A DNA stretch of 64,000 nt from Halogranum rubrum (GTDB lineage: Archaea > Halobacteriota > Halobacteria > Halobacteriales > Haloferacaceae), in NCBI RefSeq assembly GCF_900114455.1, contig NZ_FOTC01000001.1, forward strand, positions 459,058-523,057. Direction: 5' to 3'. The translations under genes were made by a program, and so were the position numbers. The notes beneath the pieces are model-generated. The model searched no databases, had not been told where the DNA came from, and worked only from the letters and a program-made list of their open reading frames with translations. Every line of letters begins with the position of its first letter. Within the stretch, counting starts at the first letter, position 1. Positions 1 to 64,000 of the stretch are shown one piece after another.

Positions 1-204
1 GCCCGCTCTCGGGATTCGATTCTTCTTCCGCCATGAAACACGGTTCGCGCCCTGTCTTGATATAGGTTGAGGAGGTTCGCTCTATATTGAATCTCAATGG
101 GCTATCAGGTATGGTTGGTTGTCCCTTTTCGGTTCCAACCCACACCGGGAGGGACCGGCGACACCACCGTTGTCGTCTCGGCTTGGCTACGTGGTGTGTG
201 AACC

Positions 205-341
205 ACCCCACCCTACCGCTCGCCTGACGGCTCGCGCTTGAGGGTGTCGTCAGAACTCTCTGAGTTCTGACTGCTAACCAGAAGTCTGTGACTTCTGGTG
301 ATGGGGCTTCCTGTTTCGACGACGCGCTTTGCAGGAATCGC
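205..341 (-). mobile_element. IS200/IS605-family tnpB 3' remnant with omega-RNA-like right end
   Basis: Read on the minus strand, positions 341 to about 303 encode a short stretch containing AKRVVETGSP, which matches the extreme C-terminus of haloarchaeal TnpB proteins as I remember them. It is followed by two perfect hairpins: a 10-bp stem (277-286 with 290-299, 3-nt loop) and a 9-bp stem (250-258 with 262-270, 3-nt loop). A G-rich tail follows, ending near 205 with GGGTGGGGTGGTTCAC. This order (TnpB end, stacked hairpins, conserved tail) is the omega-RNA and right-end arrangement of IS605-type elements. Everything upstream in tnpB is missing, so the element is dead unless the tail is kept for another role. 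Family assignment is from memory, not from a search. Confidence 0.6.
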
Positions 342-704
342 TAAGAACCTACCAGAAAGAGAATAAAAATTAAACAGACATATCGAAGACATATAATGCG
401 ACACAGGAGAATACCGACTGCGATATCGGTGCCATCTCTGCCCAGGGATGAAGCTGTATCGTGATTAGAGACCCCACCTTCTCTCCCAATCCCGAGGTGG
501 GTGTCTCTCCTCAATGTGCCTCTCTCATTGACTAATCGTACCGGACACAGGATGTACTTAGGACACAACCCATTCACCAGAAACATCCAACGCACAGACA
601 GATGCTCTCCAGACAGCCAGCTCATTCAACAGGCGTCACCCGCGGCCTGCATTCCTTTCGGACCCCATGCTTTACGCGGGGAGGATGTCAAGATACGGAG
701 ACGG
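342..704. other. Gap without a recognised gene
   Basis: An AT-rich stretch at about 360-400, just upstream of the tnpB remnant, could be an old promoter or insertion scar. The remaining open frames are short, arginine-rich or overlap each other and show no haloarchaeal coding character. I recognise nothing functional here. Confidence 0.4.
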
Positions 705-1088
705 TCACTCCTTGTTCAACCTCATCGTTTCTAAAACCCCACCTAAGCGCTCGAACGTGTCGGCGTCGTATGCTCGAATATCATAGCGATTCGCGCTGTT
801 GCGAGCGGTGTGCAGTGAGATGATTCCGAATTCAACCACCAGTGGCAGCATTTTCCCAAAGACCTGTGAGCTGATTAGCTCATCATCGAGTGGTGCATAG
901 AGTTGACGACTTGTTGGATAACTGTGAGTCGTGCCATCGAGAGCAGCTTTGAGTTCCGAATGATAGTGTTGCAGGTGACCAAACTGCTGTGGCGAACGGG
1001 CTCGTAGCGTCTCTGCTTGCGCTCTAAGACTCGTGACAGTCCGCGTTGAGACAGTCTCATCAGCATTCGGTGGTCGTCCATCAGTCAT
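705..1088 (-). CDS. Conserved hypothetical protein, winged-helix-like, paralogue of the protein at 60.7 kb
   Basis: A 127-residue soluble protein from the ATG at 1088 (MTDGRPPN); an upstream start would add eight residues. The central part reads ARSPQQF, then SYPTSRQLY, then SANRYDIRAYDADT. The protein at 60705-61019 has ARSPQHY, SYPTGRQLY and SANRYDIREFDAAT at the same spacing, so the two are clear paralogues. The alternation of predicted helices with a final SANRYDI strand suggests a winged-helix DNA-binding fold, which is inference. The other copy sits beside a primase-like gene, so a plasmid maintenance or replication role is plausible. This copy stands alone next to IS debris. Confidence 0.7.
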   Translation of the reverse strand: MTDGRPPNADETVSTRTVTSLRAQAETLRARSPQQFGHLQHYHSELKAALDGTTHSYPTSRQLYAPLDDELISSQVFGKMLPLVVEFGIISLHTARNSANRYDIRAYDADTFERLGGVLETMRLNKE

Positions 1089-1315
1089 AACTTCGTTATT
1101 AATCAAGTTCACATGTGAATTGCTTGCTGATAACTATTTGGGTGAGAACAAGATAGAGAGTCTCACAAACCAGATAATTACACCAGTGTCTGTGTCGACT
1201 ACCGCAGATCACCCACGGCCCACCGCAGGACACAACTCAGGTGAGACTGGACACGCCGCCGCTGGTCCAACGAACCCCGATGTCGAATGGACACGGAGTC
1301 GAGGGTCAGAGTCTG

Positions 1316-1507
1316 TCACACGACCTGCTGTTCGAATACCCCGATCAGCACCGTCGCGTACGCACCCAGCACAACGCCAATCATAAGAGGTACTCTAGGC
1401 AACGCCGGAGGCGGCGTCACCGACACCACTTCTGGGCCGACCTGTCGTGCGACAGTCGCCCACTTATGTACACATCTCCCCAAGCGAGTTTTATGCAGAC
1501 ACGTCAC
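1316..1507 (-). CDS. Possible small membrane protein (weak)
   Basis: A 63-codon frame opened by GTG whose C-terminal half contains one convincing hydrophobic segment (LMIGVVLGAYATVLIGVF) followed by EQQVV and stop. The N-terminal half is not haloarchaeal in character, and the true start may be an internal GTG. It would be divergent to the small membrane gene at 1493 and overlap its first codons, which counts against it. Offered only because the hydrophobic segment looks real. Confidence 0.25.
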   Translation of the reverse strand: MTCLHKTRLGRCVHKWATVARQVGPEVVSVTPPPALPRVPLMIGVVLGAYATVLIGVFEQQVV

Positions 1508-1675
1508 GCCGTATTGGGGCTGGTTCTCGTAGTGACAGCAATAATGGGCGCGCGCGGTATCGTCGCCATCCTCAATGGTGATGTCGGTACCTTCGCCCGA
1601 CAGGTCGCCGTCGGTGGGTTTATTCTTGTGTTCGGTGTCGCGCTGTACCGCAACTGGGACGCGATTGGAACCTGA
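1493..1675 (+). CDS. Small membrane protein upstream of the cyd operon
   Basis: A 60-residue protein beginning MQTRHAVLGLVLVV, with two hydrophobic helices separated by a short loop (about residues 5-25 and 35-52) and the polar tail YRNWDAIGT. The ATG at 1493 is preferred because the longer frame upstream is arginine- and threonine-rich and unlike the rest. An AT-rich TATA-like stretch lies about 25 bases upstream, suggesting a leaderless transcript. It precedes cydA by 199 bases in the same direction. Function unknown; small two-helix proteins of this kind are common next to haloarchaeal membrane enzyme operons. Confidence 0.6.
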   Translation: MQTRHAVLGLVLVVTAIMGARGIVAILNGDVGTFARQVAVGGFILVFGVALYRNWDAIGT

Positions 1676-1874
1676 GCGGGTAGCCCACTGCGTTACGTCC
1701 AGTTCCTACGATCTGTGTGATATATTCTCGCACGTCAGTCCCCACTATTGCGGGAGAGTTGTCGGAGGACAAACCCCACCTTATGATGCTCGAATAGATA
1801 GCGATGAATATAAGCAGATTAGCCGACCTCGTTTCGCACAATGTTCAAATGTTAGACATACAATATCACGATCC

Positions 1875-3317
1875 ATGATTGACCCAGTCCTCGGCAGTCG
1901 CTTGCAGTTCGCGCTCACGACGATCGTCCACATCATCTTCCCGGTGATGAGTATGGGGCTTGCACCCTTCTTGATCTACTTCACCTGGAAGGACATCCGG
2001 ACCGGGAAACCGGTGTACGAACAGCTCAGACGCTTCTGGACGAAGATTTTCGCCGTCTCCTTCGTCGTCGGCACCGTCACGGGAATCGTCTTAGAGTTCG
2101 AGTTCGGGACGAACTTTGCGGCGTTCTCGACGGCCGCCGGCGAACTATTCGGTGGCCCGTTAGCCGTCGAGGGGATGATGGCGTTCATGCTGGAAGCGAC
2201 TTTCCTCGGTGTGTTCGTCTTTGGCCGAGAGCGGGTCTCCGATACACTATATATGATCTCCGCGCTGGCGGTCGGCGCCGGGACGTGGCTGTCAGCGGTG
2301 TGGATTCTCATCGCCAACTCGTGGATGCAGGTCCCCCGCGGATACGAACTGGTGACTGAGAACGGCCAGACGGTGGTTCATCTCGTCGATCCCATCGCGG
2401 CGTACCTCAACCCGCGATTCGGGTTCATGTACATCCACATGCAGAACGCCGCCGTCGAGTCGGTCGCACTCTTCATGGCCGGCGTGGCGGCATACTACGT
2501 CTTTCGGCATCACGTCTGGGAGTATCCAGTCGAGAATATCTCCTTTTGGGAGACGACGCTGAAGATTGCCCTCGTCGCGTTGCTGATTACAGCGCCGCTG
2601 CAGGTTCTCCACGGCGACCTCTATGCCCGGCACGTCTACGAAACCCAGCCTCAGAAATTCGCCGCGATGGAGGCCGTCTGGGAGACCGAGTCCTACGTCC
2701 CCGAGTATTTGATTGCGGTCCCGACTGACCTTAGTGATATCACCGACCCACGTGCGAAAGAGCTGTTCGGCCTCGGCATTCCCGGTGGGGCATCGTGGCT
2801 TGCAAGCGGGGGTGATCCGAACGCCGAGATCACCGGCTTGAACGAGTTCGACACGGAAGCCCCGCCTGTCGCCATCGTTTTCTGGGCGTTCCGAGCGATG
2901 GTTGGGTTGGGCTTTTGGTTCATCCTGCTGGCGTTCTGGGGCGGCTACCGCTGGCTGACGGGTGACCTCTTTGAAGACGACCTCCTGCACAAGGCGTTGA
3001 TGGGGTCGAGTCTACTCGGCATCGTCGCGGTCGAAGTCGGCTGGATCGTCACTGAAGTAGGCCGCCAACCGTGGGTTATCCAGGGCGTGATGAAGACCCA
3101 CGAGGGTGTTTCACCCGGCCTCACCGGTACCGAGGCGGCGATTACCCTCGCTGGGTTCGCCCTCGTCTACACCACCCTGCTCGGCCTCTACACCTACGTC
3201 ATTGCACGGATCATCCGCGCCGGCCCACCCGGCCGCGATGACCTCCGCGACCACCCAAAGCGTCGGGATACCGGCGACAGGCCTGAGGCACCCGCGGGGG
3301 TCGCAAGCGATGACTGA
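1875..3317 (+). CDS. cydA: Cytochrome bd-type quinol oxidase subunit I
   Basis: A 480-residue polytopic membrane protein, the haem-bearing subunit of a bd-type terminal oxidase that oxidises quinol and reduces O2 to water. Visible hallmarks are the N-terminal His in TTIVHIIFP (residue 19, the high-spin haem ligand position of the family), the Q-loop stretch with YETQPQKFAAMEAVW, and the motif GWIVTEVGRQPW around residues 388-400. Length is normal for short-Q-loop archaeal CydA. The ATG at 1875 is chosen because MIDPVLGSRLQFAL is the canonical N-terminus and the upstream extension is not conserved-looking. It overlaps cydB by 8 bases, so the subunits are translationally coupled. High-affinity oxidases of this kind usually support growth at low oxygen. 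Confidence 0.95.
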   Translation: MIDPVLGSRLQFALTTIVHIIFPVMSMGLAPFLIYFTWKDIRTGKPVYEQLRRFWTKIFAVSFVVGTVTGIVLEFEFGTNFAAFSTAAGELFGGPLAVEGMMAFMLEATFLGVFVFGRERVSDTLYMISALAVGAGTWLSAVWILIANSWMQVPRGYELVTENGQTVVHLVDPIAAYLNPRFGFMYIHMQNAAVESVALFMAGVAAYYVFRHHVWEYPVENISFWETTLKIALVALLITAPLQVLHGDLYARHVYETQPQKFAAMEAVWETESYVPEYLIAVPTDLSDITDPRAKELFGLGIPGGASWLASGGDPNAEITGLNEFDTEAPPVAIVFWAFRAMVGLGFWFILLAFWGGYRWLTGDLFEDDLLHKALMGSSLLGIVAVEVGWIVTEVGRQPWVIQGVMKTHEGVSPGLTGTEAAITLAGFALVYTTLLGLYTYVIARIIRAGPPGRDDLRDHPKRRDTGDRPEAPAGVASDD

Positions 3318-4305
3318 CCTCGCAGGACTCGCCGACGGCCCACTGTTCGGCCTCCCGCTTCCCGAACTGTGGTTTGGCCTCATCTTCGCCATGCTGGGGA
3401 CGTTCCTGTTTCTCGATGGCTTCGACTTTGGGGCCGGCGCGCTGTTTGCCACCCGCGAAGACGACGAAGACCGAGAGATGATTCTCGCGGCTATTGGGCC
3501 GTTTTGGGACGGCAACGAAGTGTGGCTCGTCGTCTTCGGTGGGGCGCTGTTCGCCGCCTTCCCAGCAGTATACGCCAACTTGTTCAGTCGGCACTACCTG
3601 CTGATGTTCGGGATTCTCGGTGCGCTGATCCTCCGAGGACTCGCCCCAGAGATGTACGAACAGCGCCACGACAAGCAGTGGCAGCGCTGGTGGGGGCGGT
3701 CGTTCGTCGCTGGCAGCATCCTCGCACCGTTTCTCCTCGGCGCATTCGTCGGCAACTGGGTCGCCGGGACGCCACGGTCGTTCACCCTTGTCGGCATCCT
3801 CGTCGGTCTGACAACCGTGGCGCTCACGATTGTCTCCGGAACCGCCTTCCTGCGTGTGAAAACCCGCGGGACGCTTCGTGCGGACCTGCAGTCCTACGGC
3901 GAGCGCGCTGTCGTCGTGTATCTACTCGCCGTCGTCGCCACCCTCGTCGCCCTCGCAGTGGACGGCCTGCGAGCGGCGATCCTGTCGCCGGTCGTCCTCG
4001 CACTCGTGGGTGCGTCTGTCCTCCTGGCAGGGGGCTACGTGCTTGCGCTCCGCCAGGGGCGTGATCTAGTCGCACTGGCCGCGAGCGCTGGACTGACCTA
4101 CGGGCTGACCGTGGTCGTCGCGCTGTTGTTGTACCCCTCAATCGACCCAGTCTCGGGACTGACCGTCCGCAGCGCGATCGTCTCGACGCTCCCGCTGAAC
4201 CTGATGTCAGTGGGTGCGGCGCTGCTCCTTCCGCTGGTGGCGAGTTACTTCGTCGTCCTCTACTCGGCGTTCAGTGGCCCCGCCGACCCCTCGGAGGCGT
4301 ACTGA
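3310..4305 (+). CDS. cydB: Cytochrome bd-type quinol oxidase subunit II
   Basis: A 331-residue protein with about eight membrane helices. The N-terminal region LPELWFGLIFAMLGTFLFLDGFDFG and the following GPFWDGNEVWLV motif are the signature of CydB (quoted here as the two halves LPELWFGLIF and FLDGFDFGAG). It forms the heterodimer with CydA and holds no haem of its own in most families. The start lies inside the last codons of cydA (8-base overlap) and the stop overlaps the start of the next small gene (TGATG arrangement at 4303-4307), so three genes form one transcript. Nothing is missing or broken. Confidence 0.94.
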   Translation: MTDLAGLADGPLFGLPLPELWFGLIFAMLGTFLFLDGFDFGAGALFATREDDEDREMILAAIGPFWDGNEVWLVVFGGALFAAFPAVYANLFSRHYLLMFGILGALILRGLAPEMYEQRHDKQWQRWWGRSFVAGSILAPFLLGAFVGNWVAGTPRSFTLVGILVGLTTVALTIVSGTAFLRVKTRGTLRADLQSYGERAVVVYLLAVVATLVALAVDGLRAAILSPVVLALVGASVLLAGGYVLALRQGRDLVALAASAGLTYGLTVVVALLLYPSIDPVSGLTVRSAIVSTLPLNLMSVGAALLLPLVASYFVVLYSAFSGPADPSEAY

Positions 4306-4586
4306 TGGGTGAACGTACTGCAGAACAACCGACACCGGACACGACCCAGGAATCCGACACGGACACCGGGCGTCGGTCACGCCCGGCGATGCTTGCTTCC
4401 CGAGCGTTCGTCACGTGGGCACAACTGGTCGTCGTTGGGTTCGCGGGGTCGGCACTCGGCGGGGCGACGTCCGGACCGCCACAGTTGGTTGTGTACCTCG
4501 CGACGACGCTCCTCTCAGTCGGCGTCCTCTTCTACAACATCGACCAGCTGATTCAGGGTCGGACATCGGACGCTGCTCGCCCCTGA
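4305..4586 (+). CDS. Small membrane protein, third gene of the cyd operon
   Basis: A 93-residue protein whose first 30 residues are polar and acidic, rich in T, D and E. Two hydrophobic helices follow (about residues 35-55 and 60-78) and a short basic and polar tail. Its ATG overlaps the cydB stop by one base, which strongly implies co-translation. By position it could be an assembly or stability factor like the bacterial CydX or CydH small subunits, but I see no sequence resemblance to them; that role is inference from context only. Confidence 0.75.
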   Translation: MGERTAEQPTPDTTQESDTDTGRRSRPAMLASRAFVTWAQLVVVGFAGSALGGATSGPPQLVVYLATTLLSVGVLFYNIDQLIQGRTSDAARP

Positions 4587-4711
4587 AGGGAGTCGCTGTC
4601 ACTAGACACTCAACTGACGGACGCTCGACGCAGGACGCTCACTTCTGATACGGGAACCGATTCTACAACTGAACCAGAACAGATTCACCCGAGTAAGAAC
4701 ACCATCGAGTA

Positions 4712-5425
4712 ATGCACGAGTTCCTGTTCTCGCTCACATACGAGACGGGGGTAGACGACTATGCTGATGTGTTCATCGAACACGACGACCTTCGCTCTGA
4801 GGCGGTTTACTCGTGTCTGGACCCCTCACAGTTGTGGCGGCTCGAAGTGCTCACGGGCGACATTCCGACGCTCGAGGAGGTGACTCCGCTTGCTCTCGAC
4901 GAGTCGTGCGACCGGGAGTCGATTAGCGGACGGTCGTGCGAAGCAGCCCGCCAGTGCAGTCTTCTTTCCGATACCAGGTGCCGGCGCGTGGTGTACTCGC
5001 ATCTCTCGGACGTCCGACGGTGTGATGCCGTCCCCGTGATCGCCGCGAAGTACATCTCCGGCGGACTGCTAATAGAACAGACGCGACGCGGCGCCGAATC
5101 CCAGTGGCGGATTCTGATGCAGAGCGAAGAGAAAGCTGGCATGTTGTACGACACCCTCGGCGCTCGGCTTGCCGACGGCGTCCGATTTCGCTTCGAGCGG
5201 TTCGCTGAGGTCACGACGTGGCAAAACACGGTGCTCACGGCGAACTCACTGCCGAACGAACAGTACCAGACGCTCGCACTCGCCGTTGAGCAGGGCTACT
5301 TCGAGACGCCCCGTGAGGTGACGCTCGACGAACTCGCCGAGCAACTCGACATCCCCAGATCGACAGTTTCCTACCGCCTCCGACGGGCGGTCAGCGAGGT
5401 CGTCAAGAACGTCGTCTGGGACTAA
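4712..5425 (+). CDS. HTH-10 (bacterio-opsin activator-type) transcriptional regulator with cysteine-rich insert
   Basis: A 237-residue protein. The C-terminal 55 residues contain the HTH-10 pattern LDELAEQLDIPRSTVSYRL, typical of Bat- and DmsR-type haloarchaeal activators. The N-terminal part resembles their ligand or redox domain and holds a cluster of five cysteines at about residues 66-100 (CDRES, RSCEAARQC, DTRCRR) plus another at CDAVP. Such a cluster could bind a metal or Fe-S centre or act as a redox switch, which is inference. It lies 125 bases downstream of the cyd operon in the same direction, so it probably regulates oxygen-limited respiration genes. The next 54 codons after its stop remain open in the same frame without a start, so a stop-truncated longer ancestor is possible. 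Confidence 0.8.
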   Translation: MHEFLFSLTYETGVDDYADVFIEHDDLRSEAVYSCLDPSQLWRLEVLTGDIPTLEEVTPLALDESCDRESISGRSCEAARQCSLLSDTRCRRVVYSHLSDVRRCDAVPVIAAKYISGGLLIEQTRRGAESQWRILMQSEEKAGMLYDTLGARLADGVRFRFERFAEVTTWQNTVLTANSLPNEQYQTLALAVEQGYFETPREVTLDELAEQLDIPRSTVSYRLRRAVSEVVKNVVWD

Positions 5426-5649
5426 GTCGTCGAGAACGGCGTCGATCTCATTCGTGCCGTTTCACACAGATGCAAGGAGGAAGTCCACTCGTGGGAGGAA
5501 GCCGACGTCCTGCGAGAACGGTGGAGACGATCTGCCGTGAACAGATACCTGTCAGCGTCTACCCGGTCTAGAGACTGTTCTCTTCGTTAGGTTCGACTCG
5601 GAGAACGGGTATTTGCAAGTGAGGCTTGTCGGCGACGGTGGACGGCCGA

Positions 5650-5886
5650 CTACAGCGATTCGGTGGCCTCAGCGTCGCGCCGTCCGGTGCCCCCGGTGAG
5701 TCCGATTCCCGCCAAGAGGAGAGCCGTCGGGACGAACAGCACCCCGCCAAGCGCCGTCACGATGTCGTTGTGCGTGAGTCCGTACACGACTGAACCGATT
5801 GCAAGCGACAACGCGAGCACAGCGCCGAGACAGTACCGGCAGTCTCGGTCGGCCTCTGCCACTCGGTCCGACAGCGCTTTGATCAT
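5650..5886 (-). CDS. Small membrane protein
   Basis: A 78-residue protein from ATG 5886 (MIKALSDRV). It begins with a charged amphipathic stretch containing DRDCRYC, then has two hydrophobic helices with a short acidic loop and a polar tail rich in G, T and E. The two cysteines in DCRYC could be a metal or redox site but are isolated. A TTG eight codons upstream is less likely as the start. It is oriented opposite to the cyd region and has no operon partner. Function unknown. Confidence 0.55.
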   Translation of the reverse strand: MIKALSDRVAEADRDCRYCLGAVLALSLAIGSVVYGLTHNDIVTALGGVLFVPTALLLAGIGLTGGTGRRDAEATESL

Positions 5887-6032
5887 AGTCGTATCGAACG
5901 ACGGGATCAAGATAGCTGTTCAGTTGTCACGCGACAACTGTCACGCGAATCGACGCACTCTGCCGACCGAGGCGTGTCAGATGAACTGGCGCACGAACGT
6001 CAGGCTGTAGATTCTGGCACGAAGACAGTCGA

Positions 6033-6212
6033 TTACCCGGTTGTGAGCAGCTGCGGGAGGAAGACGCCGATACCGACCAAAACGAGAAAAGCGAGCGCGA
6101 AAGCCGTCTGTTCTTCGACCCCGACCGATTCTAACAGAAGGTCTGTGAGGTACGCCACTGGGAGGGCGAGTACAACCAAGACCGCTGTGATTAGATTTCC
6201 CCGCGAAACCAT
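6033..6212 (-). CDS. Small two-helix membrane protein
   Basis: A 59-residue frame on the minus strand with ATG at 6212 and TAA at 6033-6035. It starts MVSRGNLITAVLVVLALPVA, continues with the acidic loop DLLLESVGVEEQ, then a second hydrophobic helix FALAFLVLVGIGVFLPQLL, then TTG and stop. Helix-loop-helix design, acidic loop and GC-rich third positions make it a convincing real gene although it is short. It lies 90 bases downstream of the PH-domain gene in the same direction and may be co-transcribed with it. Function unknown. Confidence 0.65.
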   Translation of the reverse strand: MVSRGNLITAVLVVLALPVAYLTDLLLESVGVEEQTAFALAFLVLVGIGVFLPQLLTTG

Positions 6213-6302
6213 CGCTGTCGCAATTGAACGGCCACTGGTAAAAATGTTACACAGGCGTCAGTTCGGCCAGTGAATCGTACGGTGATGACCGAGGTGTCCT
6301 CC

Positions 6303-6911
6303 TCAGGTGACGCGGCCCTGTTCAAGGAGTTCCCTGATGCGTCTGAGTTCGGTGAGTACGTCCCCGGACATCAGACGTTCCTCCGATTCACGGCGAGACC
6401 GATTATCCGTGTCGCCACCTTCGGTCGCCTCCGGCGGGCGTCGTCGAATCTTCGCCAGTATCTGGTCTTTAATCTCCTCGTAGTCGCTCACCCCGGAAAT
6501 GGTGAGTTCGGCGCCGGTCTGGCCGCCGAATCCGGCGGTGTGGACGCCGACTGACCCGGCGTCGACCAGCCGCTGGAGCGGGCCCTGTGCGGCATCAACG
6601 TTAGTGATGCGGTTGTACGGGACGGTCGTCTTCTGTCGGAAGAAGACGCCGCGTCGATACTCGAGTTCGTCGTCGGTGAGCCGATAGTCGGCGGTCGCGA
6701 AGAACGCCGGGATCCACCACGCCACGAACCCGAACACGACGAGGAGGATACTTCCGCCGACCACGACGACCCACTGGTTGACCTCGAAGAGGATGCCACT
6801 GATGCCGAGGACACCGACGACCGCGAGAACGACGACCAGCAGGATTCCCTCAACAGCGAAGTAGTACTGCTTCAATTTCTCCGGTTTGAACCACTCGTTT
6901 TCTCGCCTCAT
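6303..6911 (-). CDS. PH-domain (bPH2-type) membrane protein
   Basis: A 202-residue protein from ATG 6911 (MRRENEWFKPEKLKQYY). Two membrane helices (about residues 18-42 and 50-72) are followed by the bPH2 core, which reads DYRLTDDELEYRRGVFFRQ and then TTVPYNRITNVDAAQGPLQR, ending with a predicted strand GVSDYEEIKDQIL. A charged, probably disordered tail of 50 residues ends in a helix (LTELRRIRELLEQ). YdbT and bPH2 proteins are membrane-associated with unknown ligands. The start at 6911 is preferred over a GTG seven codons earlier because it places the charged N-terminus just before the helix. Confidence 0.8.
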   Translation of the reverse strand: MRRENEWFKPEKLKQYYFAVEGILLVVVLAVVGVLGISGILFEVNQWVVVVGGSILLVVFGFVAWWIPAFFATADYRLTDDELEYRRGVFFRQKTTVPYNRITNVDAAQGPLQRLVDAGSVGVHTAGFGGQTGAELTISGVSDYEEIKDQILAKIRRRPPEATEGGDTDNRSRRESEERLMSGDVLTELRRIRELLEQGRVT

Positions 6912-7141
6912 ACACTTAGATACGGCTGTCACGGCCTTCTACCCGTCAGAGATTCTCGAAGGATGAGAACGACGTCGGGTCGATTCTTGGAGGCGTTCGG
7001 TTGTCGGTTCGGGCGAGATAGACAGTACGCTCGTTGGTCGTACGCGACCAGCTGAATCGGGACGCTTCGTGACCAAGGTTTAGGCACATTGTCGCTCATC
7101 GTCCAGTAGGGGAGCGACGCACCAGTCTCAGTCTTGGCCTC

Positions 7142-7330
7142 GAACGGTCCTCGAGCTAGTCGGTCTCACCGTCCTCACGTTCGTGATTGCACTCCTCGCG
7201 GGCGTCGTGTTCACCTGGAATTGTATCAGTTGTAGTACTACTATTCACCCTCGTCCTCGCCATGGTTAGCCACCATGTGGGCTGCACAGCATCTGAGTCG
7301 AGTCAGTGCCTCGTTGAACGTCTCAGATGA
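7142..7330 (+). pseudogene. Frameshifted remnant of a two-helix membrane protein
   Basis: Within the 573-base gap 6912-7484 one frame gives the hydrophobic stretch LELVGLTVLTFVIALLAGVV at about 7150-7215. After a frame change it continues as IVSVVVLLFTLVLAMVSHH and runs to a stop near 7330. Neither half has a start codon that would include both helices. This looks like a small membrane gene broken by a one- or two-base indel. The rest of the gap holds nothing else I recognise apart from a 17-base match to the cassette repeat at 7397-7414. Confidence 0.35.
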
Positions 7331-7396
7331 AAACTGAGGTGGACGCCAAGTGGCCGACTATCGCTCCGAACTCAGCACACTCTCGGGCTCTATCAG

Positions 7397-7414
7397 AACT
7401 GGCGTGCTGAATAC
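7397..7414 (-). repeat. Isolated fragment of the cassette-type repeat (left edge, inverted)
   Basis: On the minus strand these bases read CTGTATTCAGCACGCCA, identical to the left edge of repeat copy 2 at about 43441-43457. Only the left box is present; the middle and right parts are absent. Being 35 kb outside the array and in opposite orientation, it may be the scar of a past recombination or a chance match of a short motif. Confidence 0.35.
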
Positions 7415-7484
7415 AGAAAGTGTTCAGCGCATGGGGCCGTATGCTCCAGTCAGTTAGCGGCGACCCGAGAGCGATAGCTGTGGG

Positions 7485-7934
7485 CTACTCGCTAACTTCG
7501 GTCTTGATGACGGTCGCCGGCCGCGTCGTCAACCGGAGGACTCGGTCGGTGACGCTCCCGAGAAGCGCCCGGTACTCTGCGGGTCGGCGCTTCGTCCCGA
7601 GCACCAGCAGGTCAACGTCGCTCTCGTCGGCGTACGCAACGATCTGCTCGGCGGGTTGGCCGTGCTGTAACGCCTCGACGATGTCGACGCCGTGTTCGCT
7701 CGCTCTGATACGGATATCGGCGATCGCGTCCTCTCCCAGTTCCTCTAAGCCGTGTTCTGGACCTTCAGCTTCGTCGACGTACTCATCACCACTGTAGGAC
7801 GTCACCACGTCCTCGTCGACGACGTAGAGGACGTGCAGTACGGCGTCGTGGACTGCAGCCAACTCAATCGCGTGCGATTCGGCTTCCTTGGAGGCGATTG
7901 TGCCGTCCGTCGAGAGCAAAATTCGGTCGTACAT
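7485..7934 (-). CDS. Universal stress protein (UspA family)
   Basis: A 149-residue single-domain Usp. It begins MYDRILLSTDGTIASKEA (the conserved first strand and Asp) and has the central DLLVLGTKRRPAEYRALLGSVTDRVLR region, the nucleotide-binding stretch of the family. The strict G-x2-G-x9-G-S/T pattern is only partly met (GTKRR replaces GxxGR), so ATP binding may be weak or lost. It ends with the usual final strand ATVIKTEVSE. A TATA-like element lies about 30 bases upstream of the ATG. It is monocistronic. These proteins generally help cells withstand stress, but specific partners cannot be told from sequence. Confidence 0.85.
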   Translation of the reverse strand: MYDRILLSTDGTIASKEAESHAIELAAVHDAVLHVLYVVDEDVVTSYSGDEYVDEAEGPEHGLEELGEDAIADIRIRASEHGVDIVEALQHGQPAEQIVAYADESDVDLLVLGTKRRPAEYRALLGSVTDRVLRLTTRPATVIKTEVSE

Positions 7935-8213
7935 TCGGCGGAATTTCGTCGACGAATGATATAAAACCAGTTCTGATTCTCTCCGTCCGAGATATGCCTC
8001 GAAACGCTGGACACGTCGCCGATGGGTTGTTTGTCCGGGTTTCGGTTGTGAGTGGCCCAGATTCTCCCCATACTGTCTGGAGAGGCGTACAACAGGCGGC
8101 GAGCCGACACGGCACTACACATTCCACGCTACCAACTATCCACCAACCACCAAACACATATTCGATGGGCTCGCTTTCTCAACGGTTTTGTTTGTTCGGT
8201 CACAACGATAGGT

Positions 8214-8399
8214 ATGGCATCTGACTTCGTGCGCTCGGTAGCTCCACTGGTCGTGATCGTCGCCGTCGCGGCGGTCGCGCTCACGAATGTGATGACCCCC
8301 TCGACAGTCTTCATGATGGTCCTCCCCTCGATGATCGTCTTCTCAATCGTCGCGTTTTTCTTCGGGATGAAACACGGCGAGTCCCGCGCCAGTCAGTAG
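8214..8399 (+). CDS. Small two-helix membrane protein
   Basis: A 61-residue protein starting MASDFVRSVAPLVVIVAVAA, with a second helix MMVLPSMIVFSIVAFFFGM and the charged tail KHGESRASQ. The pattern (short N-terminus, two helices joined by NVMTPSTVF, basic tail) is a recurrent haloarchaeal small protein type that I recognise without a known role. ATG at 8214 is the first start after a region lacking coding character. It stands alone. Confidence 0.65.
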   Translation: MASDFVRSVAPLVVIVAVAAVALTNVMTPSTVFMMVLPSMIVFSIVAFFFGMKHGESRASQ

Positions 8400-8519
8400 C
8401 ACTCCGGGCCGGTTGCGCTGGCAGCCTCGATACGGAATTGGGACCGTTCGGCGTCGGTTGCCGATGGGTTCGACCCAGAGGCTGAGGAAACATCAAAAGC
8501 CACGGGCCACGTGCCCGTA

Positions 8520-8894
8520 CTCGCTCATTCAGCCATCGAGTTCGTCCACTCCTCTGCAGTGACAATAAGACCGACGTCGCGAAGTCAGTCAGAAAGCAGT
8601 TCGACAATTCCCGAGCTTGGCGTCAAGACACCGCCAGAGAACGGGGAGTCAATCTCCTCACGTGTACGATACGGGCACCGGCGTCGACTGCCTCGTCGTG
8701 GCACCGGTCGACCATCTCCCGAATCCAGGTGACTTCACCGGTGAGGTCACAATTGTCGTCCCTGCGGCGACACAGGCCTCCACGAGGGTGGCAGCATCAA
8801 CGATATATTGCGGACTGGGACCGTGTGCACCGTGGTTTAGGTACATTCCTTCACGCAACGCCGGGATATCCGCACGCAGTTCCAGTGGAGTCAT
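8520..8894 (-). pseudogene. Chimeric gene debris: class V aminotransferase start joined to saccharopine-dehydrogenase-like fragments
   Basis: From ATG 8894 the minus strand encodes MTPLELRADIPALREGMYLN and HGAHGPSPQYIVDAA, closely matching the start of the intact aminotransferase at 61885 (MTPTELRADMPALEAVTYLN). The frame then runs directly into LVEACVAAGT, and after a frameshift near 8755 into CDLTGEVTWIREMVDRCHDE and AVDAGARIVH, characteristic of the N-terminal domain of saccharopine-dehydrogenase or trans-acting enoyl-reductase proteins. A further frame change gives FSGGVLTPSSGIVELLSD, a stop, then LRDVGLIVTAEEWTNSMAE and a stop at about 8522, resembling the end of the same family. So two unrelated genes have lost their middles and fused. 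Confidence 0.6.
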
Positions 8895-9020
8895 CGGTTC
8901 TGACCCCCAGCCACTGCCCGTGGAGGAGTTTGACGACACTCATCTCCCTCGACAACTCTGAACGGTAACGATGTGTTCGACGCCATTCTTTGGGAGTTTA
9001 TTGTCCGACACGAATAATCT

Positions 9021-9044
9021 TGTAATTATTGTACAATAATTACA
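9021..9044. promoter_or_regulatory. Perfect 24-bp palindrome
   Basis: The bases TGTAATTATTGT are followed immediately by their exact reverse complement. It lies 18 bases beyond the stop of the minus-strand wHTH gene (9062-9463) and about 127 bases upstream of the decayed aminotransferase start at 8894. An AT-only perfect dyad of this length in GC-rich DNA suggests an operator for a homodimeric regulator. A terminator is less likely because there is no loop and no T-run. Confidence 0.5.
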
Positions 9045-9061
9045 CCGCTACCAACGACTGG

Positions 9062-9463
9062 TTACGATTCGCTTTGGGTTACGCTCGTCTCAGATTGTTC
9101 GTATTTCTTCTCGAATTCAGCAATGAGCGGACCCATCTTCGCGTACCAATCGTTGAGCATCCGCTGTAGTTCACCGCTGATTTTCGAGGGTTCTGTCGGG
9201 CTATATACATGGTAGTACCCACCATTGTCGTGGTTAATCTGAGTTTTCTGGACGAACCCAGCCGTTCGCAAACGCTGGACGGAACGGTAGATGGTCGAGC
9301 GCTCTCGGTCAACCGCCGCTGCGACTTCGTCGATCGTCAACGGGCCGGGTGCCTCTGTGAGTACCTCGAAACAATCTTCGTCGAGTTGACTCAGCCCGTG
9401 GAAACATTCGAGGAGACTCTCACAGCCCATGTCCCGTTGGAGTTGTTCGACCATCGAAGTCAT
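9062..9463 (-). CDS. Winged-helix transcriptional regulator (TrmB/MarR-like)
   Basis: A 133-residue protein. The core, LDEDCFEVLTEAPGPLTIDEVAAAVDRERSTIYRSVQRLRTAGFVQ (in part IDEVAAAVDRERSTIYRSVQ), is a typical winged helix. A C-terminal helical segment RMLNDWYAKMGPLIAEFEKK probably dimerises. Relatives next to nos or nitrite-reduction genes in haloarchaea are known to me only in outline; here the gene is divergent from the nosLDFY operon with 380 bases between, so it is a candidate regulator of it. It carries two cysteines near the N-terminus (MGCESLLECF) which could sense metal or redox state. ATG at 9463; an alternative internal Met at codon 4 changes little. Confidence 0.75.
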   Translation of the reverse strand: MTSMVEQLQRDMGCESLLECFHGLSQLDEDCFEVLTEAPGPLTIDEVAAAVDRERSTIYRSVQRLRTAGFVQKTQINHDNGGYYHVYSPTEPSKISGELQRMLNDWYAKMGPLIAEFEKKYEQSETSVTQSES

Positions 9464-9843
9464 ATCTATACAAAACTATGGACTGCCACAGCAAAAGTAT
9501 TGCCCGAAATATACAATTCTGGTCCGGCTGTGTTCCACGTCGCTCGGTATTCGGTGGACTCGCTGGACAGCACCGGCTTGGAGGTCCGGTGTGTGGAAAC
9601 GACGAAAGCCGTTGTGTCGAAGCGAACGCGCTTTGCCCCCTCGTTGCTTGCTCGCCTTGACTGTTCGTTGGAGGTGGGCTTTCTACATCGTCGCGTAGAT
9701 GGCAACCGTGTGATTCCCTGTGAGCCACCTGCCCGGGGGTCCAAGTAGGACCTGCGTACTCGGCATCCCGTGTCTCATCTGCGAGCCGCCGATTCGACAT
9801 GTGAACCAAGTGGTATTTGCTTGTGAGACTGCTTCTAGTACAT
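9464..9843. other. Divergent intergenic region between the wHTH regulator and nosL
   Basis: No gene recognised in about 380 bases. Near 9497-9514 there is an imperfect dyad (GTAT ... ATAC) about 40 bases upstream of the regulator start, and an AT-rich element near 9808-9818 that could be the nosL TATA box if the transcript is nearly leaderless. The rest has long arginine- or cysteine-rich frames on both strands that look like chance readings of GC-rich DNA. Confidence 0.4.
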
Positions 9844-10446
9844 ATGGCTCGACGACACCCTTCTGTGATGGGACATTTTACTCGGCGACAGGCGTTGCTA
9901 ATGGGGGCGGCCGTATCCCTCACTTCTGTGGCGGGTTGTCTCGGCGACGGTGGAAACGGCGACACCGATACCCCAGCGGCGATTACGCTTCCAGATGATG
10001 CTACGTGTGACGTCTGTGGGATGGTTATCAGCCAACACCCGGGGCCGACCGCCGAAATTTTCTACATCGACAATAGCCCAGAAGGACACGATAACCCCGC
10101 ACGCTTCGACAGTACGTGGGAGGCCTATCAGTACGACTTCGAACACGCCAATCAGGGGTGGGAGCACTCAGCGTTCTACGTCACGGACTACTCGAGCGTC
10201 GAGTACAGCCTCCCAGAGGAGCGAGGAAGCACGTTCATCTCGACACACCCCGAAAAAGAGGCGTTTGCCCTCGTAGAGGACGTCACTTACGTCGTCGGGT
10301 CTAGAGTGCAAGGAGCGATGGGGAGCGATCTTATCGGGTTCACTGAGAAGTCGGACGCAGAGTCGTTCCAATCCGAACATGGTGGTGAGCTGATAACGCA
10401 CGGAGATGTCTCCCCAGAAGTCATCGCCGGCTTGGGAAAGCGATAA
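9844..10446 (+). CDS. nosL: NosL-family copper-binding lipoprotein
   Basis: About 200 residues. The N-terminus has twin arginines (TRRQAL) and a lipobox ending VAGC at residue 32, so export by Tat and lipid anchoring outside the membrane are predicted. The mature part begins with an acidic linker and CDVCGMVISQHPGP, the Cys-x2-Cys-Gly-Met copper site of NosL. It ends with a domain that includes FTEKSDAESFQSEHGGELI. NosL delivers copper to nitrous-oxide reductase. The start could also be ATG 9868, nine codons later, which still keeps the Tat motif. It is one base from nosD and first of four coupled genes. Confidence 0.88.
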   Translation: MARRHPSVMGHFTRRQALLMGAAVSLTSVAGCLGDGGNGDTDTPAAITLPDDATCDVCGMVISQHPGPTAEIFYIDNSPEGHDNPARFDSTWEAYQYDFEHANQGWEHSAFYVTDYSSVEYSLPEERGSTFISTHPEKEAFALVEDVTYVVGSRVQGAMGSDLIGFTEKSDAESFQSEHGGELITHGDVSPEVIAGLGKR

Positions 10447-10447
10447 G

Positions 10448-12385
10448 ATGGCGCTGCTGACACCGACTGGGACTCGGTGGCTGAGTGGGATACTCACAGT
10501 CGTCTTGCTTGTGTCGATGTTCTCGTTCGTATTGACTCCGGTCGGTGGCAAAGAGCTGCGACCAGTCCCGTTTGAGGATACGGTTGACGCCGGTGGGACG
10601 AGTGTCGATATCCAACGATCCCTCCAAGAGGGGTTTATCATCCCGCAGGCAGAGGTGTTTTACTCCAACTACCGGTATGTCGTCGGCTACTATGGCGTAC
10701 GGATGGCCGCAGCAGAACTCGCCGACCCTGGTACCGAGCGACAGTTCGGAACACCGTTGGCGGTGTACGTGTCGGATTTCTCGACAGTGACGCCGACGCT
10801 CACCGACGAGGGATTCATCATCCCCGAGTCGGGACGGGCGGTTGGATGGGTCGCTGCGGACAGAGCCATGTACGTCATCGACAGTGAGGCACACATACCG
10901 TCTGGACCTGCAGTGATGCCGTTCTCCGACCGTACCGACGCCGAGCAGTTCGCCGAAACCTACGGCGGCGACGTCGTCGGGTGGAAGACGTTGCAATCTC
11001 GTGTCGACACCCCGTTGGAACATCGACTTGCTCGCTTCGACGAGATGACCGCATCGTACCAGACGTGGGCGAATCAAACCGTGGCCTCGTCTCGAGGCCT
11101 CCTTGAGAGGCCACGCTCGTTCACCGTTGGAGAGGATGCCCCGAACGTGTCGGCCGCAATCGCCGCTGCACCGCCGAACACGACGGTATATGTACCGCCA
11201 GGGCAATACGAAACGACCGAACTCGTCGTGACGAAACCACTCACGATCGTGGGTGCGGGCAACGAAACCGTCATTCGGGGTGACGGTACTGGAAGCGTTG
11301 TTCACGTTCGCGCCGACAATGTGGCGATTCACAACCTCCGAGTCGCAGGTGTCGGTGATATCGGGAGCCGGAGTCCCGAGAGAGCGAACCAATCAGTCAA
11401 CTGGGACACGAACATCCAACTTGCCTATGGATATGGTGATGCAGCGGTCGTGCTCGATGGGTCGAACAACTCCGTCGTCTCGAACGTCCATATCAAGACT
11501 GCTTCGAGCGGCATCATCGTCCGTGAGAGCAACCGCAGCGTCATCGACAACGTGACCGTCGACGGCGCACCGACACCGAACGAGGGGTTCATGGGAGCGA
11601 TTCTCATCGACGGTCGGAGCATCGTCCAAGACTCGACGTTCCGCGACGGCCGTGACGGAATCTACACGCATCGAGCAGATGGAAGTGTTATCCGTTATAA
11701 CCGGATGGAGGGCGGCCGCTACGGCGTCCATGAGATGTACACCTCCCGGACGCTTGTCACGCGCAACGACGCCCGCGACACGCAGACAGGAATCATCGTG
11801 ATGGGGCGCCCGACAGAGAACATCGTCATCCACAACGCCGTCCGCGATAGCGTCATCGGCATCGTCTCGGCTGGTGGCAACTCCTTGTACGCGAACAACA
11901 CCATAGTGCACAATCGGGACGGACTCAGAGTGACGGGTGATCAAAACATATTCATGGACAACGTCATCGTCAGCAACGACGTCGGCATCAAAACCAACGA
12001 AATTCTGCCAGCGAACTGGGTCCTTCGTAACGATGTCGTCGGCAATGCCAAATCGGTTGACTCGCAACTGGGTCCCCTGCGTACGTGGACCTATCGTGGC
12101 ATCGGCAACTATTGGGGTCCGCTTCCACTCCCAGACAGAGACGACGATGGCGTCTACGACCGAGCGTACGAGCCGACAGGGACGGTTGATAGTCGACTCG
12201 GGACGACATCAGGGGGCACGACCCTTGCCCAGTCGCCTGCAGCAGCGACGCTCCGGCGCGTCCGTGACGTTGTTTCCGGCCTTCGACAGTCAGGCGTAAT
12301 CGATACCGCACCACGAACAGTACCGTTTCACCCCCAGCGGCTCGCCGACCTGAACATGAACGCCACGGCAGGTACCACAACATGA
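10448..12385 (+). CDS. nosD: NosD-family periplasmic beta-helix protein with N-terminal NosL-like domain
   Basis: 645 residues. An N-terminal hydrophobic helix (about residues 12-34) anchors or exports it. Residues about 40-200 resemble a NosL domain without its cysteines (for example MPFSDRTDAEQFAETYGGDV, parallel to the NosL sequence next door). From about 225 to 560 come right-handed parallel beta-helix repeats of the CASH or NosD type (VYVPPGQYETTELVVTKPLT, IVGAGNETVIRG, many N-N-S and I-V steps). NosD takes part in copper-cluster maturation of NosZ with the NosFY transporter. The fusion of NosL-like and NosD parts is the notable feature. The stop overlaps the nosF start (ATGA). Confidence 0.88.
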   Translation: MALLTPTGTRWLSGILTVVLLVSMFSFVLTPVGGKELRPVPFEDTVDAGGTSVDIQRSLQEGFIIPQAEVFYSNYRYVVGYYGVRMAAAELADPGTERQFGTPLAVYVSDFSTVTPTLTDEGFIIPESGRAVGWVAADRAMYVIDSEAHIPSGPAVMPFSDRTDAEQFAETYGGDVVGWKTLQSRVDTPLEHRLARFDEMTASYQTWANQTVASSRGLLERPRSFTVGEDAPNVSAAIAAAPPNTTVYVPPGQYETTELVVTKPLTIVGAGNETVIRGDGTGSVVHVRADNVAIHNLRVAGVGDIGSRSPERANQSVNWDTNIQLAYGYGDAAVVLDGSNNSVVSNVHIKTASSGIIVRESNRSVIDNVTVDGAPTPNEGFMGAILIDGRSIVQDSTFRDGRDGIYTHRADGSVIRYNRMEGGRYGVHEMYTSRTLVTRNDARDTQTGIIVMGRPTENIVIHNAVRDSVIGIVSAGGNSLYANNTIVHNRDGLRVTGDQNIFMDNVIVSNDVGIKTNEILPANWVLRNDVVGNAKSVDSQLGPLRTWTYRGIGNYWGPLPLPDRDDDGVYDRAYEPTGTVDSRLGTTSGGTTLAQSPAAATLRRVRDVVSGLRQSGVIDTAPRTVPFHPQRLADLNMNATAGTTT

Positions 12386-13224
12386 GCGAGGAGCGTGCAC
12401 CGACTGCATCCAAGGAGTCACCGCCACAAGAGCGTACTCAGTCACTCACCGACACGAAGAGATCTATTGCGCTGCAAGCGACCAATCTATCTCGGTCGTT
12501 CGGCGATGTCACCGTTCTCGAAGACGTCTCACTCTCCGTTGGACGCGGCGAACTGGCGGCGGTCATCGGTCCGAACGGGTCGGGAAAATCGACGCTGATG
12601 GAAGCACTCGCGGGAATTCGCGCTCCCGACCGAGGGACCGTTACAATCACGTCACCAACAGAGGCGACGGCCGAACGACGGGCTGTCGGCTACCTGCCAC
12701 AGCGGCCATTGTTTCGGCGGGGGTTCTCGACTCGCGACACGCTCGAATTTTACGCCCGCTTCGTCGACGACACAGCGGTGGACGTCGCTGTGACGGAAAC
12801 GCTCGACCGGGTCGGACTCTCCGACGTCGCTGGGCGTACAGTCGGGTCACTCTCTGGCGGGATGACCCGTCTTCTCGGACTCGGCCAAGCGATTCTCGGC
12901 CACCCGTCGGTTCTCGTGCTCGACGAACCTGGAAGCGGACTCGATCCTGCCATGGTCGAACGACTGTTTAGCATCCTACGTTCGCTTGCAGACGACGACA
13001 CTGGTATCGTCGTCACTTCCCACAACCTCGAAGCAGTCGAAAAGTATGCCGACACCGTAGTGTTGCTCGACCGGGGGGAAGTGGTTCTCTCCGGGACGTC
13101 GAGTGACATCCTCGCGTCGACCGAGAGTGAGACACTGGTCGAGGCCTTTCTCACGACAGTCCAAGGCGAGGAACGTGAATCGACAGTCAGAGCTGGACAA
13201 TCGTCTGAGGTAAATAACTCGTGA
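12382..13224 (+). CDS. nosF: NosF-type ABC transporter ATP-binding protein
   Basis: 280 residues. After a polar N-terminal extension of about 30 residues come Walker A (GPNGSGKST, about residue 65), the Q-loop (GYLPQRP), the signature LSGGM, Walker B (VLVLDEPGSGLDP) and the switch His in TSHNLE. NosF energises the NosY membrane partner and works with NosD in assembling the copper centre of nitrous-oxide reductase. It is translationally coupled on both sides: ATGA overlap with nosD, and the nosY GTG lies inside its stop region. All catalytic motifs are intact. Confidence 0.9.
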   Translation: MSEERAPTASKESPPQERTQSLTDTKRSIALQATNLSRSFGDVTVLEDVSLSVGRGELAAVIGPNGSGKSTLMEALAGIRAPDRGTVTITSPTEATAERRAVGYLPQRPLFRRGFSTRDTLEFYARFVDDTAVDVAVTETLDRVGLSDVAGRTVGSLSGGMTRLLGLGQAILGHPSVLVLDEPGSGLDPAMVERLFSILRSLADDDTGIVVTSHNLEAVEKYADTVVLLDRGEVVLSGTSSDILASTESETLVEAFLTTVQGEERESTVRAGQSSEVNNS

Positions 13225-14108
13225 ACGTCCGTGAGGCCCTGAGCGTCGTCCGTTCGGTTGTGAATGACCTGTTTGTCGTCGCGACACGTGAACTTCGAAC
13301 GGTCATCAGAACACCTGCGCTCGTCGCCTTGGCTGGAGTGTATCTCGTGAGTATTCTCGCTGTTGCATGGGCAGGCACTGGCGGCAGTGGGGGATTCATC
13401 CCTTTGACTCTCGACTTGCTCACGTTCACCGAAGTGTTGATTCCGCTGTTGGCGCTCGCGTTCGGCTATCGCTCGATCCTCGATGACCGACTCACCGGTG
13501 AACTCGATATGCTCCGGACCTTTGATGTGAGCCGTATCGCCTATATCGGCGGTGTCTATCTCGGTCGAGCGATTGTCCTCGTTGGGCTTGTCGTCGTGTC
13601 GCTGTTCGCCGCTGGCCTGCTCGTCCCTGTACTCACCGCGGATCAACCGACGTTTTTCGCGCAGAACCAGGCGGCCGACTCTGGGATTCGTTTCGTCCGT
13701 TTCGTTGTTTTCGCGGCCGGGTTTGCCCTCGTCACGCTTGCTGTCGCACTTGCCGTGTCTGCTGTGACGCGCACACTCCGGACGGCGTTTGCGCTCGCAA
13801 CCACGCTCGCCGCAGCGTTCGTCGTCGGTATCGACACGACACTGATTGCCGGACTTGCATCAGGCGTCCTCCCGTCGGAGAGTGTTCCCCTGCTTCTTGC
13901 GGCCAGTCCGAACAGCGCGTTCCGGGGACTCGTCCTCGCGGAGGCGGTTGGCGCCATCGGTGGGGCCGCGGTCAACGCTGGCAGCACGCCGCTGAACGTC
14001 GTCGGATTGCTCGGCTGGTGGGTCCTCGCACTCGCGGTCGCAATGTGGCGTGTCTGGCCGACTGTCGTGCTTGAGACGACCGTCTCGGCCGACGCTCACG
14101 AAACGTGA
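13221..14108 (+). CDS. nosY: NosY-type ABC transporter permease
   Basis: 295 residues with about six membrane helices, preceded by a cytoplasmic N-terminus VVNDLFVVATRELRTVIRTP, the usual pre-helix of ABC-2 and NosY permeases. A characteristic SILDDRLTGELDMLRTFDVS loop follows the second helix. The start is GTG overlapping the nosF stop by four bases. With NosF and NosD it should make the transporter needed for NosZ maturation, yet no nosZ lies within this window. Confidence 0.88.
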   Translation: MNVREALSVVRSVVNDLFVVATRELRTVIRTPALVALAGVYLVSILAVAWAGTGGSGGFIPLTLDLLTFTEVLIPLLALAFGYRSILDDRLTGELDMLRTFDVSRIAYIGGVYLGRAIVLVGLVVVSLFAAGLLVPVLTADQPTFFAQNQAADSGIRFVRFVVFAAGFALVTLAVALAVSAVTRTLRTAFALATTLAAAFVVGIDTTLIAGLASGVLPSESVPLLLAASPNSAFRGLVLAEAVGAIGGAAVNAGSTPLNVVGLLGWWVLALAVAMWRVWPTVVLETTVSADAHET

Positions 14109-14141
14109 TGACCGTCCCTGCGTTTTTGACGGTGAAGCTCT

Positions 14142-14330
14142 GTGAGGCTATGTCTTCACCATCCTCTCGGTGGCGAAGTGGGTGCCATATCGACGGTCGG
14201 TCAGGGCCTGCTGACTGCGACCGTTGTGACGATTGCTCTGCTCGTCGCTGTGTGGAAGGGGCCGGGACTCGGCTTGCCACGAACTGGGGATTCGTCTCCT
14301 CTCGAGCCTTCGGCTACAGAGTCGGACTGA
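14142..14330 (+). CDS. Possible small membrane protein after nosY
   Basis: A 62-codon frame with GTG start. The first dozen residues are doubtful, but the rest has one convincing hydrophobic helix (GLLTATVVTIALLVAVW) followed by KGPGLGLPRTGDSSPLEP and an acidic end, which is typical haloarchaeal usage. The real start might be a GTG at about codon 12. It lies 34 bases beyond nosY and may be the operon's last gene. Otherwise the 313-base interval to 14421 contains nothing recognised. Confidence 0.4.
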   Translation: MRLCLHHPLGGEVGAISTVGQGLLTATVVTIALLVAVWKGPGLGLPRTGDSSPLEPSATESD

Positions 14331-14421
14331 CTTGTGTCGAATCCACCACGTCCAGTACACCTTGCTCAGAAGGATATCGAGAACACGTGAACAGACGACT
14401 CGGATTCGGACGGTCTCAGGG

Positions 14422-15039
14422 CTACTCCGGGTTTCGCGAGCGCCCGATCGCACCTGCGAGTGCGAGAAGATACCCTAAGCCATACTGGACGTCTGGGTTC
14501 CGAATTTCCCGAGCGAGTCCAAGTGCACCGACACGTTCGGGGTCCTCGGCTTCGGCCGTGCCGACTCCTTTGAGCAGCCGTTGTAATCCGTCTCGAGTCT
14601 CCGTGTCTGCTGCAGTATCTGCGACTTCACCGAGCGCAGAGCCCGTACTCGCGAGCTCCCGGACCATCTCGTCGCTGAGTGCGGCACTGCCCAGCGAAGC
14701 TACCTGGGCTAACTCCACGAGATCGTCGAGCGCGCCCGACTGCTGTAACGTGACGATTGTCTCGAGTGCCTCTTGAAGCTCCGCCCCGTTCTCGCCGACG
14801 GCTGCGGCAAGGCCGACAGTCTCGTCGGTCGCGAGGCCGTCTGCGGACTCCGCGAGTGTCGTGGCCGTTCCCGAGAGCTCTCGGACCATCTCGTCGCTGA
14901 GTGCACTCTCACCAAGGGACATCACATCCAACAGTTCGTTCACGGCGTCAAGCCGTTCGACGAATGCAGCGACTGCTTCTGGGTTCTCTGCAATCGCCGC
15001 TTCGAGCGCTTCACGCGATTCCGGCTGTTTCTCCGCCAT
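14422..15039 (-). CDS. DUF1641 family protein
   Basis: 205 residues, acidic and alanine-rich, almost wholly helical. It holds an internal duplication: LGESALSDEMVRELSGTATT and LGSAALSDEMVRELASTGSA recur about 70 residues apart. Residues around 165-195 (VGALGLAREIRNPDVQYGLG) match the DUF1641 core. DUF1641 proteins are typically encoded beside sulfide:quinone oxidoreductase-like flavoproteins and may help dock them at the membrane; that role is inference. It is third in a minus-strand operon, two bases after the flavoprotein gene. Confidence 0.85.
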   Translation of the reverse strand: MAEKQPESREALEAAIAENPEAVAAFVERLDAVNELLDVMSLGESALSDEMVRELSGTATTLAESADGLATDETVGLAAAVGENGAELQEALETIVTLQQSGALDDLVELAQVASLGSAALSDEMVRELASTGSALGEVADTAADTETRDGLQRLLKGVGTAEAEDPERVGALGLAREIRNPDVQYGLGYLLALAGAIGRSRNPE

Positions 15040-15041
15040 GA

Positions 15042-16187
15042 TTAGAGCAGTCCCCGTGCAGTGAGCCAGTAGGCCTCGTTGTACGCCAACTTCGACCAGT
15101 GCAGTTTCTGTGACGGCGGAACCGGATTTGGTGGGTTCTCGTAGTCGAACGCAACGAACGACGCTTCATCCATGCCCGTCTCGAGGAAACAGATCGTCTT
15201 CCCATCGTAGGTCGCCGTCGCCGGATACCCACGGACAGTACTCGATAGCCGTTGTGCCACGACACCGGCCTGATAGTGTGCGACACTGCCCGCCTTCGGG
15301 ACACCGGTCTCGGCCGTATCACCGAGTGCGTACACGTCGTCTGCGTGCTCTGCTTCGAGGGTGTGTTTGTCCACGCTGACCCAGCCGTTGTCGCCAAGAC
15401 CAGCCTCCTTGATGAGGTCGATGCCGCGGTGTGGTGGGATACTGACGAGGAGGTCGTAGTCGAGGTCTGGTCCCTCCATCGACGTGATAACCTTGGACTC
15501 CGGGTCGACCTCTTCTGCGTTGAAGAACGTCTCGACGTTGATGTTACGCTCGTCGAGCAGTGGCTTGGCCCACTCGGCGATGTTCGGATTCCCGTGGACA
15601 CGGTCGGTTGGGTACGTATAGGTAATCTCGATAGCCTCTCGAAGCCCACGCTTGCGGAACCAGTCGTCGGCCATGAAGACGAACTCCAGCGGTGCGGCCG
15701 GACACATGTGGGGCGTCCCAATGACACTGAGCACGAGGTGACCCTCGGTGAACGGCAGCAGTTCCTCGCGAAGTGCCACCGCGCCATCCTCGCTGTAGTA
15801 GTCGTGGCCGCCCTTGGCGAGCCCCGGAATCTCTTCGGGTGCGAGCGTTGACCCCGTCGCGAGAACGAGAGAGTCGTAGTCGACTGACCCGGCTCGGTCT
15901 TGGTAGTGGAGTTGTTTGGCGTCGGTGTCGATTTCGCTGACCCGCTCATTTCGGAGATCGATTCGGTCGTCGATGAGCTCCGAGAGGCGGCGACGACCAT
16001 CTTCGGGTTCTCGCTTGCCGAACGGAACATACAGCCACACTGGCTTGTAAACGTGGTCGGGACCATCGTTGACCAGCGTCACGTTGACGTCCCCCTCGGT
16101 AATCTCGGTATTGAGGCGCTCTGCGAGGTTGTTCGCCAGGACGCTTCCTCCGGTTCCCCCACCGACGATAACGATGTGGTGGCTCAT
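15042..16187 (-). CDS. FAD-dependent oxidoreductase, sulfide:quinone oxidoreductase-like
   Basis: 381 residues from ATG 16187. MSHHIVIVGGGTGGSVLAN is the FAD-binding Rossmann motif, SLVLATGST the second FAD contact, and DDVYALGDTAETGVPKAG the third. The Cys in GTPHMCPAAPLEF is at the place of the first redox-active Cys of SQR-type enzymes, and KTICFLETG holds another near the C-terminus, so a sulfide or other sulfur or quinone reaction is plausible. Exact substrate unknown. The longer frame upstream (from 16265) is rejected because it overlaps the preceding gene. It overlaps that gene by four bases and is followed closely by the DUF1641 gene. Confidence 0.85.
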   Translation of the reverse strand: MSHHIVIVGGGTGGSVLANNLAERLNTEITEGDVNVTLVNDGPDHVYKPVWLYVPFGKREPEDGRRRLSELIDDRIDLRNERVSEIDTDAKQLHYQDRAGSVDYDSLVLATGSTLAPEEIPGLAKGGHDYYSEDGAVALREELLPFTEGHLVLSVIGTPHMCPAAPLEFVFMADDWFRKRGLREAIEITYTYPTDRVHGNPNIAEWAKPLLDERNINVETFFNAEEVDPESKVITSMEGPDLDYDLLVSIPPHRGIDLIKEAGLGDNGWVSVDKHTLEAEHADDVYALGDTAETGVPKAGSVAHYQAGVVAQRLSSTVRGYPATATYDGKTICFLETGMDEASFVAFDYENPPNPVPPSQKLHWSKLAYNEAYWLTARGLL

Positions 16188-16426
16188 GGCTTCGCCACGG
16201 AGAACCCGTCGCTGTCGCCCTGTCCGGTGGTCGCCAGCATTGTGTTCCCTGACTGTTCGGCCCACGTGGGACCAGCACTGAGCGGCTGTTCGGTGTCACT
16301 CATGAGCCCTAGAAGCGCCCCCGACTCAGCGCGCTCACTCGCACCGAGAATAACCTTTAGCGGACCAGGGTACGTTGCATCTGCCGCAGTCACCATCTTG
16401 TCGAGTTCTATTTCCGAGTCTGACAT
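16184..16426 (-). CDS. Small conserved protein, first gene of the flavoprotein operon
   Basis: 80 residues, soluble, starting MSDSEIELDKMVTAADATYP and ending QGDSDGFSVAKP. It overlaps the flavoprotein start by four bases, so it is co-translated. It has no cysteines or transmembrane segments. The middle GPLKVILGASERAESGALLG might be a strand-turn-helix. Function unknown; by position it may help the flavoprotein. AT-rich sequence just upstream (about 16440-16465) is a likely promoter for the three-gene operon. Confidence 0.6.
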   Translation of the reverse strand: MSDSEIELDKMVTAADATYPGPLKVILGASERAESGALLGLMSDTEQPLSAGPTWAEQSGNTMLATTGQGDSDGFSVAKP

Positions 16427-16625
16427 TATGCATCTGAGATGCCATCTGAAGATAGTTAATCATGTGGCATGTTCAAACATCACAAACGCACAATCGAGTC
16501 TCAATCACTCCGTTCTCAGCAGCGATTTCAAAGGACTTGAGGAAGGTGTTTAATTGGACCCCTGTGGGGCGAGTGTCAAACACCCGCGGCGGAACTCTCT
16601 TGAAGATGGGTCGCAGGGAGTCTGT

Positions 16626-16820
16626 ATGCGTCAGAATTTCCTCTCGGTCTTGTTTGCACTTGACGCGACACTACTTGTGCTCCTCGTCATCGCATTCCAG
16701 TTCGTAGAGGCAGGCACAAGTGAGTACGCCATCCTGCAGGTCTCGCTCGTGATCATCCTCCTCACGGTCATCGGCCTCGCTCTCGCCGCCCGACGTGGCC
16801 AGCGACTGTTCGAATCGTAG
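16626..16820 (+). CDS. Small two-helix membrane protein
   Basis: A 64-residue protein: MRQNFLSVLFALDATLLVLL, a short acidic loop (VEAGTSEY), a second helix QVSLVIILLTVIGLALA, then AARRGQRLFES. The positive-inside ending and clean hydrophobic pattern support a real gene. The longer upstream frame is not coding-like. It is monocistronic. Function unknown. Confidence 0.65.
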   Translation: MRQNFLSVLFALDATLLVLLVIAFQFVEAGTSEYAILQVSLVIILLTVIGLALAARRGQRLFES

Positions 16821-16948
16821 GGTTGGTTCTCCTTCCACGAGTTCCGCTCGACGTGGGTCGCAGGCGTGTCCGAAGACGCGAATTCTGAGTTGATGAAAAC
16901 GTCAATGTAATTATTTATTAGTCTCCTACAGCAAAACTATCATGAAAA

Positions 16949-16957
16949 ATATATATG
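16949..16957 (+). promoter_or_regulatory. TATA box of the beta-glucan operon
   Basis: The stretch ATATATATG sits about 28 bases before the start of the solute-binding protein gene. With the normal archaeal spacing of about 25 bases from TATA box to transcription start, the transcript would begin almost at the start codon, that is, leaderless. The flanking AT-rich region (16900-16960) contrasts with GC-rich surroundings. No clear TrmB-type inverted repeat was recognised by eye. Confidence 0.55.
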
Positions 16958-16981
16958 TATTACGGGCAGAATTGAGTGTCC

Positions 16982-18805
16982 ATGTCCAAGACTCACACAG
17001 GACGGGGACAAAGGGAGCTACGAAAAACACGCCGTCGTTTCCTCCAGTCAATTGGAGTGGCCGGGACCGTCGGCGTCGCCGGCTGTGCTGGCTCGAACAA
17101 GGAAGCCGCCGTTGACGACGCGGGTGCATCAACCGCATCCGACGATGACACTACGGGCGGCGACTCAACGACGCAGACGACAGAGAGCGTCGAGATGACC
17201 GACCGGACGTTCGCCACGGCGACAACGAACGTCCCGAAGGACATGCAGTTCAACCCATACGGGCAGAAGTACCCCGACCGGGCGGCACTCGCGTTGTTCG
17301 AGAACCTCCTCTACGTCAACGAGGCGACGAGCACGTTCATGCCCGGCGTCCTCAGCGAGTGGGAAATTGGCGACGAGTTGGTGACGCTCTCGGTACGTGA
17401 CGGCTATCACTGGCACAGCGGCGAGGCGGTGACAGCCGACGACGTCGCGTTCAAACTCAAACTCGACATTCACGACGGAGCCACCCTCAGCAACATCGTC
17501 GACCCCGAGGACGTCAGCGTCGTCGACGATTCGACGCTCGAACTCGGCCTGAAGCGCCCCGTCGCCGAGGAGGTGTTCCTCTACTCGCTGAAACCCATCG
17601 CGCTCGACACGCCGCCGGCGGAGTTCCAAGAGTTCCTCGACGCCTACGAGGCTGACGGCGAGGCACCGGGACTCACCGAGAAGACACTCGACGAACCCAA
17701 CGGCACGGGTCCGTTCAAGTTCGTCCACGCACGAAACCAAGAACTGCTCAGCGAGCGTTTTGCGGACCACCCGGACGCCGACAACGTCAACTTCGCGGGG
17801 ATGCGCTGGGACTACCTCCAGTCGAATCAAAAGCAGTGGACGGCACTCCGGAGCGGCAACGTTGACGGCATCGACAACGTGTTTACGCCCGACAACATCG
17901 CCCAGTCCTACGGCGACGACATTCAAGAGATTCCGATGCCCGCTAACTGGGGGTTGGGAATTATGTTCAATCACGAACATGAACACTACAGCCAGCAGAA
18001 GGTCAAGCAGGCTATCCAGTACGTCATCGACCGCGAGAAGCTCGCTCGGACCGCGGGCAGCAAGATGCACGTCCCTGTCGAGGTCCCCTGTGGACTACCG
18101 GGTAACTTCGATGACAGTTACAAGGACTGGCTCGGCGACTCGCTCTCCGAGTTCAACAAGTACGAGCCGAGCACAGAGAAGGCCGCAGCACTCCTCGAGG
18201 AGGCGGGCTTCTCGAAACAAGACGGTACGTGGGTCGACGCCGACGGCAAGACACTGGAGTTCCCGTTCAAGATTCCCTCCGGCTGGAACGACTGGACCGC
18301 CGGCGGACAGTCCGTCGTGCAGGACCTCAACGAGTTCGGCATCGAGGCGTCGCTCAACCCGAGTCAGTCCTATTGGGGAGATATCTACGGGAATCAAGAG
18401 TACGTCGTCGCCGGTCTCGGGTGGCCGGACGGCAAGCTCTACCCGTACTTCTCGCTCAACAAACTCCTCAACGGCTTCCGCTCGCGGGGCATCCTGAAGT
18501 TCCCGCGTTCGGTGGAGGTGCCGCCACTCGGTGAACCGAACGGCGAGACACAGACGGTCGAACTCGAACCCGAACTGGAGGAACTCGCCGGGCTGACAGG
18601 CGAGGCGGCCAAAAAGAAGACGCAGGAACTCGCGTGGATTGTCAACCAGCATCTCCCGATGGCGCCGCTGATGGAGAAAATCGACCAGTCGTGGCTGACG
18701 ACCGACGACTGGAACACAGTCACCGAAGAGGACGTCTCCGCCATTGTCGATTGGCCGCAGTACTACCTGCCCCGTGAGGGGAAACTGACCGCCAAGCCGG
18801 AGTAA
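16982..18805 (+). CDS. ABC transporter solute-binding lipoprotein, dipeptide/oligosaccharide family
   Basis: About 607 residues. Tat signal with KTRRRFLQSIGVAG and lipobox Cys at residue 35 (VGVAGC), then a 35-residue acidic T/S/D-rich linker that probably spans the cell-surface layer. The remainder is a class C (DppA/OppA-type) binding protein with domain phrases such as ALALFENLLYV, LSVRDGYHWHSGEAVTADDV and VKQAIQYVIDREKLA. Family members bind peptides or, in several archaea and Thermotoga, beta-gluco-oligosaccharides. The downstream GH81 and GH3 enzymes make beta-1,3-gluco-oligosaccharides the likely ligand (inference). ATG 16982 is preferred over a GTG two codons earlier. Confidence 0.88.
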   Translation: MSKTHTGRGQRELRKTRRRFLQSIGVAGTVGVAGCAGSNKEAAVDDAGASTASDDDTTGGDSTTQTTESVEMTDRTFATATTNVPKDMQFNPYGQKYPDRAALALFENLLYVNEATSTFMPGVLSEWEIGDELVTLSVRDGYHWHSGEAVTADDVAFKLKLDIHDGATLSNIVDPEDVSVVDDSTLELGLKRPVAEEVFLYSLKPIALDTPPAEFQEFLDAYEADGEAPGLTEKTLDEPNGTGPFKFVHARNQELLSERFADHPDADNVNFAGMRWDYLQSNQKQWTALRSGNVDGIDNVFTPDNIAQSYGDDIQEIPMPANWGLGIMFNHEHEHYSQQKVKQAIQYVIDREKLARTAGSKMHVPVEVPCGLPGNFDDSYKDWLGDSLSEFNKYEPSTEKAAALLEEAGFSKQDGTWVDADGKTLEFPFKIPSGWNDWTAGGQSVVQDLNEFGIEASLNPSQSYWGDIYGNQEYVVAGLGWPDGKLYPYFSLNKLLNGFRSRGILKFPRSVEVPPLGEPNGETQTVELEPELEELAGLTGEAAKKKTQELAWIVNQHLPMAPLMEKIDQSWLTTDDWNTVTEEDVSAIVDWPQYYLPREGKLTAKPE

Positions 18806-18808
18806 CTC

Positions 18809-19834
18809 ATGAACGGCTACTTCGTCAAACGAACGCTCCAGGCGGTCTTCACGACCTTCGTCGTGGTGTCACTCTCGTTTGGGCTGGTTAGGCTCATGCC
18901 GGGCAATCCGGCCGATCAGCTTCGCGGCCAGCTCATCCGCAACAACCCCAGTCTCTCACAGCAGGAGATCAACCGCCGGGTCGCGAACTACATTAACGTT
19001 GACCTCTCTGCCCCGCTCCACGAGCAGTACATCGACTACGTGCTCGGTATCCTACAGGGCGACCTCGGGCAGTCCATCAGTCAGAACGCCCCCGTCACGG
19101 AGGTGCTCGGCGAGGCGCTCCCGTGGACGGTCTTCGCGTTCTCTATCGCCATCCTGCTTATGTTCGTTGTCGGCATCTCGCTCGGCTCGATTATGGCCTA
19201 CTGGGAGGGCAGTCGCTTCGACGTGGGGTCGACTGGCCTCGGTATCGTCCTCAACTCGACGCCGAACTACGTGACGGGACTGCTGTTCCTCTACGTGTTC
19301 GGCTTCATCCTCGGATGGTTCCCGACGAGCGGTCACATCTCCTCGGAGGTCGTGCCAATTGTCAACCCGCTCAAGCCCGTCGCGACGTTCCAGTTCGTCG
19401 CCGACGCGGTCTACCATGCGAGTCTGCTCATCGGGGCCGTCGTCATCACCGGCTTCGGCGGCGTCGCCCTCGCCATGCGCGGCAACAGCATTCAGGTGCT
19501 CGGTGAGGATTACCTCCGGGTTGCCCGACTGCGCGGCCTGTCGGACACGCGCATCGCGCTGCGCTACGTCGCTCGCAACGCTATCCTTCCGATGTACACG
19601 GGCCTGCTGCTCGCGTTTGGCGGTGTCATCGGTGGCTCGGCCATCCTCGAACAGGTGTTCACCTACCCAGGGCTTGGCTACTACATCGTTGCCGCCGTCG
19701 AGGCGCGCGACTACCCGCTGATGATGGGTGGGTTCATCCTCATCACACTTGCTGTCGTCGTTGGTGCGTTCATCGCCGACCTGACGTACGGCCTCGTCGA
19801 CCCACGTGTCTCCACGGGAGGTGACTCCGCGTGA
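18809..19834 (+). CDS. ABC transporter permease, DppB-like
   Basis: 341 residues and six membrane helices with the long extracytoplasmic loop after helix 1 (NPADQLRGQLIRNNPSLSQQ) typical of DppB. The cytoplasmic EAA-type loop that contacts the ATPase reads RLRGLSDTRIALRYVARNAI. It lies three bases after the solute-binding gene and its stop overlaps the next permease start. It is one half of the transmembrane channel for the proposed oligosaccharide importer. Confidence 0.9.
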   Translation: MNGYFVKRTLQAVFTTFVVVSLSFGLVRLMPGNPADQLRGQLIRNNPSLSQQEINRRVANYINVDLSAPLHEQYIDYVLGILQGDLGQSISQNAPVTEVLGEALPWTVFAFSIAILLMFVVGISLGSIMAYWEGSRFDVGSTGLGIVLNSTPNYVTGLLFLYVFGFILGWFPTSGHISSEVVPIVNPLKPVATFQFVADAVYHASLLIGAVVITGFGGVALAMRGNSIQVLGEDYLRVARLRGLSDTRIALRYVARNAILPMYTGLLLAFGGVIGGSAILEQVFTYPGLGYYIVAAVEARDYPLMMGGFILITLAVVVGAFIADLTYGLVDPRVSTGGDSA

Positions 19835-20949
19835 GCCGCGAGAGCCCGACACGAAGCTTCCCGGGTGAACGCGGTGGCTTCGACACAGTCGCCGACTCCT
19901 CGCTTACCCGTTCCGAACGCGTCCGTCGCCTGCTCGACCTGTGGCTCGCCGCGCCCCTGCGGGTCGTCTGGAACGACGCTCGCGCCCGCATCGGCGCGAC
20001 GCTCCTCTTCGGCTTCCTCCTCATGGGCTTCGTTGGGCCACAGGTGATTGCCGAACCCAGCATCGGCCAGGCACCGCAGTTGCTCGGGCCGTTCCACGGT
20101 GGTATCATCGGCGGTAGTTGGTACACGTTGACGAGCGTCGACCTGTTCGGCGTCTCCGTTCCGTGGCTGGGACTGGAGTGGCTACTCGGGACCGATAGCA
20201 CCGGTCGCGGCATCCTCGAACAGGTGGTCCACGCCACCCCGCGGATGTTCACGATGATTGCGACCGCCGGCCTGTTCGTCACGGCGCTCGGTACAAGCGT
20301 CGGCGCGCTCGCCGGCTACAGCGGCGGTCGCGTCGACCAGGTGCTCTCGACGGTCATCGACATCGTGATGACGCTGCCGGGGCTGCCCCTGCTGCTCATC
20401 CTCGTCGCCCTGCTTGAACCGAAGAGTCCGGTCGTCCTCGGCCTTGTCCTCTCGTTGCAGGCGTGGGCAGGGATGGCTCGGGCGATTCGCTCGCAGGTAC
20501 TCACCATCCGGTCGACGTCCTACGTCGAGGCCGCCCAAGCGATGGGGCTATCGACGCCCACGATTGTCGCCAAGGAGGTCGTCCCCAACATCATGCCGTT
20601 CGTGATGATCAACATGGTCAACGCCATGCGCGGGGTCATCTTCGCCTCCGTCGGGCTGTACTTCCTCGGTCTCCTGCCGTTCTCGGAGGTCGTCAATTGG
20701 GGCGTCATGCTCCAGTTGGCTTACTCAAACGGTGGGATGCTGACCCTCGACGCCGCCCACTGGCTGCTCGTTCCGATGCTCGCTATCGTCCTTCTGTCGA
20801 TGGCACTCATCCTGTTCGCACAGGGGATGGACCGTGTGTTCAACCCGCGCGTTCGCGCGCGACACGCGAACACGACAGGCGGCAGCGACGACGACACAGA
20901 ACCCACCGAGCCGAAGACGAGAGCCGTCTCGACCGAAGGTAACCTATGA
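19831..20949 (+). CDS. ABC transporter permease, DppC-like
   Basis: 372 residues. A 50-residue cytoplasmic N-terminus precedes six helices, and the coupling loop is AAQAMGLSTPTIVAKEVVPN. A 45-residue acidic hydrophilic C-terminal tail is longer than in bacterial DppC. It starts at GTG overlapping the previous stop and overlaps the following ATPase start by four bases. It pairs with the DppB-like permease. Confidence 0.9.
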   Translation: MSRESPTRSFPGERGGFDTVADSSLTRSERVRRLLDLWLAAPLRVVWNDARARIGATLLFGFLLMGFVGPQVIAEPSIGQAPQLLGPFHGGIIGGSWYTLTSVDLFGVSVPWLGLEWLLGTDSTGRGILEQVVHATPRMFTMIATAGLFVTALGTSVGALAGYSGGRVDQVLSTVIDIVMTLPGLPLLLILVALLEPKSPVVLGLVLSLQAWAGMARAIRSQVLTIRSTSYVEAAQAMGLSTPTIVAKEVVPNIMPFVMINMVNAMRGVIFASVGLYFLGLLPFSEVVNWGVMLQLAYSNGGMLTLDAAHWLLVPMLAIVLLSMALILFAQGMDRVFNPRVRARHANTTGGSDDDTEPTEPKTRAVSTEGNL

Positions 20950-22034
20950 GTAAGACATCATCAACTCTGCACGAACGACAGTCCAGTAACGGTACAGCCG
21001 ACTCCGGGTCGACGGGCGAAGACATCATCCTTGAATGCCGAGATCTCTCGGTCGCATTCGAGATGGACCGCGGCACCTCGCGGGTCCTCCACAACGTCGA
21101 TATCGACATCCGCCGTGGCGAGATTATCGGTATCGTCGGCGAGAGCGGTTCCGGAAAGTCGATGTTCGCCTCCGCCCTCCTGAACGCCGTCGTTGACCCC
21201 GGGAAGACCAGTGGCACCGTCACCTATCACCCGTCCGACGACGAGTCCGACCCGGTCGACGTCCTCGGACTCGACAAGGGACCGCTCCGGACCCTCCGCT
21301 GGGAAGATATCTCGATGGTCTTCCAGGGAGCGATGAGTTCGTTCAATCCGACGATGGACTTCCGCGAGCACTTCGTCGAGACGCTCGACGCCCACGATTA
21401 CGACGTCGTCGAGGGTATCGAGCGCGCCGAGGAACTTCTCGCGGATCTCTATCTCGATCCCGACCGCGTGCTCGACTCGTACCCCCACGAACTCTCCGGC
21501 GGAATGAAACAGCGGGCGCTCATCGCACTCGCGCTGGTGCTCGAACCGGAGGTGCTCGTGATGGACGAACCGACGGCTGCACTCGACTTGCTCATGCAGC
21601 GTTCCATCATCAGTCTCCTCTCAGACTTGCGGGACAAGTACGACCTCACGATGGTCTTCATCACGCACGATCTTCCGTTGGTTACGAAGTTGGCCGACCG
21701 CATCGGCGTCCTCTACGCCTTCGAGTTCGCCGAGGTCGGCAATACGGCGGAGATGGTCGAAAACCCGCGGCATCCGTACACCCGTGCGTTGCTCAATGCG
21801 ACGCCCAACCTCGACGCACCGCTGTCGGAGATGCGCCCCATCGAGGGTTCGGCCCCCGACCCGGTGAACGTCCCGGCGGGCTGTCCGTACCACGAGCGCT
21901 GTCCGATGGCGACCGCGGATTGTGAGGACGTGAAGCCGCCGATGGAACTCGTGACGGACACCCACGAAGTCGCCTGTCACCACTGGCGCGACGTGGACGA
22001 CGAGGTCCCCCTCTCCGTGGGGGTGGAGCGATGA
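20946..22034 (+). CDS. ABC transporter ATP-binding protein, DppD-like
   Basis: 362 residues. Walker A GESGSGKS (about residue 65), signature LSGGM, Walker B VLVMDEPTAALD and switch His in ITHDLP. The family's C-terminal oligopeptide-transporter motif with cysteines (NVPAGCPYHERCPMATADC) closes the protein. It forms the heterodimeric motor with the next gene. Start ATG overlaps the permease gene and the stop overlaps the next start, so all five importer genes are coupled. Confidence 0.92.
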   Translation: MSKTSSTLHERQSSNGTADSGSTGEDIILECRDLSVAFEMDRGTSRVLHNVDIDIRRGEIIGIVGESGSGKSMFASALLNAVVDPGKTSGTVTYHPSDDESDPVDVLGLDKGPLRTLRWEDISMVFQGAMSSFNPTMDFREHFVETLDAHDYDVVEGIERAEELLADLYLDPDRVLDSYPHELSGGMKQRALIALALVLEPEVLVMDEPTAALDLLMQRSIISLLSDLRDKYDLTMVFITHDLPLVTKLADRIGVLYAFEFAEVGNTAEMVENPRHPYTRALLNATPNLDAPLSEMRPIEGSAPDPVNVPAGCPYHERCPMATADCEDVKPPMELVTDTHEVACHHWRDVDDEVPLSVGVER

Positions 22035-23107
22035 GCGCCGACGAACCAGTGCTGTCACTCTCGAACGTCGACGTCCACTTCGAGAAGGCCGGTGGCGGAC
22101 TGAACCCCTTTGCGGCCCGTGACACCGTTCGCGCTGTCGATGGAGTCAACCTCGACATCGAGAGCAACGACGTCGTCGCCATCGTCGGCGAGTCCGGCAG
22201 CGGCAAGACGACGCTCGGCAAGACAGCAGTCGGTCTCCAGAACCCAACCGGTGGCTCGATTAGCTACCGTGGCCAGGACATTTGGCAGGCCAAGGGCTGG
22301 CGGTCGGACCCAGAGATTCCCTTCGAGGAGATTCGCCGGTCGTTACAGATTATCCACCAAGACCCCGGCGCGTCGTTGAATCCGAACCGGACGGTGCTCT
22401 CGTCGCTCGCTGCGCCGCTGAAGCAGTGGCAACCCGACCTCGGTCCTGAAGACCGCGAAGCGCGCATCCTCCACTTCATCGAGCGCGTCGGGATGTCGCC
22501 GCCGGAGGACTACGCCCACCGCTATCCCCACCAACTCTCGGGTGGCGAGAAACAGCGCGTCGCACTCGTCCGGGCACTCCTGATGAACCCAGACGTGATT
22601 CTCGCTGACGAAGCGGTGAGTGCCCTTGACGTGAGTCTTCGTGTCGAGATGATGGACCTGATGCTCGAACTACAAGCAGAGTTCGATACCTCCTTCCTGT
22701 TCATCAGCCACGACCTCTCGAACGCTCGATACATCGCCGAACACGCGGGTGGCCGCCTCGGCGTGATGTATCTCGGTGAGCTGGTCGAAATCGGTCCAGC
22801 CGAGGAAGTAATCCAGAATCCCCAGCACCCCTACACGAAGGTGCTGAAGTGGGCGACGCCGGAGCTCGGCGTCAACGAGGGACCGACCGAACCGCCCGTC
22901 CGAGAACTCGACATTCCTGACCCAGTGAACCCGCCAGCTGGCTGTCGGTTCCACACCCGCTGTCCGAACGCCACTGAACAGTGCCGTCAAGCGACACCAG
23001 ACGTGACCGCCGTCGGTAACGATGGCCGACACCGCGTCGCTTGCTACCGCTCGACCGACGACGACGCTTACTGGAACAGCACCCCGCTCGACGGAGCGGA
23101 GAAGTAA
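22031..23107 (+). CDS. ABC transporter ATP-binding protein, DppF-like
   Basis: 358 residues. Walker A GESGSGKT (about residue 55), signature LSGGE, Walker B VILADEAVSALD, His in ISHDLSN, and the C-terminal motif NPPAGCRFHTRCPN. A 15-residue insertion (EKAGGGLNPFAARD) precedes the first core strand, typical for DppF and OppF. Second motor subunit of the importer; 12 bases separate it from the glucanase gene, so transporter and enzyme share a transcript. Confidence 0.92.
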   Translation: MSADEPVLSLSNVDVHFEKAGGGLNPFAARDTVRAVDGVNLDIESNDVVAIVGESGSGKTTLGKTAVGLQNPTGGSISYRGQDIWQAKGWRSDPEIPFEEIRRSLQIIHQDPGASLNPNRTVLSSLAAPLKQWQPDLGPEDREARILHFIERVGMSPPEDYAHRYPHQLSGGEKQRVALVRALLMNPDVILADEAVSALDVSLRVEMMDLMLELQAEFDTSFLFISHDLSNARYIAEHAGGRLGVMYLGELVEIGPAEEVIQNPQHPYTKVLKWATPELGVNEGPTEPPVRELDIPDPVNPPAGCRFHTRCPNATEQCRQATPDVTAVGNDGRHRVACYRSTDDDAYWNSTPLDGAEK

Positions 23108-23119
23108 CACGCTACATAC

Positions 23120-25801
23120 ATGACTGACGAACACACGATAGACGATACGAACGCATCGAGCGAATCGACCACAACCCACTCACTCAGTCGTCGCCACTAT
23201 CTCGGTGGCGTCGGTACACTCGGACTGGCCAGCATTGCTGGGTACTCTTCCGAGGGCCGTGCAGCAGATTCGAGTGTGGTCAGCGTCGGCGCTGGCAGTT
23301 ACACCACGACACTCCCCAGCGGGGAGGGGTCGCCGCCGGCGACGATATACGCCATGGGTGATATCGCCGCACCGTATCCGACGAACGATTGGTGGAGCAG
23401 CATCCTCTTCGAGCAGTACGGGTCTCCGCTGTGGGCACACCCCCTTGCCGGACAAGCGACGAGTGAGGGGCTGGACCTCTCACACCCGACGGAGTGGACG
23501 TTTACGAACGACTCGGGGGACAGCAACCGCGACAACATCGCCGCGATGGACGACAGTACCGATGTCACTCTCTCGACGACGGGCGATTCCTTCGCTGACA
23601 CGCAGTGTGCTGGCTACGGAGACTGGCATACCGACATTCGCTGGGGGGCGGATGACTCGACCACTCCGACGCTCGACATCACCCTCACACAGGGCTCGCC
23701 GTTCGCGTTCGCAGAAATCTCAGACGCGGACGCAGAACTCACGTTCGCTGTGACCCCCACCGTCTGGGCCGACCAGGGCAACGTTCTCGGCGTCTCGGTC
23801 AACGGCCACCACTACGGTCTCTTTGCCCCCAGTGGGTCGACGTGGAATGGGCTCGGATCTACGACGCTAACCAGCGCGCTCAACGGGGCCGGCTACCTCA
23901 CGGTTGCCGTCCTTCCTGAGGCGACGACGACGGCGCTCTCGCGCTACGAATCGTACGCCTACAACCAGATTACGGGAACCACCGTCTCGTGGACCTACGA
24001 TGAGGCGGCGGGTGAAGTTCGGACGACCCACACCTTCGAGACGACCAACCGTGCCGAGTCATCGGCGACCGGCACGATCGCTGCCCTCTATCCACACCAG
24101 CACAAAAACACCACTACCACACTGGATGGCGACACGTTCGTCTCCCCACGCGGGTCGATGCAGACGACGACCGGCACGTCATTCGAGACGGTCCTCGACC
24201 TTCCACCGCTCCTGCCATACATGCCGGACGTCGGTAATGTCGACCAGACTCGGCTCGCTGGCTACGTCGACGACGTCGAAGCGGAGTCACCCTTGGTTCG
24301 TGTTGGTCCAGACACGCCCGGTGACGGAACCTACTGGACGGGGAAGAACTACGAGCGGCTCGCTCAGTTACGCCCCATCGCCGAACAGGTCGGCGATACG
24401 ACTGCTGCCAATACGTTCGTCACGGCACTCCGAAACGATCTGGAGACGTGGCTCGATGCGTCTGTCTCGGGGTCAACCGACTCAGAGGACGTCTTCTACT
24501 ACGACGATACGTGGGGGACGCTCATCGGCTACAACGACTCATTCGGTTCCGGGGCAGACCTCAACGACCACCACTTCCACTACGGCTACTATATCAAGGG
24601 TGCCGCCGAGATTGCACGGCGGAATCCGACGTGGGCCGACGCGTCCAACTGGGGCGGGATGGTCGACCACGTCATCCGCGATTACGCAAACCCTTCGCGG
24701 ACAGACTCGATGTACCCGTTCCTGCGGAACTTCGCTCCGTACGCTGGCCACTCGTGGGCGTCCGGCAACGCTGGTTACGAACTCGGTAACAATCAGGAGT
24801 CCTCGTCGGAGGCCATCAACGCCTACGCTGCGATTCTCCAGTACGGCGAGTACACCGGGGATAACGAACTCCGTGACCTCGGTGCCTACCTCATCGCCCA
24901 CGAGACGGCCGCCGTCGACGAGTACTGGTACGACGTGGACGAGGAGAACCACCCTTCGTCGTGGAACTACAGCTACGCCGCGATCGTGTGGGGTGCAGGC
25001 TACAAGTACGACACTTGGTGGACCGACGATGTCGAAGCTATCCACGGCATCAACGCACTGCCCGTCGGTGGACATTCACTGTCGCTCGGACGGAACCGTG
25101 CAGCTGCGGCGTCAACCTACAACGAACTCGTCGACGCCAACGGCGGCGACTACTTCGACTACTGGCCGGACATCCTCTGGGCGTACCGAGCGTTCAGCGA
25201 CCCGGCCGACGCGCTGAGCCTCTTTGAGGGACGGGCATCCAGTTATGCCGTCGAATTTGGTGAATCGAAGGCACACACCTACCGTTGGCTGACGGCGATG
25301 GACGGTCTCGGTGCGGTCGACGCCAGTATTTCGGCTGATACACCGCTCGCCGCCGTCTTCGACGACGGTACTGTGAAGACCTACGTCGCCTACAACGCCG
25401 GCGACACTGAGACGACCGTGAACTTCTCCGATGGGACGTCGCTGTCGGTTCCGGCGAACTCGCTGGCAACGACGGGCGGCAGTTGCGACTCGGGGTCAGG
25501 TGGCTCTGACGGCTCGAGTGCACCCACCATCGACTCGATGTCGGTGAACGCCTACTCCCGCGGGGCGTGGAACAACGCCACCGTCGACTGGGCTGTCTCC
25601 GACGTCGACGGAGATCTCCAATCCGTGACAATCGAACTACTCGACGATTCTGGCACTGTGCTGGATACACAGACGACCTCCGTCTCCGGCAGTTCGGCCT
25701 CGGGGTCGACGAACGTTCGGTCGAAAAGCACCCCGTCATCAGTTACCCTGACAGTGGCCGATGCGGCGAACAATACTACCTCTAACACGACAACTCTATG
25801 A
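23120..25801 (+). CDS. Secreted GH81 endo-1,3-beta-glucanase
   Basis: 893 residues. Tat signal: SRRHYLGGVGTLGLASIAGY at residues 23-42, without a lipobox Cys, so secreted. The GH81 domain spans about residues 55-780: PTNDWWSSILFEQYGSPLWA near the start, DLNDHHFHYGYYIKGAAE around 480-497 (catalytic Asp region, D483), and ELGNNQESSSEAINAYAAI around 555-573 with the paired Glu residues (E560, E564) of the family. A Ser/Gly linker leads to an Ig- or PKD-like C-terminal domain (about 795-893) that may bind polysaccharide or the cell surface. GH81 enzymes cut beta-1,3-glucans such as laminarin. The stop overlaps the GH3 start. Confidence 0.9.
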   Translation: MTDEHTIDDTNASSESTTTHSLSRRHYLGGVGTLGLASIAGYSSEGRAADSSVVSVGAGSYTTTLPSGEGSPPATIYAMGDIAAPYPTNDWWSSILFEQYGSPLWAHPLAGQATSEGLDLSHPTEWTFTNDSGDSNRDNIAAMDDSTDVTLSTTGDSFADTQCAGYGDWHTDIRWGADDSTTPTLDITLTQGSPFAFAEISDADAELTFAVTPTVWADQGNVLGVSVNGHHYGLFAPSGSTWNGLGSTTLTSALNGAGYLTVAVLPEATTTALSRYESYAYNQITGTTVSWTYDEAAGEVRTTHTFETTNRAESSATGTIAALYPHQHKNTTTTLDGDTFVSPRGSMQTTTGTSFETVLDLPPLLPYMPDVGNVDQTRLAGYVDDVEAESPLVRVGPDTPGDGTYWTGKNYERLAQLRPIAEQVGDTTAANTFVTALRNDLETWLDASVSGSTDSEDVFYYDDTWGTLIGYNDSFGSGADLNDHHFHYGYYIKGAAEIARRNPTWADASNWGGMVDHVIRDYANPSRTDSMYPFLRNFAPYAGHSWASGNAGYELGNNQESSSEAINAYAAILQYGEYTGDNELRDLGAYLIAHETAAVDEYWYDVDEENHPSSWNYSYAAIVWGAGYKYDTWWTDDVEAIHGINALPVGGHSLSLGRNRAAAASTYNELVDANGGDYFDYWPDILWAYRAFSDPADALSLFEGRASSYAVEFGESKAHTYRWLTAMDGLGAVDASISADTPLAAVFDDGTVKTYVAYNAGDTETTVNFSDGTSLSVPANSLATTGGSCDSGSGGSDGSSAPTIDSMSVNAYSRGAWNNATVDWAVSDVDGDLQSVTIELLDDSGTVLDTQTTSVSGSSASGSTNVRSKSTPSSVTLTVADAANNTTSNTTTL

Positions 25802-28011
25802 CGACTCACGAAACGCAGATGACGCAGGCAGAGAAGATGGACGAGAACGTCGAGACGCTTCTCGACGAGATGACTCTTCGCGAGAAGGCCGCCCAACTTG
25901 CAGGCACCTACGTTGGCACGATGGATGAGACCCGAACTGTCGACGACACGAAAGAGATGATTCGTGAGCACGGAATCGGGTTCGCGACTCCCTTCGGGTA
26001 CGGTGCCTCGCCGCACCGCGCCTCCGAGGAGGTTGTTGAGATCGCCAACAACCTCCAGCGTATCGCCCGTGAGGAAACCCGTCTCGGAATCCCGGTTCTC
26101 ATTCCTGTCGACGCCATCCATGGGCATGCGTACGTCGAAGATACGACGGTCTTCCCGCACAACATGGCCGTCGCAGCCGCCCGCGATCGGACGCTCACCA
26201 AGCAAATCGGCACCGTTACCGCGACTGAAGTCGCCGCGACGGGGTCAAGTCTCACCTACGGGCCAACCTGTGACGTCGCCCGCGACCCGCGCTGGGGGCG
26301 CGCCTTCGAGACGTTCGGCGAATCACCGTATCTCGTCGGGGAACTCGCCGCGGCGAAAGCCCGCGGCATTCGTGGTGCCCCGGTTGACGTCGCAGCGATG
26401 GCAAAACACTTCCCAGCATACGGCGAGCCCGAACGCGGTGAAGACGCCTCGCCAGTCGACAAGTCGCTCTCGTCACTCTACCGTGACTTTCTGCCGCCGT
26501 TCGAGAAAGTACTCGCCGAAGGGGTCGAAGGCGTCATGCCGAGCTACAACTCTATCAACGGCGAACCCTCTCACGGCTCACAGTACTGGCTGACCGAAGT
26601 CCTTCGCGACGACTTCGGCTTCGAGGGCTACGTCGCGTCCGACTGGAACGGCATCAACATGCTTCATCAAAACCATCGGGTCGCGACGAGTCCGCAGGAT
26701 TCCATCTACCAATCGTTCACTGCTGGCGTCGACGTTCATTCGCTCGGCGAGGTCACACACGTCGACCACGTAGTTTCGCTTGTTGAGTCCGGCGCAGTCG
26801 ATGAAGCGGCTGTCAATGCATCCGTCCGCCGTGTCCTCCAACTCAAGTCCGACCTCGGTCTATTCGAGGACCCGTTCGTCGACCCCGACGAATCCGCAGA
26901 CACGCTCGAAACCGACGCCCACCGAGATGTCGCTCTTGAGGCGGCACGCAAGTCGATGACGCTGGTGAAGAACGATGACTGTTTGCCGTTCGAGTCTGAC
27001 GTCGATGAGCTACTCGTTACTGGGCCGAACGCCGATGACTTGACGAACCAGGTCGGCGGCTGGAGCCTCAAAGAAGCGCACGAACTTGATGGAACGACCA
27101 TCAAGGAGGGCATCGAATCTGTCGTCTCCGCTGACACGGCAGTTCGCTTCGAGCGTGGGTCGGGCATCGACGAACCTGCTGACCTTGATGCGGCAGTTAC
27201 AGCCGCTGAAGATGCCGACGCTGCCGTTGTCGTGCTCGGGGAAAATTGGTATCTCCACGAGTTCGGTCCACAAGATGTGAACGGGCCGACCGAGGCGTTC
27301 CCGAACCGTTCGGAGTTGACGCTCCCTGACGCACAGCGCAGACTCCTCGAAGCAGTTGTCGAGACGGGAACGCCGACGGCGCTCGTCCTTGTCTCTGGGC
27401 GCCCGCTTGCTGTCTCGTGGGCAGCCGAACACGTCGACGCCATCGTACAGGCATACTATCCGGGGGCGGACGGTGGGCGGGCAGTCGCCGAGACACTGTT
27501 CGGGCATAACAACCCGAGCGGCAAACTTCCGATCTCGGTGCCACGCTCGGAGGGGCAGCACCCAGTCCGACACAACTATCTTCCGCATCCGTACCCGATC
27601 GGTGAGGACGAACATCTGCCATCGTACGACCCGCTGTGGGCGTTCGGACACGGCCTCTCGTACACTGACTTCGAGTATCGCGGGCTATCGGTCTCAGCCG
27701 AGTCGCTCGCCGAGGATGAATCAATCACAGCCACAGTCACACTTGCGAACACGGGCGAGCGGGCCGGCGACGAGGTTGTCCAACTGTTCGGCGGCCGTGA
27801 GCACGCGTCGGTCGTCACGCCGGTCGAGGAACTCATCGACTTCCAACGAGTCTCACTCGACCCGGGTCAAGAGACGACCGTCACATTCGAGATTGCAGCC
27901 GAGACGTTCGACGTTGTTCGTCCTGACGGGAGCAGCCGATTCGAATCGGGTCAACTCTCACTCCGGTGTGAGTCGCTGGACGCGTCGATCACAGCAGTCG
28001 CCGATGACTGA
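25798..28011 (+). CDS. GH3 family beta-glucosidase
   Basis: 737 residues, no signal peptide, so cytoplasmic. Domain order is that of GH3: TIM-barrel (about 20-350) with VDAIHGHAYVEDTTVFPHN and the nucleophile in VASDWNGIN (D282); alpha/beta sandwich (about 370-600) with GENWYLHEFGPQD; and a C-terminal fibronectin-III-like domain (about 650-725) beginning AFGHGLSYTDFEY. It would release glucose from imported beta-gluco-oligosaccharides. It is last in the seven-gene operon, coupled to GH81 by an ATGA-type overlap, and converges with the TrmB-like regulator 32 bases away. Confidence 0.9.
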   Translation: MTTHETQMTQAEKMDENVETLLDEMTLREKAAQLAGTYVGTMDETRTVDDTKEMIREHGIGFATPFGYGASPHRASEEVVEIANNLQRIAREETRLGIPVLIPVDAIHGHAYVEDTTVFPHNMAVAAARDRTLTKQIGTVTATEVAATGSSLTYGPTCDVARDPRWGRAFETFGESPYLVGELAAAKARGIRGAPVDVAAMAKHFPAYGEPERGEDASPVDKSLSSLYRDFLPPFEKVLAEGVEGVMPSYNSINGEPSHGSQYWLTEVLRDDFGFEGYVASDWNGINMLHQNHRVATSPQDSIYQSFTAGVDVHSLGEVTHVDHVVSLVESGAVDEAAVNASVRRVLQLKSDLGLFEDPFVDPDESADTLETDAHRDVALEAARKSMTLVKNDDCLPFESDVDELLVTGPNADDLTNQVGGWSLKEAHELDGTTIKEGIESVVSADTAVRFERGSGIDEPADLDAAVTAAEDADAAVVVLGENWYLHEFGPQDVNGPTEAFPNRSELTLPDAQRRLLEAVVETGTPTALVLVSGRPLAVSWAAEHVDAIVQAYYPGADGGRAVAETLFGHNNPSGKLPISVPRSEGQHPVRHNYLPHPYPIGEDEHLPSYDPLWAFGHGLSYTDFEYRGLSVSAESLAEDESITATVTLANTGERAGDEVVQLFGGREHASVVTPVEELIDFQRVSLDPGQETTVTFEIAAETFDVVRPDGSSRFESGQLSLRCESLDASITAVADD

Positions 28012-28043
28012 AAGCCACTGTGTGCTCGGTCTTGAGTTCTGAA

Positions 28044-29132
28044 CTAGCCGTCGGGAAATAGTCGCTTTCCCGGGGTGATTCCAACAAGCGATATCGTCCG
28101 CATTTCGACGTCTTCGAAGACGGCACCCCAGCCACCGACGATGACGCTTCGGGATTCGGTCTCGAGTTGGACGGTCTTGTAAGACCCCAAATCCGAGAGG
28201 CTCAGAATCTCTCGTGGTTGCTGATCACCAAGAAACGAGAGGTCACGTACTGTCCCTTCTAATGTCGTTGCCGACTCTGTCTCTAAGTCGATGCCGTTGA
28301 CGACGACCTCTAATTCGTAGTTGTCTTCGAAGAGGGGGTAGTAATCGCGGATGAACTCCTCGAGCGTAACGTAGGTCAGCCTGTCGGCATCGTCGACATA
28401 GAGCTGTGGATAGAGGTCCCACAGACAGGTGAGGTAGTACCAATGGAATACGAACGGCAGGATGCGGTCGTTGATTAAGACGCCGTAGTCCTCATCAGAG
28501 CGAGTGTTCGGCGCGAAACAGGTCCGATGCCGGTCGATGATGACAAGGAATGGACCCGGGATGGTACACGCCCGCAGTTCTGAGAGACCATCAGTCGGAT
28601 CGAACTCCGGTGGCGGTGTCTGGTCGTCGTCGACGTAAACAGCGGCGCGAACCATTACACCTCGCTCGCGAGCATCTCGAAGCTCGGGTGCTAGTCGTTG
28701 CAATTGCTCGAACGTTCCCGCAACTTCGATGACGGTTTCGGCTTCTCCAATGAAGTTCTGTGCGTTCTCGACGGCTGTCTCAACACGTTTCGTGACTCCG
28801 ACGCGTGTATCGACGCGACCAGGCTGTCGATACCGCTCACGTACCTCCTCGGCCGCATCGTGGAGGAGGTCACCTCTGGACTCCAAGTCGGTCATCGACT
28901 CCTCGGGCTCGCAGGGACGGACGTGAAGTTTCTCGCGCTCGATGGTCTCGACATATCCCTTCATTTCCAGATCTCGAAGCACGTCGTAAACCTGTGAGAC
29001 CGGGACGGAGCTTTTGCGGCCCACCTCAATTGCTGGCGATACACCCATCTCTAAGAGAGTGAGGTATGCATCCGCCTGATAGGACGTCAAGTCCGCATAC
29101 TCTAACGCCTGTGTGAGTGTGTCACGGTCCAT
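28044..29132 (-). CDS. TrmB-family sugar-responsive transcriptional regulator
   Basis: 362 residues from ATG 29132 (MDRDTLTQALEYADLTSYQA). The N-terminal winged helix (about residues 8-85) has YLTLLEMGVSPAIEVGRKSS and VPVSQVYDVLRDLEMKGYVE. A helical linker (about 90-120) and a TrmB effector domain follow (IGEAETVIEVAGT, then FLVIIDRHRTCF and a C-terminal beta-rich part). In archaea such proteins bind sugars and switch ABC-sugar operons. Convergent location next to GH3 makes it the likely regulator of the beta-glucan operon; the ligand is not deducible. Confidence 0.88.
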   Translation of the reverse strand: MDRDTLTQALEYADLTSYQADAYLTLLEMGVSPAIEVGRKSSVPVSQVYDVLRDLEMKGYVETIEREKLHVRPCEPEESMTDLESRGDLLHDAAEEVRERYRQPGRVDTRVGVTKRVETAVENAQNFIGEAETVIEVAGTFEQLQRLAPELRDARERGVMVRAAVYVDDDQTPPPEFDPTDGLSELRACTIPGPFLVIIDRHRTCFAPNTRSDEDYGVLINDRILPFVFHWYYLTCLWDLYPQLYVDDADRLTYVTLEEFIRDYYPLFEDNYELEVVVNGIDLETESATTLEGTVRDLSFLGDQQPREILSLSDLGSYKTVQLETESRSVIVGGWGAVFEDVEMRTISLVGITPGKRLFPDG

Positions 29133-29350
29133 AACCAGAATCAGTGGATACCGGCATATCAAGGTTCACAGTTCTGCTTGCGGTCTCACCGGCTTGGTTC
29201 GGCCCGTGTACTTCTTACACCTTCTCTCCCACTCACAAGGCGGAGTGTCTTTCCTCGAAGTCACTGTCTCATCGACAGCGCAGTGAAATACCCACAAACA
29301 ATAGCGAGTCCTTCTTCGGCCGGACTGCATGCCATCCTCTCGTTGTCGAC

Positions 29351-29917
29351 TCAGCCAAACAGACCGAGTTCCTCAATACGGTCGGTCACGACTCCGACAG
29401 CCGCTTCTGCATCTGCAACCGCTTTCGCACCTGTGATAACGATTTTCCCAGACCCAAACAACAACACGACGACGTTTGGCTCGTCAATTCGATAGACGAG
29501 TCCCGGGAACTGCTCTGGTTCGTATTCGACATCTTCGAGTCCGAGCCCGATGGCCAAGGCGTTCAGATTGAGCGTCGCACCCAAATCTGCGCTGGAGACG
29601 ATGTTCTGTACTGTTGGTTCCTCACGACCGTCTGTTGGGATTCCTAACTCCTCGAGATCGGTGAAGACAATCTCAAGCGCTTCTGTGACTTCTGGGACGC
29701 TTTTCCCACCCGTACAGACTATCTTACCCGATCGAAAGATCAGATTCGTCGCTTTCGGCTGTGTCGTCCGATAAATCAGCCCAGGGAACGTGTCGGGGTT
29801 GTAGTCGGATCCCTCTAGATCCATCGACAATGACTCCAAATCAAGCTCCTGGCCGATCGCTGTGGAGGCGACGACGTTTTCGACCGAGAGGGACGCACGG
29901 TGAGGATTGCTCGACAT
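29351..29917 (-). CDS. tbp: TATA-binding protein
   Basis: 188 residues from ATG 29917. It has the two tandem TBP repeats: first NPDTFPGLIYRTTQPKATNL then FRSGKIVCTGGKS; second EPEQFPGLVYRIDEPNVVVL then FGSGKIVITGAK. The stirrup phenylalanines and the SGK-I-TG motifs are intact, so it should bind TATA boxes and recruit TFB. Haloarchaea carry several TBPs, often plasmid-borne; this one lies next to accessory regulators and the conjugation-like region, hinting at an element-specific or condition-specific TBP (inference). Confidence 0.93.
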   Translation of the reverse strand: MSSNPHRASLSVENVVASTAIGQELDLESLSMDLEGSDYNPDTFPGLIYRTTQPKATNLIFRSGKIVCTGGKSVPEVTEALEIVFTDLEELGIPTDGREEPTVQNIVSSADLGATLNLNALAIGLGLEDVEYEPEQFPGLVYRIDEPNVVVLLFGSGKIVITGAKAVADAEAAVGVVTDRIEELGLFG

Positions 29918-30054
29918 GGAGCAACAGTAAAATGGCTCAGGTATAGCTGTTCTGCAGGCAGTCGGTGGCGACACTCAGACACAAATACGGATAGGAACGT
30001 GTCAAATTATCTCACCTCTGGGAGGAATATACTCTGATATATTCTTGACGCGAC

Positions 30055-30675
30055 TCAGTCCAGGCGACGAAGCTCACCTCGGCGTTCCTGATGCATAATT
30101 CCCCCAGCGAAAAATCGGAGTTTCGTGACGAGTTGTGCCTCTGTGTCGTATGTCTCAACCCGAAGGTCCCACCGAACCCGCGCTGACCGAATCATCGCGC
30201 TTGTCACGTCGTTCTCATGGACGAAGAGCAACCGGTCACCGTGTGTTTCGGAGAGTGCTTCAAGAATGCTTCCAGCTTCTTCTCCGACCCCGAAGTTGTG
30301 ACCAAGGAAGGGAAGCACGAACGCAGTCGCGTTGCTGCATCTTGTGTACTCGATACTTTGGGTTGCAGCATCCACATCATCAGTGTCGACATCGACGTCA
30401 AGCGCCAGAAATGCGTTCACCCCCGGGCGTACTCGGAGTGCACCTTGGACCCGCCGCAAAAGTGCTTGTGCCTCGTCGATTTCGTCCTTGCTTTGGAAGA
30501 GACGACGGAGCGGCCCCGGAAGATCTTCGACGGCGAACTTGCGGCGCTCTTCTTCGCTGAGCACGTAGTTCAGATTGAACGACTTGTACGGCCCCATCAA
30601 ATAGAAGAGAAATCGGTCGTACTTCACCCGCCCCAACTGATCGATAATGTGGTCACGGGTAATATCCACAGCCAT
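30055..30675 (-). CDS. Conserved haloarchaeal hypothetical protein (DUF7509-like)
   Basis: 206 residues, soluble. It starts MAVDITRDHIIDQLGRVKYD and RFLFYLMGPYKSFNLNYVLS, a phrase I associate from memory with a haloarchaeal family catalogued as DUF7509. The middle has alternating strands and helices (AFLALDVDVDTDDVDAA, then TAFVLPFLGHNFGVGEEAGS) reminiscent of a TIR or nucleoside-deoxyribosyltransferase-like Rossmann fold with a Glu in EEAGSILEAL; that comparison is inference. Divergent from the ArsR-type gene at 30773. Confidence 0.65.
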   Translation of the reverse strand: MAVDITRDHIIDQLGRVKYDRFLFYLMGPYKSFNLNYVLSEEERRKFAVEDLPGPLRRLFQSKDEIDEAQALLRRVQGALRVRPGVNAFLALDVDVDTDDVDAATQSIEYTRCSNATAFVLPFLGHNFGVGEEAGSILEALSETHGDRLLFVHENDVTSAMIRSARVRWDLRVETYDTEAQLVTKLRFFAGGIMHQERRGELRRLD

Positions 30676-30772
30676 AGCTAACACTGTTTGGTGAGGTATT
30701 TAAATAGCGGTATTTTTGAGAACAGTTGGCTTGAGAAACGCTAAGAGTCATGCGCCCGAACTCTCGAATACG

Positions 30773-31186
30773 ATGGCAACGAACCATGGACACGCAGTCG
30801 ACAATCAGGTCCCGGAAGATCCGGCGGACCTCCTCCCTGAAGACAGCGTGCTCACACTCGATGAATATCTTGCAATGCACGCTGCCGTCGGCCATCGCAC
30901 TCGCTACGAGATTTTGTATCGCCTCGTCCACGGCGGCGAGATGAGCCCCAAAGAACTCGAGGCTGTCCTCGACATCGACGACAGCACGCTTCACTATCAC
31001 CTTAACAAGCTTGTCGAGGTTGGACTCGTCGAGAAGCGACAGCAAACTGAACGCGACCAAGACGGACTGTACACCTATTACCGAGCGACTGTCTTCGGTG
31101 AGGTGACGCTCACAGAGGGCGTTGATGAGCTCATCTGTGGTGAACAGGAGTTCGAAGCGCTGTACGACAGCTCAAGCGAGGCCTGA
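30773..31186 (+). CDS. ArsR-type winged-helix transcriptional regulator
   Basis: 137 residues from ATG 30773 (MATNHGHAVDNQV). After an acidic N-terminus comes the ArsR core: AVGHRTRYEILYRLVHGGEM, then SPKELEAVLDIDDSTLHYHL, then NKLVEVGLVEKRQQ and a wing. It has no metal-binding cysteines, so it is not a classical metal sensor. The C-terminal acidic tail (LICGEQEFEALYDSSSEA) may mediate dimerisation. Divergently oriented to the DUF7509-like gene, and likely regulates itself or that gene. Confidence 0.8.
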   Translation: MATNHGHAVDNQVPEDPADLLPEDSVLTLDEYLAMHAAVGHRTRYEILYRLVHGGEMSPKELEAVLDIDDSTLHYHLNKLVEVGLVEKRQQTERDQDGLYTYYRATVFGEVTLTEGVDELICGEQEFEALYDSSSEA

Positions 31187-31363
31187 ACAAGCCGCACGTC
31201 CAGCAGTGACGCTCCCACTCGCGTACAATCTCACCCCGTTGATCGCCCGTGGCCACCGCAGGAAACGAGCGAGCCTATTAACCAACAAAATTAGCATTAT
31301 CGACGAATCGTTGGTTAAGGCACACTGATGACTCAATTCTTCAAGGCGCGAAGGGTGTCAATA

Positions 31364-31633
31364 CTAGCGGTACTGCTCTTCCCACGCTTTGCGGGCGTCG
31401 AGTTCACGCTCTCCACGCTTGGTGATGCTGTACCCGTTTGTCCGCCTATCTTTCTCGGATTTGTCGATTAGACCTTTCTCAACAAGCTCATCCAAATTGG
31501 GATACAGTCGACCGTGATGGATCTCCTTCTCGTAGTACTCTTCGAGTTCTTCACTGAGCGCGAGGCCATGTGGGTTCTCAAAGCCCGAAACGACATACAG
31601 CAAATCTCGCTGGAATCCAGTTAAGTCGTGCAT
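31364..31633 (-). CDS. PadR-family transcriptional regulator
   Basis: 89 residues, compact winged helix: LTGFQRDLLYVVSGFENPHG, EEYYEKEIHHGRLYPNLDEL, VEKGLIDKSEKDRRTNGYSI and TKRGERELDARK. The HHGRLYPNLDELVEKGLI portion matches PadR and the haloarchaeal PadR-like proteins. No effector domain. It faces away from the secretion-like cluster across a 415-base gap, so it may control both directions. Confidence 0.85.
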   Translation of the reverse strand: MHDLTGFQRDLLYVVSGFENPHGLALSEELEEYYEKEIHHGRLYPNLDELVEKGLIDKSEKDRRTNGYSITKRGERELDARKAWEEQYR

Positions 31634-32048
31634 ACTCAGGAAAGAATATTATTTCAAACACTACATATTTGTCGGATTGTCGTGGTTTGTTGGTGCGAAG
31701 CGTACGTGACCAGCGATTGTTAGTACTCCATCTGGCGCATTTCACAGCCAATGTGAGACGACCTTGGGACTCTCTCGGCGGTTCTCATAGACTCGCGGAG
31801 GAAGTCCCCCCATCTACGTGTGGGAAGGATCCGACAACAGGCCCTCGATGCATCACCGATGGCAGGCAGACTCCCGAACGTGTCTGAAAACCGAGTGACT
31901 ACCGTTGATTGGCACCGAAAGCTATCAGTTGTATTTGTATCTCTGCCTGCAGATATATTTTTAACAGAATGACTCCCATGTAACTTGAGACAGTGTCCAT
32001 TGACACCACATGACATGGTGTGGTGTGTAGAAGCTGTCTCATTCCGCT
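31634..32048. promoter_or_regulatory. Divergent promoter region between PadR regulator and the secretion-like cluster
   Basis: There is no gene here. AT-rich stretches flank both sides: about 31640-31670 before the PadR gene, and GATATATTTTTAACAG at about 31949-31964, a good TATA candidate for the plus-strand cluster. That would give a 5' leader of roughly 75 bases before ATG 32049, which is long for a haloarchaeon. The remaining open frames are short and non-haloarchaeal in composition. Confidence 0.45.
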
Positions 32049-32465
32049 ATGACAACACAACACCCCCCACAACCGCAATCGACTGGTTGGCTGCGACAGC
32101 TTGAGACGTCTACGTTCATCCGGCAAGGACTGTTCGTAACAATCACTCTCCTCGTCGTTGCCGTGACGCCAGCGCTCGCACAAACGGATCCAGTCTGTTC
32201 TGCAACGAAACTTCCAACCATGCTCGAGGGTTTCTTCGAGATCACGACAGCGATCGGCGTCCTCGGCGTTGCACTCGTCTGGCAGGGTGATTCGCTAATG
32301 GAGATGTTCACCATTGGGATCGACGAGAAACGTGCGCTGAAGCGACACAAGCGAACAGCGCTCAAGTCGGCAGTTATCCTGCTCGTCCTCGGGCCACTCT
32401 ACACCGTCGCGGGGTCGATTATGGGACTCCCCCTCGCCTCGTGTATCAACCTCGTGCCGTGGTAA
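32049..32465 (+). CDS. Small membrane protein, possible VirB2/pilin-like subunit
   Basis: 138 residues. A signal-like N-terminal helix (LFVTITLLVVAVTPALAQT, possible cleavage after ALA) is followed by a mature part with two hydrophobic helices (about 62-80 and 105-128) and a basic cytoplasmic loop EKRALKRHKRTALKS. Size and topology match VirB2/TrbC-type pilins of type IV secretion systems, and it is the first gene of a cluster ending with a VirB4-type ATPase. There is no direct sequence match I can name, so the pilin role is inference from architecture and position. It holds two cysteines in the mature part (PVCSAT, ASCINL). Confidence 0.6.
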   Translation: MTTQHPPQPQSTGWLRQLETSTFIRQGLFVTITLLVVAVTPALAQTDPVCSATKLPTMLEGFFEITTAIGVLGVALVWQGDSLMEMFTIGIDEKRALKRHKRTALKSAVILLVLGPLYTVAGSIMGLPLASCINLVPW

Positions 32466-32480
32466 CTCACTGAACAGCCA

Positions 32481-34166
32481 GTGAGATTCCCCCGTTCGCG
32501 TGTGACATCATGGTCGAACCTCAGTGTTGCACTCTGCCTCATAAGCCTCCTCGTCAGTGTGGGGTCTGCCACACCCCCGACACCGAGTGACGACAATGGC
32601 CTCACCGAGAACGAATCGGCGACACTGTGGTCACACGACCACGATACATACGTGAACGAATCGACCTATCAGACAGCGCACAACCGTTCTCGAGTGCCAA
32701 TGCAGCAGTTGGCCAACGGTACGGATTTTGCGTTTACCCGGCCGCCACGGACGGCGGCGACGTGGACACAGAACGACTTCGAGGAGTTAGAAGCTGGTGA
32801 CGAGAAGACGAGTGTCGCTCCGAGTCACGCTGCGCTGACCGACGGCGTACTCATTCGAGACGCCCACGTGACCGTCTTCGCCATGCATCCCTCGACCCGC
32901 GGGCATCTCACCGCGACGGAGACGCCACTGTACGTCGCTCCAAGCGGGTCGCTACGAGCACTCATCGACTACCGAGTCCAGCTACCGACTGCGAACAACA
33001 GCACCGACACTGACTGGTCGGTTACGTCGCACTCCATCGAGGAGGTTCGGCTCCGAGACGACGAGACGACGATTGCTCAGAGTGCAGGAACGCACACGCC
33101 CGTCCTTGGGTACGAACTCGAAACGGGTGGGCCAGCAACGCTCACCGTCGAAGCCGACATCGCCGTCGCAGTCGGTAACGGTATCACTTCGAACACGGAG
33201 ACGCTCACAGTCTCGGAGACGATTGACGTCGTCGTCTACGATCTTACTGCGTACCCTCACTACACGACCTATCCAAACGGCGATACTGGCGTGGCAATCT
33301 TCCAGAGTCTGCCGTGGCATGGGTACACACTCGGTGAGAATGCGAGCGTCCGTGGTGTGTGGCGCTTCTATACCGCACGTGACAGACGCTGGGACACGCT
33401 TTCGGTGTCGACAGCAACTGACGCCGAGACCATCGAGTCACCGTCGCTGCCGGTATACGTCCACGCCTACCCGTCACGTATCGGCCCACGAGCCGAACCG
33501 CTTCGCGATGGTCCTGAACTACTCGATGTCTGGGGTATCGAGCGCGATTCTCCGAACGAAACGCTCGGCGAGAACGTCGCCGTCGAGGTCGTCGACGAGC
33601 CATACACGACGTCCTACGGCGTCGCTATTCGAGCAACCGCCGTCGACCGCGATGACTTGACCGTGAGTGGCATTGTCCATGGTGTCAACGCAACCGTTGT
33701 CGACACTGATGAGACCACCCGGCTGTTCAACGAGAGCAACCTCTCTGTTACCGTCATCTCACAGACAACATCGGAGGCAACGCTTCGCATCGAGCTTCGA
33801 GACAACGAGACGGACAGACCAATCGTGCTCGCCGACAATCCGCGACTTGATCCACTCCGAGAAGAGCGCCGAACTGGCTACATCACCGTCGCCGGCGAGC
33901 GCGTTGAGACGAACTCAACCGGCGTCGCCCTACTCACCGTCTCCCAGCCGGGCATCTACACCGCACGATATCACCCTGGGTCGTGGCTGAGCACCGACCC
34001 AGCGTACACTCCCGCCTCAGCATCGGCGCGATGGCATCCACTCAGCTCGATTGACGGGTGGGTTGCACTCGCCGTGGAGGTTCTCTGGATGTCCATCCCA
34101 TTTCTCGTCACACTGTACGCTGGGCGACGAGTACTGACGTTCCTGCCCGGTGGCCGCATCGACTGA
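32481..34166 (+). CDS. Large exported protein with C-terminal membrane anchor
   Basis: 561 residues, GTG start 16 bases after the previous stop. Signal peptide at the N-terminus (SVALCLISLLVSVGSAT) and one C-terminal helix (WMSIPFLVTLYAG) before the short basic tail RRVLTFLPGGRID, so the bulk is outside the cell. The exterior part is threonine- and acid-rich, with many N-x-S/T sequons and several beta-rich repeats (such as TLTVEADIAVAVGNG and VTVISQTTSEATLRIELRD), suggesting Ig-like domains. It may be a cell-surface or mating-contact component of the secretion-like cluster. No family recognised. Confidence 0.7.
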   Translation: MRFPRSRVTSWSNLSVALCLISLLVSVGSATPPTPSDDNGLTENESATLWSHDHDTYVNESTYQTAHNRSRVPMQQLANGTDFAFTRPPRTAATWTQNDFEELEAGDEKTSVAPSHAALTDGVLIRDAHVTVFAMHPSTRGHLTATETPLYVAPSGSLRALIDYRVQLPTANNSTDTDWSVTSHSIEEVRLRDDETTIAQSAGTHTPVLGYELETGGPATLTVEADIAVAVGNGITSNTETLTVSETIDVVVYDLTAYPHYTTYPNGDTGVAIFQSLPWHGYTLGENASVRGVWRFYTARDRRWDTLSVSTATDAETIESPSLPVYVHAYPSRIGPRAEPLRDGPELLDVWGIERDSPNETLGENVAVEVVDEPYTTSYGVAIRATAVDRDDLTVSGIVHGVNATVVDTDETTRLFNESNLSVTVISQTTSEATLRIELRDNETDRPIVLADNPRLDPLREERRTGYITVAGERVETNSTGVALLTVSQPGIYTARYHPGSWLSTDPAYTPASASARWHPLSSIDGWVALAVEVLWMSIPFLVTLYAGRRVLTFLPGGRID

Positions 34167-34185
34167 TGACTATCACAAGATCGCT

Positions 34186-35022
34186 ATGACACAACACAAT
34201 ACTCGACACAGACGAACCGTCCTCAGAACACTTGCAAGTTGCACCCTAGCACTCCTTGCTGGGTGTACTGGGAAGGCTACCCAAACAGACGAGACACAAG
34301 GCGCGACCGGTGAACGTAACGGCGTTCTCAACCGCGTCGCCATTGAGCAGACGACACTCGTCGTTGAGCTTGCGAACGATGACCCGGACGTCGTTAACCT
34401 CATCGAACCAAACGGCGAGCTCTGGAAATCACGCGACGTCGCAACCGGCGTTGAGCGTGTTTCCTTTGAAATCGGGACGTCCTACACACCTGGAGAGCAC
34501 CGCGTGCTTGCGGTGAAAGACGACGAATCGATTGCTGAGGTTGCACTGACTATTCGACCCCAGTTGGAGATTGTGGACGTCGGCCTCTTTCGGAACCATC
34601 CGGAGAAACCGTGGGAAGAGGTGTACGGAGAAAGCGAGACGAATCGCAAAAAAGATGGAGAAGCATTTGTCACCATCGCCAACAGCGGTACTGGTCCTGA
34701 TACTGTGACTAGACTACGCTTTGATGGTGACTTACCCAACCAGTCAGATGACTCTCGTGGAAGTGGTCTGTATGGGCGCAAGCAAGCTAAGATACTACCA
34801 ACTGATAGTATCGATCTCTACAGTAGTACATATCCGTTCGGTCCGCCGCTTTACGAAGATGAGGTTCGTTGTTCAGAAGCCGGTACGGAGGGAGTGTTTA
34901 CGGTTAAGATTGACTCTGATGTTTCTGGTGAAGGTATTGAGAAGCAATTCGCCATAACATACTCTGGATCTGAGGACTTCCACGATTGCGACATCGAAAT
35001 CAAAGGAGTCATCGATGGTTGA
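34186..35022 (+). CDS. Tat lipoprotein of the secretion-like cluster
   Basis: 278 residues from ATG 34186. RHRRTVLRTLASCTLALLAG precedes lipobox Cys 27; twin arginines are at residues 9-10. Mature part: an Ig-like first domain (about 45-145; LVVELANDDPDVVNLIEPNG), then a second beta domain with SGTGPDTVTRLRFDG and four cysteines (CSEAGT, DCDIEI region). The last third of the gene has lower GC and AT-ending codons than its neighbours, a sign of recent exchange. The stop overlaps the next gene by eight bases. Likely an extracytoplasmic partner of the membrane complex. Confidence 0.7.
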   Translation: MTQHNTRHRRTVLRTLASCTLALLAGCTGKATQTDETQGATGERNGVLNRVAIEQTTLVVELANDDPDVVNLIEPNGELWKSRDVATGVERVSFEIGTSYTPGEHRVLAVKDDESIAEVALTIRPQLEIVDVGLFRNHPEKPWEEVYGESETNRKKDGEAFVTIANSGTGPDTVTRLRFDGDLPNQSDDSRGSGLYGRKQAKILPTDSIDLYSSTYPFGPPLYEDEVRCSEAGTEGVFTVKIDSDVSGEGIEKQFAITYSGSEDFHDCDIEIKGVIDG

Positions 35023-36082
35023 TCTAATCGACATCGTCTTAGAGGGCTTCAAGCAGGTCATCTCTTGGGTGACTAGTCAGTTCATCAAAGAGCTTGAGGT
35101 TGGATATAGCGCTTTGACCCAATCGCTGTTTGGAACTCCAACTCCCACGACCGACGGTAATTTTGTTTTTGGGGCCCCAACGAGTGAACCCTGGATTTCA
35201 ATTCACGATGGACTTGTCGGCGGCGATGTATTGTTTATTTCTCTGCTGCTACTCATCGTCTCTGTCCAAGCACGGCACCTTCTGAGAATTTTCCACATAA
35301 GTAGTACGTATGGAGCGCGAAAAACAGCTAAGACAGCCTGGACAGGAGCAGTTCTGATTATCTGTTGGTACTGGATCGCCGTTCTCACCCTCTACCTCGT
35401 GGACGGCTTTACAATTGCTCTGCTTCCACAACTAGAGTCAATTGGCAAAGCTCTGATACGGATGACTGCCACGTCTCTTACTAGTCCCATCTTCGGCCTG
35501 ATCTTCGCCGCCATCGGTGGTCTCTCGATGTGGACACTCCAAGCGCTCCTCTATCTGCGTGAGCTTCTGCTCTATGTCTACCTCTATGCGATGCCGATCG
35601 CCTTTGCCCTCTCCTACGGCAACGTCCCCATCCTCGCAGACATCGCCACGGGCTTCTCGAGACGCTTCGTTCCATTGGCAGTCCTGCCACTCCCAGCCGC
35701 CGTCGTCCTGAAAGGCTACGATCTGCTCTACCAGACGGGTGCACTCAACCCACCGACAGTGTTCTTCAAGCACCTCGTCGCGACAAGCCTGCCGCTCATC
35801 GCCCTCTACGTGACGTGGAAGACGTTCAAATACGCCTCACCACTCACCGCACGCGTCATCGGGACGGCAACGCAGACTGCTGTCACCGTCGGCGCCGTCG
35901 CGACAGGCGCATATGTCGCCGGCGGAAGCGTCGCAACGACTGCCGCTCGCTGGGGGCCACGAGCAGCAGCGGGGCAAGCGTTCGCCCAGCGTGCGACGGC
36001 GTACGCCCAGCCCACGACCGAATCACCGAATCAGCCCCCGTACAGACGAACCGAGAACGACCCTGACCCAACCTACCACTAA
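35015..36082 (+). CDS. Polytopic membrane protein, VirB6/TrbL-like
   Basis: 355 residues with six to seven membrane helices between about residues 65 and 310 and a disordered C-terminal tail (about 315-355). The start MVDLIDIVLEGFKQVISWVT is amphipathic. Central helices include RELLLYVYLYAMPIAFALSY and a Pro-rich loop. TrbL and VirB6 proteins have this topology and sit before VirB4-type ATPases in many archaeal plasmids. It overlaps neighbours on both sides (8 and 1 bases). Proposed inner-membrane channel component; assignment by topology and synteny. Confidence 0.65.
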   Translation: MVDLIDIVLEGFKQVISWVTSQFIKELEVGYSALTQSLFGTPTPTTDGNFVFGAPTSEPWISIHDGLVGGDVLFISLLLLIVSVQARHLLRIFHISSTYGARKTAKTAWTGAVLIICWYWIAVLTLYLVDGFTIALLPQLESIGKALIRMTATSLTSPIFGLIFAAIGGLSMWTLQALLYLRELLLYVYLYAMPIAFALSYGNVPILADIATGFSRRFVPLAVLPLPAAVVLKGYDLLYQTGALNPPTVFFKHLVATSLPLIALYVTWKTFKYASPLTARVIGTATQTAVTVGAVATGAYVAGGSVATTAARWGPRAAAGQAFAQRATAYAQPTTESPNQPPYRRTENDPDPTYH

Positions 36083-37188
36083 TGGCTGCAGATACTGACG
36101 CCGCTTCGAGACGCATTATGAACCAGTTCGGCGACGAGAGCCGCATCCCCTTTCTTAACGTTGAGGAAGGAGACGTCGGCGTCCTCGTTGGCTGTCCCAT
36201 CCTCGGCCTCTTTGTCGCAGCTCTTTCGGGCATCGACACACTGGCACTCCCCTTCGTGGCCGCAGGCTTCGGCATCGGCGTCGCCATCGTCTACGTCACC
36301 CCGACTCACCTAACGGCGTGGGCGTGGCTCACCGATGTGTGGCGCTTCGTCAAACGGCCACGCACGACTTACAACACGCCCGCGAACACGACGCACTCAC
36401 GAAACGAAGGTGGGTTGGCCAACTACACACCCTTTGCCCCGGATGAGCGGACCCAAGACCTGACCAATATCAAGTGTGCATGGCCAGGCGCCGGCACAAT
36501 CGAGCGCACGGACGGGACAATGGAAGCGTTCCTCGAACTCACACCGGGCAACATGGACTTCGCGATGTCCACCGACTGGGCAAGTCTCCAATCGATCGCC
36601 GAAGACTTTGCGAACAACGAACTGACGTTCTCCTTGCGACTCCATACCACAACCCGCTCGTTTCCCGTGGAGAAGTTGATAGATCAGTTCGGCACACGAC
36701 TTACCGATGAGGATGTGAGAGCGAACCCGATCTTCCGTGAGCTGCTCGAAGAGTACCGCGAGACACGGCCGGCGGAGATGCACGCTCGTGGCCTGCAAGA
36801 GATTCGCTACTTCCTCGGCGTGGAGGTGACGCCACTTGAGGTGTACAACCGCTACGCAGACGAACCAACACCTACAGAGCGGTTGACGGAGTTTCCCTTC
36901 ATCGGCTTTCTGTTTACGCCATTCGTGACGCGTCGTGAGCGCCTCACCGACGAAGAGCGACGGACGAAAATGTTCGAGAAACTTGACGAGCGGCTACTGA
37001 CCGTTCGCTCAGAGCTCGTTGAGCCTGCATCCGGGTGGTCTGCCCGTCGACTGAGTACTGTCGAGTTGTTCGTTCTCACGATGGACTTCTGGAACGGCGA
37101 AGCACACAGCTACGGCGATGGCGAGTCCGTGCTTCGAACCGGACCAGTGGTTGGGCGCTCGCGACGCCAGGAGTCCACTCATGTATGA
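36082..37188 (+). CDS. Membrane-associated protein resembling PrgI/VirB3 plus VirB4 N-terminal region
   Basis: 368 residues. Two close helices at about residues 33-75 (GVLVGCPILGLFVAALSGI and then the second helix) are typical of PrgI/VirB3-type subunits. The remainder is soluble: LTNIKCAWPGAGTIERTDGT, then MEAFLELTPGNMDFAMSTDW and AEMHARGLQEIRYFLGVEV, which resemble the N-terminal, non-ATPase domain of VirB4/TraC proteins. No Walker motif is present. It starts at the previous stop (1-base overlap) and its end overlaps the VirB4-type gene by eight bases, so the two products probably act together. Confidence 0.65.
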   Translation: MAADTDAASRRIMNQFGDESRIPFLNVEEGDVGVLVGCPILGLFVAALSGIDTLALPFVAAGFGIGVAIVYVTPTHLTAWAWLTDVWRFVKRPRTTYNTPANTTHSRNEGGLANYTPFAPDERTQDLTNIKCAWPGAGTIERTDGTMEAFLELTPGNMDFAMSTDWASLQSIAEDFANNELTFSLRLHTTTRSFPVEKLIDQFGTRLTDEDVRANPIFRELLEEYRETRPAEMHARGLQEIRYFLGVEVTPLEVYNRYADEPTPTERLTEFPFIGFLFTPFVTRRERLTDEERRTKMFEKLDERLLTVRSELVEPASGWSARRLSTVELFVLTMDFWNGEAHSYGDGESVLRTGPVVGRSRRQESTHV

Positions 37189-39358
37189 ACTCCTCTTGCA
37201 GGTTGACCCGCGTCTTGAGTCACTGCAGTTGCAACTTTTCGTGGTCACGACGACCGTCGGTGCGATTGGGCTCTTGGTAGCCAGATTTGCACGTGCAAAC
37301 GACGGATCTTCACCGCGCATTGAGGGTGGTGACCTATTAGCACTCGATGACGCTGAGACAACGCGCTCCGAAGACGGTGACTCTCCAGCAAGCGATGAGC
37401 CACACGACCACTCGAACAACACCGATGTCGATGTTGAGACCATCTTCTATGAAACGCTCGAAGAACACCACCAGTCAGCCGTCGCTCCGGCAGCGATCGA
37501 GTGGGAGACTCGCGCCGCACGCGTGGGTGAACAGTGGACGACGACGCTCTATATCGCCGAGTACCCGGATTACCCGAGTGATGGCTATTTGAGTGATTTG
37601 TTCACGCTCACAGATGTCGAGTTCGACGTCACTGCACGCATCAGACCGCGGAATCAAGAACGGGCCCGGAATGAACTCCAAGAGATCGCTGACGATCTAC
37701 AGGTCGATGCCGACCTCGAGCGAAGTGTCCGGAGCACCTACTTACAGGAACGAGCCAACACCGCGGCTGCAACGTACAATGCCGTCGAGAGCGGCCAGCA
37801 CGTCTTCAGCCAGAGTATTCTCATCACGGTTCGTGCCGAAACGCGGCCACAACTCCGTGAGGCAGCGCGAAAGGTTCGAAGTACGCTCCGTGAAGATCCC
37901 GCGAACCTCACCCCGAAGACAGCCCTCTGTCGACAAGACCTGGCACTTCAGTCAGCCGCACCCATTGGGCCGAACGTCTTCGAACGTGAGTCGATTGCCC
38001 TCGGCGGCGCTGTCGGCGCACTCTTAGCGTCACCACACAACGCAACGATTCTCGAACCCGGTGGTGTCGAGTTCGGAACGCACAGACACACCGGCAGCCC
38101 GGTCGTCATCGATCCGTTTGCTCGGGAGAACGGCTATGCGATGTTCGTCGTCGGCGATACTGGCTCGGGGAAGTCGTTTGCCTCGAAGCAGAACTTCATC
38201 CGCTCGATCGAACAGAGTCCTGACCGAATCGGCATCATCCTCGAGCCGCTCAACAACTGGGCGGGCGTCGCCGACGCACTTGGGGCGACCCGCATTACTG
38301 TGGGTGGCACGCTTGGGTTGAATCCACTGGAAATTCGACCGACACCTGCACACGTCCAGCGGGCGATGGGCGAGGATGCGAGTCCGTTCAACGAGAAGCT
38401 CGACGATGCGATGAGCTTTCTGACGAACTTCTTCGCACTTCGCGACATCTCGCTCAACGACCGGCGTACCACGGTCGAACGGGCGCTTCGTGAGGCCTAC
38501 CTCCGGAAGGGTATCACTGACGACGTCGACACACACGGAAACGAGAGCCCGACGATTCGCGACATGATGGACGTCTTCGAAGAAATGATCGAGACGCCCG
38601 ACCCGTTTGTCGTTCGGTCGGCAGCAGAGACTGCGAAGCTCCAAGCAGACGCTACGTGGTTACTCGATCAGTTCCGGCCGTTCGAAGCAGGCGGTCGCTA
38701 CGAGAACCTCGGCAAGCCCTCCGAATTCGACATTCGCGATGAGAAAGTTGTCTATCTCGACCTCGCACAACGTGAAGGAAGCGTCGATAGTTCGACTGCG
38801 CTGACGATGCAGTTACTCATCTCGCTCGTCTATGAGCGTGCTAAATCCAGTGATGCGGAGATCGTCTTCTACCTGGATGAAGCGCGCTACCTGATGAAGG
38901 ACGCAGCGAGCTTATCGTTCTTAGAGACGGTGTTTCGCCATCACCGCCATCACGATCTGTCGATTCGCCTCATCACGCAGACGGTCGATGAGTTTTTCCA
39001 GCATCCTGAGTCGGAGGCGATTCTCGACCAGTGTGCCGTCAAACAGTTCCACCGACTCGATGGGATGGACAAACACTGGGCCGACGAGTTCGGGCTCAAC
39101 TACGCGCAGATGCGCTTCGTCCAGGATGCGATTCCTGGGAACGAGGACACTGGCTATTCGGAGGCACTCGTCGGTGTCGACGGCGAGTGGCGCGGGATTC
39201 AGGTTCGGGCACTACCGAGAGAAAAAGACGTAATCGACTTCGACCCACGAGCGTCGGCTCAGTCATTCACACCGCCAGCCGAGCACTCTGTGAGTGAGAC
39301 GAACACCATGCCCGGTAGTGACCCAGCTGATGGGCCACCTCGTCGTTCGATGAAGTAG
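37181..39358 (+). CDS. VirB4-type conjugation/secretion ATPase
   Basis: 725 residues from ATG 37181 (MYELLLQVDPRLESLQLQLF). One N-terminal membrane helix, an acidic linker, then a VirB4 N-domain (about 110-280). The HerA/FtsK-type ATPase follows: Walker A GDTGSGKS at about 325-332, Walker B EIVFYLDEARYLM around 560, and a late motif ITQTVDEFFQHPE with the sensor Gln. VirB4 ATPases power pilus or channel assembly in type IV secretion. Starting upstream at 37118 would only read through the previous gene. It is the last gene of the cluster; the motor is intact. Confidence 0.88.
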   Translation: MYELLLQVDPRLESLQLQLFVVTTTVGAIGLLVARFARANDGSSPRIEGGDLLALDDAETTRSEDGDSPASDEPHDHSNNTDVDVETIFYETLEEHHQSAVAPAAIEWETRAARVGEQWTTTLYIAEYPDYPSDGYLSDLFTLTDVEFDVTARIRPRNQERARNELQEIADDLQVDADLERSVRSTYLQERANTAAATYNAVESGQHVFSQSILITVRAETRPQLREAARKVRSTLREDPANLTPKTALCRQDLALQSAAPIGPNVFERESIALGGAVGALLASPHNATILEPGGVEFGTHRHTGSPVVIDPFARENGYAMFVVGDTGSGKSFASKQNFIRSIEQSPDRIGIILEPLNNWAGVADALGATRITVGGTLGLNPLEIRPTPAHVQRAMGEDASPFNEKLDDAMSFLTNFFALRDISLNDRRTTVERALREAYLRKGITDDVDTHGNESPTIRDMMDVFEEMIETPDPFVVRSAAETAKLQADATWLLDQFRPFEAGGRYENLGKPSEFDIRDEKVVYLDLAQREGSVDSSTALTMQLLISLVYERAKSSDAEIVFYLDEARYLMKDAASLSFLETVFRHHRHHDLSIRLITQTVDEFFQHPESEAILDQCAVKQFHRLDGMDKHWADEFGLNYAQMRFVQDAIPGNEDTGYSEALVGVDGEWRGIQVRALPREKDVIDFDPRASAQSFTPPAEHSVSETNTMPGSDPADGPPRRSMK

Positions 39359-40126
39359 CGAGAGACACTGCACCGGTGACAATACCACCGCCGAGAGTGA
39401 GCGAAAGGGCCTATGCGGTCACGAGATTAGCCGAAGTGCCGACGACAATTTCGCTCGGTGGTTCACCTCGGGCAACTTACTGACCGATGACTATGCCAGT
39501 TAGCAGACCGGTATGGACACTTGCACCGAAGATGAGGTCGTCAGGAGTTCGATACTCGCCACCGAACTCTTCGCCCGTAATGCTCGTAACGAGCCATAGA
39601 GGACGATACTCGGTGTTCAACCTGAGTCGGCAACCGGTTCTCTAGTGCTGGGAACGACCGAGTGAGCTCATAGCCTTAGAAAACCAACGTATCATAGGTG
39701 AACGAACCGTGAGCGCACTAGAATCTCTCAATTGGAGGCTCGGCACGATGCGAGTCGCGACAGCAATGTAATGAAGATGATATCGGTCCTTGCCGGTCTC
39801 TTCAGGCTAGTTTCCGTCGTCCGAATGGCAATCGGCGACGTAGGCAACGCGGCGGCGTTCGGTCCGACCGGTCACGGCAGAGCCGAAGAATGATCGTCTA
39901 CCCTGTTATGCTGTGGATGATCGTCTTCTGTGGCTACCTCCCTGGTGCCACTGAGAGAAAGTTGAATCAGTCGTCAGTTAAGGGAGCATAGACGTCTGAC
40001 TGCCGACAAGTGTCGTTCATCGCTGATGGCCTCTCCTCAATGCTCTGCAGTAGTCGAGGTCACGTGGCCGATTCCCGAAAGAAATCGCTCTCTCCGCGAC
40101 CGACAAACCACCCAAATATACCAAAT
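39359..40126. other. Long gap after the VirB4-type gene; degenerate
   Basis: 768 bases with no intact gene. Two tiny frames overlap as ATGA: 39771-39893 encodes 40 residues starting MKMISVLAGLFRLVSVVRMA, and 39890-39991 encodes 33 residues starting MIVYPVMLWMIVFCGYLPGA. Together they look like the torn ends of a membrane protein. The AT-rich bases just before 40127 (ATATACCAAATATG) are a promoter candidate for the serine hydrolase. Confidence 0.4.
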
Positions 40127-42073
40127 ATGAGATACCGTACCTTGCATCCATTCGTGCTACTTGTCGTCATTTTGACGCTCGTTTGTGCACCGATCGCCGC
40201 AGCGACCACCGTAACGTCCGCACCCGTCACCACACCCACCCAAGTCGAGCTATCTAATCAAGCAGCGACGGAGGCGTGGCTCGACGAGACGATGGCGGAT
40301 CAGCTAGAACAGCACCACATCCCCGGCGCGGCCGTCGTAATCGTCACAGAAGGTGAGGTCGTTCTGGCGAAGGGATACGGCTACGCCGATATCGAATCGG
40401 AAACGCCTGTCGTGGCTGACGAGACCATCTTCCGTGTCGGCTCGACCTCGAAACTCGTCACATGGACAGCCGTCATGCAGGGCGTCGAGGATGGACGACT
40501 CAACCTCGATACTGACGTCAACGACTACCTCGGAGAGTCCCCGGTCATGATCCCCGAAACGTATCCACAATCAATTACACTCGAACATCTCGGGACGCAC
40601 ACTGCTGGATTCGAGGACTCTTATGGTGGGATGCTCGTAGATGACCCGCAGGATCTTCAGCCGCTCGGGGAGACACTCGCCGAGAACCGACCTGCTCGTG
40701 TTCGTCCGCCCGGCGAGTTCGTCGCGTACTCGAATTACGGGGCCGCGCTAGCCGGTCACATCGTCGCCGAAGAGTACGATACCTCGTTCACCGGGTACGC
40801 CAACGAGCACGTCTTGGAACCACTGGAGATGCAAAACAGCACCTTCGAGCAACCCGTCCCACCGGAACTGAGTTCTCGAGTTGCGACCGGCTACTCCTAT
40901 CAGGACGGAGCATACCAACCACAGGAGTTCGAGTACTTCGGCATGGCTCCTGAGGGGTCGATGAGTGCAACTGCGACTGATATGGGCCACTTCATGCTTG
41001 CTCACCTGAACGGCGGGCAGTATGAGTCAGTGCGCATTCTCGACGAAGCAACCGTCGAAGAGATGCATCGACAGCACTTCTCGAATGTCCCCGGCGTGCC
41101 CGAGCAGAGCGGCATGGCGTACGGGTTCATCGAGATGAACCGCAACGACGAGCGGATCATCGGTCACTGGGGAACCACAGCGCAGTTCATGAGCCTCCTC
41201 GCGCTATACCCGGAACGGGATGTCGGTATTTTCGTCGCCTACAACAGTCCCGGAGGCGCTGAGGCTCGGTTCGAGTTACTCGACGCATTCTCCAATCGGT
41301 ACTATCCCGACGACGACGCACCAGTCGTTGAACCACCAGCCGGCGCGGCCGAACGCACATCAAATTTCACCGGTGATTACCGGACGATCGCGCTCTCGGA
41401 GACCAAGTGGCACAAACTCCTGGGGCTCACGAGTACGATATCCGTCGAAGCGACCGACGAGGGGTATCTCACGACCCAGATGTTCGGGGGCGAATCGAGG
41501 CGCTGGGTAGAAGTTCGCCCGGCGGTCTACGAGGAAGTTGGTGGGGACGATTACCTCACCTTCCGGGTGGACGAATCCGGACGAGGGACGCATCTCTTCT
41601 TCGGGTCCATCGGATCGCGGACATACGAGCGACTCTCCTGGTTCGAGTCGCTACTCGTTACACAGGCGATTCTACTCGGCGGAGTGCTCGCCTTCGTCAT
41701 GACGCTCGTCCTGTGGTTGGGACGGTCACTCTGGCGACGGATGCAAAACCAGTCTCCACCCGAACGAGGAGCGAGAGTTTCGACAGCACTACTCGGCACG
41801 ACGAGCCTTGTCTGGATGACTGTCTCGGCGATTTTCCTCCTCACGCTGTTGAACTTCAATGACGAAGTCGCTTCGCCGTCGCTTCTTCTCCTACTCGGAC
41901 AGGTCTTCACATTCATCGGGCTCTTGGCGACCGGTGGAAGCGCGGTCGCAACCGTCGTCGTCTGGCGTGAAGCGTACTGGGGACTACGTCGTCGCTTCGC
42001 ATACTCGTTGGCCGTCGTCGTCGCGCTCCTCTTCACGTGGCAACTCTACTACTGGCAGGTGATCCCGCTGTGA
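40127..42073 (+). CDS. Membrane-anchored serine hydrolase, class C beta-lactamase/ABC-type penicillin-binding family
   Basis: 648 residues from ATG 40127. Signal peptide (PFVLLVVILTLVCAPIAAAT), then the catalytic domain (about 45-400) with FRVGSTSKLVTWTAVM (Ser-x-x-Lys nucleophile motif), VAYSNYGAALAG (Tyr-x-Asn) and IIGHWGTTAQFMS (His-x-Gly replacing Lys-Thr-Gly). Next is a beta-rich domain (about 420-520), and finally four to five membrane helices in the last 130 residues. Archaea lack peptidoglycan, so it is more likely an esterase or peptidase of the D-aminopeptidase/beta-lactamase superfamily working outside the cell. It stands alone with its own promoter, between the secretion cluster and the cassette array. 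Confidence 0.85.
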   Translation: MRYRTLHPFVLLVVILTLVCAPIAAATTVTSAPVTTPTQVELSNQAATEAWLDETMADQLEQHHIPGAAVVIVTEGEVVLAKGYGYADIESETPVVADETIFRVGSTSKLVTWTAVMQGVEDGRLNLDTDVNDYLGESPVMIPETYPQSITLEHLGTHTAGFEDSYGGMLVDDPQDLQPLGETLAENRPARVRPPGEFVAYSNYGAALAGHIVAEEYDTSFTGYANEHVLEPLEMQNSTFEQPVPPELSSRVATGYSYQDGAYQPQEFEYFGMAPEGSMSATATDMGHFMLAHLNGGQYESVRILDEATVEEMHRQHFSNVPGVPEQSGMAYGFIEMNRNDERIIGHWGTTAQFMSLLALYPERDVGIFVAYNSPGGAEARFELLDAFSNRYYPDDDAPVVEPPAGAAERTSNFTGDYRTIALSETKWHKLLGLTSTISVEATDEGYLTTQMFGGESRRWVEVRPAVYEEVGGDDYLTFRVDESGRGTHLFFGSIGSRTYERLSWFESLLVTQAILLGGVLAFVMTLVLWLGRSLWRRMQNQSPPERGARVSTALLGTTSLVWMTVSAIFLLTLLNFNDEVASPSLLLLLGQVFTFIGLLATGGSAVATVVVWREAYWGLRRRFAYSLAVVVALLFTWQLYYWQVIPL

Positions 42074-42243
42074 GTACGGACCTGTGATCCCTACCTAGAG
42101 TCTCTACAGTGAAGTACCTCGGAGTCGAGCCCTGAGACACTCTGCCTTGATTTCTGCAGAAGTTGGCTCGCGCTCCGAGTCGATTGCCTAAAGGAAGCGA
42201 ACCATCAAACCGAAACTGAGGAGTGTCAGATCCTCGAAAATTA

Positions 42244-42600
42244 CTATCTGAGGGAGGGGAACCGCTTGCCGTCGTTGATCATGAAATACGCCATGGCCAA
42301 CACGGCTCCCCCAAGGGCCGCAATTTTCACTAGTAGGACGACAGTGAACGCATATCCCCACGGCCGTCGCTTGTAAAGCCAGTACGAAGACAGGGCGAAC
42401 GCGAGGACGATGACCCCAAGATCGAGAAAGTAGATGACGTTCACGGGAAGCCCCGCCTCTACGATACTCTGTGATGTTGTGCCCTCAATCGTCGCTGGAA
42501 GGATGTCTGAGAGCCACAGGAACGTGATCAGTACAACTAACAGTACTTGAAATGCGACGTACGGCCACGTCGACTGCTCACCGACTGCGCGTTTCAGCAC
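42244..42600 (-). CDS. Membrane protein whose start lies inside repeat copy 1
   Basis: 118 residues, three to four helices (YVAFQVLLVVLITFLWLSDI, VNVIYFLDLGVIVLAFALSS, AFTVVLLVKIAALGGAVLAM). The GTG start and the first seven or so codons (MLKRAVGEQ) are read from the left edge of repeat copy 1. That means either the repeat has replaced the original N-terminus or the gene has adopted it. Family members I recall are longer at the N-terminus, which favours truncation. Function unknown. Confidence 0.6.
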   Translation of the reverse strand: MLKRAVGEQSTWPYVAFQVLLVVLITFLWLSDILPATIEGTTSQSIVEAGLPVNVIYFLDLGVIVLAFALSSYWLYKRRPWGYAFTVVLLVKIAALGGAVLAMAYFMINDGKRFPSLR

Positions 42601-42665
42601 GACCCCAGAAACCTACTCAGATGTTGTCAGTAGCGGCGTGCAAGATACAGAGGGTGTATGCAGCA
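42581..42665 (+). repeat. Cassette repeat copy 1
   Basis: Full-length copy; left edge CCGACTGCGCGTTTCAGCAC, right edge GGGTGTATGCAGCA. The left 20 bases are also the start of the minus-strand membrane gene ending at 42244. Confidence 0.8.
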
Positions 42666-42954
42666 GGTGACCGAGGAGAGTGAGCCTACTCCCACAACCC
42701 CAAGGGATTGTAAACCGCCCGCCGGCTCGAGGAGTCGATCGCCGCAACGTACAGCGGCGTCCAGCTCCCCTCGAGGATCGGTGATCCCGTGGGCCGTCGA
42801 CGTGACGACGACTGCCGGTGACCGCGAGGCGGTCGCGGATGTTGTCGAGGCGGAGCTCGACGTTGTGGAGACGGTCAGGAAGGACCTCGTCGTGGGACGG
42901 GTCGACGTGTTCTGACGCCCGGTGTTTATGCCTGCGCGAGTGGTAGCAAAGACT

Positions 42955-43245
42955 ATGTCAATCGACGCGGCGATGGAACGGATCGCGGCCGCCGAAGCTG
43001 AGGCCCGACTCCCCGACGACGACCGCGCCCAGCAACACGAGGTGTACGAGAAGACGTTCGATGCGCTCGAGGACGTCACGCCGGACGACGACGACGAAGG
43101 GATCACCATCGTAAGCGAGTGGATCGTCGAGCAGATTCGAACCGACGGCAAGCGCCCGAGTTCGCGGGCCGTCCGGCAGCGAGCCCGAAAGTACTGCGAG
43201 ATGAACGGCTACGAAATCAGCAACAACGATTGGCTGGGAGCGTAA
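42955..43245 (+). CDS. Small acidic protein, cassette 1
   Basis: 96 residues from ATG 42955 (MSIDAAMERIAAAEAEARLP). It is helical and strongly acidic; the centre has PDDDDEGITIVSEWIVEQIR and the C-terminal half KRPSSRAVRQRARKYCEMNG then YEISNNDWLGA, which looks like a small helix-turn-helix (R/K-rich recognition helix). A DNA-binding role is inference. It is the only convincing gene between repeat copies 1 and 2; the 290 bases before it carry frames on both strands that I cannot decide between. Confidence 0.6.
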   Translation: MSIDAAMERIAAAEAEARLPDDDRAQQHEVYEKTFDALEDVTPDDDDEGITIVSEWIVEQIRTDGKRPSSRAVRQRARKYCEMNGYEISNNDWLGA

Positions 43246-43433
43246 CCGACGGATGCGAATCTCTCGAGGCGCGTGACCCGGTACGCTGGGGTTTACGGTT
43301 TCGTTCTTTTGTGACCGTTACCGAAGGTACTGCAATGGCTACCGACATCAGTCGACGGTTTCGACCGCGAATTTCGCTCGCCTCGGCCGCCGTCGCGTTC
43401 CTCCTCCGGACGTGACGACGTTCTCTGCAAGAT

Positions 43434-43518
43434 ACGCGCCCTGTATTCAGCACGCCAGCAGAAACCTCACCAATCGCTGTCAGAAGGAGCGTGCAACACT
43501 CAGAGGGTGTGTCTTGCA
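43434..43518 (+). repeat. Cassette repeat copy 2
   Basis: Full-length copy. Left edge GCGCCCTGTATTCAGCACG, middle AGAAACCTCACCAATCGCTG; the right end deviates (GGGTGTGTCTTGCA). The 46 bases between it and the GNAT start presumably hold that gene's promoter. Confidence 0.8.
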
Positions 43519-43564
43519 CCGTCGTCGGAGTGAGGTTAAAGCCGGATGCCGCGTATCGGTAGAT

Positions 43565-44092
43565 ATGCCCGGTCCTGTCTTTCTGGATGGTGAGGATGTC
43601 GAGCTACGTACCATCGAGACCGACGACGCAGCGTTTCTCCAGCAAACACTCAATGACCCACAAGTTCGGTCCAGTCTCACCGCGTTTTCCCCGAGAAGTC
43701 GAACGCAGAAAGCTGACTGGATAGCCGCCCGAGACGACTCAGACGGGGTTGTCTTGCTTATCTGCGTTGACGGAGACCCCGTTGGAACGGTTGCGCTGAA
43801 TCCACCGAACGACGTGTGGGGAGTAGCCGAAATCGCATATATGGTCGCCCCGGACAAGTGGGGTAACGGGTATGCGACAGAGGCAGTTCGCCTCATCTGC
43901 CGCTATGGATTCGAAGAACGACGCTTGAACAAGGTGTACGCGGAGCCGTTCGCAACGAACACGGGGTCGTGCCGTGTGTTAGAGAAAGTGGGTTTCAGCG
44001 AGGAGGGAACCCTGCGACAAGAGGCCTTCATCGAGGGGGAATACGTCGATGTACGACGGTATGGGTTGCTGGCCGAGGAGTGGAACCAGTAG
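43565..44092 (+). CDS. GNAT (RimJ/RimL-type) N-acetyltransferase, cassette 2
   Basis: 175 residues from ATG 43565 (MPGPVFLDGEDVELRTIETD). The acetyl-CoA fold is complete: VVLLICVDGDPVGTVALNPP (strand with Gly-Thr-Val), AEIAYMVAPDKWGNGYATEA (the pyrophosphate-binding loop), then RRLNKVYAEPFATNTGSCRV and LEKVGFSEEGTLRQEAFIEG, the hallmark of RimJ/L-like enzymes. It transfers an acetyl group to an N-terminal or small-molecule amine; the substrate is unknown. Sole gene of its interval, same strand as the repeats. Confidence 0.88.
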   Translation: MPGPVFLDGEDVELRTIETDDAAFLQQTLNDPQVRSSLTAFSPRSRTQKADWIAARDDSDGVVLLICVDGDPVGTVALNPPNDVWGVAEIAYMVAPDKWGNGYATEAVRLICRYGFEERRLNKVYAEPFATNTGSCRVLEKVGFSEEGTLRQEAFIEGEYVDVRRYGLLAEEWNQ

Positions 44093-44110
44093 TAGCCGAA
44101 TGATGCACAC

Positions 44111-44193
44111 GCGCTCTGTATTCAGCACGGCCATAGAAACCTCCCCGGACGCTGTCAGAAGCGGCGTGCAAGACTCAGAGAGTGAGTTCAGCA
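44111..44193 (+). repeat. Cassette repeat copy 3
   Basis: Full-length copy starting 18 bases after the GNAT stop. Left edge GCGCTCTGTATTCAGCACGG; right edge GAGAGTGAGTTCAGCA. Confidence 0.85.
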
Positions 44194-44257
44194 GACTTTG
44201 GTTACACCAGTGGGTACGGTAGCAAACTTTACCCAGTAGTATGTTCTACCCAAAAGC

Positions 44258-44533
44258 ATGGTCACGTCGGTAAAGATGGACGACGACACCAAATCTCGGC
44301 TCGAACGGTTACAGGCCGAGATTCGGCTGAAGACAGGCAACCGAGTGACACAACAGGAAATCCTCGCACGACTCGTTGAGCATGCCATTGAGTCCAAGGC
44401 AGACCTTATTGACTCGTTCCGAGAGAAACGTGTTCCCCTCGCCGAATCCGAGCGCGAGAAGTTTCACGATGGGATGGTCTCGTCCGGAGTCTCGACGAGC
44501 GAAGAAGACATCGACGACGTGCTGTACGGATGA
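44258..44533 (+). CDS. VapB-like antitoxin, cassette 3
   Basis: 91 residues. The N-terminal half is a ribbon-helix-helix: MVTSVKMDDDTKSRLERLQA, then EIRLKTGNRVTQQEILARLV. The C-terminal half (REKRVPLAESEREKFHDGMV and an acidic end) would wrap the toxin. It is four-base coupled (ATGA) to the PIN-domain toxin that follows, the standard antitoxin-first order. RHH proteins of this type repress their own promoter; the upstream AT-rich box at about 44225-44245 is the probable target. Confidence 0.8.
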   Translation: MVTSVKMDDDTKSRLERLQAEIRLKTGNRVTQQEILARLVEHAIESKADLIDSFREKRVPLAESEREKFHDGMVSSGVSTSEEDIDDVLYG

Positions 44534-44958
44534 GTGTCTTCGTTGATACTGGCGTGTTCTTTGCGCACCACGATTCGGATGCGGATCAGCACGACCAGGC
44601 CGTCAGTGCATTCGACGAGTTGCTTGATGGGGAATACGGACAACCGTATACGAACGACTACGTTTTCGACGAGACCGTGACCCTCACGCGCGCTCGAACA
44701 GGTTCATTCGAGGCTGCGGACACCGTCGCCGGTCGCATTCTCGGCGAAGAGCCGTTTCCTCAAGTCTTCGAAATGATTCACGTCGAACCGGACGATGTTC
44801 GGACGTCGCTAGAAACGTTTCGTCGATACGACGACCACGACCTCAGCTTCACTGACGCGACGATAGTCACGCTGTGTGAGTCACGTGATATCGACGCTGT
44901 GTTGAGCTTCGACACGGATTTCGATGGACTCGTTGAGCGTATCGAACCAGGATACTAA
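44530..44958 (+). CDS. PIN-domain toxin (VapC family), cassette 3
   Basis: 142 residues. The PIN-domain acidic residues are all present: D in MSVFVDTGVFFAHHDSDAD, E in TNDYVFDETVTL, D in LSFTDATIVTLCESRD and D in AVLSFDTDFDG. It should be a Mg-dependent ribonuclease held inactive by the upstream RHH protein. Normal length. The stop at 44958 is followed by about 210 bases without a clear gene; a faint degenerate match to the repeat's right half lies at 44990-45032. Confidence 0.88.
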   Translation: MSVFVDTGVFFAHHDSDADQHDQAVSAFDELLDGEYGQPYTNDYVFDETVTLTRARTGSFEAADTVAGRILGEEPFPQVFEMIHVEPDDVRTSLETFRRYDDHDLSFTDATIVTLCESRDIDAVLSFDTDFDGLVERIEPGY

Positions 44959-45170
44959 TAATTTTCTTGGAGTGTCTTACCCACTTCGTCCAGAAGCTGG
45001 TAGAACCGGCGTACTGAGCGTAGAGAGTGAACGGATTGAGTCGCATTCTTCGCTGGACTACGTTGATAGGCAAACACGGCTAAACAGACCCAAGAAGAAC
45101 AGCAAGAACCCCGGGAAGAAGATACACGATATTCGGAGCGCATTCTCCACCTACAAATTCGAGAAGTGGC

Positions 45171-45341
45171 TCACTCTGTTTCGAGGGCTCTGTAGATTTC
45201 AGCATGGCGGCGTCTGTCGAGTCGCGCCATTTCAAGCGCGATTTTGCGGCGTTCTTCGTCGGTCTCTGCCGCGTGATACCGCTCGTAGAGTTTGCGGACT
45301 TCGTCGTCGGCAGAACGTGAGGTATCAGTGCTGGACGCCAT
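45171..45341 (-). CDS. 56-residue helical protein paired with Doc, candidate antitoxin
   Basis: A short minus-strand gene: ATG at 45341, TGA at 45171-45173. It begins MASSTDTSRSADDEVRKLYE, then RYHAAETDEERRKIALEMAR and LDRRRHAEIYRALETE. It is almost wholly charged helix, the composition of a toxin-neutralising peptide. It lies 30 bases downstream of the Doc/Fic gene on the same strand, so the order is toxin then antitoxin, reversed from the usual phd-doc order. The pairing is inferred from position and composition. Confidence 0.6.
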   Translation of the reverse strand: MASSTDTSRSADDEVRKLYERYHAAETDEERRKIALEMARLDRRRHAEIYRALETE

Positions 45342-45371
45342 CTCTTACTGTCGTGTAGTTTCTGGTGTTGT

Positions 45372-45773
45372 TTATCTGTTCCGCCGTGTACAGGCCCGGA
45401 AGTATACGACAGCCGTCTCGATGTCGACTCTCTCTGAATCGGTTGCAAAACGCTTCAGCAGTGCTCGAACCTCATCGCCATAGTCGAACGTGTACCCGTT
45501 GAGCATGTAGAACGTCGCTACTGTGTCGAGTGCAGTTCGTTTGTTGTCGTCGACAAACGGGTGATCGGCGATCAAGAGGCGCATCAGGTGCACAGCTTTG
45601 TGGTGAATCGTTTCTGGTGACTCACCGAAGTATCCTTCAGAGATGTATTGTACCGCGGACGTAATCGGTTTCTTCGAGCGGACGCCTGGCTCTGTGTTAT
45701 CACCCTCCTCGACGATCTGTTCGTGAATCTCGAGGATGAGCTCAACCGTAGGATACACCAGTTCGTCGCTCAC
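45372..45773 (-). CDS. Doc/Fic-family toxin, cassette 3
   Basis: 133 residues, GTG start. The Fic motif HPFVDDNKRTAL around residues 72-83 matches HxFx(D/N)xNKR with Asp in place of the usual Gly or Ala, as in Doc-type kinases. Flanking helices LILEIHEQIVEE, TIHHKAVHLMRLLIADHPF and TVATFYMLNGYTFDYG fit Doc. Doc toxins phosphorylate elongation factor Tu, whereas Fic proteins AMP-ylate targets; which applies cannot be told. It shares an interval with VapBC but lies on the opposite strand, so this interval may be two cassettes whose intervening repeat has decayed. Confidence 0.85.
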   Translation of the reverse strand: MSDELVYPTVELILEIHEQIVEEGDNTEPGVRSKKPITSAVQYISEGYFGESPETIHHKAVHLMRLLIADHPFVDDNKRTALDTVATFYMLNGYTFDYGDEVRALLKRFATDSERVDIETAVVYFRACTRRNR

Positions 45774-45879
45774 AGTGACAAATACAGGTCGACTTTGGAT
45801 AGTCGTTTTTCTCTCTGCCGGACAGTGATGTTCTTTCTCCCTTCTCAGATGGCTGCCTACAGATACAATTGCGAGATAT

Positions 45880-45962
45880 GCGCCCTGAGTTCAGCACGGC
45901 CACAGAAACCTCACCAGTTGTTGGCAGAAAGTGCGTGCAAGACTTAAAGGGTGAGTTCACCA
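45880..45962 (+). repeat. Cassette repeat copy 4
   Basis: Full-length copy: left GCGCCCTGAGTTCAGCACGG; right end GGGTGAGTTCACCA (two differences from consensus). The middle is more diverged (TTGTTGGCAGAAAG). Confidence 0.85.
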
Positions 45963-46019
45963 AATCACCGGCGTTCGTTGTAGTGAATGGTCGTTGTACC
46001 TTTCGCAAAACCGGAGATA

Positions 46020-46883
46020 CTACGCTGTCCCCACTGAGCGCCGCCGGTCAAGGAGATAGATGAGTGCAGCGAGCCAGCACACACCGACGAAGCTCAGGGC
46101 TCCAACGGGGGCGTCCCATGCGTTAAGCTCTGCTGCGTAATCACCGAGTATGAACGCGGCGATAGGAGTGCCAACGTACGCAACAACGTTTGGAATCCAC
46201 GGTGAATTACTTTCATGGAGCTTTTCCGCATCCTTGTACACTGCAACGAGCAGAAATATTGCTGTACTATACGTAATTAACAGCAATAAGATTCCGAAAA
46301 GTGTCCCAACAGCACTTTGGGGCCTAAGTCCAAAGAAATAGCCCACTGTCACAGGCACGACGAAGACGTACACAGCCACGTATTTCGGCCATTTCGAGTC
46401 ATTTGTTCCTCGCCAGTCTTCACTCGTCGTACCCTTCACTTCGGCCCGCCACGACCGCACAGCAGCAAGTCGGTCACCGAAATAGGCAGCCACACGGACA
46501 ATGAGTACACCAATGGCAACTCCGAGAACGATAGCGATGAGAGTTCCAACCACGGTGAAGAGCGCTGCTCTGGGGGAGGATACGCTGAGGGTCGAAAACA
46601 TGGTGGCGAGATAGACGATAACGAGTCCAATGGAAGCAACAAGCCCGGTTCGTGTACTCGCTCGACGTCCGCTCGTTGGTCGATTGTAGTAGAGGCATCC
46701 GACGAGAAAGCCAGCGGCTATGAACGCACCACCAGAGACGGTTCCACCAGCAACTAACGACTCGTCGGTTACTGTTGGCCACGATAGCGGCACGGTGAGT
46801 AGTGCTGACACGAGCCCGATGGCTGTAGCGAGCCGAAGCTCAGGCTCAGTCAGCTCTCGATAGAAGTGTGTGTGGAGGGACAT
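46020..46883 (-). CDS. Polytopic membrane protein, cassette 4
   Basis: 287 residues with seven to eight helices. A basic cytoplasmic loop containing SWRAEVKGTTSEDWRGTNDS follows helix four, and the C-terminus is LLDRRRSVGTA. It resembles a family of haloarchaeal proteins seen near cassette-like regions but has no named function; no catalytic motif, transporter signature or cysteine pattern is visible. ATG 46883. It fills the interval between repeat copies 4 and 5, on the strand opposite to the repeats. Confidence 0.7.
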   Translation of the reverse strand: MSLHTHFYRELTEPELRLATAIGLVSALLTVPLSWPTVTDESLVAGGTVSGGAFIAAGFLVGCLYYNRPTSGRRASTRTGLVASIGLVIVYLATMFSTLSVSSPRAALFTVVGTLIAIVLGVAIGVLIVRVAAYFGDRLAAVRSWRAEVKGTTSEDWRGTNDSKWPKYVAVYVFVVPVTVGYFFGLRPQSAVGTLFGILLLLITYSTAIFLLVAVYKDAEKLHESNSPWIPNVVAYVGTPIAAFILGDYAAELNAWDAPVGALSFVGVCWLAALIYLLDRRRSVGTA

Positions 46884-47090
46884 TACGTCGGATACTCTGT
46901 GAATCGCTATCAGTAAGAGTGTTTTTCATTGGTCATCTCGTTTTCACTCTCAATATTCAATTTACGGCCACAGGAACAGAGACTACTCACTCAAGGTTTT
47001 CAGTTCGATCATTGAGACCCTCCCACTTTCTGCCGACTTGGAGGACAAATCGACAAGTTTCATTGGCGGCCAATGGCTCCTGATCGACTC

Positions 47091-47172
47091 GCGCCCTAAG
47101 TTCAGCACACCCGTAGAAACCCCACCGAATGCTGTCAGTAACGGCATGCAACATCCAGAGGTGAGTTCAGCA
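47091..47172 (+). repeat. Cassette repeat copy 5
   Basis: Full-length copy with one base missing near the right edge (CCAGAGGTGAGTTCAGCA). Left edge GCGCCCTAAGTTCAGCACAC, preceded by TGATCGACTC, a variant of the extended left block. Confidence 0.85.
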
Positions 47173-47220
47173 AAGACTAGACCACATTCACAAATATAAT
47201 AGATGGCATACCAACGGAAG

Positions 47221-47607
47221 TTACGATTGCTTCGGGAAGAAGCCCGGGAACGCCGACCGGTCACGAAGAACGCCAATACCGACTACTATCAATGTCAACG
47301 CAGAGAGTGTGGCCAGGACGTAAACCCACAGCCGAGCCTCGCACACCCCAATTTCGACTAGAAACTGATAGCCAGTGCCAAAATATACCCCCTCAAAAAG
47401 GAACGACCCGCCAATAGTTCGCTGGACGTTTACAACGTTCTCACAGACAAAGCCAAAGAGGATTTTCAGCACGCCACTTACAAACAACGCCCCAACAGCA
47501 ATTAGACTGAAACCTACGGTTAGATGTCCTAAGTTTGCCCATGCAAGGACACAGCTCGTGATAACTTGGATGATTCCCAAGCCGCCGAAAAATAGCTTGA
47601 CTGTCAT
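47221..47607 (-). CDS. Four-helix membrane protein, cassette 5
   Basis: 128 residues: MTVKLFFGGLGIIQVITSCV, LTVGFSLIAVGALFVSGVLK, a third segment with SFLFEGVYFGTGYQFLVEIG, and VYVLATLSALTLIVVGIGVL before RDRSAFPGFFPKQS. It has three cysteines in or near the membrane. No family recognised. ATG 47607; only gene between copies 5 and 6. Codon use is AT-richer than the backbone genes. Confidence 0.65.
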   Translation of the reverse strand: MTVKLFFGGLGIIQVITSCVLAWANLGHLTVGFSLIAVGALFVSGVLKILFGFVCENVVNVQRTIGGSFLFEGVYFGTGYQFLVEIGVCEARLWVYVLATLSALTLIVVGIGVLRDRSAFPGFFPKQS

Positions 47608-47756
47608 GTCATAAATCCCTGTAGTGGTAAGTTAATTCCACTGGAAGGTCGACCAACTGAGAGAAGAACTAGTCAGATAGTTACCAAGAGAAATAATCTA
47701 CCGAGAGCACAAATAAGTGAGAGTTAATATTTCTTGGGTAGTGAATTGACCGACTT

Positions 47757-47840
47757 GCGCGCTCTATTCAGCACGGCCTCAAGAACATCACTGAACGCTG
47801 TCAGAAGTGGCGTGCAACACTCAGAGGGTGAGCTATCAGC
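47757..47840 (+). repeat. Cassette repeat copy 6
   Basis: Full-length copy preceded by TTGACCGACTTGCGC (extended block). Left GCGCGCTCTATTCAGCACGG; right end GGGTGAGCTATCAGC with a small rearrangement. It abuts the stop of the next minus-strand gene directly. Confidence 0.85.
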
Positions 47841-47842
47841 GG

Positions 47843-48211
47843 TCAATCAGCGGGAGTTACGGGTTGAGATCGCTCCTCATCGGCTGATTTACTCATCTCT
47901 GCACCAAGCCCAATTCCTGCAGCTGCAATGCCCATCGCGAGCTGCACAAGTGTGAGTCGGTGCCCTCCAAGTTGAAGATCGGGATGAATACTATACAGAG
48001 GGAACACCACCAGTAGGGGGAGTAGAATCTGTGGAAAGAGACCACTGTCCTTCAGCGCAGAGCGATTTCGAGCTAGTAACCAGCCAGCGAGAGCCCAGAT
48101 GAGACCAAGAGAAAGCAGCAGTTGCGGGTTCCCTGAACCATCAATAGAGTGGATCCAAGCTATCACTCCCCCCACGATAACACCGGCGGAGAGGGCTTTG
48201 TAATCGACCAT
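47843..48211 (-). CDS. Membrane protein, cassette 6
   Basis: 122 residues from ATG 48211 (MVDYKALSAGVIVGGVIAWI). Four hydrophobic helices, a short basic loop (ARNRSALKDSG) and the charged tail SKSADEERSQPVTPAD. A longer start eight codons upstream is possible. Its stop lies two bases from repeat copy 6. No function recognised. Confidence 0.65.
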   Translation of the reverse strand: MVDYKALSAGVIVGGVIAWIHSIDGSGNPQLLLSLGLIWALAGWLLARNRSALKDSGLFPQILLPLLVVFPLYSIHPDLQLGGHRLTLVQLAMGIAAAGIGLGAEMSKSADEERSQPVTPAD

Positions 48212-48294
48212 GTCATCAGGACAAGTTATGAACACAAAAAGATTGAGTCAGACACCAAAAAGATAGTAATAAACAATCGCTAGCACCAATCTTG

Positions 48295-48335
48295 TGACCG
48301 ACTTGTGCGCTGTATTCAGCATAGCTATTAGGAAC
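48295..48335 (+). repeat. Cassette repeat copy 7 (left half only)
   Basis: TGACCGACTTGTGCGC then TGTATTCAGCATAGC; homology stops near 48335 where the middle and right blocks should follow. A truncated copy, consistent with a deletion between two neighbouring cassettes or with decay. Confidence 0.65.
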
Positions 48336-48407
48336 TATCGTCGATTGAAGGGTTTCATCGAGCCCGATTGTCAGTAAACATTCTTATCGACATCTTGACG
48401 ATGTTGC

Positions 48408-48839
48408 TCACGCTGACGTCTCTCGACGAGAATTGGAATTTGACGTGTCGGTATCGATAGGGAACGTAATTGAGAGATCAATTGCCTCGGTTCCATCGCG
48501 GAGTATCGGGCGCTTGCTGTTACCATCTGTAGTGAACTCAATGACGCCGAGCGCTTCGAGTTCCTTGAGATTCCGGTGAACCTCCTTGTAATCGCGATTG
48601 GCAAGTCGAGCAGTCTCACGGATACTTTCTGGGCGCTCACTAGCGACGATGTCCAAGAGCTGGAGGTTCAACCGACGCATGAGTCGTTCAACGTCGTCGA
48701 GGTCCTCGAAGTTTAGCACGAACGCTGCCTCCTGTTCTTCGAACTCTTCTCCAGATTCCGCCCGACGGAGTCGCTCGCGAGCGGCTCGCTGGTTATTCTC
48801 GCGCTGGCCGTACGTAATTTTGAGTATGTTTGCGGTCAT
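48408..48839 (-). CDS. Winged-helix protein, TumE-partner (HVO_A0114-type), cassette 7
   Basis: 143 residues. The N-terminal helix is charged (RENNQRAARERLRRAESGEE), then the wHTH: LLDIVASERPESIRETARLA, NRDYKEVHRNLKELEALGVI, and wing EFTTDGNSKRPILRDG. This is the haloarchaeal HVO_A0114-type DNA-binding protein typically encoded with TumE-like toxins, so it is the presumed antitoxin. It overlaps the upstream TumE-like gene by four bases and lies downstream of it on the minus strand. Confidence 0.8.
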   Translation of the reverse strand: MTANILKITYGQRENNQRAARERLRRAESGEEFEEQEAAFVLNFEDLDDVERLMRRLNLQLLDIVASERPESIRETARLANRDYKEVHRNLKELEALGVIEFTTDGNSKRPILRDGTEAIDLSITFPIDTDTSNSNSRRETSA

Positions 48840-49117
48840 GGAAGATCCTGGATTTCGTTCAGGAACCGGTCACGGAGTTCCATCATTCCGGGGAACTCAA
48901 TTTCGTCGATGCCATCGGGTGTATGTCGTTCGTGGCGTCCGGGAGTTCGGTTCTCGTTGTCGTAGCGGAGAATGACGCCTTGGCCATCGAGAAACCCGTA
49001 GTGAAGCGCGTATCGGTACCCGCTCGGATACTGAGGGTCGTCAGTTCGGTAGATTTTCCGCCGAATGACCGTCTCACCCGTCCTGTCTTCGGTGTTCTCG
49101 ATAACCTCGAACGTCAT
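48836..49117 (-). CDS. TumE-family (DUF6516) putative toxin, cassette 7
   Basis: 93 residues, mostly beta strand: MTFEVIENTEDRTGETVIRR, SGYRYALHYGFLDGQGVILR, YDNENRTPGRHERHTPDGID, EIEFPGMMELRDRF. The phrases YALHYG, LRYDNE and H-x-R-H-T are those of TumE-like proteins; paired with the HVO_A0114-type wHTH it forms a TumE/TumA-like toxin-antitoxin pair. Mechanism unknown to me. ATG 49117. Confidence 0.8.
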   Translation of the reverse strand: MTFEVIENTEDRTGETVIRRKIYRTDDPQYPSGYRYALHYGFLDGQGVILRYDNENRTPGRHERHTPDGIDEIEFPGMMELRDRFLNEIQDLP

Positions 49118-49209
49118 TCCTCACGCTATGGTATGAAGCCCATCAAAATAAGCATATGGGGTATTGCCCATCAAAGAGTGAAGAATCACCTGCAACTCCT
49201 GACCGACTT

Positions 49210-49292
49210 GCGCTGTGAGTTCAGGACGCCCGCAGAAACCTCACCGAACGCTGTTAGAAGCGGCGTGCAACACTCAGAGGATGTATGCAGCA
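49210..49292 (+). repeat. Cassette repeat copy 8
   Basis: Full-length copy with extended left block TGACCGACTTGCGC; middle AGAAACCTCACCGAACGCTG is consensus; right edge GGATGTATGCAGCA. Confidence 0.9.
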
Positions 49293-49352
49293 ATTCACCA
49301 TCCTTCGCGGAGGGCACGAATAATTAAGAGTGCCCGAAAGCTGTGCCAATAC

Positions 49353-49550
49353 ATGGAACTCGTCAATAGATTAAAACGCTGGACAGAGGAGATTTCTCTC
49401 GCCGCATTGTGCATGGTCTGGATTTTTCTTTGGTTCATGAATGGTGGATTATCCACTCCAGATAGACTTTATCAGGTGTCTCTCCTTGTATTGTTTCTCC
49501 TCTCAGTCGGGTTGCTAGTCCAAAATATACGGCAGACAACATCAGACTGA
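49353..49550 (+). CDS. Small two-helix membrane protein, cassette 8
   Basis: 65 residues from ATG 49353: amphipathic MELVNRLKRWTEEISL, helix LAALCMVWIFLWFM, short loop NGGLSTPDRLYQ, helix SLLVLFLLSVGLLVQNI, tail RQTTSD. The upstream extension of the frame is arginine-rich and starts inside the repeat, so it is rejected. It is AT-rich for this genome. Function unknown. Confidence 0.65.
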   Translation: MELVNRLKRWTEEISLAALCMVWIFLWFMNGGLSTPDRLYQVSLLVLFLLSVGLLVQNIRQTTSD

Positions 49551-49617
49551 GCAGTGCGCGCTCTATGTTTATCACTCCCGAGCGACCGCCAAATGATGAC
49601 TGACTCATGACCGACTT

Positions 49618-49700
49618 GCGCGCTGAGTTTAGCACGACCACAGAAACCTCACCAGTTGCTGTCAGAAGGTGCGTGCAACATTCAGAGAGAGAATTCAGCA
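49618..49700 (+). repeat. Cassette repeat copy 9
   Basis: Full-length copy with the extended block ATGACCGACTTGCGC. The right edge GAATTCAGCA supplies the stop codon (TGA on the minus strand) of the lipoprotein gene at 49695. A second short match to the left box (GCGCGCTCTATGTTT) lies just upstream at 49556-49570. Confidence 0.9.
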
Positions 49701-50126
49701 ATGCGAGTCCCCAGTAGCGTGAATACCATCCGTGATGCTGCCGTCCGGTTCCAATGACATCCAGATTCCTTGCCCTCGGTCGGCTGCTGTTCTCTCGACT
49801 GAATACCGTTGCCCCTCACCGAGACGGAGGTCTATCATATAGACCCCCGGAGTACACCCGTCATACTCGTCGGCGAGGATTCGCTCGGAGGGAATTATAG
49901 TATGCGCCCCATCGTCCGTCGTCCTTGAGGAAGGGAGGGTGTACTTACTCCAGTGGACGAGTTCTCCGTCCCGTCGGACCAGCACATCGAGGGTTTGCGA
50001 TTCTTCGGTCCTGTTCCGCAGTTCGATGAACGCGAGGGTAGTATCCTCGTTCAAATTCAGTGCTGAACAACCAGCGATGCCGACAATAGATCCGGCACCG
50101 AGGCTGAGGAGGGCACGACGTTTCAT
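49695..50126 (-). CDS. Tat lipoprotein, cassette 9
   Basis: 143 residues from ATG 50126. KRRALLSLGAGSIVGIAGC puts the lipobox Cys at residue 20 after twin arginines. The mature part is a small Ig-like or C2-like beta sandwich (TLAFIELRNRTEESQTLDVL, then VYMIDLRLGEGQRYSVE). The last codons (SHC, then stop) run into repeat copy 9, which provides the TGA. Surface protein of unknown role. Confidence 0.75.
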   Translation of the reverse strand: MKRRALLSLGAGSIVGIAGCSALNLNEDTTLAFIELRNRTEESQTLDVLVRRDGELVHWSKYTLPSSRTTDDGAHTIIPSERILADEYDGCTPGVYMIDLRLGEGQRYSVERTAADRGQGIWMSLEPDGSITDGIHATGDSHC

Positions 50127-50185
50127 ATACGCAGTCATCTGTTGGTAGTGAAGTGTTTTCTGGCGTACCGAGGTATGCTGAATAA

Positions 50186-50268
50186 GCGCCCTGAGCTCAG
50201 CACGACCACAACAAACTACTCAGATGCTGTCAGGAGCATCGTGCAAGACTCAGAGGGTGAGTTCAGCA
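50186..50268 (+). repeat. Cassette repeat copy 10
   Basis: Full-length copy; left GCGCCCTGAGCTCAGCACGA, right GGGTGAGTTCAGCACG. The middle resembles copy 1 (CTACTCAGATGCTGTCAG) rather than the consensus, showing that sub-types exist. Confidence 0.85.
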
Positions 50269-50282
50269 CGATGAGTTCGTGT

Positions 50283-50495
50283 TCAATCCTCTTGGTTTGG
50301 GTTCCAAGCGTAGTAGACTATGGTCAGCGAGAGTCCCATTGCAACAGCCTCAAAGGTCACAGAATCACCCATTAGCGTACCAATTGCAAGCACAGAAAGG
50401 GCAGACATCAACCCGACGAGAACAGCATATTGGATGCGAGATAAATTCCGCATCCATCCATCAAGACGATGGTACTGATGTCTTATATCGTTCAT
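50283..50495 (-). CDS. Small two-helix membrane protein, cassette 10
   Basis: 70 residues: MNDIRHQYHRLDGWMRNLSR (amphipathic), helix IQYAVLVGLMSALSVLAIGT, loop LMGDSVTF, helix EAVAMGLSLTIVYYAW, tail NPNQED. It occupies its whole interval, one of the shortest cassettes at 357 bases repeat to repeat. Function unknown. Confidence 0.65.
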   Translation of the reverse strand: MNDIRHQYHRLDGWMRNLSRIQYAVLVGLMSALSVLAIGTLMGDSVTFEAVAMGLSLTIVYYAWNPNQED

Positions 50496-50542
50496 AGTTC
50501 AACTTGTAGTGGGAAGTACAATAATATTCTCCTGACCGACTT

Positions 50543-50626
50543 GCGCCCTGAGTTCAGCACGCTCGTAGAAACCTCCCCCGAATGCTGTCAGAAGATACAT
50601 GCAACATACAGAGGGTGAATTCAGCA
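50543..50626 (+). repeat. Cassette repeat copy 11
   Basis: Full-length copy with extended block CTGACCGACTTGCGC; right edge GGGTGAATTCAGCA. Confidence 0.9.
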
Positions 50627-50718
50627 CCACCTCGCCTATAGACTACATTGACCAGTCAGAAACCGACGTGAGACTGTCCGAACGCTTATCTGTAGCCACC
50701 GACTCGATTTTGATAGAG

Positions 50719-50979
50719 ATGGCCAGCACGACTCGTGACAACGGTAATGGCGGCGTCGAGTTCGTCTATGAGGAGGATGGACGAGTCACGGCGAAAGACA
50801 TCGAGACGGGTGTCGCTTCTTTCGGTGACGACCGCGCAGAGGCTCTGCGGATGCTCGCAGACGCACTCGATGCTTACCACGGGAAGGGAGAACCCGTCGA
50901 CGATGACGAGCTGGCCGCAGAACTCGGTCTCAGCGAGGACGAAATCGGAAGCGAAGGCCGCCCGCCGTGGGACGAGTAA
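50719..50979 (+). CDS. hicB: HicB-like antitoxin, cassette 11
   Basis: 86 residues from ATG 50719. The HicB fold is visible: GGVEFVYEEDGRVTAKDIET, then GVASFGDDRAEALRMLADAL, followed by the acidic tail LSEDEIGSEGRPPWDE. HicB partially degenerate RNase-H folds block HicA. No separate DNA-binding domain is obvious. It is followed after one base by hicA, so the order here is antitoxin first. Upstream extension reads through the repeat and is rejected. Confidence 0.85.
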   Translation: MASTTRDNGNGGVEFVYEEDGRVTAKDIETGVASFGDDRAEALRMLADALDAYHGKGEPVDDDELAAELGLSEDEIGSEGRPPWDE

Positions 50980-50980
50980 C

Positions 50981-51226
50981 GTGGGCCGGACGACGTTCAC
51001 AGGTCGAGAAGTCGCCAAGGTGCTGATGAAATTCGGGTACGAGCCGAAGTCACGGTCTGGGAGTCACCTCACGTTGGAGTACGTCAACCCCGACACTGGC
51101 GACGTTCGACGACCGACTGTCCCTCTTCACGGAGATATCCCTCGTGGGACGCTTGGGAGCATCGCAGAGCAGTGTGGTGCAGAAGATTTCCACTCGTTCT
51201 GTGAGTGGATTGACGACCACTGTTAG
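50981..51226 (+). CDS. hicA: HicA-like toxin, cassette 11
   Basis: 81 residues from GTG 50981. The double-stranded RNA-binding-like core has REVAKVLMKFGYEPKSRSGS, the catalytic His in GSHLTLEYV, and PTVPLHGDIPRGTLGSIAEQ. HicA cleaves mRNA until bound by HicB. Normal length. The C-terminal DFHSFCEWIDDHC carries two cysteines. Confidence 0.88.
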   Translation: MGRTTFTGREVAKVLMKFGYEPKSRSGSHLTLEYVNPDTGDVRRPTVPLHGDIPRGTLGSIAEQCGAEDFHSFCEWIDDHC

Positions 51227-51291
51227 GGTTCGCCTCACGAACTGTGAGTTTTTCACTGAATCTGGTCTCAGGCTGCTACGACTCATCCAGA

Positions 51292-51334
51292 AGCTGTCAG
51301 CAATGGCGTGACACAGATAAAGGCTGAGTTCAGC
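51292..51334 (+). repeat. Cassette repeat copy 12 (right half; left half degenerate)
   Basis: Right blocks AAGCTGTCAGCAATGGCGTG, then AGGCTGAGTTCAGCACG. The preceding 40 bases keep only weak resemblance to the left and middle blocks. A decayed or truncated copy. Confidence 0.65.
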
Positions 51335-51402
51335 ACGCCCCGCTCGTTCAGCTCTGGAATATCCGTCTGAATCAACCGTTAAGTAGGTGTGCGAATGGGC
51401 TG

Positions 51403-51957
51403 TTATCCGAGGAGATACCGGGTCCACGGATACCGCTCAACGAGCGGTTGTCCTCCAATTTCATACCGTTCGATATACTGGTCAAGTCCAAGAATCCGGC
51501 CAGCCCCGAACGCTGCGACTGACAAGAACACGAGCATGTACGCAAAGTCGCCATTGATGTAGCCGTGGGCAATATCCCAGTTCCCGAAGTAGAACAGCAC
51601 CATCATGAATCCTCCGAAGAACGCGGCGAGCCTCGTCAGACACCCGACGAGGAGTCCGAGCCCGATGAGGAGTTGTCCCCACGGGACAGCAACGTTCACG
51701 AAGTCCATGAACCACGGGGTTTGTGCCATCGAGACGAACAGGTCCGCCAGCGGGCTTCCGTTTGCGGACGGCGCGTTTTGGAGATATCCTGCAGCATCGA
51801 ATCCCCCACCGGTCAGTTTCCCGAGACCTGCTTGGAGGAACGCCAATCCCATCATCAGCCGGAGCGCGAGGATGAACCAGACACTCAATGTGTGGAGTTT
51901 CCCTGCAGCAGTGAAGCCTGCAATCGTACTCCGGAGTTCAACTTCTCGTACAGACAT
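51403..51957 (-). CDS. DoxX-family membrane protein, cassette 12
   Basis: 184 residues, four to five helices. LRLMMGLAFLQAGLGKLTGG is the DoxX start; NVAVPWGQLLIGLGLLVGCL, then RLAAFFGGFMMVLFYFGNWD and FAYMLVFLSVAAFGAGRILG complete the core. DoxX and DoxD proteins are membrane subunits of thiosulfate:quinone oxidoreductase or related redox proteins; without a DoxA partner the activity is open. It is the largest intact metabolic-type cargo in the array. Confidence 0.85.
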   Translation of the reverse strand: MSVREVELRSTIAGFTAAGKLHTLSVWFILALRLMMGLAFLQAGLGKLTGGGFDAAGYLQNAPSANGSPLADLFVSMAQTPWFMDFVNVAVPWGQLLIGLGLLVGCLTRLAAFFGGFMMVLFYFGNWDIAHGYINGDFAYMLVFLSVAAFGAGRILGLDQYIERYEIGGQPLVERYPWTRYLLG

Positions 51958-52146
51958 GACATAGAAATATTTCTAGGCGGATTAAAAAAACCTATTTATT
52001 CAATTTCAAATACCAAAGTTCATAATAATATACGTCGACCCTGAATCGAACGATCATCCTGCTGCAAGACTCGCGCGCTCTATTCAGCACGACAACAAAA
52101 ACCTCACCGAACGCTGTCAGAATGGTCGTGACACATACAGAGGGTG

Positions 52147-53125
52147 GGCCTTGTTTAGACGGTTAGACTCGGTCAGTCTGAGAAGTGTGTAACTAATATC
52201 GCCGTGCTAGCAGCTCCACAGAGGTGCCAAATTTACTAGGAACTGAAGCGGGACGGATTGGGTGTGCAAACCAAGACCTCCCGCTTCGCAGAGACGATTG
52301 TATCGCTCGCCAAAAAAGCCGTCGTTGGCGAGCCAGCTCCGGCATACTGTCCCGGAAAAGAGGGGTATGCCGACTGGGTGATTCTCGCCGTTCAAGGGTT
52401 CAAAGAGTACCTCGGTCACGACTACCGGAAGCTGCTGGATGTTCTCCGAGAAATACCGAGAGTCGCAGAGTCACTCGGTTTAACGGTTGAGACGCTTCCT
52501 CACTTCTCCACAGTTTGTGCACGGAAGCAAGAGATTCCGATGAAGCGGTGGCGAGCGATGCTCGACGCATCGGTCGAGCTGTACGAACTCGGTGATGTTC
52601 AAGCGATCGACACAACCGGCATGGATCGTGTCCAAGCTAGTCAGCACTACGCGAAACGGATAGACTATACGTTTGAGGCGGTGAAAACCACGCTGCTCAT
52701 CGATTGTGAAACAAGTACGATACTATATATACACTGTTCGACGAAACAACTGCACGATACACAGGTCGGCTGGCAAGTGCTAGTGCGGAATCTCGACGAT
52801 TTAACGGCTGTGGCGGCGGATAAAGGATACGACTGGGAAGCACTTCGGACGAAATTACGTTCTGAAAATGTCACACCGCTTATTCCGCAACGTGGACCGG
52901 GATTGCGGGGTTGGGCGAGAAACTTGATTATTTTCGATGGGGCGTATCATCAACGCTCGAATGCAGAATCGGTGTTTTTCGGATTGCGCCGTCGGTACGG
53001 CGAGACGCTGTGGGCGAGAACGTGGTTCGGTTAGTTCCGTGAACTTGTCATGAAATCAGCGGTGCGAAACATCGAACGCGCAATTGCGGGGTCGAGTCAC
53101 TGAATTCAGGCGACTAAACAAGGCT
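52147..53125 (+). mobile_element. IS5-like insertion sequence, 979 bp
   Basis: The ends are inverted repeats: GGCCTTGTTTAGACG at the left and, read on the complement of the right end, AGCCTTGTTTAGTCG. A 9-bp direct duplication CAGAGGGTG flanks it (52138-52146 and 53126-53134). It carries one transposase gene with a premature stop. The insertion is precisely inside repeat copy 13, so it postdates the array. Confidence 0.88.
52258..53103 (+). pseudogene. IS5-family DDE transposase with internal stop
   Basis: Reading from a TTG at 52258 the frame encodes SLAKKAVVGEPAPAYCPGKE and the DDE residues D118 (QAIDTTGMDR), D188 (AVAADKGYDW) and E237 (RSNAESVFFGLRRRYG). A TAG at 53032-53034 stops it at 258 residues. 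The same frame continues with FRELVMKSAVRNIERAIAGS to a TGA at 53101-53103, giving an intact length near 281. A single C-to-T change of a Gln codon explains the stop. All catalytic residues precede it, so residual activity is possible but the C-terminus is lost. Confidence 0.85.
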
Positions 53126-53249
53126 CAGAGGGTGTAGTCAGCAACTGCTGAGGATTGTACTCCCGGCTTGCAGAGTGGAGTACCTGACAGACTGAGCGAG
53201 CGAAGCGACGGGGCAAGATATATTGAAGCTCATCTTCTCATCTCTCGTT

Positions 53250-53399
53250 GTGCCCGATCTCGAAGGCGGATACGCTGCTGTCGGCGCAACATTGGGAATC
53301 CTCTTTGGCTTGATGCTCGGTGGTCCGTTTGGTGTTGTCCTCGGTGCCTTAATCGGGGGAGGAATTGGATGGTATATCGAACGCAAATCGACCGATTAG
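53250..53399 (+). CDS. Glycine-zipper small membrane protein, cassette 13
   Basis: 49 residues from GTG 53250 (a TTG at 53223 would add nine). Sequence character: PDLEGGYAAVGATLGILFG, then LMLGGPFGVVLGALIGGGIG and WYIERKSTD. It forms two short helices packed by G-x3-G repeats, as in glycine-zipper or DUF-type surface or transport proteins. First gene after repeat copy 13. Function unknown. Confidence 0.6.
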   Translation: MPDLEGGYAAVGATLGILFGLMLGGPFGVVLGALIGGGIGWYIERKSTD

Positions 53400-53694
53400 T
53401 GTAGCGTAGTTATCGCGGCCGTTTCTATCAGGAACCGAGACGGTAGTATGGGCCGTGCGTCGTCTCCGACGCGAGCTGGTCACGGCATCCGGGTCGCCCA
53501 GTTTCACGAGTGGTTAGTAGTGTGAATACATCACATCTCTCAGAGGAAAATTCAGACGAGGTTAACAGTGGTCTGATACCAGAATTCTACACATGTGCTC
53601 CGCAAAACGCCGGAAACAAGGGTATGGGTGAATTTTGGAATACTGTTAAGTCGTCACGGGCCCTCGGTTAGTCTTGCACTAAGGTGACCAAACT

Positions 53695-53973
53695 ATGGAA
53701 AAGAATGTCGGCGGATACGATCGGATTGCGCGGCTCATCGTCGGCCCGACCCTGATTATCGTGGGTATCGGGGCGTTCGGTGGATTCGTCACGCTCGCAG
53801 CGGGACAACTCGGATTCGTGCTCGCAGGCCTCGCAGTCCTGGTCGGCGCAATCCTGTCCGTGACTGCTACAACTCAAAAGTGCCCGCTCAACGCGGCAAT
53901 CGGCCTGAACACGTACACTGACCGTTCTACCCAGCAAGCGTCGTCCGAGGAGCCAAACCCCAGCATAAAGTGA
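53695..53973 (+). CDS. DUF2892 (YgaP-type) small membrane protein, cassette 13
   Basis: 92 residues. MEKNVGGYDRIARLIVGPTL opens the DUF2892 pattern, followed by two helices and the typical CPLNAAIGLNT motif, preceded here by ATTQK. The family is found alone or fused to rhodanese, suggesting sulfur handling, with the Cys in KCPLN. The stand-alone form here has a polar tail (SSEEPNPSIK). About 295 bases before it hold no gene. Confidence 0.85.
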   Translation: MEKNVGGYDRIARLIVGPTLIIVGIGAFGGFVTLAAGQLGFVLAGLAVLVGAILSVTATTQKCPLNAAIGLNTYTDRSTQQASSEEPNPSIK

Positions 53974-54192
53974 CGCAGTCCACGTCCGTCGCTCGGATGT
54001 GGTGACTGGCACCCCCCAGGAGTTGCGACGGACGGGAGAGCTCTTACCCTTCCAAGGGTTGTGCCTCACACAGCCCCTATTTTCGGCATGCGGACACTGA
54101 CAGCGTACAGAGAGTACGCGCTTTGGTGTGGTAACTCTCAACGATGTATCGAACGTTCCGGGGCGAAAGCGACCAGTGCTAATGACACACTC

Positions 54193-54275
54193 GCACGCTG
54201 AGTTCAGCACGACCAGAGAAACCTACCCGAACGTTACCAGAAGTGGTGTGCAACACTCAGAAGATGTAGTCAGCA
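54193..54275 (+). repeat. Cassette repeat copy 14 (last)
   Basis: Full-length copy: left GCACGCTGAGTTCAGCACGA, right AAGATGTAGTCAGCACG. No further copy was seen beyond it, so the array ends here, 512 bases before the large ATPase gene. Confidence 0.85.
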
Positions 54276-54342
54276 CGGTAAGCATTCGGTAATGGGCCAT
54301 TCCATCGGCACATTTTTGTTCGAATAGAAACATTTTCAAACA

Positions 54343-54522
54343 ATGGATTTCATTGGTTTCGCTGCACTAGCAATCATACTGAGTGCATCTATCCACAGTC
54401 TCGTAGTAAGCTATCGCCGTGGTGAGAAAGCTAATACACTGATTCAGTCATTGGGGTTAGTGGCTGCAGCGGTTGCCGGGTTGCAATACTTCTACGCGGG
54501 AAGATTCGCTAACCTCAAATAA
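54343..54522 (+). CDS. Small two-helix membrane protein after the last repeat
   Basis: 59 residues from ATG 54343 to TAA 54520-54522: helix MDFIGFAALAIILSASIHSL, basic loop SYRRGEKANTLIQS, helix LGLVAAAVAGLQYFYAGRF, tail ANLK. It lies 67 bases beyond repeat copy 14 and is probably the last cargo gene. Function unknown. Confidence 0.6.
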   Translation: MDFIGFAALAIILSASIHSLVVSYRRGEKANTLIQSLGLVAAAVAGLQYFYAGRFANLK

Positions 54523-54532
54523 TCTCCACCGG

Positions 54533-54706
54533 TCAACAGTATGGACATCGCTCGTACGGTGAGCCAACAGTCGTTCCACAGTGTCGACATTCATAGACGA
54601 CAGATTTCTTCAACCGACTCGCGGCGGGGTGCTCAGCCTCTGTCTGGACTTCGTTTTGAGACCGCTGAACCGCTACATCGATCCAGATGACAGATATTCT
54701 CGTCAT
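54533..54706 (-). CDS. Small zinc-ribbon protein
   Basis: 57 residues from ATG 54706. The C-terminus VVYECRHCGTTVGSPYERCP closes with YC: two CxxC knuckles binding one zinc. The N-terminal part (MTRISVIWIDVAVQRSQNEV and an acidic helix) is less certain, and the start could be further downstream. Such zinc ribbons often accompany DNA- or RNA-handling systems in haloarchaea; partner unknown. Divergent from the large ATPase gene with an 80-base promoter region between. Confidence 0.6.
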   Translation of the reverse strand: MTRISVIWIDVAVQRSQNEVQTEAEHPAASRLKKSVVYECRHCGTTVGSPYERCPYC

Positions 54707-54786
54707 CCATACAACATTTGTTTGTGCTATTTTGAACGATGAATTTATCGACTCTTGAGTGGTGTATGTGAACATACCACATAGAA

Positions 54787-57700
54787 ATGAGTCATACACC
54801 TGCCGCTGACGACCCCAAACAGTCACCAAGTCCTTCGTCACGTCACCCACGTCGGTCAGCACTCAAAATCACACCCACAGACGACACGCTCACACTGGAG
54901 ACGATTCACGCGCAGTTCCAGACGTTGCACCGACTCTGCCAGCAGACGGCGACTGACGTCGAATGGCTACTCGTCAAACCAGAGTCAACAGCCGAACTCG
55001 AGTATTATCTCTCGGCCACAGACGAATCCGGTCTTGCCCGGATTGAGCAGTTCGCACGACGCCTCTTTGCGGACCCGTACGAACTCACACAGACGACGCT
55101 CACACTTCCAACACAGACACTGGTTGCGCCAACCGAACCCAGCCCCGACGGCACTGACACGCCGACAACGTCGGTTGCGGGCATCGAATTCCACGGTCAC
55201 GCCGAGCGCCGCCACGACTGGCAGCTGAAACTCACCGACTATGCTGCCTTCGAAAGTGACCATCGTCGCACTCGGAATCCACTCTCGACGGTCGTTGCAG
55301 CGATGGTCAGCGCCACCGTACCGATGGTGTATCAAGTGCTCGTCCGCCCGAAGCCCGACTGGACGGCCGATGCAGCCCTCCGTCGAGATGACTTGCTCAC
55401 CTACGAGGACACGTTTACCCAGCGGTGGTTTGGCAGTATCGACGACCGCCCGGTTCGCGAGCGTTCGCTCGATGACGTAGATCACAGTCACGCCGAGCGT
55501 ATTAGACAGCTCGACGCCAAAGACGCTCGCCGATCGTTCGACATGAACGTTCGGGCTGTTGCTATCGGCGACGACGACCACTCACTTGACGCAATTGCGA
55601 CCCTCGAGACGGCGTTTAGCGACGTCAGTAACACCTACTATACGGTTCGTCCTCATGTCGTGACGGGTGAGTCAGCCCAGCGACTCGCTGCATCCATCAC
55701 CGAACGGACCTTCCGGACTGGGCTGGGACGGACTCGCCGACTTACCCAGCGGTTGCCCATTACGGCCAACCACAGCCCGTGTCTCGTCGTCGACCCCACT
55801 TCACTGCCGTCGTTTTGTCTCGTCGACGGAGCGCGACTCACCACCGCTGGGAAACAAGGACTCGACATCACACACGGCGAAGCGTCGTCGGTGCCGCGAC
55901 CCCCACTGGAGCGACTGTCGACGTACCGCCAACCCGGGCTTACGCTTGGGCGCCCGCTGACCGAGGATAACGAAACAGAACCTACGCCTGTTTCACTCCC
56001 TCCCTCGTTACAACCACTGCATATCGCTTGGTTCGGGAAAACGGGGTCGGGGAAATCGACGTCGCTGTTGAACGCGATGCTCGATAATCATGCGGCCACA
56101 GACGGCGCGGACATCCTCATCGACCCGAAGGGTGGCGATTTGCCCATCGACTACCTGCGAGCACACTACGCGCGGTATGGGTCGCTACAGAACGTCTATT
56201 ACTTCGACTGTGCGGAGACGCTGCCCGCCATCTCGTTTTTCGATATTCGCGACCAGCTTGCCGATGGGATCGATCGGACAGCCGCTGTCGAGGACGTCGT
56301 CGACCACTATCTCGATATCCTGCGACAGGTGATGGGTCGTGAACGCTTCGATCAGGCCGTTCGCTCACCGGACATCATTCGGTATCTGGTAAAAGCGTTG
56401 TTCGACCCGGTCAACGGCCACGACGTGTTCGGGCATGATGATCTCGAGGAAGCGGCCGCACAGATGCACGATTCGCGTGACGCCCCACCTGTGAGTGATG
56501 ACGGGCTTGCCCGGATGCTCGGCGGCATCACGACCAACAGCAAGCGATCGTTCGACGAGCTGATGCAAGGGGTCGCAAACCGGATCGAGAAGATTCCGGC
56601 TGACGAGCGATTAGGTCAACTCTTCAATCACGTCGCTGTCGACATCGAGGATGACACCGTCCACCCCCAGTTCGACTTTCGGACGATCATCGATGAAGAC
56701 GCCGTCGTCATCTTCGACCTTGGCGCATTGCGCCCGGAAGCTCAACGCGTCATCACGCTCGTGTTGCTCTCTCAGCTGTGGACGGCGTTGAAGCGGCGGC
56801 ACCGAGCAGGCGATGCCGAAGCGTATCCGTTGGTGAATCTCTTTGTCGAGGAAGCCTCAAGCATTGCCGTCTCGAACCTTCTGTCAGATTTACTGGCGCG
56901 TGGTCGGGAATTCTCACTCGCTGTGACACTCGCGATGCAGTTTCCCGCACAGTTGCAGGCAGCCGATTCCGGTGCGTATGCAGAGGTACTGAACAACGTC
57001 TCGACGATCGTTTCTGGAAACGTCGCTGTCGATGAGCGCTTCGAGCGACGATTTGCCACGGCCGATATGACCCCACCAGAGGTCGGCAACCGCCTTCGAG
57101 CCTTACAGCGGGGACAGTGGTTCGTGAGTCTTCCATCCCCCTTCGCCCAGCCAGAGCCACGACCGTTCGTCCTCTCTTCACAGCCGTTGCCTCCAGGCCA
57201 CTCCGAAGGGTCCTCACCGTTTTCGAGGCAAGCCGAACAGCGCGTCACTGCCGCAATCGAGCGCGCCCACTCACGAACACAGAGTCAGTGCGGGCTGTTG
57301 CTCACACAGCGCCACGAAGCAGAGTCCCAGTCACCCCGAACTGCCGCACAGTCTTCGGCTGAATCCGCGCAGTCGGCTGTCGACCTCACAGAAACGACTC
57401 CTCACTCGCCGATTCAGAGCGCCCTCCCGCTGACGAAGCGTCTCCCCATGTGTGTCGAATATCACGAGGCGAGTCATGCACTCGTTTGCACGGCCTGTAC
57501 GAACCGCTATGCACCGACGTTCGAAGGCATGCGTGATGCAATCGAGTGTTGTTACTCACTCGATCGCATCGATCGCGACGACATCCCGATCCACGCACTT
57601 AACCTGACGCTCTCGGCGACGGAGCGAGCTGATAGTGGCTATTCGGATCGCCAACTCGCCTTCTTACAGGCCGTCTACAACGCCCATCAGGGCCGCTATG

Positions 57701-58371
57701 ACGATCTCGAATACAACCTCGTCACCGACAGTATGGTCCGACTCCGCGAGTACGTCGGCATCGACCCAGCGGCCGTCCAAGAACTCGTCGACGATGGCGT
57801 GCTTCGACACGACGGCAATCAACCCCATCGGTTGTACACCGTCTCAGCTGCGGGTCGCGAGCTCATTCACGAGGGATATCGCCGCGGACTCTCACACGGC
57901 GATGGCAAGGGTGATCTGGGCGAGTCTAGCCAGCATATCCTGATGGTCGAAATCGGCCGACAGTATATCGAGCAGGCGTTCGTCACCGACGAAGACTCGA
58001 GTGTCGTTGAGGCGGTTACGTACCATCCAACTCCCGATGGCGGCCGGTTAGATGCAGCCGGGTTGAATAGCCGAGGGACGGTCGTCGTCGCACTTGAAGC
58101 CGAGCGCGTGAACCATGACGTCAAGACGGGCGTTCCAGACGATTACGACAAGATGGCTGCCTGCGAGCCCGAGGAAGCCATCTGGATCACGATGAACCGA
58201 GCGGACGCGCACACGGTGTTGCAGGCACTCAACACGCCCGCTGAGGGGCCGCCTCGCGTCGAGAAGACCTACAGCGAGAGTTCACAGCCGCGGCGGTTTT
58301 CAATCGACACACCGGGCTGTACGGCCATCTATACGCTGCTCTACGTTCGCGATACACTACTCGAGACCTGA
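54787..58371 (+). CDS. Large TraG/VirD4/HerA-like ATPase with C-terminal extension
   Basis: 1194 residues. The N-terminal 390 are alpha/beta and lack membrane helices, with unknown fold similar to other archaeal conjugation ATPases. The motor follows: WFGKTGSGKSTSLLNAM with Walker A at 417-424, DILIDPKGGDLPIDYLRAHY, and Walker B LVNLFVEEASS near 688, then the Q-containing TLAMQFPAQLQ. After a Ser/Gln/Thr-rich linker (about 800-880) the extension has CVEYHEASHALVCTACTNRY (zinc-like cysteines), a winged helix (about 985-1045), and a final alpha/beta domain with GGRLDAAGLNSRGTVVVALE where D and E residues are spaced as in PD-(D/E)xK nucleases (inference). Likely the coupling protein of the transfer system. 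Confidence 0.8.
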   Translation: MSHTPAADDPKQSPSPSSRHPRRSALKITPTDDTLTLETIHAQFQTLHRLCQQTATDVEWLLVKPESTAELEYYLSATDESGLARIEQFARRLFADPYELTQTTLTLPTQTLVAPTEPSPDGTDTPTTSVAGIEFHGHAERRHDWQLKLTDYAAFESDHRRTRNPLSTVVAAMVSATVPMVYQVLVRPKPDWTADAALRRDDLLTYEDTFTQRWFGSIDDRPVRERSLDDVDHSHAERIRQLDAKDARRSFDMNVRAVAIGDDDHSLDAIATLETAFSDVSNTYYTVRPHVVTGESAQRLAASITERTFRTGLGRTRRLTQRLPITANHSPCLVVDPTSLPSFCLVDGARLTTAGKQGLDITHGEASSVPRPPLERLSTYRQPGLTLGRPLTEDNETEPTPVSLPPSLQPLHIAWFGKTGSGKSTSLLNAMLDNHAATDGADILIDPKGGDLPIDYLRAHYARYGSLQNVYYFDCAETLPAISFFDIRDQLADGIDRTAAVEDVVDHYLDILRQVMGRERFDQAVRSPDIIRYLVKALFDPVNGHDVFGHDDLEEAAAQMHDSRDAPPVSDDGLARMLGGITTNSKRSFDELMQGVANRIEKIPADERLGQLFNHVAVDIEDDTVHPQFDFRTIIDEDAVVIFDLGALRPEAQRVITLVLLSQLWTALKRRHRAGDAEAYPLVNLFVEEASSIAVSNLLSDLLARGREFSLAVTLAMQFPAQLQAADSGAYAEVLNNVSTIVSGNVAVDERFERRFATADMTPPEVGNRLRALQRGQWFVSLPSPFAQPEPRPFVLSSQPLPPGHSEGSSPFSRQAEQRVTAAIERAHSRTQSQCGLLLTQRHEAESQSPRTAAQSSAESAQSAVDLTETTPHSPIQSALPLTKRLPMCVEYHEASHALVCTACTNRYAPTFEGMRDAIECCYSLDRIDRDDIPIHALNLTLSATERADSGYSDRQLAFLQAVYNAHQGRYDDLEYNLVTDSMVRLREYVGIDPAAVQELVDDGVLRHDGNQPHRLYTVSAAGRELIHEGYRRGLSHGDGKGDLGESSQHILMVEIGRQYIEQAFVTDEDSSVVEAVTYHPTPDGGRLDAAGLNSRGTVVVALEAERVNHDVKTGVPDDYDKMAACEPEEAIWITMNRADAHTVLQALNTPAEGPPRVEKTYSESSQPRRFSIDTPGCTAIYTLLYVRDTLLET

Positions 58372-59454
58372 CAGTCACACTTGCGCGTCGATGGTGCGAT
58401 TTTCACAACCCCTGTCGGCGGATGAGCGTGGTGCTAGTGCGGCCTAGGGCGTTCTCTGCCCGTGTAAGAGGCGACACAACGGGCGCGTAACTCCGGAAAC
58501 AACCCGGTGAGTTGCATGAGAGATAGGTACGATGGAAGTGCGATCGGTGGCACGTCAGCACGATGTCGCGAGCAGGCCTCGATGGGTGAGACGCCCGTAG
58601 AAGGAGGATGCGGTTGGAAATTGAGTGGTCGATATGTGTGGCTGCATTGGTGTCACAACGGCTAAAACCCGACGACGGAACGGGGTTGTGAATACTCGCC
58701 GTTCGAGCTGGAGTCGGCGGCGACGATGCCGGATTCGGGGTGGTCGTCGCCGCGTCGTTGTGGTGCGTCCATCTCCTGTGTGTGGTGTCGAAAAGCCCCT
58801 GTGAGGCAGTTTTCGGGGTTCGAGTCGACAGGGAGGAGTCGCCTGTAAGAGCGGTTCCAACTCACTGGCTGAGCCCTTTCACAACCACGCAAAAACGCAC
58901 GACTGCAAGGGGTTGTGAAACTTCTGAAGGGGGCTGTAAGACAACCTCCATTCTGCGTCGGCATCTGTCGTGTCCTCATGGTCAGTGTCGTCGTTCGCGT
59001 TCCCTCGACGAGCAGTGTTTCTGTGTGCGGCGACACTGTCACTTCACCACTCAATCGATGCGATTCAACCGATTGCAGGGGGCTGTGTGCCTGGTGAGTC
59101 TTCTTCGGTTCGCCCCGCGATGGCAGATCCTCTGATTGCTCGCTCACAGATTCATCTGCTGCGTGTTGAGACACCGGTCTGTACTGACCGTTGATTGCTA
59201 CCGTCGCTCCGGCTCGTTGCTCACCCCACTTTCGTCTTCTACACAACTGTTCTTCCGGCGATGAGCAACGCTTGTGAACTCACTGTCGAAGGCTAGTGCT
59301 TGCCGAGGCACTCTCTCCGTGCCCCTCTTCGCGCCGTTGCAGTTGTGAACCCAATAGACGCTCAGCTACCAACACCAATGACAGTCTGTAGCGACTAACA
59401 GAAATAGTTACCAGAGTGTGCGTGGTAGTAACAATCACACAGGCAAGGTGTACG
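58372..59454. other. Non-coding region with iteron-like repeats; candidate replication origin
   Basis: About 1.08 kb without a convincing gene, between the large ATPase and the primase-like gene. The core TTGTGAA occurs six times on either strand: 58402-58408 (inverted), 58686-58692, 58878-58884 (inverted), 58913-58919, 59272-59278 and 59343-59349. Four of these extend to GGTTGTGAA, two to GGGGTTGTGAA. The pair TTTCACAACC (58877-58886) and GGTTGTGAAA (58911-58920) makes a perfect 10-bp inverted repeat. Clustered iterons upstream of a replication gene are typical of plasmid origins. Frames inside the region are cysteine- and arginine-rich and look non-coding. Confidence 0.55.
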
Positions 59455-60660
59455 ATGCAACCAACGCTTCCACATACAGCTACCGTACCCACTGCATTAC
59501 GCGATGTCGACCAGTGGGTCTGTTGGCGCACCCGTGATCGAAGTGGCGAGAAGTCCACGAAAGTCCCGATCGATTCAGCGACGGGGTCGTTTGCGTCGAC
59601 GACAGACCCCGCTACCTGGACGTCCTACGACGACGCCTTCAGCGCTGCCCAACAACGAGGAGCGACTGGTCTCGGCTTCGTGTTCACCGCCGACGATACG
59701 TTCGTCGGCGTCGATCTTGACCACTGTCGTGATCCCGAGACCGGAACGTTCGAGCCCTGGGCTGCGGAGCTCGTCGGGCAGCTCGACTCCTACACCGAAG
59801 TGAGCCCCTCGGGCACAGGCTGTCACGTGCTCTGTCGAGGAACGATGCCTCCGGGTCGAAACCGAAGCGGCGACGTCGAAATGTACACCGAATCGCGATT
59901 CTTCACTGTCACCGGTGACCATGTGGCAGGGACTCCACTCACAGTCGAACACCGAACGGCTGTCCTCGGTGCCATCGCTACAGCGCATCTCTCAACATCC
60001 GAAACAACCCCAACAGAACCGAAATCTGAATCGGAATCGGGGTCAGAAGTGACAGCCGAAACATCGGCTTCATCCACGGCTTCGACGCTCTCTGACGACG
60101 ACCTCCTCGAGCGAGCGAAGGCAGCTGCAAACGGCGAGAAGTTTACGCGCCTGTGGAGTGGTGATGTGAGTACCTACGATAGCCACTCGGAAGCAGACAT
60201 GGCGCTGTGCTGTTTGCTCGCGTTCTGGACGGGCGGCGACACGAACCGGATGAACCAGCTGTTCTGTCGGTCAGGCCTTTATCGAGGCAAATGGGACGAG
60301 CAACACTTCGCAGATGGCAGTACATATGGTGAACGAACACTCCAGCGGGCGTGTGAGCGAACGACAGAACACTACACGCCGACGCCAACAGACACGAGCT
60401 CGACTCCAACTGCAGCGCGTCCGGGCCAGTCACCGACACCGCGTCCGCCTGTACCCACTGCAAAGGTGGTGCACCGACTCACGACAACCGAAGAGACCCT
60501 TGAGTACCTGGAAGCACGCGTGAGCACGGTAGAACAGGAGTGTGAGCGGCTGCGCGACGAACTTGCCGTCGCACGTGAGCCAACGCCAACAACTGACCAA
60601 CGCACGAACACAGACTCGAAGGCGGGTGTGTTGGCTCGCGTCGGGCGACTCTTTCGGTAA
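59455..60660 (+). CDS. Primase-polymerase-like protein (NrS-1-type/plasmid replication)
   Basis: 401 residues from ATG 59455 (MQPTLPHTATVPTALRDVDQ). The first 190 form an archaeo-eukaryotic primase-like fold: WVCWRTRDRSGEKSTKVPID, then TFVGVDLDHCRDPETGTFEP (acidic DxD pair), and VSPSGTGCHVLCRG with the catalytic-type His. Residues about 235-320 are the helical HBD-like domain (AKAAANGEKFTRLWSGDVST, NRMNQLFCRSGLYRGKWDEQ). The C-terminus is a T/P-rich linker and a coiled coil (LEARVSTVEQECERLRDELA). Proteins of this kind replicate or initiate haloarchaeal plasmids and viruses. It lies directly after the iteron region. Confidence 0.8.
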   Translation: MQPTLPHTATVPTALRDVDQWVCWRTRDRSGEKSTKVPIDSATGSFASTTDPATWTSYDDAFSAAQQRGATGLGFVFTADDTFVGVDLDHCRDPETGTFEPWAAELVGQLDSYTEVSPSGTGCHVLCRGTMPPGRNRSGDVEMYTESRFFTVTGDHVAGTPLTVEHRTAVLGAIATAHLSTSETTPTEPKSESESGSEVTAETSASSTASTLSDDDLLERAKAAANGEKFTRLWSGDVSTYDSHSEADMALCCLLAFWTGGDTNRMNQLFCRSGLYRGKWDEQHFADGSTYGERTLQRACERTTEHYTPTPTDTSSTPTAARPGQSPTPRPPVPTAKVVHRLTTTEETLEYLEARVSTVEQECERLRDELAVAREPTPTTDQRTNTDSKAGVLARVGRLFR

Positions 60661-60704
60661 TGAGACACTGAACTGTGTCAACAGCGTTCAGCTCCCCACT
60701 CGTG

Positions 60705-61019
60705 TCACGTAAGTTCTGTGTTGAGTTCTTCGAGCGTCGCCGCATCGAACTCGCGGATATCGTAGCGATTGGCACTGCTACGCTCGGTGTAGAATGCGAT
60801 GATCTTCAGCTCGACTAACAAAGCGAGCAACCGGCCAAAGGTGCGCGTGGAGAGCGGTGGGTCGTCGAGATGGTTGTACAGTTGTCGTCCAGTTGGGTAG
60901 GAGCGTGTCGCTCTCTCAAGCGCTGTTTGGAGGAGTGGCAGATGGCGTCTGAGCGTACTGTAGTGTTGTGGGGAACGAGCTTCGAGGGCTGCGACGCGAG
61001 TGGCGAGAGACGAACCCAT
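60705..61019 (-). CDS. Conserved hypothetical protein, winged-helix-like, paralogue of the protein at 0.7 kb
   Basis: 104 residues: MGSSLATRVAALEARSPQHY, LLQTALERATRSYPTGRQLY, LDDPPLSTRTFGRLLALLVE, SANRYDIREFDAATLEELNT. It aligns over nearly its whole length with the protein at 705-1088. The SANRYDI strand after two amphipathic helices fits a small winged helix. Convergent with the primase-like gene, 44 bases away; association with replication genes suggests a copy-number or partition role (inference). Confidence 0.7.
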   Translation of the reverse strand: MGSSLATRVAALEARSPQHYSTLRRHLPLLQTALERATRSYPTGRQLYNHLDDPPLSTRTFGRLLALLVELKIIAFYTERSSANRYDIREFDAATLEELNTELT

Positions 61020-61255
61020 GGAAACTGTGACTTCTCGCTAGTCGTGCGCTTGTGTTGATGAACCTTCTGATGAAAATCGGAGTGAAAATAGGCATACACA
61101 GACTTTAACCTCATGTCGTACTGGGTCTCCGTAGTTCACTACCAGTGGTGTCGGTCGCGACAGTTGGCTATCCCGCTCTGCAGAGCATGGCGCTCAATGT
61201 AACTCTCATCTCACTAAGACCAAACAAATATCTTTCAGAGATTCTAAGCAAGCGT

Positions 61256-61483
61256 ATGATCTGGATTGTCGAACTGCTTGGAGGAACTGGATTTTCTGTG
61301 TTGGGTTTCCTGTGGGTTGGCTTTCCAGAGGTCTTAGACCGTCAGAAATCGAGACTGTGGAAGAAGAACGAGTTTAAGCCAACAGACTCAACCCTCACCG
61401 ACATGCGACTGTCGGGGCTAGGTTTCTTGCTGGTGGGCGTCGCCTTTGTGCTGCAGGCACTCAGTGAACTTTTCGTCGTTTGA
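61256..61483 (+). CDS. Small two-helix membrane protein
   Basis: 75 residues from ATG 61256 (MIWIVELLGGTGFSVLGFLW). The cytoplasmic loop between helices is basic and polar (RQKSRLWKKNEFKPTDSTLT), and the second helix is LSGLGFLLVGVAFVLQALS. A longer start at 61190 is possible but less likely. Function unknown. Confidence 0.55.
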   Translation: MIWIVELLGGTGFSVLGFLWVGFPEVLDRQKSRLWKKNEFKPTDSTLTDMRLSGLGFLLVGVAFVLQALSELFVV

Positions 61484-61884
61484 GACTCTTCGTTCGTTCA
61501 TTTTGTCTCTTCCAGACACTACTCTTGAGACAACTGCGTCTACTTACAGCGAGAGCCGCTGTACGCATTCACACAGATACCTGGAGGAACCCCACGAGTT
61601 CACCCGTGGATTACTGACTACCACATTTTAGCCATCGAAATCTGAAGGCAAGTAGCACCTCTTCAAGGATTATTACCCTTCCTCTGGAAGTTACAAGGCT
61701 ACAACCGTGCCCCAAAGGGCGAGACAGATGCCAAGAGGCTATGAGTACCATCATGACGTTGCTCGGTTGCTTCCGGAGAGGGACTCTCTGTGAGAGCTTT
61801 GCCATCGATAGCGTCTCTCTCGGCTATTGAGCTTCCAGTTCATTGACCCCTAGTGCTTACACTGTCGTCCGAGTACCACAACCC
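61484..61884. other. Gap with possible IS scars
   Basis: 401 bases, no gene. At 61592-61609 there is a small hairpin CCACGAGTTCACCCGTGG, similar in shape to right-end hairpins of haloarchaeal IS200/IS605 elements, but the match is too short to claim. The rest holds frames without coding character. The region may mark the edge between the element and host DNA. Confidence 0.35.
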
Positions 61885-63003
61885 ATGACACCGACCGAAC
61901 TCCGTGCAGACATGCCCGCACTCGAAGCGGTCACCTACCTCAACACGGGCGCGAGCGGACCGAGTCCGCGCCGCGTCGTCGACGCCGCCGAGGAGTTCTT
62001 GGAGTACCACGAGTACCAGTCACCAGCCACCGAGGGGATGTACCCCGCCGCGTTCGACACGTACGAAGACGTGCGGGCGACAGTCGCCGACTTCCTCGGT
62101 GCCGACACGGACGAAATCGCCCTCACCCAGAGTACGAACGACGGCATCAATCGCATCGCCTGTGCACTCGAGTGGGAACCCGGCGACGTCGTCGTGCGGA
62201 CGGACCTCGAACATCCGGCAGGCATCCTCCCGTGGAAACGACTGGAGCGAACGCGGGGCATCGACATTCGCGTCGTCGAGAGCACGGACGGACGACTCGA
62301 TATCGACGCCTATCGTGACGCCGTCGAGGATGCGAAACTCGTCTGTTTCAGTTCGCTCACGTGGAACTACGGGACGCGACTCCCGGTCGAAAAACTGGTC
62401 AACATCGCGCACGATGCCGGCGCGTTCGTCCTCGTCGACGCCGTCCAGAGCGTCGGGCAAACGCCCGTCGACGTCCACGAGTGGGGTGCCGACGCCGTCG
62501 CCGCCGCCGGCCACAAGTGGCTACTCGGCACCTGGGGCGCGGGCTATCTCTACGTCGACGCCGAGGCCGCCGAAAAACTGCATCCCGGACCGATTGGATA
62601 TCGCGGCGTCGTCACTCCCACCGACGACGAGTACGAGTTGAAGACCGGTGCGGCCCGACTAGAGGTGGGCACGACGAACCCCGCGCCGTACGTGGCCCTC
62701 CAGGAGGCCATCGAGATGATGGACGAGATGGGTGTCGACGCCGTCGAATCACGGATTCACGACCTCGCGACGAAACTGCGCGACGGGGTGCCCGACGAAC
62801 ACGTGGTGAGCCCGGCGACGCCCGAATCGGGGTTGGTGACAATCGACGTTGCCGACCCAGAGCGGACAGTAGAGCGACTGAACGACCAGGGAATCGTGAT
62901 TCGCTCACTCCCGTATCCGGGCCTCGTTCGTGTCTCTGTGCACGTGTTCAACACCGAGGCGGATGTCGAGTCGGTGCTCGACGCGTTAGAGGGAGAGTAC
63001 TGA
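61885..63003 (+). CDS. Class V aminotransferase (cysteine desulfurase-like fold)
   Basis: 372 residues from ATG 61885 (MTPTELRADMPALEAVTYLN). PLP-enzyme landmarks: GASGPSPRRVVDAAEEFLEY at the entrance, ALTQSTNDGINRIACALEW, the Asp in FVLVDAVQSVGQTPVDVHEW that contacts the pyridine nitrogen, and the Schiff-base Lys in AAAGHKWLLGTWGAGYLY. No active-site Cys loop typical of SufS or IscS is obvious, so desulfurase activity is uncertain; isopenicillin-epimerase- or kynureninase-type activities are alternatives. A decayed relative begins at 8894. Monocistronic. Confidence 0.85.
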   Translation: MTPTELRADMPALEAVTYLNTGASGPSPRRVVDAAEEFLEYHEYQSPATEGMYPAAFDTYEDVRATVADFLGADTDEIALTQSTNDGINRIACALEWEPGDVVVRTDLEHPAGILPWKRLERTRGIDIRVVESTDGRLDIDAYRDAVEDAKLVCFSSLTWNYGTRLPVEKLVNIAHDAGAFVLVDAVQSVGQTPVDVHEWGADAVAAAGHKWLLGTWGAGYLYVDAEAAEKLHPGPIGYRGVVTPTDDEYELKTGAARLEVGTTNPAPYVALQEAIEMMDEMGVDAVESRIHDLATKLRDGVPDEHVVSPATPESGLVTIDVADPERTVERLNDQGIVIRSLPYPGLVRVSVHVFNTEADVESVLDALEGEY

Positions 63004-63084
63004 ACGGAGGCTGAACCTGCCTGGTGTGATTGGGAGTTACCTAGTAGTGACGAAGAACGCACACACTACTGTTAGGCCAAGTAT

Positions 63085-63109
63085 ATTACACTCGGAAATG
63101 TAGTGTAAT
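63085..63109. promoter_or_regulatory. 8-bp inverted repeat between two genes
   Basis: ATTACACT and AGTGTAAT flank a 9-base spacer, about 80 bases upstream of the small gene at 63187 and 82 after the aminotransferase stop. It could be a regulator site for the downstream gene; a terminator is less likely because no T-run follows. Confidence 0.35.
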
Positions 63110-63186
63110 TCAGTGGGTAGACTGATGATAGAATTAGAGTTCGTGGTTCCCTCCAACGTGGCTGATATCGCAGCAGGAGTGACCAT

Positions 63187-63390
63187 ATGAACCCCGACAG
63201 AGCGAAAATAACGGCAGCTACAGAGTGGCCTCAGTTCACGGTTAAGTGTGCGCTCGGTAGTCACATCCACGGAATCGATGCTGTGTTTGACCCTGACGAA
63301 GTGATTTTGTTCGACCCGACGCAGAAAGGTGGTTCTGCGTGGATCTCCGCAAAGAGCGGCTCGTACGTCCCAACCGATGAGACGTGTTGA
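63187..63390 (+). CDS. Small conserved hypothetical protein
   Basis: 67 residues: MNPDRAKITAATEWPQFTVK, CALGSHIHGIDAVFDPDEVI, LFDPTQKGGSAWISAKSGSY, VPTDETC. Mainly beta strand and soluble, probably one small barrel or half-barrel, with two cysteines at positions 21 and 67. I recognise the type as haloarchaeal but not a function. ATG 63187; upstream AT-rich sequence could be the promoter. Confidence 0.55.
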   Translation: MNPDRAKITAATEWPQFTVKCALGSHIHGIDAVFDPDEVILFDPTQKGGSAWISAKSGSYVPTDETC

Positions 63391-63464
63391 TCACTCTTTG
63401 TGTCACTGCCTACTGTCCGAGGAGCCACGACCCGATTTATAAAGATCTGTAGACCTATATCGCG

Positions 63465-64000
63465 TTATCGACGAGTGTATGTCACTTCTCGTTCGTCACT
63501 ACCCGCGTACACAGTTGTCTCCGCAGGTGTCGTTCGTGCGATTTCGACACCACGACGAATCACACGGACTCTCGGTGCACGCATGCGCAGTGCATTGAAC
63601 GGATCGTGTGCATCGAAAACGACAAGCGAGCCTTCAGCACCAGGTTCGATGCCATAGTTCTGTGCGCCGAACACAGTCGCGTTCGCCGTCGTCAACATCT
63701 CCCACAGTGGTTCGACGTCATCCCGACCGCTCATGTGAGCGTAGTGAAGCAACACAAAGGCTGCATCCAGTGGATCGCCAACCCCATAGTGATACCACGG
63801 ATCCATCACTGAATCATGGCCGAGTCCGACCGAAACACCCGCTTCACGCAACTGATCGATACGCGTGTGCCCACGCCGTTTCGGATAGTCATCGTAGCGG
63901 CCCTGCAGGACAGCATTATCTGGCGGGTTCGTCACGACGCTGACGCCGCTTTTCGCGAGGAGCGAAATAAGCTTCTGCGCATAGGCGTTCGAATACGAAT
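63465..64000 (-). CDS. Amidohydrolase, cytosine deaminase-like (C-terminal part; cut by window edge)
   Basis: The frame is open from the window edge at 64000 to the stop at 63465, giving the last 178 or so residues. SGVSVVTNPPDNAVLQGRYD and REAGVSVGLGHDSVMDPWYH contain the metal-site Asp (GHDSVMDPW) of cytosine deaminase and related metal-dependent hydrolases. HYAHMSGRDDVEPLWEMLTT and GAEGSLVVFDAHDPFNALRM are the family's late helix and the composite domain. Cytosine deaminase would make uracil from cytosine; other substrates are possible. The N-terminal metal-binding HxH lies outside the window. Confidence 0.85.
   Translation of the reverse strand, partial: SYSNAYAQKLISLLAKSGVSVVTNPPDNAVLQGRYDDYPKRRGHTRIDQLREAGVSVGLGHDSVMDPWYHYGVGDPLDAAFVLLHYAHMSGRDDVEPLWEMLTTANATVFGAQNYGIEPGAEGSLVVFDAHDPFNALRMRAPRVRVIRRGVEIARTTPAETTVYAGSDEREVTYTRR

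Follow-up and report, generated by a model that had tools for sequence, protein, structure and literature searches.

Paired dif-like sites as probable junctions between gene cassettes in polar arrays of haloarchaea

A 93-bp repeat that recurs in Halogranum rubrum and in many other haloarchaea would represent the junction between gene cassettes of a haloarchaeal cassette-array system. Our sequence comparisons, taken jointly, are probably best explained by cassettes resembling Xer/dif modules on which a tyrosine recombinase, plausibly a XerA-like one, acts in trans, with some of the arrays lying inside IS5-type transposable elements. The recombinase would exchange strands in the spacer of each site, as Xer does at dif; upon exchange, the C-box would stay with the cassette, and the D-box and linker with the array. 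An IS5-family transposase, in turn, may relocate some whole arrays. Tandem cassettes, given the obligatory alternation of C- and D-sided segments, would need a short D-sided linker of 35 nt between them, which would account for the fixed 93-bp form of the repeat.

Anatomy of the paired site and its arrays

The repeat was analyzed in a window of 64,000 nucleotides, the whole stretch of H. rubrum DNA considered here. Its copy at 50176-50268 (plus strand) is 93 bp long and runs from TG to CA; the ends are sharp in an alignment of 61 copies, where information drops to about zero directly outside both edges of the block. The element is laid out as a site L, a 35-nt linker and an inverted site R, with four boxes in all. 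Each site is a dif-like sequence of 29 bp, composed of a C-box (11 bp), a spacer (6 bp) and a D-box (12 bp), and the consensus reads TGACCGACTTG-CGCGCT-GAGTTCAGCACG-(35 nt)-CGTGCAACACTC-AGAGGG-TGTATTCAGCA. In the copy at 50176-50268, site L (50176-50204, plus strand; PWM score 32.3 bits) comprises the C-box TGCTGAATAAG, the spacer CGCCCT and the D-box GAGCTCAGCACG, and the inverted, 29-bp site R (50240-50268; 42.8 bits), read on the minus strand, comprises the C-box TGCTGAACTCA, the spacer CCCTCT and the D-box GAGTCTTGCACG. The 35-nt linker between them (50205-50239, plus strand) resembles, in a comparison by reading, shortened IS5-type terminal repeats and may consist of two shortened arms placed back to back.

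The initial annotation of this DNA had described three related boxes, and these are indeed present in this copy: CTGAGCTCAGCACG (50191-50204, forward), CGTGCAAGACTCAG (50240-50253, inverted) and GGTGAGTTCAGCA (50256-50268, forward, then CG). It had let the element begin at 50186; the actual start is 50176, and the error arose because the fourth box (TGCTGAATAAG, inverted, 50176-50186) had been missed. The inverse match that it reported between the first two boxes, 11 of 14 positions, holds for the consensus, but is 10 of 14 in the 50176-50268 copy by direct reading. Random pairs of 14-mers from the window reached an inverse match of 11 of 14 only 17 times in 200,000, and the 21-mer TTCAGCACGACCACAGAAACC, with up to three mismatches, occurs at 51 places in the genome versus none for its reversed control; as a family, the boxes are far beyond chance. 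L and R sites differ in both C-box and spacer, so that they are not freely interchangeable, unlike pdif sites. Within the sites, mutual information was highest between neighboring positions inside a box, and alternative half-site forms (e.g. GAGTT, TATT) were seen.

Between 42.6 and 54.3 kb of the window, about 14 complete or partial copies on the plus strand, the one above among them, delimit roughly a dozen gene cassettes, which form a polar array. The leftmost copy seen (42586-42665) has a degenerate left half. Further paired sites, likewise on the plus strand, lie at 43426-43518, 44101-44193, 45870-45962, 47081-47172 (one base shorter), 47747-47839, 49200-49292, 49608-49700, 50533-50626 (36-nt linker), 52063-52155 (with the R site split by an IS5-family element) and, as the last one seen, 54183-54275. 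Besides, there is an L half alone at 48295-48323 (plus strand), followed by an arm-like TATCG...GGGTTTCATCGAGCCC, and an R half alone at 51307-51335 (minus strand).

The cassettes of this array carry a GNAT acetyltransferase gene (43565-44089, plus strand; Pfam PF13302, E=6.4e-28); a small upstream ORF with a PIN-domain toxin-like gene (44258-44958, plus strand; PF01850, E=2.3e-11), possibly an antitoxin-toxin pair, and in the same cassette a Fic/Doc-family gene (45372-45773, minus strand; PF02661, E=9.8e-08); a DUF5518-like membrane protein gene (46020-46883, minus strand; PF17647, E=8.5e-05, below the cut-off); a second membrane protein gene (47843-48235, minus strand), with a homologous cassette (87%) at positions 5961-6467 of locus L048; a winged-helix gene (HVO_A0114) with a small partner ORF (48408-49117, minus strand; PF25212, E=1.6e-25), with a homologous cassette (95%) in locus L060; right of the site at 50533-50626, a gene pair of DUF7387, in a HicB-like position, and the toxin HicA (50599-51226, plus strand; PF24113, E=3.8e-27, and PF07927, E=9.9e-12); and a DoxX gene (51403-51957, minus strand; PF07681, E=8.2e-10). 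The IS5-family element that interrupts a site R occupies 52147-53125 (plus strand; transposase at 52258-53034, NF033579, 177.6 bits), and by direct reading CAGAGGGTG is repeated at its two borders (52138-52146 and 53126-53134). This arrangement recalls Acinetobacter, where pdif sites are targeted by insertion sequences (PMC10132070). Elsewhere in the window, far from the array, a lone degenerate paired site with a shortened linker was found at 7351-7431. The ORF list, as read, places conjugation-ATPase-like genes on either side of the array (32-39 kb and 54.8-60.7 kb), suggesting that it resides in an integrated plasmid or conjugative element.

The same grammar was observed across the collected loci, which were selected for having sites and partly overlap. 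The order R-(full)n-L, on one strand, was seen in the five genomes of three genera examined first and then in later arrays from several families, with R halves at the left and L halves at the right array ends. These loci yielded 241 cassettes with a median length of 578 bp, bounded by D|C and C|D sites; as 229 of them have one R-type and one L-type site, the arrays are polar. The linker between cassettes was exactly 35 nt long in 173 of 192 cases. Neighboring sites alternated in 452 of 518 pairs; the other 66 were same-strand pairs that break the C/D alternation. Most cassettes carry a short gene in either orientation, the longest reading frame following the array direction 120 times and opposing it 106 times, i.e. 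at random. Their cargo is varied, with 150 cassette proteins assigned to 86 Pfam families, none of which occurred in more than three. A reading of the arrays as defense islands was discarded, as PADLOC matches were few and the Cas12f matches are probably IS605 OrfB-type proteins.

As to genomic surroundings, a TFIIB-family gene and a DNA-binding (RPA-like) gene flank an array in Halogranum and likewise in Haloprofundus halobius. A plasmid module of RPA-like, TFIIB, SWIM-type and other genes, which the Haloprofundus surroundings resemble, has two outward-facing insertion points for cassettes (L065 2607-9256, L048, L051, L054, L069 and L186). In L083, GAGTTCACCTATGGAAATTCTGC follows an L-type C-box twice (3600-3623 and 7613-7636), and in L061 it follows an R-type site (2880-2971), a picture that loss of the linker and fusion of two cassettes might have produced.

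Exchange junctions and candidate recombinases

Where the same cassette occurs in different contexts, excess identity covers the C-box, reaching positions 11-13 of the 29-bp site, and has vanished by positions 18-20 (n=17 ends, some of them non-independent). For instance, the window cassette at 42666-43425 (plus strand) recurs in another context at L086 9854-10670, and the two copies are 95% identical as far as TGCAAGATACGCGC and divergent thereafter. One plasmid locus is available in five copies from three species: its flanks are 89-98% identical over 250 bp per side and its D-boxes mostly identical, and the contents are unrelated (45-57% in global alignments) and range from 412 to 7110 bp. 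Breakpoints between contexts are thus non-random and fall within the 6-bp spacer of each 29-bp site, in agreement with the two-site recombinase target that had been proposed from the initial reading. These junctions support recombination at the sites, with the exchange itself apparently taking place within the 6-bp spacer. A reading of the half copies as crossovers midway along the 93-bp repeat was rejected, since shared cassettes have their junctions in the two spacers, and a simple insertion of circles, C|C by D|D, was set aside because the L spacer matches the R spacer in inverted orientation only.

Which enzyme might catalyze this exchange? Of 392 genomes, 378 encode a XerA-like tyrosine recombinase (about 355 aa), among them 345 of 345 good ones, and nearly always in a single copy; the best NCBIfam match of this protein is recomb_XerA_Arch, below the cut-off. 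Given this ubiquity and the 11-6-11 anatomy of the sites, the XerA-like enzyme is the leading candidate and plausibly acts on them, its near-universality at the same time rendering co-occurrence with arrays uninformative. No chromosomal dif of this consensus was identified, nor a conserved single dif among lone sites and in array-poor genomes. Lone sites were considered as chromosomal dif, a reading made unlikely by the element-like arms that most of them carry.

Alternatively, the cassette system could work in the same way, yet be served by a tyrosine recombinase other than XerA, or by another site-specific recombinase, that is encoded on a plasmid or element and acts in trans. Array genomes do hold several more tyrosine recombinases, one family being present in all five genomes examined first, and a dedicated enzyme could explain the asymmetry between L and R sites. 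However, no recombinase gene recurs beside the arrays in the collected loci, and the other integrases diverge between genomes, whereas the site consensus is constant across 59 genera; we therefore deem this option rather unlikely. A linked integrase, with two frames of about 305 aa on G000:C9 included as candidates, was dropped for want of recurrence beside arrays. Of the tyrosine recombinase genes seen, two related ones at G000:C9:9478 and 19108 (L049 and L093) have an unusually high Pfam integrase score relative to other haloarchaeal ones there.

IS5-type ends and the folded-site reading

In lone and terminal sites, the D-box is followed on its outer side by a conserved arm that ends in TTTCAACAGAGCC. 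Terminal inverted repeats (TIRs) of the GGCTCTGTTGAAA type, together with 8-bp target duplications, enclose several single cassettes and arrays of three cassettes. With the TIR GGCTCTGTTGAAA, the duplications are GATGATGG in L178, GCTCAGTC in L168 and ATTTATCA in L077; three-cassette arrays are flanked by ATTTATTAA in L140 and GGCGAGTG in L148, and L169 has AAACAAGT (by reading). The same TIR is found on an autonomous, intact IS5-family element of the same genome (L173; target duplication TTCTGAGT), which has its outer ~30 bp in common with the arrays and is devoid of the dif-like site. From the ends shared with this element and the target duplications, we infer that IS5-type transposition brought at least some of the arrays to their present places. 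Convincing duplications (8-9 bp, beside TIR tips) were seen in six elements only, and TIRs in common with the autonomous IS5 element are found on a minority of arrays; 70 of 94 arrays had no shared end word of at least 6, and matches of at least 8 were only modestly above those of mismatched pairs. The evidence from target duplications rests on the individual cases in which duplication and TIR tip coincide. The autonomous element spans 1304 bp (L173 403-1706), and a second ORF (90 aa, membrane-like) follows its transposase gene.

These ends, together with the likeness of the linker to shortened TIRs, would also fit tandem non-autonomous IS5-family transposons (MITE-like), whose boxes would be transposase-binding sites in long terminal repeats, whose arrays would have grown by side-by-side insertion and whose contents would have been changed by transposition or homologous recombination. 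Yet where cassettes have been exchanged, the flanks are kept and the junctions fall in the spacer, about 50 bp inward of the TIR ends. This is not where transposition would stop, and homologous recombination should rather terminate in the longest conserved runs, namely the D-box and linker. The one predominant linker length, and the autonomous element having only its outer ~30 bp in common with the arrays, without a dif-like site, likewise speak against this explanation, which we consider improbable.

The initial annotation had also likened the repeat to sites that recombine as a folded single strand (attC). This likeness did not hold up: in 60 aligned copies, the implied stem was paired at 66.4% of positions, compared to 66.8% in shuffles, and no measure of covariation between the left and inverted boxes rose above the control. 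The consensus fold (RNAalifold) has four pairs at -1.3 kcal/mol, i.e. almost no structure. In attP of the CTX phage, two inverted dif-like sites lie at a short, fixed distance, and the pair acts as a folded single strand. The haloarchaeal sites are likewise inverse, dif-like and closely spaced, but pairing between them is not conserved.

If the repeat were an attC site, recombined by an IntI integrase, this could account for the cassette sizes, the small accessory genes, the polar arrays and the four-box R-L-L-R layout. However, the inverted boxes show no covariation and no conserved fold, genes are oriented at random, and breakpoints fall at both simple sites rather than one. In addition, no integrase recurs beside the arrays in the collected loci, and the XerA-like protein reaches only a marginal 18.2 bits against an integron-integrase cut-off of 265. 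Thus, by three tested criteria, namely the fold, an IntI beside attI and the orientation of cassette genes, the element is not an integron; the second was judged from recombinase recurrence in the collected loci and the score of the XerA-like protein, which covers part of the tyrosine recombinases. We consider an integron very improbable and describe the element as working in the manner of an integron or a bacterial dif module, though not folding as an integron site does. Still less credence is due to an IS200/IS605-type single-strand element or PATE, moved at hairpins by a Y1 transposase, for although each half holds an inverted box pair able to form a hairpin and PATEs are known in Haloquadratum (PMC3119063), terminal inverted repeats with 8-bp target duplications misfit that mechanism and the exchanged segments terminate in the spacer, which would be part of the hairpin loop.

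Relation to known systems, distribution and significance

The nearest functional relative of the haloarchaeal arrays appears to be the dif (pdif) modules of Acinetobacter plasmids, in the sense that both would work alike. In these modules, which are served by XerC/XerD (PMC13141974, PMC11705084), small accessory genes, often toxin-antitoxin, likewise lie between inversely oriented 11-6-11 sites, an architecture that dif and pdif have in common (PMC2958812, PMC13141974). In both systems, C-sided segments take turns with D-sided ones, the spacers setting the partners in Acinetobacter (PMC13141974); exchange is placed in the 6-bp spacer, and no linked recombinase gene is found. Unlike in pdif modules, the D-sided partner in haloarchaea is mostly a conserved 35-nt linker, giving rise to rigid 93-bp pairs. 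Further differences are the polarity of the arrays, the dissimilar L and R sites, the IS5-type ends and target duplications that arrays can carry, and the archaeal hosts. An archaeal precedent for the site is dif of Pyrococcus abyssi, the target of XerA, an inverted-repeat site of 28 bp with a 6-bp spacer (PMC2958812). The inverted repeat, the spacer and a XerA-like enzyme in the host are shared, whereas P. abyssi dif is chromosomal and serves dimer resolution, and haloarchaea have tens of paired sites that bound cassettes.

Integron cassettes and attC sites, including those reported from archaea (PMC9668308), resemble the present system in their arrays of short cassettes, a four-box separating site and a cargo of toxin-type and other accessory genes, and arrays that lie far from any integrase are similar to CALINs. 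They differ in that no conserved single-strand fold, IntI or attI was found for the haloarchaeal arrays, gene orientation is random, and crossovers fall in two simple sites. The word 'Halo' is absent from the main text of the archaeal integron survey (PMC9668308). With haloarchaeal IS5 elements and MITEs, some arrays and cassettes share terminal repeats and target duplications; those MITEs are mostly short and non-coding in Haloquadratum (PMC3119063), whereas the cassette elements hold internal dif-like sites and changing cassettes.

A 93-nt model of the repeat matched 170 of 392 Halobacteriales genomes (~43%) and 59 of 95 genera (E<=1e-6). Matches were also found in 20 of 72,556 plasmid records, all of them haloarchaeal; no annotated feature lies under the match in any of the 20, one of which is without any annotation. 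Carriage by phages or viruses was set aside, as neither phage records nor a viral scan with one strict exact pattern gave a match, although the viral scan says little, because among the named genomes that pattern matched only Halogranum amylolyticum, a genome of the same genus.

In its most far-reaching form, our reading would be that of an integron-independent gene capture, widespread in one archaeal class, in which the host XerA shuffles arrays of rigid paired dif-like sites and an IS5 transposase in trans transplants whole arrays, neither enzyme being encoded by the element; we put this forward tentatively, as a serious possibility. Heavy gene exchange and variable megaplasmids are known features of haloarchaea, yet we found no description of an integron-like capture platform, nor any account of an integron-like or dif-module system, for them in the open-licence papers searched. 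As a marker present in 170 of 392 genomes, the repeat would allow small accessory genes, such as those for toxin-antitoxin systems, acetyltransferases, membrane proteins and many unknowns, to be located and catalogued. It would also offer a natural assay of roles of archaeal XerA beyond its presumed part in chromosome dimer resolution, and would add a case from outside Acinetobacter of dif-like sites becoming platforms for gene exchange.

Follow-up and report, generated by a model that had tools for sequence, protein, structure and literature searches.

How conjugation begins in archaea whose transfer systems lack a relaxase is an open question, and one on which a single gene of Halogranum rubrum bears. 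The open reading frame at 54787..58371, on the plus strand of the window (the whole 64,000-nucleotide stretch of DNA analysed), is confirmed as open over these coordinates and encodes 1194 residues. Its motor domain (approximately residues 381–837; 55927..57297, plus strand) is identified by a DUF87 match at residues 387–663 together with TraD matches, and carries the Walker A motif GKTGSGKS at residue 417. In Pfam, DUF87/HerA scores 24.2 bits (cut-off 23.2) and TrwB_AAD_bind 23.5 bits (cut-off 20.5), while the top NCBIfam match of the protein is TIGR03743 TraD. A first-pass annotation had described a 1194-residue protein with a HerA/TraG motor, with which both the reading frame and the Pfam matches agree. 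The features of a coupling protein, namely a RecA/HerA-like motor, a Walker A motif and a match to a coupling-protein profile, are all present, and in the window and in relatives the gene is encoded together with VirB6, VirB4 and a candidate pilin. The motor domain and these partners are shared with the VirD4/TraD/TrwB coupling proteins, from which the Halogranum protein differs in its added C-terminal zinc finger, winged helix and nuclease-like domain, and in having no clear membrane segment. When an N-terminal anchor was sought, the maximum hydropathy over 19 residues was 1.78, reached at residue 168 only.

The transfer genes around this ATPase, all on the plus strand, begin with a block composed of a candidate TrbC/VirB2-like pilin (32049..32465; Pfam TrbC, E 0.009, under the cut-off), two conserved transfer-block proteins of no assigned function (32481..34166 and 34150..35022), a VirB6/TrbL channel protein (35015..36082; Pfam TrbL_3, E 2e-119), a further conserved protein of no assigned function between VirB6 and VirB4 (36082..37188) and a VirB4-like ATPase (37118..39358; weak Pfam matches to CagE_TrbE_VirB and the TraG P-loop). 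In the window this pilin-to-VirB4 block (32049–39358) and the coupling protein are 15 kb apart. A primase-like gene with an NrS-1 polymerase helix-bundle domain (59416..60660; Pfam PF22763, E 1.5e-28) follows the coupling protein, and genes of this type adjoin coupling protein genes in 25 of the 74 loci compared. Relative to Halogranum amylolyticum (L031), the nearest relative in the genome scan, the transfer genes keep their order in exactly two blocks, 32032–39358 and 54737–60660, corresponding to the VirB block and to the coupling protein, gap and primase, and the DNA between the blocks differs. Halorubrum elements hold the coupling protein, primase and VirB block within approximately 13 kb, and in Haloferax lucentense pSVX82-3 the coupling protein, primase and VirB genes form one contiguous run, at about 61–75 kb of NZ_CP104744. 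Close homologues are found on plasmids of the genus Haloferax, to which laboratory strains belong, and plasmid homologues of the VirB4-like ATPase adjoin coupling proteins. No relatives were found among IMG/VR viral contigs and phage records.

VirB4 and TraG/TraD/VirD4 genes have been described on haloarchaeal integrated elements (PMC9259645), and the window holds the combination by which an integrative conjugative element is recognised, a mating-pair block and a coupling protein in integrated form. No Phage_integrase match was found in the window, and the two guessed ends of the element have no repeat over 11 bp in common.

The C-terminal extension, approximately 320 residues long, is a conserved part of the protein. 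Residues 870–1194 align over their full length with most of the 74 loci, from many haloarchaeal genera, and an alignment of this segment with 63 relatives (A4, 64 rows) has a mean column identity of 54%. Against the nearest orthologue the ATPase is 93% identical, the nuclease domain 89% and the winged helix 86%, whereas the linker is only 64% identical, which indicates that the extension is under purifying selection. AlphaFold models residues 870–1194 with a pLDDT of 91.7 and a pTM of 0.88. The segment opens with a probable zinc finger (approximately residues 888–922; 57448..57552, plus strand), in which C901, C904 and C921 are invariant in all 64 sequences and position 922 holds a Cys in 55 of them and a His in 7; from the sequence, this cluster would probably bind metal. 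A winged helix follows in the model (approximately residues 944–1026; 57616..57864, plus strand), matched by MarR-family structures in VIA-align with Z up to 7.8 and an rmsd of 2.4–2.8 over about 80 residues.

The terminal domain (residues 1043–1194; 57913..58368, plus strand) is predicted to be a PD-(D/E)xK-like nuclease on the basis of the AlphaFold model, PDB matches and conservation. Modelled alone, residues 1044–1194 (151 residues) reach a pLDDT of 96.4 and a pTM of 0.91, with secondary structure in the order alpha-beta-beta-beta-alpha-beta. The top Foldseek rows are NucS/EndoMS, an archaeal repair endonuclease and the best match, YaeQ and Can2, the lowest E-value being 0.0046 with none reaching 0.001. 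The VIA-align rows are headed by AF1548, PaqCI, EcoT38I, Can2, VC1899, YaeQ and BspD6I, including the nickase Nt.BspD6I, with NucC lower down, so that the PDB neighbours are nearly all PD-(D/E)xK proteins. The top Z of 7.8 (109 residues, rmsd 4.0) is middling by itself, and the fold assignment draws on the consistent list of neighbours and on the placement of conserved residues, not on the Z score alone. Pfam and NCBIfam scans of the 64 members match the nuclease domain to no named family, and a profile search of PDB sequences gave nothing significant. The Cys/His cluster, winged helix and domain with D...E-x-E spacing that the first-pass annotation had described were all recovered by alignment and AlphaFold, and the structure prediction that it had proposed as a check gave a nuclease-like fold with invariant acidic residues.

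The predicted active site is strongly conserved. E1046, H1050, D1089, E1104, E1106 and D1111 are invariant in the 64 sequences of A4, and K1122 is kept in 59. In the model strand 2 carries D1089 and strand 3 carries E1104 and E1106; helix 1 has H1050 at its start, shortly after E1046, and helix 2 holds D1119, D1121 and K1122. The motif is a D...E-x-E followed by a Lys on helix 2, the Lys of the textbook E-x-K being replaced by E1106 in all 64 sequences. BamHI is an active enzyme with Glu at the third motif position, and D1089...E1104-x-E1106 has the same D / E-x-E layout. Core fold and position of the D/E-x-E are common to the PD-(D/E)xK nucleases NucS/EndoMS, AF1548, Can2, PaqCI, EcoT38I and Nt.BspD6I, from which the Halogranum domain differs in its fusion to a conjugation motor, in matching no named family at the sequence level and in having E for K.

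Nuclease-tailed coupling proteins are widespread in haloarchaea, the domain being present in 177 of 391 genomes. Among the matches listed, most nuclease domains occur in open frames of approximately 1,150–1,450 residues, which implies that they are fused to the motor, and a free-standing domain beside an intact motor was not seen in any of the 74 loci. Three forms of tail were distinguished, type A being that of the window. Type B is homologous to type A (profile probability 99.5, E 2.4e-22), keeps its acidic residues and occurs in plasmid coupling proteins, including that of pSVX82-3. Type C shows H, P-D, E-V-E and K in the order seen in type A (alignment A6), but hhalign detects no homology between the two, so only a common motif layout is claimed and type C is termed nuclease-like by its motif only. 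All three forms are present in the genome of H. rubrum itself, type A on contig 6, type B on contig 10 and type C on contigs 13 and 15. The coupling proteins of a type C locus (L105) and a type B locus (L106) are 55% identical over approximately 990 residues and then completely different, while their VirB4 proteins are sisters on the VirB4 tree. A conserved motor and sister VirB4s with differing ends indicate that the tail has been exchanged, yet that a nuclease-like one was kept. In two further loci (L114 and L115, genome G029) the coupling protein is divided among three frames that overlap, whether by frameshifts, decay or a natural split. Elsewhere, a 948-aa coupling-type ATPase lies near a VirB4 gene (L125, G048:C1:1040000-1057000; 2754–5600, minus strand), and its C-terminal motif VELEDST is weakly nuclease-like and matches none of the three tail profiles.

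The first-pass annotation had seen no separate relaxase in the window, and this was borne out by two kinds of search. Pfam found none among the likely genes of the element, and an HMM built from relaxase-bearing haloarchaeal loci, run on the window in all six frames, gave no match at a threshold as loose as E 10; nor was a relaxase found elsewhere on the conserved parts of the element. The same HMM found no match, even at E 10, in 89 nuclease-type loci with flanks of up to approximately 9 kb. The coupling ATPase itself contains no HUH motif and no match to a relaxase Pfam family. PF08751 is absent from 60 relatives, and Replic_Relax (PF13814) matched none of 64 members and, in a search that had no positive control, nothing in the genome of H. 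rubrum. By comparison, 28 of the 391 haloarchaeal genomes contain PF03432, which shows that relaxases of haloarchaea can be detected.

In the relaxase-bearing haloarchaeal loci the coupling protein adjoins the relaxase in 33 and is fused to it in the 34th, and none of the three nuclease forms matches the coupling proteins of these 34 loci. The longer tails examined among them are acidic, or primase-like in one (L162). Haloarchaeal transfer systems are thus split between those with a relaxase and a nuclease-free coupling protein and those with a nuclease-tailed coupling protein and no detectable relaxase. On a VirB4 tree, a quick one with long branches, only two changes are needed to explain the two states, so the contrast is valid between loci but has arisen independently few times. 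A genome-level exclusion of relaxase and nuclease, which seemed true in 60 genomes, fails in 391, where G383 and G384, for example, carry both. The reason is that one genome can hold several systems, and the contrast is drawn here between loci only. Mobility typing in PLSDB was likewise dropped: 175 of 176 plasmids with a homologue are called non-mobilizable, but so are 21 of 22 relaxase-bearing haloarchaeal plasmids. The fused locus (L183, G108:C33; 8842–10911, plus strand) has its relaxase domain N-terminal to the coupling ATPase in one frame of 690 aa, and the 997-aa relaxase-associated coupling protein of L162 (G254:C4:141976-161239; 5786–8776, minus strand) ends in a primase-like domain related to the window gene at 59416–60660. 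Together the two fusions demonstrate that DNA-processing domains do join the coupling motor.

From the gene, its predicted fold, its conservation, its partners and the absence of a detectable relaxase, all computed directly, we infer the catalysis, strand choice, site specificity and role in transfer of the tail. That the extension processes DNA is likely. The idea that it replaces the relaxase, raised in the first-pass annotation, is plausible and is the most economical reading, since no other conserved segment of these elements combines a nuclease-like fold with DNA-binding domains. In this scheme the tail would bind, through its zinc finger and winged helix, to the transfer region of the element that encodes it, perhaps at the gap with the repeats (58372–59415). 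The PD-(D/E)xK domain, with D1089, E1104 and E1106 as its metal site, would then cut one or both strands, the motor would feed the freed DNA into the VirB4/VirB6/pilin channel, and the adjoining primase may prime the complementary strand. The tail of the motor would in this way stand in for the missing relaxase, though unlike HUH relaxases it would form no covalent link with the DNA; as a hydrolytic nick leaves no protein on the 5' end, the route would differ from theirs. The HUH relaxases (Pfam Relaxase and MOB families, including those of Haloarcula plasmids such as pNG500) have the proposed role of starting transfer in common with the tail, which has a different fold, no HUH motif or relaxase match, and no covalent attachment to DNA in the proposed scheme. 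pNG500 is one haloarchaeal plasmid classed as conjugative, and archaeal relaxases of unknown kind have been suggested (PMC3158045). The full reading is that 54787–58371 encodes a coupling ATPase which serves an integrated conjugative element of haloarchaea and carries, as its tail, a DNA-processing module in place of the relaxase; it stands just short of an even chance. A general scheme of haloarchaeal conjugation without an HUH relaxase, where a C-terminal PD-(D/E)xK domain nicks or cuts the origin, the motor exports the strand and tails are exchangeable between elements, is tentative, possible rather than probable. The tail is the best candidate for the missing relaxase part of archaeal conjugation, and it names a specific domain and residues for the relaxase-less start of transfer in haloarchaea. 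No description of a nuclease-tailed coupling protein was found in the open-access literature searched.

Other functions of the tail have to be weighed against this proposal. As in HerA-NurA end processing, a non-specific tail nuclease could resect or trim the pumped DNA into single strands, with the initiating break made elsewhere. In favour are the HerA-like grouping of the motor, the top Foldseek rank of the repair endonuclease NucS and a published proposal that HerA-NurA acts in archaeal DNA transfer (PMC9905601). A HerA-type motor with a nuclease is indeed common to HerA-NurA and other HerA-nuclease complexes, but the Halogranum nuclease is fused, is encoded in a conjugation locus and is not NurA-like, NurA having an RNase H fold (PMC9905601), while the presence of a zinc finger and a winged helix points to specific binding; such trimming is conceivable but unlikely. 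It is unlikely, too, that the tail is an auxiliary which binds or matures transfer DNA, with transfer started by a relaxase that went unrecognised or is encoded by the host. Relaxases may diverge too far for HMMs to detect, and the transfer block has several conserved proteins of no assigned function, but the relaxases of other haloarchaeal systems are detectable and, apart from the primase, the conserved set has no other nuclease-like gene.

The replacement of the E-x-K Lys by Glu in 64 of 64 sequences would fit a catalytically dead restriction-like domain serving in DNA binding or docking only. The invariance of the acidic residues in the same 64 sequences, their retention in the homologous type B and the activity of E-x-E in BamHI make this improbable. 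A defence or exclusion enzyme, with HerA and nuclease attacking foreign DNA, is very improbable; the PADLOC HerA and mad8 models do match the motor weakly, but the VirB4 gene also matches mad8, so the match reflects the common ATPase core, and the gene is grouped with pilin, VirB6, VirB4 and primase genes.

For the proposed relaxase substitute, the candidate site of action is the 1-kb non-coding gap between coupling protein and primase (58372..59415), which is conserved in the nearest relative and may be a transfer or replication origin; the latter is equally possible because the primase gene adjoins it. At 58402..58919 TTCACAACC occurs four times as an exact match, in both orientations; the whole window has six copies against 0.49 expected. 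Their positions are conserved in H. amylolyticum, but they are found only in the window element and this nearest relative, and were for this reason rejected as proof of an oriT. A separate element (L086) has a repeat of its own, with nine copies of CGTCGACGC at 9970–11740, downstream of its coupling protein gene.

Near the two ends of the element, small winged-helix-like proteins are encoded on the minus strand (31364–31633 and 60705–61019), and in L110, on contig 13 of this genome, homologues of both are upstream neighbours of a coupling protein. The DNA between the transfer blocks (42.2–54.0 kb) carries cargo that includes PIN, Fic/Doc, TumE, HicA-like and GNAT genes and a DDE transposase. 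A 12.6-kb segment with ABC-transporter-like genes (16587–29211) is inverted in the nearest relative and placed between VirB4 and the coupling protein, which makes it a possible piece of cargo or hitch-hiking island.
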